A stretch of DNA of 25,468 nucleotides. Origin: a virus. The position numbers were made by a program, and so were the translations under genes. Position 1 is the first letter of the stretch. Each line of letters opens with the position of its first letter. The notes under the pieces were generated by a model that saw only the letters and a program-made list of their open reading frames with translations, did no database searches and was not told where the DNA came from. The DNA lies in IMG/VR virus record IMGVR_UViG_3300036857_000457, positions 1 through 25,468 of that record. One strand, 5' to 3'. Shown one piece after another: positions 1 to 25,468 of this stretch.

Positions 1-2
1 CG

Positions 3-974
3 CCGGTCCGCAACCCCACCCCGGGCCCGGCGGTTTACCCGCTACTGGGACCGGTGCGGGCGCGGCGGCCCCTCCCGCCACACGGCCGGGCAGCCGGGAA
101 CGCCGGTGCGCCGGTAAACAATCCCGCGCCACCAGACGTTGGGCCGCCGTTCTACCCGTTCCGCCAAGCCGTCCACATCCGGTTCACCCTCCCGCCCCGT
201 GGGCGCCAGGCCGGCAGCCGTGGCGCACCACTGACCAGCCCGGCGACCGGGCCACAGTTCTACCCACTGCACTGGCCCGCCCGGACCCACATCACCTTCC
301 CGCCACGTGGGCGCACTTCAGGGAACCCCGGCGCACCCGTCCTCACCCCGGCACCGGTCTACCCGGCGGAAGGCCCAGCGCGGGCACGCCTGCCGCAACC
401 GCATCCACGTGCGGGCCGCGCCACGGGCAGCCCCGGTGCGCCGGTAAACAACCCGGTCGCACCGGTCTACCCGCTCCAGGGCCCCGCCCGGGCGCGGATA
501 CCGCAGACGTTCAGCAAAGGCCGGGTATCCGGGAACGCTGGCGCCCCAGTCACCATCCCGGTGGCGGCCAAGCCGTACTGGCAGGGCAAAGCGCTCCACG
601 CCCAGCCTGCCGTGTTCCGCAAGGGCCGCGCCGCGGGCAGCCTGGGCGCACCGGTCACCAACCCCACCGTGGGCCCGGTTTTCACCCAGCTCAACCACCC
701 GGTCCAGGCCAGGCGGCTCCCGGCCCGCCCAGGGGCAGCGACATGGCGGCAGGGGATCTACTCCCCGCCACCGCCACCGCCGCCGCCGATCCTCACCCCA
801 GGTGTCATCACCGTCGCACCCGCACGCCAGGGTGGCGCAGTCATCACCGTCGCACCCGCAGGCCAGGGCGGCGCGGTGATGCGGGTGGCGACAACCACCG
901 GTGGCCAGCCTGGCACTTGGCCGCCGCAACCGGATCAGGCGTTCCCGGTGCCCAGCCCACTGATCCCCCAGTGA
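3..974 (+). CDS. Repeat-rich phage structural protein, C-terminal part (5' end outside window)
   Basis: The frame is open from the left edge to TGA at 972-974, so only the C-terminal 323 residues are visible. They consist of about six full copies and one partial copy of a degenerate 35-40 residue unit. Each unit has a core like RGRxxGNxGAPVxNP, then a FYP or VYP motif, then PARARxP. After the repeats come a polyproline run (near 765-790) and two copies of GVITVAPAxQGGA. There are no membrane segments or recognisable catalytic motifs. The position just before the prohead protease is where portal or minor head proteins lie, so this may be a portal or minor-head C-terminal extension or a separate structural protein. 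The repeat composition suggests an extended, surface-exposed or binding segment (inference). Function is not recognised. Confidence 0.75.
   Translation, partial: PVRNPTPGPAVYPLLGPVRARRPLPPHGRAAGNAGAPVNNPAPPDVGPPFYPFRQAVHIRFTLPPRGRQAGSRGAPLTSPATGPQFYPLHWPARTHITFPPRGRTSGNPGAPVLTPAPVYPAEGPARARLPQPHPRAGRATGSPGAPVNNPVAPVYPLQGPARARIPQTFSKGRVSGNAGAPVTIPVAAKPYWQGKALHAQPAVFRKGRAAGSLGAPVTNPTVGPVFTQLNHPVQARRLPARPGAATWRQGIYSPPPPPPPPILTPGVITVAPARQGGAVITVAPAGQGGAVMRVATTTGGQPGTWPPQPDQAFPVPSPLIPQ
804..875 (+). repeat. Two tandem 36-nt repeats inside the repeat-rich gene
   Basis: Copies at 804-839 and 840-875 differ at 3 of 36 positions and keep the reading frame. Each encodes VITVAPAxQGGA. They are much closer to each other than the 35-40 residue protein repeats upstream, so this is a recent in-frame duplication. 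Confidence 0.85.
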
Positions 975-1012
975 ACGCGTCAGGTGCCGCCACGTGTAAT
1001 GGAGGGGGCGCG

Positions 1013-1534
1013 ATGCGGGTCACGGTCGAGGAATCCGGCCGGAAAGTCGTGATCGAGGACGGCGTGGCCAAGGCGGCCGAACCGGCCGGGTGGGACGGGG
1101 CGACCGTCGCCGGCCCGGTCGTCAAATCCGCGCCGCACCGCCGGTTCACTTTGCAGGTCGCTTACCCGGTCAACAAAGCCGATGCCGTGGTGGCCGCGGA
1201 CGGGCACCGGGACTTCACCGGCCCCGAAGCACTTGAAGACGCGGCCTGGTCGTACCTCACCAAATCGCCCAAGGTTGGCCTGCACCACGCCCCGGGCACC
1301 GACGGCGCGGGCCGCGTGGTCGAGTCGTACGTCTACCGCGGCCCCGACTGGAACGTCACCGCACCCGACGGCACCACCCAGACCGTGAAAGCGGGGGACT
1401 GGATGGTGGGGATCGTCTGGAACCCGGACGCCTGGGACATGGTGCTGTCCAAACGCATCAACGGGGTCTCCATGCAGGGGTCGGCTCGCCGCCGTAAGCC
1501 GACCCGCGAGGCGCTCGCGCAGCTGAGGAGTTAA
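1013..1534 (+). CDS. XkdF-type prohead (capsid maturation) serine protease
   Basis: The protein has 173 residues. ATG at 1013 is chosen because GGAGGGGG lies 5 nt upstream and the similarity starts here, not at the earlier start in the same frame. Residues 47-160 match the XkdF-like phage protease family: a VAYPVNKAD opening, then GLHHAPGTDGAGRVVESY, then a GDWMVGIVW strand and INGVSMQG. By family analogy the His at 91/92 and Ser153 of the NGVSMQG motif are the catalytic candidates. Such proteases are packed into the procapsid and cleave scaffold and capsid N-termini during maturation. The gene is followed after 5 nt by the long scaffold-like head gene and then the capsid gene, as expected for this role. 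Confidence 0.8.
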   Translation: MRVTVEESGRKVVIEDGVAKAAEPAGWDGATVAGPVVKSAPHRRFTLQVAYPVNKADAVVAADGHRDFTGPEALEDAAWSYLTKSPKVGLHHAPGTDGAGRVVESYVYRGPDWNVTAPDGTTQTVKAGDWMVGIVWNPDAWDMVLSKRINGVSMQGSARRRKPTREALAQLRS

Positions 1535-1539
1535 AACCG

Positions 1540-4104
1540 ATGGCCAACCCTGCGCTCGCCACCGAAGAGCCCGAGGACCTCGAAGGCATCACCGAACTCG
1601 AAAAATTCGACCCCGAACGCGTCGACGGCGTTTTCACGCCCGCGTCGGGTCTTCCATTCCTGATCATCAAAAGCGCCCAGGGGGGTGGCATGGACGAGAC
1701 CGCGGCCGAGCCCATGAACGGAGGCGCTCCCCCTGAGGACGAGGTGGCCAAGGAAGACGGCCAGCGTGACGCCGACGGCGAGAACGCCCGCTCCGCCAGC
1801 GAAGACGACAGCCCCGACACCGGAGCCGGCGACACCGACGCAGACGGGGACGCCGAGAAAGCCGCAGACGGTGAAACGGCTCAGGCGGAAACGGCACCGG
1901 ACCCCGATCCTGACCCGATGGCCGCGGTGAAGAACGCCTCACCCGCCGACCAGGCCGCCTACCTCGCCGCGGTACGCGACTACCGGGCGTCGGAGCCGAT
2001 GGCGAAGGGCGCCACGAACGGCACCGAGTTCCTCCAGGCGAAGGTCGCGTGGCGGCAGTGGGCCGCCCACGGCGACGAAGAAGGCCTCGACGGCACCGAA
2101 GCGGGCGCGGCCCGCTGGCTCGCCAAGCACGGCACCGGCCCCGTCGCCAAGATCGTGGGCGGCCACGGCCCCGAACTGGTGAAGGCGGACGACGACGCCG
2201 TGGTCATCCCCTCCCCGGAGATGGTCGACGCGCTGTTCAAGGCTGAGGCCGAGGTGTACAAGCGCGACTTCTCCACCGACGAGCGCAAGCGGCTCGCAAG
2301 CGAGGGCAAAGCGCTCAGCGATGGCAGCTATCCGATCCCAGACGCGGACGCGCTCCGCCGGGCCGCGATCCTCGCCCGGTCCGGCCACGGCAACGTCTCC
2401 GGCGCCAAAGCGCTCATCCGCAGGCGTGCGAAGGAACTCGGCGTCTCCAACCCGCTGGACGACAACAACCAGACCAAAAAGGACGCCCAGGCCGCCGGTG
2501 ACATGCCGAAGGGCAAGAAGTGCTCCGCCTGCAAGGGCAAGGGCACGATGCGCGGCGGCAACATGAAGTGCTTCAAGTGCGAGGGCAAGGGTGCCATGCC
2601 ACCGAAGGCCACCAAGGCCGCCCGCGCGGCCACCGAGGCCGTCAAAGCGGTCGTCGCGTCCGGCGCCATCACCGAAGAGGCCGGGAACGGGCTGATCGCC
2701 CAGATCGAAGCCGAAGCCGCCAAGGCCGCGGGCCCGGGCGCCCGCCCGGTCCCGGCGACGACCGAACCGGTCGCGCCGCACCGCGAACCAGACGGCACCT
2801 CGACGGTGGAGCAGCTGGAACCGGACGCTGGCCTGGGCACTGACCCTGACCAGCACATGGACCACGTGCCCGCATCCGTGAGTGCGCTGACGATGAAGCA
2901 GGCCTCCTACGAGGTGCAGCGGATGCACGACGCCACCTGCGCCGCGTACGCCACCGAGGATGTGCTAGCCGCCTACCCGGCGCTCAAGTCCGTCGCTGAC
3001 GCGGTCGACGCAGCCCTGTTCACCAAGGAAGCACAAGACGCCCTCGGCGCCGGCGAGCCCGCCCAGGCGGCGGTGCTGGCGCAGGTCGCCGCGACCGCGA
3101 TGACATTCAAGGGCTTCAGCCCCGCTGCCATCGCTGACGGGCACGCGTTCCTGCACAAGAGCTTCGCTGACATGTACCCGGACGAGCACATCAAGCCGCA
3201 GCAGGGCATCAAACCCGGCTCCTACCAGCGCCCCTACCTCACTTCGGGGCATGCGGCGGAAAACGCGGGCGGCTGGACGGTGAACGTCCCACCCTCCACC
3301 CACGTCCCCGAACCGGGCGACTTCCAGCGGGGCAACCTCACCGCCGGCCACCAGGCACCATCCCCAGCCGACCACGGCCCCAACAACCCCAACCCCCCCG
3401 ACGCTGGCGGCCGGTCCTACTACTCCACCACCGAAAAAGACATGGCCGCAGCGGCGATGCGGTCAATGCACGACCACATCCAGGCCACCTACGACGGCTG
3501 CTGCCCGATGGCCCCCGCCCGCACCGTCCTCCCACCGCAGATGGGCGCCACGAACACCCCATCCACCACCATGCCCCACGCCACAGGCGGCGTCGCCGGC
3601 ATGAACAAAGGCACCGCCGAAGAGCAGGGCGCGGTCCCCGCCGACGGCGACCGGAAGATCAAGGGAAACAAAGGCATGTCCCGCAAAAAGGTCGCCAAAA
3701 TGCTCGAACAAGCCCTCCGCAACGCCGGCACCAGCCTCCTCGGCCCCGCCGAAGTCGAAGCGATCATCGCCGCGAAACTCGCCCCCGTCGCCGAGGCACA
3801 CAACGCCCAGGTCGCCAAGATGCAAGAACAACTTGACGAACTCGGAAAGCAGCCCGACCCGGCACTGGCCCCCGTGCGTGGCCAGATGCGGGCCGGGAAC
3901 GGGCCCGCCACTCCCGTGGAGAAGCGGTCCCTCATAGATGAGGCCAACGACGCCCGCATCGCTGCAGCACAACGGGAACACGCCAGCCTCATCCAGTACG
4001 TCGCCAAACAGGCCGAATCGCCTGACCCCAACGTCCGCGAGCGCGCCCGCGCCTACCTCGACCAGCTCGCCGAGCAAAACGGAGGCGCCCGTGTGCCCGC
4101 CTGA
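1540..4104 (+). CDS. Large scaffold-like head protein with zinc motif and coiled-coil C-terminus
   Basis: The protein has 854 residues and starts with ATG 5 nt after the protease stop, with GAGGAG upstream. Residues about 55-125 are a very acidic, low-complexity linker. Residues about 240-307 (DFSTDERKRLASEGKAL, then GSYPIPDADALRRA) match a small domain common in actinophage head proteins. Residues 328-350 hold two DnaJ-like CxxCxGKG motifs (CSACKGKG and CFKCEGKG), likely binding one metal. The middle is rich in Pro and His. The C-terminal 150 residues are charged and helical (KKVAKMLEQALRN, VAKMQEQLDELGK) and look like a coiled coil. Placement between protease and capsid gene suggests an internal scaffold or capsid-maturation protein (inference). 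Its length is unusual for a scaffold, and it may be a fusion of several modules. Confidence 0.65.
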   Translation: MANPALATEEPEDLEGITELEKFDPERVDGVFTPASGLPFLIIKSAQGGGMDETAAEPMNGGAPPEDEVAKEDGQRDADGENARSASEDDSPDTGAGDTDADGDAEKAADGETAQAETAPDPDPDPMAAVKNASPADQAAYLAAVRDYRASEPMAKGATNGTEFLQAKVAWRQWAAHGDEEGLDGTEAGAARWLAKHGTGPVAKIVGGHGPELVKADDDAVVIPSPEMVDALFKAEAEVYKRDFSTDERKRLASEGKALSDGSYPIPDADALRRAAILARSGHGNVSGAKALIRRRAKELGVSNPLDDNNQTKKDAQAAGDMPKGKKCSACKGKGTMRGGNMKCFKCEGKGAMPPKATKAARAATEAVKAVVASGAITEEAGNGLIAQIEAEAAKAAGPGARPVPATTEPVAPHREPDGTSTVEQLEPDAGLGTDPDQHMDHVPASVSALTMKQASYEVQRMHDATCAAYATEDVLAAYPALKSVADAVDAALFTKEAQDALGAGEPAQAAVLAQVAATAMTFKGFSPAAIADGHAFLHKSFADMYPDEHIKPQQGIKPGSYQRPYLTSGHAAENAGGWTVNVPPSTHVPEPGDFQRGNLTAGHQAPSPADHGPNNPNPPDAGGRSYYSTTEKDMAAAAMRSMHDHIQATYDGCCPMAPARTVLPPQMGATNTPSTTMPHATGGVAGMNKGTAEEQGAVPADGDRKIKGNKGMSRKKVAKMLEQALRNAGTSLLGPAEVEAIIAAKLAPVAEAHNAQVAKMQEQLDELGKQPDPALAPVRGQMRAGNGPATPVEKRSLIDEANDARIAAAQREHASLIQYVAKQAESPDPNVRERARAYLDQLAEQNGGARVPA

Positions 4105-4157
4105 TCCACGCACACACCAGGCCCGCGCAGGGCCTCTCGCCTCAACGGAGGCTACGC

Positions 4158-4643
4158 ATGCCAGAACAGAACGTCATGGACACCCCCGCGGTGCCCTACG
4201 GATCGGCAGCCGCGCCGGTCCTCGAATCCGCCGGTGAAGACACCCGCTGGTACGCCGCAGCGGACCCCCACCGGTACACCGCCCCCGACCTCATGCTGTC
4301 CGACAAGATGCCCACCCTCGTCAAAGGCGCAGGCTACGCCCGCATCGGCGGCAACATGCCGCTGTCCGACGACGGCGAGATCTTCAAGCGCAGCATGCGC
4401 GCCGAGTCGGCGTTCCGCACCGCCATCAAGAAGGGCATCGAACAGCCCGGCGAAGTCGTCAAGGGCCTCGCGCCCGAGTTCGCAGGCCAGTTCGGTGCTT
4501 TCATGTCGGCTTCGCCCCAGTCCCAGGCGATCTCGCAGCTGACCGCACAGCTGAACAACGTGCTGTCCGCGGAACTGGGCAAGTCGATCACGCTCACCTC
4601 GCCACTTTCGACGGGTTTCGTGCCCTTCGACTTGGTGGCCCCT
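4158..4643 (+). CDS. Major capsid protein exon 1
   Basis: This exon encodes residues 1-162, from MPEQNVMDTP to FDLVAP. It holds the N-terminal arm, including DLMLSDKMPTLVKGAGYARIG and the helical SQAISQLTAQLNNVLSAEL segment. Unspliced reading continues only two more sense codons (CAA AAC) to a TGA inside the intron. The exon ends in GGCCCCT, which pairs with GGGGGCT at 4655-4661 to form P1 with the usual U-G wobble at the cut. Confidence 0.85.
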
Positions 4644-7618
4644 CAAAACTGAACGGGGGCTCCATTCCGCGAGGAATGGATGTGAACCGCGAGAATTGCT
4701 GGGAAGCCCGCACCTACCCGCATGTGCCACAGCGTGGCCGGAAACGGTGAGCGCGACGGCCTGAAAAACCATGCGGCAGGGGTAATCAGCAGCCGAGCTG
4801 ACCTGGGTCCGTGACCCGATCAGAAGGTTCAGAGATCATGCACGCGGGCTCTGCCACTGGGCAGAGCGTAAGATGATCCGGCCTCACGTGAGAGCGTGAG
4901 AGCTACCCGGAAACGAGGTAGCCCGGCCGCAGGGTCCGGTAACAATGCGTCATCGCTCATCTACCCTGTGTATTCGCCGTTGAGGAACAAGCTCGCCCGT
5001 GTACCCGGCCAGGGCACCACGAGGCGGCGCAAGGTCATCACCGGCATCTCCGGCTCCCAGACCGGCCCGTCCGGCGGATCGTTCGTCCGCCTGGCGATCC
5101 CGGAACTGGTGCAGTCCGGCGGCAACATCTCCGGCAGCAGCTCCGCGGTCAACTGGCCGCTGAACCTGCCCGGAACCGGCACCCAGGACGCGGTGGACCT
5201 CAATATCCCTTCCACCAAGGTAGGGGCCTCACTCGGCGACGAGTGAGTGAAAACCACGAGAATTGCTGGAAAGCCCGAGTCACCCACTCGCACCACAGCG
5301 TGGCCCGAAAGAGCGAGCGCGATGGTTTGAAAAGCGAGTGGCAGGGGTAATCAGCAGCCGAGTCCCTAAAGGCGACACGCCCAAGGGAAAGGTTCAGAGA
5401 CTCTGTACGTGGGATCTGGCACAATTGAATAATAGCGCACTGCGCAACCTCGGCATCCCAGTCCGGCAGCAAGGCGGCCGTCGCGTCAAGGGCGGCTTCT
5501 ACCAAGCCAGATCAAGATAGAGTCCGACCCCGTGTGAGAGCACGGGAGGGCGGCGGAAACGACCGCCCCCGCCGGCGTTGCTGGCGAGTAACAATGTGTA
5601 CCGCTTCTGGGGCCTGTCTGAGAACCTGTCCTGGCTCGCCCAGTTCGGCGGCCAGGGCTTCGAAGACATCTCCGCCCTGGCCAACCTCCTGCTCCTGCAG
5701 GAGTTCATGCTCAACGAGGAAGCCTCCCACCTGGGCGCCACTTCCTCCGCCCTGTCCGCGCCCAGCGCGCCGACCCTCACCGCGAGGTCGGCGAACTCGG
5801 GCGAGACCGCACTGACCGGCATCACCACGAACGTTTTCGTAGAGGTGTCAGCCTGCACGTTCTTCGGGGAAACGGCCGCCGGGTCGTCCGCCTCGGTTGC
5901 CTGGTCCTCGGGCCAGGTCGTGGACGTGCAGATCAGCCCGGTCGCCGGGGCGATGTTCTACAAGATCTACGCCACCACGGGTGCCTCCGCAGGCACCTAC
6001 CACCTGTTCGCGAACAACGTCGGCGGCCTGTACTACACGCTGCAGGGCGCACTGCCGACCACGACCGCGCAGCCCCTCACCACCGACTCGGGGACCTCGT
6101 CCGCGAACGATGAAGAGGGACTGTTCTCCGTCCTGTCCGGCCACGCTGCCAGCGCGACGGTCTACCCCTCCAGCTGGCAAGCGGGCTACCTGAATCAGTC
6201 CGTTGGCGACACCCTGAAGACCTCGGTCCTGAACACGGCTCTCCAGAACCTGTGGGATGGCACCGGGACCACGTACGGATCGTTCCGCGCGGACCCGGCC
6301 GAGATCATCGGGGAAGGCGGCGACATCGCCCGCCTGTCCAACGACATCGTGCAGAGCGGTGCCGCCACCAACTACCGGCTGTTCGTGGAGCAGTCGGAGG
6401 TGCCCGGCGTCCGCCTCGGCGCGGCTGTCAGCGAGTTCCAGAACCCCGTCACGCGTTCCGTTGTTCGCGTGGTGGTCCACCCGTGGCTCCCGCAGGGCAA
6501 CGTCCTGCTGATGAGCTACACGATGCCGTTTGCGTGGAGCAACGTCTCGAACGTGATTGAGTTCGTGGCGGTCCAGGATTACCTCTAACGCAGAGTAACT
6601 AGGGGCTCACGTACGGTGACGTACGTAGAGAATCCGCACTGTTCGGGGAACCCCACCGCTATTGCGGGGAATCCCGAGCGTCAGCGATGCCCGCTGGCGT
6701 GTAGAGACTGTATGTGCGGGATCTGTGACATGGACGTGGTTGCGGGGCATTGCGCAGCTACGGCCGCAGATCAAGAGACAGGCCGATCTCATGGGATGGC
6801 AAACCATGAGAGGCAGGCAGAAATGACCTGCCCCGCCCTCCGGGGCGAGTAACAAAATGCAGTATTTCCTGGCCCGTGATCGACGCATCGTTCCGGTAAC
6901 AATGCTTGCCGCCCGGCAGGGCAACCTGCCGGTGAAAATCCCGAGAATTGCTGGGAAGCCCGTACCACCTGACCGCACCACAGCGTGAGGCGAAAGCCTG
7001 AGCGCGATGGTCCGAAAAGCGGCCAGCAGGGGTAATCAGCAGCCGAGCGCCTACAGCCTCACATCTACGGCGAAGGTTCACAGATCATGCACGGGAAGCC
7101 CCACCGGGGCTAAGAGATGATCGGGCCTGCGGTGAGAACCGCAGAGGGTAGCGGAAACGACTGCCCCCGCCAGCCGAGCTGGCGAGTAACAAAGACGACA
7201 GCATGTTCATGTACGGCGCCATGGTGGTGAACGCACCCTTCAGTGCAAATTGAGGGCCACCGCACGGTGACGTGCGGATGGGATTCCCGAGAATTGCTGG
7301 AAAACCCGAGTCACCTGCTTGCACCACAACGTGAGGCGAAAGCCTGAGCGTGACGGTCCGAGAAGCGAGCAGTAGGGGCAATCAGCAGCCGAGCCCGCCT
7401 GCCTTACGGCGACGGGAAGGTCCAGAGGCCATGTACGGGACACCCCCATGGGGTGAAGATATGGTCCGCACCTGCGCGAGAGCGCGGGAGGCAGGCGGAA
7501 CAGAAACGACCTGCCCCGGCAGTCTTTTGATTGCCGTGTAACAGACGTGGTCTACTGCGGTCTCCTCCAGGGCATTCAGAAGAGCGACAGGTCGGGTTCC
7601 ACCGGAACCTGGTCCTGA
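4158..7618 (+). CDS. Major capsid protein, HK97-type, interrupted by five group I introns
   Basis: Proposed mature coding sequence: join(4158..4643, 4950..5210, 5599..6584, 6860..6897, 7198..7239, 7551..7618), 1881 nt, 626 residues. ATG at 4158 has GGAGG 8 nt upstream. Each exon ends where an intron core begins, each intron carries in-frame stops, and phases at all five junctions (0,0,2,1,1) restore a single frame. Rebuilt junctions read naturally: DLVAP-SSLIYPVYSPLRN, DLNIP-YRFWGLSENLSW, VQDYL-SISWPVIDASFR, ASFRY-SMFMYGAMVVNAP and NAPF-YCGLLQGI, ending in GTWS. The family call rests on position after protease and scaffold, an N-terminal part resembling actinophage capsids, the QGFEDISALA helix and the WPVI..YGAMVVNAP C-terminus. 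Residues about 305-415 form a beta-rich insertion resembling an Ig or FN3 domain. Without splicing only a 164-residue fragment can be made, so capsid production depends on five splicing events. Junctions are uncertain by a few nt. Confidence 0.85.
4644..4949 (+). ncRNA. Group I intron 1 in the capsid gene (306 nt)
   Basis: All four conserved core elements are present: P (GAGAATTGCTGGG, 4691-4703), Q (AATCAGCAGCCGAG, 4784-4797), R (GGTTCAGAGATCATGC, 4826-4841) and S (TAAGATGATCCGG, from 4869). P4 forms between TTGCTG and CAGCAG, and P7 between GATCAT in R and ATGATC in S. P1 is a 7-bp helix between the exon end GGCCCCT and GGGGGCT (4655-4661) with U-G at the cut. The intron ends in G after TAACAATGCG. 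There is no internal ORF, so it cannot encode its own endonuclease. Exact ends rest on reading frame and P1. Confidence 0.9.
4950..5210 (+). CDS. Major capsid protein exon 2
   Basis: This exon encodes residues 163-249, from SSLIYPVYSPLRNK to AVDLNIP. It resembles the segment that follows the N-terminal arm in actinophage capsids (YPVxxPLRNKLxRVxGQG). It has no start codon with a ribosome binding site. It can be read as a free-standing ORF only by entering intron sequence on both sides, so it is an exon. Confidence 0.85.
5211..5598 (+). ncRNA. Group I intron 2 in the capsid gene (388 nt)
   Basis: The core is P (GAGAATTGCTGG from 5258), Q (5349-5362), R (GGTTCAGAGACTCTG from 5391) and S (TCAAGATAGAGTCC from 5512). 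P7 pairs GACTCT (5399-5404) with AGAGTC (5519-5524). P1 pairs CCCT (5207-5210) with GGGG (5223-5226). It is 77-113 nt longer than the other four introns. The extra sequence lies between R and S (about 5412-5508), the P8 region where group I introns often carry endonuclease ORFs. That segment is open in one frame and reads LRNLGIPVRQQGGRRVKGG, possibly a decayed ORF end. The 3' end is TAACAATGTG. Confidence 0.9.
5599..6584 (+). CDS. Major capsid protein exon 3 (core, with inserted beta domain)
   Basis: This exon encodes residues 250 to 577 plus two bases. It begins YRFWGLSENLSWLAQFGGQ, a long-helix region, then carries a Thr/Ser/Ala-rich insertion (about residues 305-415: SAPTLTARS to TTDSGTSS) that looks like an Ig or FN3 fold. 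It returns to the capsid core at DEEGLFSVLSGHA and ends NVIEFVAVQDYL. Unspliced reading meets TAA at 6586, directly after the splice site. Confidence 0.85.
6585..6859 (+). ncRNA. Group I intron 3 in the capsid gene (275 nt, divergent core)
   Basis: This intron lacks the AATTGCTGG and AATCAGCAG boxes shared by the other four but shows an equivalent compact core. P4 can form between TTCGGG (6642-6647) and CCCGA (6673-6677), P5 is the short hairpin between them, R is TAGAGACTGTATG (near 6702) and S is TCAAGAGACAGGCC (from 6771). P7 pairs CTGT (6708-6711) with ACAG (6778-6781). The 3' end GCGAGTAACAAAATG resembles the ends of the others. P1 is weak (CCT with GGG), so the 5' border is the least certain. 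Frame restoration on both sides supports excision. Confidence 0.75.
6860..6897 (+). CDS. Major capsid protein exon 4 (38-nt micro-exon)
   Basis: Only 38 nt lie between introns 3 and 4. Read in phase they give SISWPVIDASFR and the first base of the next codon. This matches the conserved penultimate strand of related capsids (QDYxxISWPV). The 5' border is ambiguous: intron 3 may end at 6859 or at 6862, which would remove one residue. Confidence 0.75.
6898..7197 (+). ncRNA. Group I intron 4 in the capsid gene (300 nt)
   Basis: The core is P (GAGAATTGCTGGG from 6943), Q (7034-7047), R (GGTTCACAGATCATGC from 7075) and S (TAAGAGATGATCGGG from 7111). P7 pairs GATCAT (7083-7088) with ATGATC (7117-7122). 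P1 is a short 4-bp helix, CGGT (6894-6897) with GCCG (6908-6911), with U-G at the cut. The peripheral hairpin GTGAGGCGAAAGCCTGAGCG is shared with intron 5. The end is placed after TAACAAAGACG; an end at 7194 is also in frame. Confidence 0.85.
7198..7239 (+). CDS. Major capsid protein exon 5 (42-nt micro-exon)
   Basis: It encodes SMFMYGAMVVNAP with partial codons at both ends. The MYGAMVVNAP motif is typical of the C-terminus of this capsid type. The 5' border could be 7195 instead of 7198, which would add one Asp. The 3' border is ambiguous by one base because a T occurs on both sides; both choices give the same mRNA. Confidence 0.75.
7240..7550 (+). ncRNA. Group I intron 5 in the capsid gene (311 nt)
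   Basis: The core is P (GAGAATTGCTGG, 7289-7300), Q (7380-7393), R (GGTCCAGAGGCCATG from 7419) and S (GAAGATATGGTCC from 7455). P7 pairs GGCCAT (7427-7432) with ATGGTC (7461-7466). P1 pairs CCCTT (7236-7240) with GAGGG (7252-7256). The cut may fall after 7239 or 7240 with the same spliced product. Q, R and the GCGAAAGCC hairpin are closest to intron 4, suggesting these two are sister copies. Confidence 0.85.
7551..7618 (+). CDS. Major capsid protein exon 6 (C-terminal)
   Basis: It encodes YCGLLQGIQKSDRSGSTGTWS and the TGA stop at 7616-7618. Bases 7576-7618 are also read on the other strand as the last 13 residues and stop of the LAGLIDADG endonuclease gene, so 43 nt are used by two genes in opposite directions. 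Confidence 0.8.
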
Positions 7619-8178
7619 ACCTCCGCGTCATCCTGCGCAAGCTGGGCCGGGGCCTCACCGTCCCGGCCTGGCTTGTTCAGGCCCTTCACTTCCAGGTAAT
7701 AGCCACGCCAGCGGTCCAGGTGCTCCTGACCGGTCCTGAGCCGCTCGCGCATGATGATTTGCCCATCACGCTTGTACGCATGCTGGCCCGAACTGCGCGT
7801 CCGCAGTCCCGGCTGGCGCTTCTCGCGCTCAAGCTGAATAACCAGCTCGGCCTGCCGGTGCTTGAGCCGCAGGTAGGGCAGCAGGATCGCGACCACCCGG
7901 GCCGCGCTCCCGCAAGACGCCTCGGTGACCGACAGGGCGCAAGTGCTGATGGCGTTGCTGTAGGTGCGGTCCGAGACTGTCAGGTCGAACGCCTCGGCGA
8001 ACGCCACGATGATGCCCCGGTCTGACATCCGCAGCGAGAAGCGTCCCTGATAGTTCACGCCACGGTCGGCCCGGCGCACTTCCCGGATGCCGATGTGGCC
8101 CTCGCCGTCAATGAGCCCCGCCCAGTAGGCAAGGTCGGTTGCTGGGCTTGTGAGTATGGGGCAGGTACGATCGGCCAT
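7576..8178 (-). CDS. LAGLIDADG-family homing endonuclease
   Basis: The protein has 200 residues. ATG at 8178 is preferred over the earlier in-frame start at 8223 because AGAGGAG sits 5 nt upstream. Residues about 16-32 hold the family signature YWAGLIDGEGHIGI, with the acidic residue expected to coordinate catalytic metal. Further on, ARVVAILLPYLRLKHRQAEL is the helix typical of single-motif actinophage members. Only one LAGLIDADG motif is seen, so the enzyme probably acts as a dimer. The gene runs against the capsid gene and its 3' end overlaps capsid exon 6 by 43 nt. It lies 25 nt beyond the last intron. Because the introns have no ORF, it may cut intronless capsid alleles and move neighbouring introns (inference). 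Confidence 0.88.
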   Translation of the reverse strand: MADRTCPILTSPATDLAYWAGLIDGEGHIGIREVRRADRGVNYQGRFSLRMSDRGIIVAFAEAFDLTVSDRTYSNAISTCALSVTEASCGSAARVVAILLPYLRLKHRQAELVIQLEREKRQPGLRTRSSGQHAYKRDGQIIMRERLRTGQEHLDRWRGYYLEVKGLNKPGRDGEAPAQLAQDDAEVQDQVPVEPDLSLF

Positions 8179-8183
8179 GTCGA

Positions 8184-8190
8184 CTCCTCT
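8184..8190 (-). promoter_or_regulatory. Ribosome binding site that sets the homing endonuclease start
   Basis: AGAGGAG on the minus strand lies 5 nt before ATG at 8178. The upstream alternative start at 8223 has no such site. Confidence 0.7.
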
Positions 8191-8280
8191 GCAGTCGGCC
8201 GGCCCTCGCGAGTCTCTGACCACTCGCGGGGGCCACTTGTATGTAACCCAATTCTACCGGATACCCCGGTCATTTCCCCT

Positions 8281-8294
8281 TTACCCCCCGAAGG
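8281..8294 (+). repeat. 14-bp direct repeat, copy 1
   Basis: TTACCCCCCGAAGG occurs here and at 8615-8628, with similar C-rich flanks. The two copies bracket the 98-codon gene at 8305-8601. This copy runs into that gene's ribosome binding site. Confidence 0.6.
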
Positions 8295-8304
8295 AGAGAG
8301 GGCT

Positions 8305-8601
8305 ATGCCTGCCACCATTGACACTGACGCTTACGTTTCCGGCCTCGCCGACCCCGACGGCGCGATTCGCGAACTCCTCAATCCGGTCACCCGGACGTCC
8401 GTGATCCTGAAGCCGCCCTTCACGCCGCAGTCGGCGGATCATGAGGTCGGTTTCATCAGGCTGTTCTGCGCCTATTGCCAAGCCGCATGGGCGGTCGGTC
8501 GGCTCGACCCTGACACGCTGACTCTCCACGGTGGCAACGCGACCTTCCCGGACTATGAGACACCCACCCCACTCTGGCCAGGTACCCCCAGCGAGTCCTG
8601 A
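8305..8601 (+). CDS. Small hypothetical phage protein
   Basis: The protein has 98 residues. ATG at 8305 follows AAGGAGAGAGG at a good distance, which fixes the start against longer readings. The sequence is soluble and acidic (MPATIDTDAYVSG, then VGFIRLFCAYCQAAWAVGR) with no signal peptide, membrane segment or known motif. One CxxC (CAYC) is present, too little to call a zinc site. It lies between the endonuclease gene and the glycan cassette, bracketed by a 14-bp direct repeat, so it may be an independently acquired small gene. Function unknown. Confidence 0.65.
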   Translation: MPATIDTDAYVSGLADPDGAIRELLNPVTRTSVILKPPFTPQSADHEVGFIRLFCAYCQAAWAVGRLDPDTLTLHGGNATFPDYETPTPLWPGTPSES

Positions 8602-8614
8602 CCTTCAACCCCCC

Positions 8615-8628
8615 TTACCCCCCGAAGG
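8615..8628 (+). repeat. 14-bp direct repeat, copy 2
   Basis: This is the second copy of TTACCCCCCGAAGG, placed in the non-coding 98 bases between the small gene and the first glycosyltransferase. No start codon follows closely here, so it is not simply a shared ribosome binding site. Confidence 0.6.
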
Positions 8629-8684
8629 GCTGACGCTCACCTTGAATACATTCAGGGCCTCCCATGCCGCGATTCTGGCGGCTA

Positions 8685-8690
8685 GGGGGG
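8685..8690 (+). promoter_or_regulatory. Ribosome binding site of the first glycosyltransferase
   Basis: GGGGGG ends 9 nt before GTG at 8700. The alternative GTG at 8711 has no purine-rich site at a suitable distance. This supports the frame that begins at 8700 and is broken shortly afterwards. Confidence 0.5.
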
Positions 8691-8699
8691 TGATCTAGG

Positions 8700-9898
8700 G
8701 TGCGCATTTTGTGGCACTCGAATTTAGCGCTCCGTGGAGCCCGACGGGCTACGGTATGCAGACCGCCATGTGGGTGCCGCGCCTGAAGGCCCTCGGCCAC
8801 GACGTCATCATCTCGGCCTTCTACGGCCTCCAGGGCGCCCCCCTCACCTGGAATGACATCCCGGTCATCCCCGGGCAGGCGCCGGCGGACCCGTACGGTG
8901 CGCAGCTGATCGGTGAGCACGCGAAACGCACGAACGCTGATGTGGTGATCACTCTCGGGGACATCTGGGTGCTCGGCCCGGAGCACCTCAAAGGTGTGCC
9001 GGTCGCCCACTGGATGCCGGTGGACTGTGACCCGCTGGGGAAGATGGACAAGGACTGCCTGAAAATGTCGGGCGCCCCCGTTTTCCCGATGTCCCGGTTC
9101 GGGGAGCGGCTGATCCGCGAGGCGCTGCCCGATGTGGACGCCTTCCACGTCCCCCACGGCATCGACACCTCCGTCTTCAGGCCGTCTGAGGACCGGCAGG
9201 AGTGGCGGCGGATGCTCGGCCTGCAGGGCCGGTTCGCGATCGGGATCAACGCCGCGAACAAGGACGGTTTCCGCAAGGGCATGTTCGAGCAGTTCGCCGC
9301 GTTCGCGATGTTGCATAAGAGGCATCCGGATACGGTGCTGCTGATCCATGCGATGGTGCGGGAACAGCATGCGGTGGATCTGTCGGCGATTACGGACAAT
9401 CTGGGGATCTCGGATGCGGTCAGCTTTGTTGACCAATACCCTTACGCCACCGGGCAGGTGCCGGTTGAGCATCTGGTGAACTGGTATTCGGCGCTGGACC
9501 TGTACTCGAATGCGGCGCTAGGTGAGGGTTTCGGGCTCACCGTGCTCGAAGCGAACGCGTGTGGTGTGCCGGCGGTCGTGACGGACTTTTCCTCGATGCC
9601 GGAAGTGCTCGGTTCGGGGTGGAAGGTGCCGGGGGAGCGGTTCTGGAATCCGACGCACCGTGCCTGCTGGGTGAAGCCGTCGATCCACGCGCTGGCGAAG
9701 GTGTATGAAACGGCGTACCAGCGCGGGAGCGCCTATCACGCCAAGCGGAACAAGGCACGTGATTCCGTCATGAAATATGACGTGGAATATGTGCAGAACC
9801 AGTTCTGGAAGCCTGCTTTGGCGTGGCTTGAGCCGGTCATGGCGGAGCGGCGGGCGAAGATCGCCGCCCAGGCCGCGGATGAGAAGGCCGCGGCATGA
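8700..9898 (+). CDS. GT4-type glycosyltransferase with 5-nt frame break near the N-terminus
   Basis: From GTG at 8700 the frame reads VRILWHSN, the usual opening of phage GT4 enzymes. It then meets TTAGC (8724-8728) and leaves frame, stopping after 28 codons. Omitting those five bases gives VRILWHSN-APWSPTGYGMQTAMW, the expected continuation. The rest (395 residues if read from GTG at 8711) is intact: an N-terminal Rossmann half, VPHGIDTSVFRP at the domain hinge, and EGFGLTVLEANACGVP, the EX7E-type motif that binds the nucleotide of the donor. The fold is GT-B and acts in the cytoplasm, transferring a sugar from a nucleotide donor. Initiation at 8711 could give a protein lacking the first beta strand. 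It is first in a nine-gene cassette and overlaps the next gene by 4 nt. Confidence 0.75.
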
Positions 9899-10569
9899 TC
9901 TCCCTCCTGTGCCCGACGCGTAACCGCCCGGACAACGTGCGGCGGCTGATGCGCACCGCCCGCACCACCGCAGCTGACCCGTTCAGCCTGGAGTTCGTCT
10001 TCTACTGCGATGATGACGCGCCGCTGCCTGATGACATCAAGGACCAGGTCGGTGTGGTGACGATCACCGGGCCGCGGATCGTCCTGTCGGCGATGTGGAA
10101 CGCGTGCGCCGGGCAGTCGTCGGGGGAGATCCTGATGCAGGCCGCGGATGACATCGTGTTCTCCACCCCCGGGTGGGACGCGCTGGTGCGGGCCGAGTTT
10201 GAGAAGGTGCCGGACCGGATCCTGCTCGTCCACGGGCATGACCCGATCCAGGGCGGCGGGCTGGGGACGCATTCGTTCCTGCACCGCCGGTGGGTGGAGA
10301 CGGTGGGGTATTTCAACCCGCCGTACTTCTCCTGCGACTGGATGGACACCTGGATCAACGACCTGGCCGACCGGATCGGCCGCCGCGTGTACCTGCCGGA
10401 CGTGCTGATCGACCATCTGCACCCGTCCCGCGGGTACGGGTGGGACGCGACCTACCAGGACAAAGCGGAACGTGGGCAGCGGGACAACGTGGTGGCCCTG
10501 TACGCCTCCCTGGAGGGCGAGCGGGCCGCGGACGCGGAGAAGCTGCGCGCGGCCATGGTGGCGGCGTGA
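9895..10569 (+). CDS. GT2-like (GT-A fold) glycosyltransferase
   Basis: The protein has 224 residues and starts with an ATG inside the previous stop (ATGA). It opens MISLLCPTRNRPDNVRRLM, the nucleotide-binding start of family 2 enzymes. It has FYCDDDAPLP in the middle and AADDIVFSTPGWD around residue 84, the DxD-like metal site. The segment PPYFSCDWMDTWINDLA resembles the acceptor side of phage glycosyltransferases. There are no membrane segments, so a soluble enzyme using a nucleotide sugar is expected. Donor and acceptor cannot be told from sequence. Confidence 0.75.
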   Translation: MISLLCPTRNRPDNVRRLMRTARTTAADPFSLEFVFYCDDDAPLPDDIKDQVGVVTITGPRIVLSAMWNACAGQSSGEILMQAADDIVFSTPGWDALVRAEFEKVPDRILLVHGHDPIQGGGLGTHSFLHRRWVETVGYFNPPYFSCDWMDTWINDLADRIGRRVYLPDVLIDHLHPSRGYGWDATYQDKAERGQRDNVVALYASLEGERAADAEKLRAAMVAA

Positions 10570-11528
10570 GGTACCTGGTCACCGGCGGTGCCGGGTTCAT
10601 CGGGTCCGCTTTGGTGCGCCGTTTGCATGCTGTTGGGCATGAGGTGCGGGTGCTGGACGATTTCTCCCGCGGCCAGCCGCGGCGGCTGGCTGGTGTGCCG
10701 TGTGAGATGGTCCGGGGGGATGTGCGGGACCCGGGCGTGGTGTCGGCTGCGGTGCAGGGGTGTGACCGGGTCGCGCACCTGGCTTACTTGCAGGGGACGC
10801 AGGTTTTTTATGCGGAGCCGCGGCAGGTGCTGGATGTGGCGCTGCGGGGGATGCTGAACGTTCTCGCCGCGTGTGAGCAGTGGGGTGTGGGTGACCTGCT
10901 GCTGGTGTCCTCTAGCGAGGCGTACCAGGTGGCCACGGCCGTGCCGACGCCGGAGACGGTGCCGTGTTCGGTGCCGGACGTGCTGAACCCGCGGTACTCC
11001 TACGGTGGTGGGAAGATCGCGTGCGAGCTGATGGCGTCCGCGTGGCAGCGGACGGGTGTCCTTGACCGGGCGATCATTGCCCGGCCGCACAACGTCACCG
11101 GCCCGGACATGGGCCGCGAGCATGTGATCCCCCAGTTCTGCCTGCGGATGCTCGAACTGACCCGGCAGCAGCCGGAGGGTGTAATCCGTTTCCCCATCCA
11201 GGGGTCCGGGCAGGAGACCAGGTCGTTCTGCTGGGTCGGCGACTGTGTGGACCAGCTGGTGCTCCTGCTCGACCGGGCCCCTGCTGGGGTGGGCATCTGG
11301 CATGTGGGTGCGATGGACGAGCGGACGATCGAGGACGCCGCGCATGCCGTCGCTGCCGCGTATGGGCGGGAGATCAAGGTGGTGCCGGGGACGCTGCCGG
11401 AAGGGTCGCCGCCGCGGCGGCTGCCCGATGTCAGCAAGGTCGGTGCGCTCGCGCCCGGTTACATGCCGTCGGTGGGTTTCGCTGAGATGGTGAAACGTAC
11501 CGCTGCCTGGTATCAGGCACATGGGTGA
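10566..11528 (+). CDS. NAD-dependent sugar epimerase/dehydratase (extended SDR)
   Basis: The protein has 320 residues and begins at a GTG overlapping the preceding TGA. The N-terminus VRYLVTGGAGFIGSALVRRL carries the TGxxGxxG dinucleotide-binding loop. VSSSEAY supplies the active-site Ser, and YSYGGGK (near residue 144) is the YxxxK catalytic pair of extended SDR enzymes. ARPHNVTGPDM and FCWVGDCVDQL follow as in NDP-sugar 4-epimerases and 4,6-dehydratases. It probably changes stereochemistry or oxidation state of a nucleotide sugar for the neighbouring glycosyltransferases. The exact reaction is not decided by the visible motifs. Confidence 0.8.
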   Translation: MRYLVTGGAGFIGSALVRRLHAVGHEVRVLDDFSRGQPRRLAGVPCEMVRGDVRDPGVVSAAVQGCDRVAHLAYLQGTQVFYAEPRQVLDVALRGMLNVLAACEQWGVGDLLLVSSSEAYQVATAVPTPETVPCSVPDVLNPRYSYGGGKIACELMASAWQRTGVLDRAIIARPHNVTGPDMGREHVIPQFCLRMLELTRQQPEGVIRFPIQGSGQETRSFCWVGDCVDQLVLLLDRAPAGVGIWHVGAMDERTIEDAAHAVAAAYGREIKVVPGTLPEGSPPRRLPDVSKVGALAPGYMPSVGFAEMVKRTAAWYQAHG

Positions 11529-12630
11529 AATCAAGGAATGCGGGTTGTGTGGCAGTACCGACCTGCCGGTGATCCTGGATATGGGGGAGCAGCCGCTCGC
11601 TGAGCGGTACGGCACCGACGCCCGGTTCCCGCTGGCGGTGGCCGAGTGCGGGGACTGCACGCTGCTGCAGCTGACGTGGGCGGCGGACCCGGCGCAGGTG
11701 TTCCCGCCGGACCATCCGTACGCGTCGGGGGACACGGCTGTGCTGCGGGAGCACTTCGCCGCGCTCGCTGCGGAACTGGACCCCGGCGCGGGCCTGGTGG
11801 TGGACATCGGTGCCAACGACGGGACGCTGCTGGAGTATTTCGGCGGGGACGTGCTCCGGGTCGCGGTCGAGCCGACCGGGCAGGCGGCGAAATGCCGCAG
11901 CAAGGAACTGGTCACCTACCAGGAGTTCTTCTCCCGCGAACTGGCGCAGCGGATCGTGGCGGAGTATGGCCGGGCGCGGGTGGTCACCGCCACCAATGTG
12001 CTGGCGCACGTCCCGGACGTGCACGGTTTCGTGGCCGGGGTGACGGCCCTGCTCGATGATGACGGCGTGTTCGTGGCCGAGACCCACGACGCGGCAGCGA
12101 TCACCACTGGCCTGCAGGTAGACACCGTCTACCACGAGCATCTGCGGTATTTCACGCTGGCGACGCTGGCCAGCCTGCTCGCGGCGCATGGTCTCCAGGT
12201 GGAGCGTGCTGAGCGGATCGGGACGCATGGCGGGTCGATCCGGGTGCGGGCACGCAGGCGCACCGGTGCGCTGCAGGAGCGGGCGGACTCGGCGGCCCAC
12301 GCACTGTGGAGAATGCTCTTTGAGGTCACCGAAGATGGCAGCCGGGTGTACGGGATCGGTGCCACGACCCGCGCCACACCCTTGATCCACTTCGCGGGCA
12401 TCGCGGGGTTCATCGCCTGCGTGTGCGAGGTGCCCGGGTCGGCGAAGATCGGGCTGACGATCCCCGGCACCACGATCCCCGTGGTGGATGAGCAGCGGCT
12501 GCTCGATGAGCAGCCGGAGTACGCGCTGCTGCTCTCCTGGCATGTCGCGGCCACGATCACCCGCAAACTGCGCACGGCTGGGTACCGGGGCAAGTTCATC
12601 GTCCCGCTCCCAGAACCCCAGGTCATCTGA
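11521..12630 (+). CDS. NDP-sugar C-methyltransferase-like SAM enzyme
   Basis: The protein has 369 residues and starts 8 nt before the end of the previous gene. It shows the three-part layout of sugar C-methyltransferases. An N-terminal zinc domain has two Cys pairs (ECGLCGS and ECGDCTLLQ). A Rossmann SAM domain follows with VVDIGANDGTLL. The family motif YHEHLRYFTLATLASLL is followed by GTHGGSIRV. The C-terminal domain ends VPLPEPQVI. Known relatives methylate carbon 3 of deoxysugar nucleotides. Here it suggests that the cassette makes a methyl-branched sugar, working on the product of the adjacent SDR enzymes. It is also possible that the substrate is already glycan-bound. Confidence 0.8.
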   Translation: MGEIKECGLCGSTDLPVILDMGEQPLAERYGTDARFPLAVAECGDCTLLQLTWAADPAQVFPPDHPYASGDTAVLREHFAALAAELDPGAGLVVDIGANDGTLLEYFGGDVLRVAVEPTGQAAKCRSKELVTYQEFFSRELAQRIVAEYGRARVVTATNVLAHVPDVHGFVAGVTALLDDDGVFVAETHDAAAITTGLQVDTVYHEHLRYFTLATLASLLAAHGLQVERAERIGTHGGSIRVRARRRTGALQERADSAAHALWRMLFEVTEDGSRVYGIGATTRATPLIHFAGIAGFIACVCEVPGSAKIGLTIPGTTIPVVDEQRLLDEQPEYALLLSWHVAATITRKLRTAGYRGKFIVPLPEPQVI

Positions 12631-12669
12631 CCCGCTCCCCCCCCCCATCCCCCCCTTGAGAGGTTTTCT

Positions 12670-13023
12670 GTGGCTGACCGGTTCGAGGACGCACGTGGCG
12701 TCATCCAGGACATCCTGCCCGGCCCGATCGACGGCGTGACCCACATTTTCACCAAAGCGGGTGCGGTCCGCGGGAACCATGTGCACCGTGAGACGACCCA
12801 GTGGGCGTATGTGCTGTCGGGGCGGCTGCTCGCGGTCACCGAGGCCGGCGGGTTCGTCCACCGCGACGAGTACGGGCCCGGTGAGATGGCCTGCGACGAG
12901 CCGGGTGTGCCGCACGCGTGGAAAGCGCTCGGCGACACCGAGGTGCTGGTGTTCACCCGCGGCCCGCGTACCGGTGAGGGGTATGAGTCCGACACCGAGC
13001 GGCTGAGGACTCCGCTGCTGTGA
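12670..13023 (+). CDS. Cupin-fold protein, possible sugar ketoisomerase or epimerase
   Basis: The protein has 117 residues. GTG at 12670 follows GAGAGG. The cupin barrel is clear: VTHIFTKAGAVRGNHVHRET is the first metal or sugar-binding motif (GNHVHR), WAYVLSGRLLAVTE is the central strand pair, and GEMACDEPGVPHAWKALG is the second motif. Single-domain cupins in deoxysugar pathways act as ketoisomerases or epimerases without cofactor, and the cassette context fits that. A simple sugar-binding role cannot be excluded. It lies 39 nt after the methyltransferase and overlaps the next gene by 4 nt. Confidence 0.65.
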   Translation: MADRFEDARGVIQDILPGPIDGVTHIFTKAGAVRGNHVHRETTQWAYVLSGRLLAVTEAGGFVHRDEYGPGEMACDEPGVPHAWKALGDTEVLVFTRGPRTGEGYESDTERLRTPLL

Positions 13024-13673
13024 TCACCTGGGATATTCTCCTGCCGACGTTGCCGCACCGGCACGGGCAGCTGTGCGCGCTCCTCGCCGAACTGGACCGC
13101 CAGTGGCAGCCGGGTGTGGGGATGCTGATCTTGCGGGACAACCTGCAGCGCCCCGGGAACGCCTCCTACGCCAAGTGGCAGGAACTGCAGGAATGGTCGA
13201 AGGCGGACTACACGTCGTTCATCGGTGACGACGACTGGATCGCCCCCGATTTCGTCGCCCGGATCATGGGGGCGCTGGAAGCACACCCGGACTATGTCGG
13301 GTTCCCGGTCGCGTTCACCTACAACGGGGCGCCGCAGATGCGGGTCGAGCATTCGCTGCACTGGGGGGGCTGGTTCAGCACCCCGGACATGCTGGCACGT
13401 GACATCGTGCACCACAACCCGATCCGCCGCGAGCTGGCGCTCCTCGCGACGTGGGCGACTGATCACCAGTCGGCGGACGTCACGTGGGCCGATGATCTGC
13501 GCGCGACCGGGCGGGTGCGTTCCGAGGTGTGGATACCGGAGCCGATCTACCACTACCGGCAGTCGGACGCCACCTGGTCCGCTGGTGCGATCACCCATCT
13601 GGCGCCGCTGCCGGCGGGTGAGATTCTGCCCATCCCGCAATACCCGTGGCTGACGGTGCGTGACGAAGCATGA
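13020..13673 (+). CDS. GT2-like (GT-A fold) glycosyltransferase
   Basis: The protein has 217 residues, from a GTG overlapping the cupin stop. It opens WDILLPTLPHRHGQLCALL, followed by LILRDNLQRPGNASYAKW and YTSFIGDDDWIAPDFVARI. The GDDDW sequence is the metal-binding DxD motif of family 2 enzymes. The end (IYHYRQSDATWSAGA) is Trp and Tyr rich like the acceptor-binding end of related phage proteins. The enzyme is soluble. It differs clearly from the enzyme at 9895, so they probably add different residues. Confidence 0.75.
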   Translation: MITWDILLPTLPHRHGQLCALLAELDRQWQPGVGMLILRDNLQRPGNASYAKWQELQEWSKADYTSFIGDDDWIAPDFVARIMGALEAHPDYVGFPVAFTYNGAPQMRVEHSLHWGGWFSTPDMLARDIVHHNPIRRELALLATWATDHQSADVTWADDLRATGRVRSEVWIPEPIYHYRQSDATWSAGAITHLAPLPAGEILPIPQYPWLTVRDEA

Positions 13674-14500
13674 AGTGCGTAGTTACGGGCGGTGCGGGGT
13701 TCATCGGTTCCCACCTGGCTGACCTGCTCCTGGCTGAGGGCCATCAGGTGACGGTCATCGACGCGCTGTGGCCCGGCCGCGGCGACCCTACCCGCGTCAG
13801 CGAGGGCGCACGGTTCTGCAAGGCTGATATCCGCGACGCCGCTGCCCGGCAGGCCCTCGCCGGCGCGGACTGGGTGTTCCACACCGCGGCGGTGTCCACG
13901 ACGCCGTGGGCGGTCGCCGACCCGGTGGAATGCAACAGCATCAACGTCGACGGCACCCTCAGCTTGCTCGAAGGCGCCCGGCACGCCGGCGTGTCCCGGT
14001 TCGTTTTCTCCTCCTCCAACATTGTCTATGCGGCGCCGACGGCGTACTGGGCGTCGAAACTGGCCGCCGAGCATTACTGTCACGTCTACACCACCCTGTA
14101 CGGGCTGCCGGTGGTCGCGTTGCGGTACTCGAATGTGTTCGGGTCTTTGCGGCAGAACCCGGAGAACTGCATCGCCTCGATGCGTGCCTCGTACCTGGCG
14201 ACGGGCCGGATCTGGCTGACCGGCGACGGGGAGCAGTCCCGCGACTTCACCAATGTGGCCGACGTGTGCCGTGCGAACCTCCTCGCCGCGGCCAGTGACG
14301 CGGCGGGCACCGTGGATATCTGCACGGGTGTGAACCGGACGATGAACGAGATCGCGGCCATGTTCGGCTGCCCCATCGACTACCGCCCGGACCGGCCCGG
14401 TGACATCCGGCACATCCGGCAGGACCCGGCGCCGGCGCGGGAACTCCTCGGCTTCGAAGCCGCCGTCCCATTCAGTCAAGGCATGAAGGCGTACCTGTGA
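13670..14500 (+). CDS. NAD-dependent sugar epimerase (extended SDR)
   Basis: The protein has 276 residues and starts with an ATG overlapping the previous TGA. MKCVVTGGAGFIGSHLADLL is the NAD-binding loop, FSSSNIVYAA contains the active-site Ser, and YWASK is the YxxxK motif. RYSNVFG and SRDFTNVADVCRANL are typical of UDP-glucose or UDP-glucuronate 4-epimerase relatives. At 276 residues it is shorter than the usual 310-330, mainly in the C-terminal substrate domain. It is the second SDR of the cassette, so two different sugar nucleotides, or two steps on one, are implied. Confidence 0.8.
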   Translation: MKCVVTGGAGFIGSHLADLLLAEGHQVTVIDALWPGRGDPTRVSEGARFCKADIRDAAARQALAGADWVFHTAAVSTTPWAVADPVECNSINVDGTLSLLEGARHAGVSRFVFSSSNIVYAAPTAYWASKLAAEHYCHVYTTLYGLPVVALRYSNVFGSLRQNPENCIASMRASYLATGRIWLTGDGEQSRDFTNVADVCRANLLAAASDAAGTVDICTGVNRTMNEIAAMFGCPIDYRPDRPGDIRHIRQDPAPARELLGFEAAVPFSQGMKAYL

Positions 14501-15069
14501 GCTACCCGTATGACACCGACAAGGTGGAGCCGCACGGCTACATGCCGGACTACATGCGGCTCGTGAAAGAACTCGGGCCGGCTGCCACCGTGTGCGAGGT
14601 GGGTGTGATGCACGGCGGGTCGCTCGCCATGTGGCAGGACCTGTTCCCCCACGGCACCGTGATCGGGGTGGACAACAACCCGGACGCCACCTGGCCGGAA
14701 GGCACACTGCGGATCGTCGCCGGGCAGGACGACCCGGGCCTCGGCGGCATGGTGCGTGAGCACGCACCAGACGGGTGTGACCTGATCGTGGACGACGCCT
14801 CCCACATCGGCCACCTCAGCCGTGCCACGTTCGCGTCGCTGTGGCCGCTGGTGAAACCCGGCGGCATCTACGTGGTCGAAGACTGGGCCGACCCGTGGGT
14901 GTTCCCCGACTGGATGCGCTGGCCCCACGTCGACCCTTCCCTCGAAGGCGACGAACTGATCGACTACGTGCCGGAACTGATCGAGGCGCTGAAAGACGGC
15001 GCCGCGCAGGTGACCTACACCTACGAGGGGCTCGTCATCATCCGCAGGAAACCCGCGCAGGACTCCTGA
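14497..15069 (+). CDS. Class I SAM methyltransferase (macrocin/cephalosporin-hydroxylase-like)
   Basis: The protein has 190 residues, from a GTG overlapping the previous stop. EVGVMHGGSLAMWQDLFP is the SAM-binding loop, IGVDNNPD the acidic residue that binds the ribose, and DLIVDDASHIGHL the post-motif with the metal-type Asp pair. WPLVKPGGIYVVEDW closes the fold. This pattern is found in sugar O-methyltransferases of natural product clusters. It is a candidate for capping or modifying the glycan. It is followed by a hairpin at 15091-15119. Confidence 0.72.
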   Translation: MSYPYDTDKVEPHGYMPDYMRLVKELGPAATVCEVGVMHGGSLAMWQDLFPHGTVIGVDNNPDATWPEGTLRIVAGQDDPGLGGMVREHAPDGCDLIVDDASHIGHLSRATFASLWPLVKPGGIYVVEDWADPWVFPDWMRWPHVDPSLEGDELIDYVPELIEALKDGAAQVTYTYEGLVIIRRKPAQDS

Positions 15070-15090
15070 CGCGCCTCCCGCCCGCGCGCT

Positions 15091-15119
15091 GGCCTGCACG
15101 TTAAACTCACCTGCAGGCC
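15091..15119 (+). terminator. Hairpin after the methyltransferase gene, possible attenuator
   Basis: GGCCTGCA (15091-15098) and TGCAGGCC (15112-15119) form a perfect 8-bp stem with a 13-nt loop. It is followed by GGTCCTTTATT, which is only weakly T-rich, so termination would be partial. It separates the last glycosyltransferase from the rest of the cassette. Confidence 0.45.
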
Positions 15120-15179
15120 GGTCCTTTATTGCCAGCCACCGCGCTGCGCTCACCCCCCAGGCATCGCAGGGAGTTCCCC

Positions 15180-15887
15180 GTGGCCGGTCCGGTCATCGCG
15201 CTCACCATCCACAACCGGCCGCAGTACCTGAAGCAGGTGCTGGAGTCGTGGGCGATGGCCCGTGGCATCACCCACGCAGAGATGATCTTCCGCTGCGAGC
15301 CTGGCTGCGGCGAGACTGTGGCCCTGTGTGAGCAGGTCACGTTCGCGCGTAAAACCCAGGTGATCGTCAACCCGGAGAAGTTCGGGGTGCTCGCGAACCC
15401 GTGGCACTGCATGGAAACCTCGTTCGCCACCGGCGCACCGTTCGCGATCCTCGGCGAGGAAGACACCCCCGTCTCCGACGACATACTGGAGTTCTTCGCC
15501 TGGTGCCAGCGTGCCTACGCTGGCGACCAGGATGTGGTGGCGGTGTGCGCGCACCAGCTCGGCAAAGACCATGACGTGTCCGGCGGGCCGGCGGACATCC
15601 TGCGGCACCCGCATTTCTCCCCGATCGTGTGGGGCACCTGGGCCGACCGGTGGGAACATTTTTTCCGCCCCACATGGGACTTCGACTATTCGCGGCGCGG
15701 ATGGGACTGGAACGTCAACCGGCTCATCGGCGAGCAGGGCAAGCATATTGTCATGCCCGCCTGCTCACGGTCCCAGCACATCGGGGAGTTCGGCGGCATC
15801 CACTGCTCCCCGGATTTCTACCCGGAAACGGTGTCGCAGACGTTCCGTGAGCAGTACGGCCCGCAGGAGTACCGCGAACGCGGCTGA
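15180..15887 (+). CDS. Glycosyltransferase-like protein (GT-A fold)
   Basis: The protein has 235 residues. GTG at 15180 is preferred because CAGGGAG lies 7-8 nt upstream and the conserved opening (GPVIALTIHNRPQYLKQVL) starts right after. That opening is the nucleotide-sugar fold of GT2-like proteins. FAILGEEDTPVSDDILEFF contains the EED acidic motif in place of DxD. The C-terminal part is rich in Trp and Asp (WGTWADRWEHFF, YSRRGWDWNVN), a pattern seen in phage glycosyltransferases. It is the last gene of the cassette, followed by structural genes. Confidence 0.7.
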   Translation: MAGPVIALTIHNRPQYLKQVLESWAMARGITHAEMIFRCEPGCGETVALCEQVTFARKTQVIVNPEKFGVLANPWHCMETSFATGAPFAILGEEDTPVSDDILEFFAWCQRAYAGDQDVVAVCAHQLGKDHDVSGGPADILRHPHFSPIVWGTWADRWEHFFRPTWDFDYSRRGWDWNVNRLIGEQGKHIVMPACSRSQHIGEFGGIHCSPDFYPETVSQTFREQYGPQEYRERG

Positions 15888-15964
15888 GTCTTCCCCCCCG
15901 GAATTTCCCCCCCACCGTTTCGCCCCTGTCACACCCCAACCCCAGGAGAACCCGGGAGCCAAGT

Positions 15965-16501
15965 ATGTCCGTGAACACCAATTTCAACAGCCAGGGCAGC
16001 GACTCCCCGGTCACCGGCGGCTACGCGCAGCCTGCGGCGGGGATCACCGAGGCGATCGTCACCCCCGCCGACCCGTCGGGGAATGCTTACGTCACCTCCC
16101 TCTCGTCCAGCGGGTCGGCGAACCTGCAGACCGCGAACTACCGCGACTCGCTCGTCACCGTCAACGCCGGTGGCACCGCCGCCGCCCCCGGTATCGGCGC
16201 GACGATCGCGACGATCACCCCAGGCACCGCCGGCCTGTGGGAAATTTACGGCACGGTCGGTGTCGCCGGCGCGACCAACACCCTCGCCGACTCCAACAAC
16301 GTGCAGCTCGCCCAGACCGGATCGGCGAAGATCAGCCCCCTGTGCCTGCCGGTGGGTGCGTCGGTCAGCGCGGCGTCGACCGCCATCCCCGCCACGGTTC
16401 TCAACCTGGGCGCTTCCGACACCGTGCAGGTGCTGGCGCTGCGCGCCGCGACCTCCGGCACGACCTACTCGGCCGCGCTGGTCGCCCGCCGGGTCGGCTA
16501 G
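15965..16501 (+). CDS. Small virion structural protein, head decoration candidate
   Basis: The protein has 178 residues, with ATG at 15965 after GGGAGCC. It is rich in Gly, Ala, Ser and Thr with alternating beta-strand pattern. NLQTANYRDSLVTVNAG, GTAGLWEIYGTVGVAG and GTTYSAALVARRVG look like a compact beta-sandwich. There is no signal peptide. Ser/Thr-rich surface loops next to a glycan cassette make it a plausible glycan acceptor (inference). It could equally be a cement or fibre-base protein. Its stop overlaps the next GTG start by one base. Confidence 0.6.
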   Translation: MSVNTNFNSQGSDSPVTGGYAQPAAGITEAIVTPADPSGNAYVTSLSSSGSANLQTANYRDSLVTVNAGGTAAAPGIGATIATITPGTAGLWEIYGTVGVAGATNTLADSNNVQLAQTGSAKISPLCLPVGASVSAASTAIPATVLNLGASDTVQVLALRAATSGTTYSAALVARRVG

Positions 16502-16779
16502 TGGCCGGAGCGCAGCAGTATTCGGTCACCACGGCCGCCCAGTTGCTCGCCGCTGCCCCGGCGTCTTCGGCGCCGGGGCCGGTGGGCTGGTTCACCGTGT
16601 CCAACGGGTCGACGGCACAGACGGTGTATCTCAACGGCGGCACCGCGGTGTCATCCACCAACGGGTATGCGATTGCCACGTCCTCAAGCCTGTCGGGCTG
16701 GCTGTACCCGGGTGACAACATTTACGGCATCGCTGGCGCGGGCACGGCGACCGTGTCGGTACTGGTGACGGGGGCCTGA
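16501..16779 (+). CDS. Small beta-rich structural protein
   Basis: The protein has 92 residues. GTG at 16501 shares its G with the upstream TAG. Content is mostly Ala, Gly, Ser and Thr (WFTVSNGSTAQTVYLNGG, then YPGDNIYGIAGAGTATVSV), the pattern of small phage decoration domains. The reading frame continues far upstream through the previous gene, but the coupled start and composition argue for this short gene. Function is inferred from context only. Confidence 0.6.
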   Translation: MAGAQQYSVTTAAQLLAAAPASSAPGPVGWFTVSNGSTAQTVYLNGGTAVSSTNGYAIATSSSLSGWLYPGDNIYGIAGAGTATVSVLVTGA

Positions 16780-17054
16780 TGACCACGGTTCGTTTGCCCG
16801 ACGGATGCAAAGGCCTCGACATGCAGGACGGGGCCAAGTACACCGCCAGCAAGCAGGGCGGCACGGTGGACATGGAACCCCACCACGCCCGCGCGGTTCA
16901 GCGCGGCTGGTACGGGCAGTCGGGCACGATGCGCGGCGGCCCCCAGTTCTCCTTCGGCACCCGCGAGGGGCGACGCTGTACCCCTTGTAAGCGCACCTGG
17001 AACAGCTGGTCCGAGACCTGTCCCCGGTGCGGCCTGGTGACTCAGCCCGCGTAG
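16779..17054 (+). CDS. Small zinc-ribbon protein
   Basis: The protein has 91 residues, with ATG overlapping the previous TGA. The C-terminus holds CTPCKRTWNSWSETCPRCG, a four-Cys zinc ribbon. The N-terminal half (VRLPDGCKGLDMQDGAKYTA) is basic to neutral. Similar short zinc-ribbon genes occur among actinophage structural genes without a known role. Its 3' end overlaps the minus-strand zinc-ribbon gene by 13 nt. Confidence 0.65.
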   Translation: MTTVRLPDGCKGLDMQDGAKYTASKQGGTVDMEPHHARAVQRGWYGQSGTMRGGPQFSFGTREGRRCTPCKRTWNSWSETCPRCGLVTQPA

Positions 17055-17356
17055 GGCGGCTCCCAGCCGCCGCATTCCTGGCAGCCGCTGCCGCGGATCT
17101 CTTCGGGATAGTCGCTGGTCATTCCGCATTTTGGGCACACAAACCGGCCAGGGTCGCCGATATAGACCGGGAACGTGACGTGCAGGCGTCTTCCAGCTAG
17201 CCGGGTGTTCCCGACGTGCACGCCATGTTCTTTGGCCAGTTTCATCTTCACCAGCTGGTGCGCCCAGTAACGCCTGCGTTCGCGCGCCTGGTCGTAGCTG
17301 TCGGTGGTTTCGATCGGCTCACCTGCAGCGGGCCGCCAGGCCCAGTGCCCTTCCAT
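17042..17356 (-). CDS. Zinc-ribbon protein (minus strand), paralogue 1
   Basis: The protein has 104 residues. It starts at ATG 17356 after GAGGTGAGG and ends inside the preceding plus-strand gene. It has MEGHWAWRPAAGEPIETTD at the start, a charged helix (QARERRRYWAHQLVKMK), and a C-terminal ribbon CPKCGMTSDYPEEIRGSGC followed by QEC. The ribbon closely resembles that of the neighbour at 17388-17744 (CPVCGMTTYSEMDIREGYC), so the two are paralogues. Function unknown; nucleic acid or protein binding is possible. Confidence 0.65.
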   Translation of the reverse strand: MEGHWAWRPAAGEPIETTDSYDQARERRRYWAHQLVKMKLAKEHGVHVGNTRLAGRRLHVTFPVYIGDPGRFVCPKCGMTSDYPEEIRGSGCQECGGWEPPYAG

Positions 17357-17387
17357 CGCCTCACCTCAAAGCGGGGGGATGCTGCCG

Positions 17388-17744
17388 CTACCGCAGGCTA
17401 GTCCAGTCGTGGCAGTTGCCGCAGTAGCCCTCGCGGATATCCATCTCGCTGTAGGTCGTCATCCCGCACACGGGACAGGTGGCCGACGGGTAGGTGTGGT
17501 GCACCCGGACCGGCCGTGCTTCTGCCCACCGGCGCGGCAGCCAGTGCCCTGGCCAGCGCCCGTCGCGGAGCGGCTCATCCAGTGGCCGGCCGCGGATCAC
17601 CCCGTCGCTGTCTTCGCTGACCGTCATGTTCGGCATCTTCCCCAGGTCGTCCAGCACGGCGTCTTTGCTGCCGTAGACGGCATCGCCGATCCGGAGGTTC
17701 TTCCCGCTTCCCGCGCTCGTGACGAGCACCCAAACCTCTTCCAC
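17388..17744 (-). CDS. Zinc-ribbon protein (minus strand), paralogue 2
   Basis: The protein has 118 residues, from GTG at 17744. The N-terminal part (EEVWVLVTSAGSGKNLRIG, then AVYGSKDAVLDDLGKM) forms a small alpha-beta domain. A linker with GHWLPRRWAEARP recalls the GHWAWRP opening of the downstream paralogue. The C-terminus is the four-Cys ribbon CPVCGMTT..YCGNCHDW. It is 31 nt upstream of the start of paralogue 1 and probably in one transcript with it. There is no assigned function. Confidence 0.65.
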   Translation of the reverse strand: MEEVWVLVTSAGSGKNLRIGDAVYGSKDAVLDDLGKMPNMTVSEDSDGVIRGRPLDEPLRDGRWPGHWLPRRWAEARPVRVHHTYPSATCPVCGMTTYSEMDIREGYCGNCHDWTSLR

Positions 17745-17782
17745 CCCCCAAGGATGCCACCCCCCGAGGAGTTGAACGCCCC

Positions 17783-18370
17783 ATGCCCACCATCGCCTAC
17801 GCGCCGTCCGACCACGGCCCCTCCGCTGACGGGCACATCGCCGCAGGTGCCGTCACGGTCGCCGGTGGCTGCGGAGTCTGCCACCAGATCCAGGTCGATG
17901 AGCACAGCCGCCCCTACATCGAGTGCGACATTTGCGCGCCGATCCAGATGGGCGGCCACTGGGGCTGGGCCGCCACCCCCCACGGTGTCCCCCTCACCCC
18001 GGATGAGAACGCGGCCCGGGAACTGTCGAACCGGGACGCCACCAAGGCCCGTGACGACCTGGCGAACGCGGCGATCCTGGAGTTCATGCGCCAGCAGCGC
18101 GAAGCCAGCAAGGCCGCCGCCCCGGCTGCGCCGTCGCTCGCCGACGCTTCCCCGGAGCAGTTGCTCGCTGCGCTCCCGGCGGACTGGCAGGCCGCGCTGA
18201 AGACGGCGATGGAACGCGCCATCCCGGAGGACGTGGTGATCGAGCCCCCGGCCGCGGCCGAGCCTGGGCCCGCAGACCCTGGCCCGATTGAGGTGGCTCC
18301 CGCACGCGTCCCGGCCGCCCGTAAGGCCCCGGCCGCGCGAACCCCCCGCGGCCCGCAGCGCAAGGCCTGA
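17783..18370 (+). CDS. Hypothetical structural-region protein with Cys-rich N-terminus
   Basis: The protein has 195 residues, with ATG at 17783 after GAGGAG. Residues about 30-52 hold CGVCHQIQVDEHSRPYIECDIC, a likely zinc site, followed by GGHWGWAATPHGVPLTPDE. The middle is helical (ATKARDDLANAAILEFMRQQ). The C-terminal third is Pro/Ala rich and basic, ending in RTPRGPQRKA, probably disordered. The GHWGW segment echoes the neighbouring zinc-ribbon proteins. Function unknown. Confidence 0.6.
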   Translation: MPTIAYAPSDHGPSADGHIAAGAVTVAGGCGVCHQIQVDEHSRPYIECDICAPIQMGGHWGWAATPHGVPLTPDENAARELSNRDATKARDDLANAAILEFMRQQREASKAAAPAAPSLADASPEQLLAALPADWQAALKTAMERAIPEDVVIEPPAAAEPGPADPGPIEVAPARVPAARKAPAARTPRGPQRKA

Positions 18371-18374
18371 CACG

Positions 18375-18566
18375 GTGGCCGGGACCCCCACCGAGCCCCC
18401 CCTCGGGGACTCGGCCGCATCGGAGCAGGCCGACGGGGACTGCCTGGCGTGGGAACGGCCCGTCCCCACCCGGTGGGCGCCAAGCCCGGAGACGGCCGTG
18501 CGGACGGTGCCGGTGAACGAGACGGTGATGCGCACCGCGCCGGGGGAGGCGCCGGTCTCCCGCTGA
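18375..18566 (+). CDS. Small hypothetical protein
   Basis: The protein has 63 residues, from GTG at 18375, 4 nt after the previous stop. It is Pro and Glu rich (VAGTPTEPPLGDSAASEQA) and ends TVPVNETVMRTAPGEAPVSR. There is no recognised motif. The short gap to the previous gene and the hairpin right after its stop support a real gene at the end of a transcription unit. Confidence 0.5.
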   Translation: MAGTPTEPPLGDSAASEQADGDCLAWERPVPTRWAPSPETAVRTVPVNETVMRTAPGEAPVSR

Positions 18567-18572
18567 ACGTCA

Positions 18573-18618
18573 CAAGGGCCGCCTTGCGGTCACCCGGAGG
18601 CTCCTACGGCGGCCCTTG
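18573..18618 (+). terminator. Hairpin at end of the 17783-18566 gene pair
   Basis: CAAGGGCCGCC (18573-18583) and GGCGGCCCTTG (18608-18618) make a perfect 11-bp stem with a 24-nt loop, 7 nt after the stop codon. There is no T-run, so this is terminator-like but not a classical intrinsic terminator. Confidence 0.5.
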
Positions 18619-18723
18619 CGTGGCTGAGCCCAGCCCTGCCACAGGGCCAGATCTCCTTACACCCCTCACCGTAACCCGCAGCGGCCTAACCGTCACCCGC
18701 CGTCGCAAAGGTTTGGCCTGGGG

Positions 18724-18924
18724 TCACCAGTAGTCGTACTGGACAGAATGACGCGGCCGGATCGGCTCGGGCTCCTCACCGCGGCGCAAAGCACGCCGCC
18801 CGGCGGCCCGCTGCCGCTTCTGCCACTGCCGCCGCAACTCGCGGCCTGCCCCCCGCCTGAACTGGAGAAACGTCCAGTTCGGTGGCGCGTCCCGGTGCCA
18901 TGCGGTGTTCTGGCTACGGCTCAT
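18724..18924 (-). CDS. Small basic hypothetical protein (minus strand)
   Basis: The protein has 66 residues, from ATG at 18924. It is very Arg rich (FRRGAGRELRRQWQKRQRAA) with a conserved-looking tail EEPEPIRPRHSVQYDYW of the kind seen in short actinophage proteins. The ribosome binding site is weak. It sits in the gap between the hairpin at 18573-18618 and the connector gene. Nucleic acid binding is possible from charge alone; function unknown. Confidence 0.5.
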   Translation of the reverse strand: MSRSQNTAWHRDAPPNWTFLQFRRGAGRELRRQWQKRQRAAGRRALRRGEEPEPIRPRHSVQYDYW

Positions 18925-19013
18925 GACCGCACCGTACCCAAACTGATCTTGGGGATAAACCTCTCCCGCTAGCTGTCACCCGTGGATGATCTGCGGCGGG
19001 GGGTGATGCCCCC

Positions 19014-19954
19014 ATGGCCCTGATGACCGGACCGCTGTCGCCTTATGTGACCCCTGAGACTTTGACTGCGGCACCGACCGGGATCAGCTTAGCTGGCAGA
19101 CCATTCCCGGCCAGCAAGCCTCTGACGCGCAGAAGTACGCCGAGCAGGTGAACATCTGCCAGCGCGCCACCTCCATGGTGGATTCCGAATGCAACCAGGT
19201 GCTGCGGTCCACCATCCAGACCGAAACCCTGTACGGGCCCGGTTTCCGGATGACCGTCCACAACCAGGGCATGGTGCGGCTGCTGCTGTCGCAGTGGCCG
19301 ATCCTGTCGGTCTCCGCCATCCAGGTCGCCGCGGCGGCAGTATTCCCCCGCCAGTGGACCACCGTCGCCAACGACGCGTTCGCCGTCGAGCGCCCTACTT
19401 TGTTCCTTCCCGGGTCGTCTGCGCCGATCGACTCTGCCACCGGCGGCCAGTCCGTCATCCTCGGCCCCGGTTACATTTCCCGCGGCCTCGGCCACGGCGG
19501 GTACGTCGCCGAAACCACCTACACCTCCGGCTGGCCCCACGCCGGCATCACCACCGCCGCCACCGCCGGCGACGCGATGCTGTACGTGGACGACTGCACC
19601 GGCTGGGCGCCCGCCACGGCCGGCGGGCAGGGCGCGTCCGGCGTCATCTACGACACAGCGGGGAACCAGGAAGCCGTCACCTGCCTCGCCTCATCGGTCA
19701 CTTCCGGGCCCGGCGTGCTCACCCTGGCTGCGGCGCTCACCTACGACCACAGCCCCGGCGTGCTCGTGTCCACGCTGCCGAATCAGGTGCAGTGGGCCAC
19801 TATCCTGTTCGCCGCTTCCCTCGCCCTCACCCGCGGCGCGACCGCGACGATGATCCAGACGATGGGCGGCGGGGCGGGGCGGACCGCCGATGGGGCGGCG
19901 GCGCTGCGCATGGAGGCGTGCGAGTTGCTGTGCGCGTTCAAGCGAGTCGTGTGA
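19014..19954 (+). CDS. Head-tail connector protein, frame broken by 5 nt near the N-terminus
   Basis: ATG at 19014 (G-run upstream) reads MALMTGPLSPYVTPETLTAA then PTGIS, the usual start of actinophage connector proteins. It then meets TTAGC at 19089-19093 and goes out of frame. Skipping those five bases gives PTGIS-WQTIPGQQASDAQKYA and an intact rest: EQVNICQRATSMVDSECNQV (helical adaptor core), then beta-rich GPGFRMTVHNQGMVRLLL, and a C-terminal helix ending LCAFKRVV. Without the upstream piece the only start is GTG at 19148 (268 residues), lacking the conserved N-terminus. The protein would bridge portal and tail. Its stop overlaps closely with the next gene. It may be a true mutation, a sequence error or an unusual decoding event. 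Confidence 0.7.
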
Positions 19955-19955
19955 T

Positions 19956-20465
19956 ATGCCGGTCGTCAGCGCCCTGACCTACGTGCAGGGCTTGATCAAC
20001 GGCATCCCGGTACCGGGAACTGCGGGCCTGTCGGGCCCGCTGGTCGCACTGATCACCCCGTACGACCCGGACGAATCCGGCGAGGCGCGAGCCTATGTCT
20101 GGCCGGCGAACGGGCAGGAGAACCGGCTCGCCTTCCCCCGCAACACCGGCCCAGGCACCCCGGCGGCGTGGAAGAACGTCTACCACAACATTGAGATCTT
20201 CCTCACCTGGTTCGACAACTCCGACACCGACGTGGACGTGGACACGTCGTTCCCGGCGCTGATCGACGCCGTGATGGATGTGCTGCGCACCTCGACTGAC
20301 CCGCAACTGGTCACCGACCCTTATACGGGCCGCCAGTCGCAAATGGTGAACCTTGGCGAGGATCAGAACTACGAGTACATCCCGCCGCACTCCACCGCCG
20401 ACCAGAGACAGCTCAGGTTCGACGCGCGGATCACAACCCGGCTCCTGGAACTGATCCAGGCTTAG
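19956..20465 (+). CDS. Head-tail connector or tail terminator candidate
   Basis: The protein has 169 residues. ATG at 19956 lies 2 nt after the previous stop, which is preferred over a longer in-frame reading into that gene. The sequence begins MPVVSALTYVQGLINGIPVP and continues with VALITPYDPDESGEARAYVW, AWKNVYHNIEIFLTWFDN and FPALIDAVMDVLRTS. This fits the small alpha-beta proteins that complete the head-tail joint in siphophages. The stop lies in CTTAGC, which also contains the stop of the minus-strand gene downstream. Confidence 0.6.
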   Translation: MPVVSALTYVQGLINGIPVPGTAGLSGPLVALITPYDPDESGEARAYVWPANGQENRLAFPRNTGPGTPAAWKNVYHNIEIFLTWFDNSDTDVDVDTSFPALIDAVMDVLRTSTDPQLVTDPYTGRQSQMVNLGEDQNYEYIPPHSTADQRQLRFDARITTRLLELIQA

Positions 20466-20752
20466 CGCCGCCTCAGCGGGTTCGTGCGGTACTCCCACAC
20501 CATCAGGGCGCCCCAGATAAAGCTGCCGAACAGTATCCAGAGCCCGGCCCTCAGCCCGGCCGAAGCCCAGTCCCATGGGTGGCCGGTTGCCAGCGAGTAG
20601 AGCGCGGTCCCGATCAGCGCGAAGCCTGCGGCGCCACCCAGGATGCTCGCGATGGCGTTCCGCCACATATTCCAGCGGGCCGTCGCCCAGCCCTGATCGA
20701 GGATCTCGTTCACCTTACGCAGGTGCTCCTCGTAGTCCTCCGCTTTGGTCAC
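20462..20752 (-). CDS. Small membrane protein (minus strand)
   Basis: The protein has 96 residues, from GTG at 20752. It has a charged N-terminal helix (TKAEDYEEHLRKVNEILDQ) and two hydrophobic segments, about residues 33-54 (AIASILGGAAGFALIGTALY) and 64-85 (GLRAGLWILFGSFIWGALMV). It ends with a basic tail YRTNPLRRR, suggesting tail inside by the positive-inside rule. It could be a holin-like or superinfection protein, but nothing specific shows this. It is convergent with the gene before it, the two stops sharing bases. Confidence 0.6.
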   Translation of the reverse strand: MTKAEDYEEHLRKVNEILDQGWATARWNMWRNAIASILGGAAGFALIGTALYSLATGHPWDWASAGLRAGLWILFGSFIWGALMVWEYRTNPLRRR

Positions 20753-20779
20753 CTGCCCAGCATCCCATGGAGGCGCTCA

Positions 20780-21052
20780 GTGCCCTATCCGTACCTCGGC
20801 AACGCGCCCCGGCAATACCCCCAATACATGGACCTCGACCGGGACAGGCCCCTCCAGCCTGAACCCGGCGGCTCCTACTCAATGGCCCCCGCAGCCGGCC
20901 ACTACGGCCTGGCTGTGCCGCCCCAGGACGGCCTGTGGGGCCCGCAGATCCCAGTACCAGGCCCGGCCCCTGAACCCCCCGCAGAGGCCGCACCCGCGAA
21001 GACCAAGACCAGCAAGGCCGCCGCAGCGGCAGACGAGGGGGCCCCAGAATGA
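20780..21052 (+). CDS. Small Pro/Ala-rich protein before the major tail gene
   Basis: The protein has 90 residues. GTG at 20780 has GGAGG 6 nt upstream, which fixes this start within a longer open frame. It begins VPYPYLGNAPRQYPQYMDL, then GGSYSMAPAAGHYGLAVPPQ, and ends with a Lys/Ala/Pro tail (AKTKTSKAAAAADEGAPE). It is probably disordered. Its stop overlaps the ATG of the tail gene, so the two are translationally coupled. Role unknown. Confidence 0.6.
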   Translation: MPYPYLGNAPRQYPQYMDLDRDRPLQPEPGGSYSMAPAAGHYGLAVPPQDGLWGPQIPVPGPAPEPPAEAAPAKTKTSKAAAAADEGAPE

Positions 21053-22365
21053 CGAACCACTTCGCGGGCACTGTTTACCCGGTTCCCACCCGGTTCGTCG
21101 GCTGGGGCAAGGAAACAGCCGGCGCATCAGGCACCCCGGTACAGCCGACCCAGACCATGCCCCTCAAAACGTTCACGCCCGTGGACAAGATCACCTACCT
21201 CGAAGACGACGCGTGGCGTGGCGCCCAGGCCGGCCTGTACAACATGATCCAGGGCGTCACCATCGGCGAACTGTCGATGGGCGGACCGTTCTTCGCCGAC
21301 ACCACCCCCTACGCCCTCGCCGGCATTCTGGGTGACTACTACCAGTCGGCCAACGGCGTCGCCGGCACCACCACCACCCTCAATGGCGGGGTCTCCGTCG
21401 GCGCGACCTCCATCACCCTCGCCTCGGCGACCGGGTTCACCAACACCACCGTGTTCAGTGTCGGCGCGACCGGCACCACCGCCCAGGAGATCCGCCAGGG
21501 CAGCGTCCTCGCCGGCTCGGTCCTGTACTTCACGCCCCCCTTGTACCAGGCGCATTCGACCGGCGGCACCGTCACCCCATACTCGACGTCCAGCCTCACG
21601 ATCAACCACAACTTCGCCCTGCTCAACGCCGGCGCCGGCATGGGCGGATTCTCCGTGGCGCAGCCGCCGACGTACAGCATCTGCGACTATCAGGGGCCGC
21701 CCGCCTCGACCGGCGCCCGGATCTGGTCCTACGCCGTCCCGACCGAGGTGTCCTTCACCGCGACCTCGACCGGGCTGGTGGACTGGGAAGGCAAATTCCA
21801 CGCCCTGGAGTCGATCATCGCCGGCACCACGCCGACGAACACCCTGTCCACGGTCGCGCCGCAGCCGTCGTGGAACTCGACCGTGACGATCGGCGGGTCG
21901 CCGGAGTACAACACGATCGAGTACAAGGTCAACCTGATGCGCAAAGCCGAACCGGTGTTCGGGGACAACTCGCAGCAGCAGCCATTCGCGATCCCCCGCG
22001 CCCATTTCACCGCCGGTGCGACGCTCAACTTCGACCCCGCCGTGGACGAATCCGAGCTGCAATTCTATCTGGCGAATACCCAGCCGACCCTTTCGATCGT
22101 ATCAAGTAATGGCCTCTCGGGAACCAGTGCGGCCTCAATCACCTTCACTGCACAAGTGGCCGCTTTTGACACAGGCCAGATCAATGACAGTAAGGAAGCA
22201 TTCGGCTATGACACTACTGCAAAGCTGGTTGCGAACACCACGAATATTGGCCCCTCCGGCGGGTACGGGCCGATAGTGGTGACCGTTAAGAACGCGGTGA
22301 TCGCCTACTTATGCAGCTTTGGCGTCACGCCTCCTCTCCCGGGATGTCTGCCGCCACCCAGCTAG
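21049..22365 (+). CDS. Probable major tail (tube) protein
   Basis: The protein has 438 residues, with ATG overlapping the previous TGA. MTNHFAGTVYPVPTRFVGWG and KETAGASGTPVQPTQTMPL are typical openings for actinophage tail tube subunits. The middle carries an inserted Thr/Gly-rich beta segment (TTTLNGGVSVGATSITLASA). FTATSTGLVDWEGKFHALES and FDPAVDESELQFYL belong to the tube fold. The last about 80 codons (from 22070) use many A/T-ending codons, unlike the rest. Family members tend to end near NAVIAY, but here the frame runs on for 18 residues (LCSFGVTPPLPGCLPPPS) over the end of the minus-strand HNH gene. The natural stop has probably been replaced by the insertion. Confidence 0.72.
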   Translation: MTNHFAGTVYPVPTRFVGWGKETAGASGTPVQPTQTMPLKTFTPVDKITYLEDDAWRGAQAGLYNMIQGVTIGELSMGGPFFADTTPYALAGILGDYYQSANGVAGTTTTLNGGVSVGATSITLASATGFTNTTVFSVGATGTTAQEIRQGSVLAGSVLYFTPPLYQAHSTGGTVTPYSTSSLTINHNFALLNAGAGMGGFSVAQPPTYSICDYQGPPASTGARIWSYAVPTEVSFTATSTGLVDWEGKFHALESIIAGTTPTNTLSTVAPQPSWNSTVTIGGSPEYNTIEYKVNLMRKAEPVFGDNSQQQPFAIPRAHFTAGATLNFDPAVDESELQFYLANTQPTLSIVSSNGLSGTSAASITFTAQVAAFDTGQINDSKEAFGYDTTAKLVANTTNIGPSGGYGPIVVTVKNAVIAYLCSFGVTPPLPGCLPPPS

Positions 22366-23409
22366 GCAGATCTTGCAGATGCGCTGCTTGAACGTCCCGT
22401 CAGGCCAATACCGATAGATCGTATTATCGGGCGTGAAATCGTGGCCGGCATTGCACGTCTCGCGGCTAGCCCAGTAGTGGCGGCCGTGCCGGACCACGTC
22501 GCGAATGTTCTCTGCGCGGGAGCCGTAGGCGAGGTTCTCAGGCGTATTGTTGGCCGGGTTCCCGTTGAGGTGGCATACGTCATACCCGTCGGGTCTTGGG
22601 CCAAAAAAGGCTAGGGCGACAAGGGTGTGAACGGTGACGGTCTTGACATTGCCGTCCCTGGACAGGCCAACAACTAGGTAGCGGCGGGGGCCGCTGGGGC
22701 ACGCCTTAAGCACTCGCCCTCCGCGTATGCCCTTTCTGGTCATGTGCGGCAGGCTGCGCACGCGCCCCATATCTGAGACCTCGTATAGGCCCTCGTAACC
22801 AACTACGGGGAGCCACCACTCTCCGGGGAGGCCTGGAGGAAGGCGGGGCAACTGCCTTACCGCAGGAGCCGGCTTGATCGGTGACTTTGCGCGGCCAGGC
22901 CGACGCAGGGGCCTAGCGTCCGCATCGCCACGCTTCCGCTTTAGATATTCTCTCTTGCGCTCCCGGTCGCATGGGATGCAGATGCGGTAACCGCGATACC
23001 GCAAAGTGTTCGCTTCGTTGTACTCATGGCCGCTCGGGCAGTGAGTCAGGGACCGCTTCGCATGGGTTCCGTGCCGCAGTGCGTCCTGGACATTCTGCGA
23101 GCGCGTGCCATGGTAAAGGTTATCGGGGGCATTGTGACTGGGCCTGCCGTCATCGTGGCACACCTCCGTGCCCGGAGGTGCCTCGCCGAGAAATGCCCAT
23201 GCCATGAGCTGGTGCACACCGAAGCCGCGCTGGACGCCGTCCTTCGTTAGGGTGACTCGCATATAGCCCCCCTTGTCGGGGTGCTGTTTGAGGAATCCTC
23301 CCCGTGTGGTGTTCCTCGGCATGCTCAGGATCTGATCTGGCCAGACAGCCCTGTACAGATTCTCGTAGCCGGGTATCCACCGCCAGGTTCCTGGCGTAAC
23401 CTGATCCAT
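22309..23409 (-). CDS. Double NUMOD4-HNH homing endonuclease
   Basis: The protein has 366 residues. ATG at 23409 has a perfect AGGAGGT 6 nt upstream. It holds two complete copies of one plan. Copy 1 (about 5-160): a NUMOD4 part (WRWIPGYENLYRAVWPDQIL), an HNH part (VHQLMAWAFLG, EVCHDDG, NAPDNL) and a zinc tail (CPSGHEYN..CIPCDRE). Copy 2 (about 195-355): WWLPVVGYEGLYEVSDMGRV, then VHTLVALAFFG, DVCHLNGNPANNTPENLAYG, and CNAGHDFT..CKICLAG. The linker is basic and Pro rich. Such enzymes cut phage DNA at a specific site and spread their own gene. Its 3' end overlaps the tail gene by 57 nt. AT-rich TAATAT at 23487-23492 (minus strand) is a weak -10 candidate. Confidence 0.88.
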   Translation of the reverse strand: MDQVTPGTWRWIPGYENLYRAVWPDQILSMPRNTTRGGFLKQHPDKGGYMRVTLTKDGVQRGFGVHQLMAWAFLGEAPPGTEVCHDDGRPSHNAPDNLYHGTRSQNVQDALRHGTHAKRSLTHCPSGHEYNEANTLRYRGYRICIPCDRERKREYLKRKRGDADARPLRRPGRAKSPIKPAPAVRQLPRLPPGLPGEWWLPVVGYEGLYEVSDMGRVRSLPHMTRKGIRGGRVLKACPSGPRRYLVVGLSRDGNVKTVTVHTLVALAFFGPRPDGYDVCHLNGNPANNTPENLAYGSRAENIRDVVRHGRHYWASRETCNAGHDFTPDNTIYRYWPDGTFKQRICKICLAGWRQTSRERRRDAKAA

Positions 23410-23415
23410 AGCTGG

Positions 23416-23422
23416 ACCTCCT
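23416..23422 (-). promoter_or_regulatory. Strong ribosome binding site of the HNH gene
   Basis: AGGAGGT on the minus strand is a perfect match to the 16S rRNA end, 6 nt before ATG at 23409. It is stronger than those of most structural genes here, suggesting the endonuclease gene carries its own expression signals. Confidence 0.7.
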
Positions 23423-23600
23423 GTCTTAGCGGACTAGGTCGAGCATGCCGGGCAGTGGACCGCATATCCGCTGTCCGGCTCTATCTATATTACCCTCCTC
23501 GCCCGGCGGTCACGCCTGCCTGCGCCTGGGGTTTCGCACTCAGTTTCCCCCCCACACGCACACCCGGTACGGGACCAAACACAAAAGGAAGTGATCACGC

Positions 23601-24035
23601 ATGACTGATGTCGCGTCCGCGATCCCGTATGGGTACGCTGCGCTAGGCCAGGGTCTGTTCGCCACCGGCACCACCACCGCGAACTGGGCGTACAGTGCCC
23701 TGGATTCGGTCTCGGTTTCCGGCACCGCCGCCACCTACGCGGGCACCTCGCCGTCGGCGCCGGTGGTCGCCTCGGGTGCGTCGCCGATCCGCGGCACCGT
23801 CACGTTCGGCACCGGCACCGCGCCGTCGCCGGGGTCGATGGTAACTCTCACGTTCGGCTCGACGCTCGGTGCCACCCCGGTGGTGGTGCTGTCAGGTGGC
23901 AACGATGCGACCGCGGCGCTGACGCCGTTCCCGACGAGCGTGTCCACGACCGGGTTCACCGTGTCCACTCACGCGGTCCCGGCGGCGTCGCAGGCTGGTA
24001 CGGCGTACAGCGTGAACTGGGTCGCCAGCCTGTAG
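23601..24035 (+). CDS. Tail-associated structural protein
   Basis: The protein has 144 residues, with ATG at 23601 after AAGGAAGTGA. It is Gly, Thr and Ala rich. The C-terminal half (GTVTFGTGTAPSPGSMVTLT, TPVVVLSGGNDATAALTP, VSTTGFTVSTH) matches the beta-sandwich commonly found at the end of phage tail and fibre proteins. It lies between the tail tube gene and the terminator, so a decoration on the tail tube or a minor tail protein is likely. It probably lay directly after the tail gene before the HNH insertion. Confidence 0.6.
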   Translation: MTDVASAIPYGYAALGQGLFATGTTTANWAYSALDSVSVSGTAATYAGTSPSAPVVASGASPIRGTVTFGTGTAPSPGSMVTLTFGSTLGATPVVVLSGGNDATAALTPFPTSVSTTGFTVSTHAVPAASQAGTAYSVNWVASL

Positions 24036-24039
24036 GTTC

Positions 24040-24105
24040 GTGGCCCCGTGCGGCGCGGGCGCGTTCCTGCAACTCCCCGTCAGCCGCGCCCCCGCACGGG
24101 GCCAC
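24040..24105 (+). terminator. Long hairpin after the tail-associated gene
   Basis: GTGGCCCCGTGCGG (24040-24053) and CCGCACGGGGCCAC (24092-24105) form a perfect 14-bp stem, with extra GC pairing inside. There is no T-run directly after. It precedes a classical terminator by 17 nt and may protect the mRNA 3' end or assist termination. Confidence 0.65.
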
Positions 24106-24122
24106 ACCCCCCCATCCCCCCC

Positions 24123-24158
24123 GGACCCTCGCCCACCGTGGCGGGGGTCCTTTGTTTT
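24123..24158 (+). terminator. Intrinsic transcription terminator
   Basis: GGACCCTCGCC (24123-24133) pairs with GGCGGGGGTCC (24140-24150), 11 bp with one T-G pair and a 6-nt loop. TTTGTTTT (24151-24158) follows directly. This separates highly expressed head and tail-tube genes from the tail assembly chaperone genes. Confidence 0.85.
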
Positions 24159-24175
24159 GCAAGGGAGCCAGTTCT

Positions 24176-24586
24176 GTGGAAGTGAAACTCCCCTCCGGTG
24201 GCACCGTCCACCTGCGGGACACATTCAAGCGTGGTGACCGGCGGCGGGCACGGCCCGGGAACAAGGTCATCTTCGGGACGAACGGGAACTACACCCAGCT
24301 CCCCTCCGATGATGAGGTGATCGGGCGGATTTTGCAGTCGGTGATCACCGGGTGGGATCTGCCGCATCCGGTGCCCGCGAACGCGCCGAACGATGAGGCG
24401 GCGCAAAGGATCCTCGATGAACTGGACGACGACGACTACGAGGTGCTCGCTGAGGCGGTGCGGCCGTTTTTCGACAAGGTGATGCGTTCGGGGAAGGCGG
24501 AGGATGAGGACCCAAACTCCTCGTCCGGCGGTACCGGGATTTCTGGTCCGGCAAAGCCGGATGGCCAGGAGACCCTGAGTATCTGA
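24176..24586 (+). CDS. Tail assembly chaperone, short form (G-like)
   Basis: The protein has 136 residues, from GTG at 24176. VEVKLPSGGTVHLRDTFKRG is the usual start of actinophage chaperones. A helical middle (IGRILQSVITGWDLPHPVPA) and an acidic region DELDDDDYEVLAEAVRPFFD follow. It is the unshifted product. The slippery heptamer at 24511-24517 allows a fraction of ribosomes to move to the -1 frame and make the long form. The pair coats or helps the tape measure protein during tail assembly. The tape measure gene should follow beyond the window. Confidence 0.82.
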   Translation: MEVKLPSGGTVHLRDTFKRGDRRRARPGNKVIFGTNGNYTQLPSDDEVIGRILQSVITGWDLPHPVPANAPNDEAAQRILDELDDDDYEVLAEAVRPFFDKVMRSGKAEDEDPNSSSGGTGISGPAKPDGQETLSI

Positions 24587-24786
24587 TCTATACCGAGTTC
24601 GCGCGCCGTCACGGCTGGACGCCGGATCAGGTGGACGCTTTGGAAGACGATTTCGCGGAGCAGCATCTGATGGCGATGGCCGGGTGGGACCTGGCGGTCG
24701 CGGACGCGCAGGAGAAGGCGTCCAAAGCGGCCGGGGGGGCGCAGGGGAAGCCGCTGTACGGGGCGCCCCGCGGGATGAACGGCTGA
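24176..24786 (+). CDS. Tail assembly chaperone, frameshifted long form (GT-like)
   Basis: Predicted join of 24176..24517 and 24517..24786 by a -1 shift, 203 residues. The -1 frame after the slip reads LLVRRYRDFWSGKAGWPGD, then PEYLIYTEFARRHGWTPDQV, without stops to TGA at 24784. The second part has no usable start codon of its own but clear coding bias and a typical T-domain look (YTEFARRHGW). Gene order with tail tube before and tape measure expected after matches the standard siphophage layout. Confidence 0.85.
24511..24517 (+). promoter_or_regulatory. -1 ribosomal frameshift site CCCAAAC
   Basis: The heptamer fits X-XXY-YYZ in the zero frame (C CCA AAC), so both tRNAs can re-pair as CCC AAA after slipping one base back. 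The GC-rich sequence just downstream (24520-24545) may provide a stimulatory structure; no long hairpin is obvious. Confidence 0.85.
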
Positions 24787-24796
24787 GGGGGCGGCT

Positions 24797-25309
24797 GTGG
24801 ACGCCTCAGCATTGCCAGGATATCTGAGGGCGATCGAAGCGCGTGTCGCCGCTGCCGCAGTGCCAGCGGCGGGGGCGATGGGGAAAACGTACGAGAAGCA
24901 TCTGGTGAACGTCACCATGATGGAATCAGGTACCCACCCGCCGGTCACGTTCACCCCCGCAGCCCCCGGGCGCCCTCCTGCGATCATGACCGGCCGGCTG
25001 CGCGGTTCGGTCGCCATGGCTGGCCCCACCGGTGGTGGCGGGATCGGGATGTCATCGGTTGCGCCACACACGATCTACGCAGCCACGCAAGAGTGGGGCG
25101 GGATCCATATCGCGAAGAGCGGGCCGTTCATGTGGCTGTGGATCCGTTACATCGGCTGGCGGGGTGTTCTCGCCCGGGGGTGGCTGCGCTCTGAGGTGAC
25201 GATTCCCGAGCGGCCGTACATGCGTACGGCGACGACTGAGGAAATCGCTAACGGGGAGTTGCAGGACGCTGCCGTAGCGGCCTTTGAGGCTGCCGTGTGG
25301 GGACGCTAA
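24797..25309 (+). CDS. HK97-gp10-like head-tail or tail-completion protein
   Basis: The protein has 170 residues, from GTG at 24797 with GAGGGGG upstream. An N-terminal helix (GYLRAIEARVAAAAVPAAGA) is followed by PGRPPAIMTGRLRGSVAMAG, APHTIYAATQEWGGIHIA and the terminal IPERPYMRTAT. These three match the order of conserved elements in gp10-like proteins (P-x-tGxLr, YA..qEfGg, PxRPylr). In most siphophages this gene lies before the tail tube; here it follows the chaperones. Its stop overlaps the minus-strand gene at the right edge. Confidence 0.7.
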   Translation: MDASALPGYLRAIEARVAAAAVPAAGAMGKTYEKHLVNVTMMESGTHPPVTFTPAAPGRPPAIMTGRLRGSVAMAGPTGGGGIGMSSVAPHTIYAATQEWGGIHIAKSGPFMWLWIRYIGWRGVLARGWLRSEVTIPERPYMRTATTEEIANGELQDAAVAAFEAAVWGR

Positions 25310-25468
25310 AAGAGCGCTTGGCCGTTGTGTTGCGCCCTCCGGCGGCGGGAAGCGGCCCGCTGAGCGCACGGATCAGAGCAGTATTTGTGATACCGGGAGC
25401 GGGCAACGAAAACTGCGCCACATTCCTCACACGCCCTATCGCCGACTCCAGCGTTGCGAGCTTCCTCG
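25306..25468 (-). CDS. Partial zinc-binding protein (5' end outside window)
   Basis: The minus-strand frame is open from the right edge to TAG at 25308-25306, 53 residues visible. It reads EEARNAGVGDRACEECGAVF, then RSRYHKYCSDPCAQRAASRR and ends AQHNGQALF. The CxxC..YCSxxC pattern followed by an Arg-rich helix is a treble-clef-like zinc site, seen in small actinophage proteins and as tails of HNH endonucleases. Its 3' end overlaps the plus-strand gene by 4 nt, like other minus-strand genes here. Whether it is a third homing endonuclease depends on the sequence outside. Confidence 0.65.
   Translation of the reverse strand, partial: EEARNAGVGDRACEECGAVFVARSRYHKYCSDPCAQRAASRRRRAQHNGQALF

Follow-up and report, generated by a model that had tools for sequence, protein, structure and literature searches.

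On sequence and structure, the major capsid gene of a phage known solely from metagenome data is interrupted by five group I introns, which occupy 1,580 of the gene's 3,461 bp (Table 1). The gene lies at 4158-7618 of the window, by which we mean the whole 25,468-base virus fragment that was analysed (IMG/VR record IMGVR_UViG_3300036857_000457). An earlier sequence-only reading had proposed five such introns in one major capsid gene, and this proposal now has support from the sequence and structure, from covariation, from intronless relatives and from the rules for splice sites. We consider it highly probable (about 0.9) that the five are separately inserted self-splicing introns of two subfamilies, remnants of mobile elements, and that their exons are joined into one capsid message.

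Table 1. Layout of the interrupted capsid gene and of the adjoining and embedded endonuclease sequences (positions in the window).
Feature	Position	Strand	Remarks
Capsid exon 1	4158..4643	+	486 nt; intronless relatives align to ..FDLVAP
Group I intron 1	4644..4949	+	306 nt, P5abc-type; between P162 and S163
Capsid exon 2	4950..5210	+	261 nt
Group I intron 2	5211..5598	+	388 nt, P5abc-type; between P249 and Y250
DUF559 homing endonuclease C-terminus remnant	5434..5508	+	in P8 of intron 2; SALRNLGIPVRQQGGRRVKGGFYQA
Capsid exon 3	5599..6584	+	986 nt
Group I intron 3	6585..6859	+	275 nt, short-P5 subfamily; inside codon 579, after second base
Capsid exon 4	6860..6897	+	38-nt mini-exon, SISWPVIDASFR
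Group I intron 4	6898..7197	+	300 nt, P5abc-type; inside codon 591
Capsid exon 5	7198..7239	+	42-nt mini-exon
Group I intron 5	7240..7550	+	311 nt, P5abc-type; inside codon 605
Capsid exon 6 and stop codon	7551..7618	+	68 nt
Free-standing LAGLIDADG-type endonuclease gene, 215 aa	7576..8223	-	antisense; overlaps capsid 3' end by 43 nt

The introns were delimited by comparison with uninterrupted genes. In most of the 24 relatives of the large exon retrieved from IMG/VR, the gene is a single uninterrupted frame, and alignment of the window with an uninterrupted relative breaks at five places. The exact intron ends were determined by comparing the codons at the breaks across nine relatives, together with the rule that the 5' exon ends in U and the intron in G. 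A custom spliced-alignment program, with intronless relatives 78% and 51% identical as queries, placed all five introns at exactly these bases. Removal of the introns leaves a frame of 626 codons followed by the stop at 7618; splice reconstruction and spliced alignment both placed all six exons in frame, with no stops and no frameshifts, and the restored frame agreed with the uninterrupted relatives at all five junctions. The single 626-codon frame predicted from the sequence, with 1.58 of 3.46 kb being intron, was thus confirmed by the relatives and by spliced alignment. The lengths of exons 2 and 5 are divisible by three, that of exon 4 is not. No further introns were detected in the window by the Rfam model RF00028 or by the short-P5 model described below. 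Three features had gone unremarked in the sequence-only reading: the two mini-exons, the antisense LAGLIDADG-type gene next to the capsid gene and the endonuclease remnant in intron 2.

The group I assignment was assessed by Infernal search with RF00028, the check that the sequence-only reading had named. Four matches were obtained in the window, all within 4631-7546: intron 2 (59.4 bits), intron 5 (45.6), intron 4 (32.3) and intron 1 (29.5). The search therefore recovered introns 1, 2, 4 and 5, with only intron 2 exceeding the gathering score of 50 bits and the other three below it, but it missed intron 3, for which the window scan gave no RF00028 match. The splice sites of all five introns follow one rule: the 5' exon ends in U, a U.G pair is present in P1, and the terminal base of the intron is G. 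In intron 1, for instance, P1 is GGCCCCU/GGGGGCU and its U.G pair lies at the 5' splice site. The P1 helices with the splice-site U.G comprise 7, 5, 6, 6 and 8 pairs in introns 1-5, respectively, and over 54 introns the mean P1 length was 6.1 bp, compared with 4.07 in a control with random exon ends. The P7 pairs quoted earlier were correct, namely GATCAT/ATGATC in introns 1 and 4, GACTCT/AGAGTC in intron 2 and GGCCAT/ATGGTC in intron 5. A stop codon in the host frame occurs no more than 12 codons past the 5' splice site in 5/5 window introns; counting all introns, 49 of 54 have such a stop, and the corresponding figure for the other frames is 61 of 108. Inteins were ruled out because every window insert has a host-frame stop within this distance. 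Guanosine-dependent self-splicing would be expected of all five introns, and they probably splice in vivo.

Two intron subfamilies are present. Introns 1, 2, 4 and 5 have P2, P3, P4, P5, P6, P7, P8, P9, P9.1 and P9.2 in common, and their P5 bears a long P5abc-like extension with a GAAA loop, a feature that suggests what we take to be an IC-like subgroup. The four introns said to have a common core are indeed one P5abc-type subfamily supported by covariation. In an alignment of 23 P5abc-type introns of the capsid family (A2), 91.7% of 1,771 cells were standard pairs, compared with 70.0% after shuffling; 57 of 79 pairs had changed on both sides, and P3 and P7 were 100% and 92% paired. The corresponding alignment of 19 short-P5 introns (A3) had 94.6% of cells paired versus 68.6% in shuffles, with 47 of 58 pairs changed on both sides. 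For both alignments, 0/500 shuffles reached the observed values. In the slid-partner control, 33-40% of A2 cells were paired; the A2 and A3 structures, being hand-drawn from the window introns, are somewhat favoured in this comparison, and the shuffles and both-sided changes are independent of that.

Intron 3 belongs to the short-P5 subfamily. A covariance model of this subfamily built without intron 3 matched it at 6631-6788 with 163.5 bits (E 6e-47); elsewhere in the window, the same held-out model matched just introns 1 and 2, both weakly, and these matches suggest that the two subfamilies share a core. The P7 of intron 3 has one mismatch, which is also found in two relatives. A P3-P9 catalytic core with the P3/P7 pseudoknot was thus recovered by covariation in A2 and A3 and, for intron 3, by the held-out model. 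The earlier description of a fifth intron with a divergent core was right in that intron 3 differs from the other four, but it represents a second, well-conserved subfamily and not a degenerate copy. Although their P4-P6 domains differ, both alignments have a near-invariant GTAACA that lies a few bases upstream of the 3' splice site.

Several lines of evidence together uphold the label of major capsid gene. The family corresponds to phrog_13692, which is listed as of unknown function. Pfam SU10_MCP matched 8 of 32 relatives (best E-value 8.6e-5), and a 27%-identical homolog in Alicyclobacillus phage MMB025 is annotated as a major head protein and lies directly after the head maturation protease gene. 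The AlphaFold model of an intronless relative (L007) had a pLDDT of 58, and its top Foldseek matches were mainly tailed-phage virion proteins, including the SPO1 and SU10 capsids, with weak E-values; owing to the low pLDDT, these fold matches carry little weight. No homologs of the window exons were found in annotated phage records at 1e-5, and a distant relative used as the query matched five such records. A first scan of genome contigs gave no matches and a second scan gave two MAG contigs, while a PDB sequence search with the capsid family returned nothing meaningful. The SU10_MCP matches, the MMB025 homolog with its gene order and the fold matches support the identification of the interrupted gene as a tailed-phage major capsid gene.

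The closest relative (contig 3300036806_000225; L005/L054/L089) shows 85.6% codon-level identity and is syntenic over window positions 1001-10541. Its DNA (L089) is uninterrupted at the sites of introns 1, 2, 3 and 5, where the flanks abut, and it has an intron of its own at the site of intron 4, which is also occupied in L013 and L222. Precise excision thus restores the gene, and intronless alleles exist. Among the relatives examined, which are 80 of 147 IMG/VR capsid relatives, intron number ranges from 0 to 9, and most of the retrieved relatives have no intron in the capsid gene. By spliced alignment, one intron is present in L018 and L005; two in L036, L213 and L186; three in L013, L173 and L053; four in L010 and L224; five in L220; six in L221 and probably also L222; and nine in L218/L219, a distant relative (contigs 3300027795_000039 and 3300004091_000032). 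Short N-terminal "introns" proposed by the program that lacked the GTAACA 3' end were left out of these counts. In L218/L219, RF00028 alone gave six matches per contig and a 19-nt exon lies between two introns; the ends of the second of the nine introns of L218 are unsure. One exon of L222 is 16 nt. More than 20 insertion sites are found in the capsid gene among relatives, with sites 162, 249, 288, 578, 591 and 593 recurring.

The suggestion that five introns are unmatched in phage capsid genes does not survive this comparison, since IMG/VR relatives carry 4, 5, 6 and 9, and a crAss-like capsid gene with four insertions has been published (PMC7886860). Because relatives have up to nine introns, the capsid gene appears to be a repeated target of a mobile intron family and not a one-off. 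Judged by these alignments, the window is one member of an intron-prone capsid lineage and not its record holder.

The relatives also point to where the introns came from. At sites 162 and 249, relatives have introns of 1.2-1.4 kb that encode DUF559 (PF04480) proteins, and the introns of other relatives encode LAGLIDADG-type proteins in antisense. No intact homing endonuclease ORF was found in the five window introns, and intron 2 contains a remnant, which is 79% identical over 24 aa to the endonuclease of L013 (2e-6) and 72% identical over 25 aa to that of L010 (7e-5). Intron 2 matches the two ends of the 1,321-nt site-249 intron of L013 with 85% and 83% identity, and the approximately 950 nt between them are absent. 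As judged from these alignments, intron 2 is a deletion derivative of an endonuclease-bearing intron.

It might be supposed that neighbouring introns were copied within the gene, by reverse splicing or recombination, and did not arrive separately. Four of the introns have one core in common, several 5' exons end in CCT, which would suit short G-rich guide sequences, and GTAACA is conserved near the 3' end in both subfamilies. However, every P5abc-type intron of the window is closer to an intron of another phage (best core identity 83-89%) than to the others of its own gene (71-80%). Intron 2 shares 89% and 87% identity with the same-site introns of L036 and L221, versus 72-79% with its window neighbours, and in an intron tree it is nearest to the site-249 introns of L036, L221 and L010, although this tree, built on 166 columns, has weak support at many forks and does not group sites 591 and 162 cleanly. 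We therefore regard copying within the gene as unlikely. The closer kin in other phages and the remnant in intron 2 fit separate arrivals with later loss of endonucleases, and the window introns look like independently acquired mobile elements. Homing was probably the route of intron gain. Codon-level divergence from L005 gave no clear co-conversion tract; identity was lower only near introns 1 and 3, and there within the spread of the gene.

Beside the capsid gene, the product of the antisense gene at 7576-8223 matched PF00961 with E 5.7e-4 (21.2 bits, cut-off 23.1) and phrog_5046 with 2.4e-16. That free-standing LAGLIDADG genes of this kind might move introns in trans is a guess. In L089, a 262-aa LAGLIDADG-like frame at 9180-9968 (-) directly follows the capsid gene; it differs from the 215-aa gene of the window and occupies the same spot. 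Another endonuclease gene of the window, of the HNH_3/NUMOD4 type (366 aa), lies antisense at 22309-23409 (-) amid structural genes and may be a second mobile element.

Under separate insertion, each intron would have entered at a strongly conserved stretch of the capsid protein. In the transcript, each would fold and excise itself by means of its own P1 and a bound guanosine, and the six exons, including those of 38 and 42 nt, would be ligated into one 626-codon message. The in-frame stop close to each 5' splice site may keep ribosomes off the ribozyme cores. Relatives with endonucleases, mostly DUF559 and some antisense LAGLIDADG, would have spread by DNA homing; the window copies would have lost, or would lack, endonuclease genes, and are proposed to persist because they splice.

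The sequence-only reading had further suggested that five splicing events per message could control the timing or amount of capsid. The presence of introns with intact cores in a structural gene, the occurrence of the P5abc-type family in several unrelated capsid genes, and the discussion of phage introns as switches (PMC11878797) would agree with such a role. Nevertheless, the number and sites of the introns vary freely among relatives, most of which have none, and the 86%-identical gene has one; hence, the claim is unsupported. The variation site by site, from 0 to 9 introns, is what mobile elements tolerated by the phage would be expected to produce, the sites and endonuclease remnants fit such elements as well, and no sensor element or common regulatory feature was found in the introns. 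We infer that a regulatory role is lacking, and consider control by splicing quite improbable. Least probable of all, to the point of being very doubtful, is that these are partly decayed introns in a dying or chimeric capsid copy or an artefact of assembly: the record is a metagenomic fragment and introns 1 and 4 have low Rfam scores, yet all exons are in frame and free of stops and frameshifts, the ribozyme helices are intact by covariation, and related multi-intron layouts recur in contigs of different assemblies (L010/L011, L218/L219 and L221/L225).

Related cases are known from phages. Four insertions, three of them with group I intron-type domains, divide the major capsid gene of a crAss-like phage of the Zeta group (cMAG OLRF01000054) into five ORF fragments (Yutin et al. 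2021, PMC7886860). This case resembles the window in being a phage major capsid gene split by several insertions; it differs in that its four insertions were recognised by endonuclease domains and belong to another phage lineage, whereas the five introns of the window are small, lack endonuclease genes and fall into two subfamilies, and its relatives have up to nine. RT-PCR and N-terminal sequencing showed that a capsid intron of mycobacteriophage LittleE is spliced (Pope et al. 2013, PMC3706429). That intron is likewise group I-like, with a 5' exon ending in U, a terminal G and an antisense LAGLIDADG gene, in a high-GC phage; unlike the window, LittleE has a single intron, roughly 820 bp long. 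For Twort orf142 and for polymerase and terminase genes of Bastillevirinae, two or three group I introns per gene are described, with exon skipping; in one Bastillevirinae gene, an exon was skipped in 47% of the transcripts (PMC11878797 and references therein). These cases differ from the window in having no more than three introns per gene, mostly in genes of nucleotide/DNA metabolism, and the Bastillevirinae introns average about 800 bases. Jug phages have many group I introns, of which about half of those tested were backed by RNA reads (PMC12363816). The Mirusvirus capsid gene also has many introns that differ between close relatives, but its introns are spliceosomal and occur in viruses of eukaryotes (PMC12768974). 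In view of the crAss-like, LittleE and Bastillevirinae cases, the five-intron capsid gene is a more pronounced instance of an established phenomenon. With RF00028 its introns have in common the P3-P8 core and the P, Q, R and S elements, and the short-P5 subfamily lies outside the reach of that model.

Earlier reports of phage introns came mostly from genes of nucleotide/DNA metabolism, and the number per gene reached three or four. The present case is a structural gene whose expression must be very high; it has five introns, the number rises to nine in relatives, and mini-exons are only a few codons long. The natural series of 0, 1, 2, 3, 4, 5, 6 and 9 introns in one gene offers a test of how much splicing load can be borne, of gain and loss at a site, and of how exon skipping is avoided when neighbouring ribozymes have similar cores. 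Standard annotation fragments such capsid genes, and one of the two intron subfamilies escapes the Rfam model.

Further copies of the P5abc-type core were sought with DNA patterns derived from the window. P5abc-type introns were seen in an unrelated capsid gene (phrog_1357) that follows portal and scaffold-like genes (L206, 2500-4700) and in its kin (L047, L031, L080, L177, L197 and L062), several of which have two or three. They were also seen in capsid genes matching phrog_10, phrog_267 and phrog_1005 (L048, L050, L029/L039/L052/L075 and L190), in a gene for a major tail protein (L066/L174/L180), and next to frames that on visual inspection resemble RecA/DnaB (L184/L216). Since the search patterns were taken from the window, the matches in unrelated capsid genes are a lead and not a census. 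It is conceivable, although we would sooner doubt it, that the intron subfamilies specialise in phage structural genes, in at least five unrelated head-protein families and with up to nine per gene and exons down to 16-42 nt, their endonuclease-free members relying for movement in trans on free-standing LAGLIDADG genes that have repeatedly become established beside the capsid gene. Elsewhere in the structural region of the window, a cluster of glycosyltransferase, epimerase, methyltransferase and cupin genes lies at 8711-15887, as if for sugar decoration.
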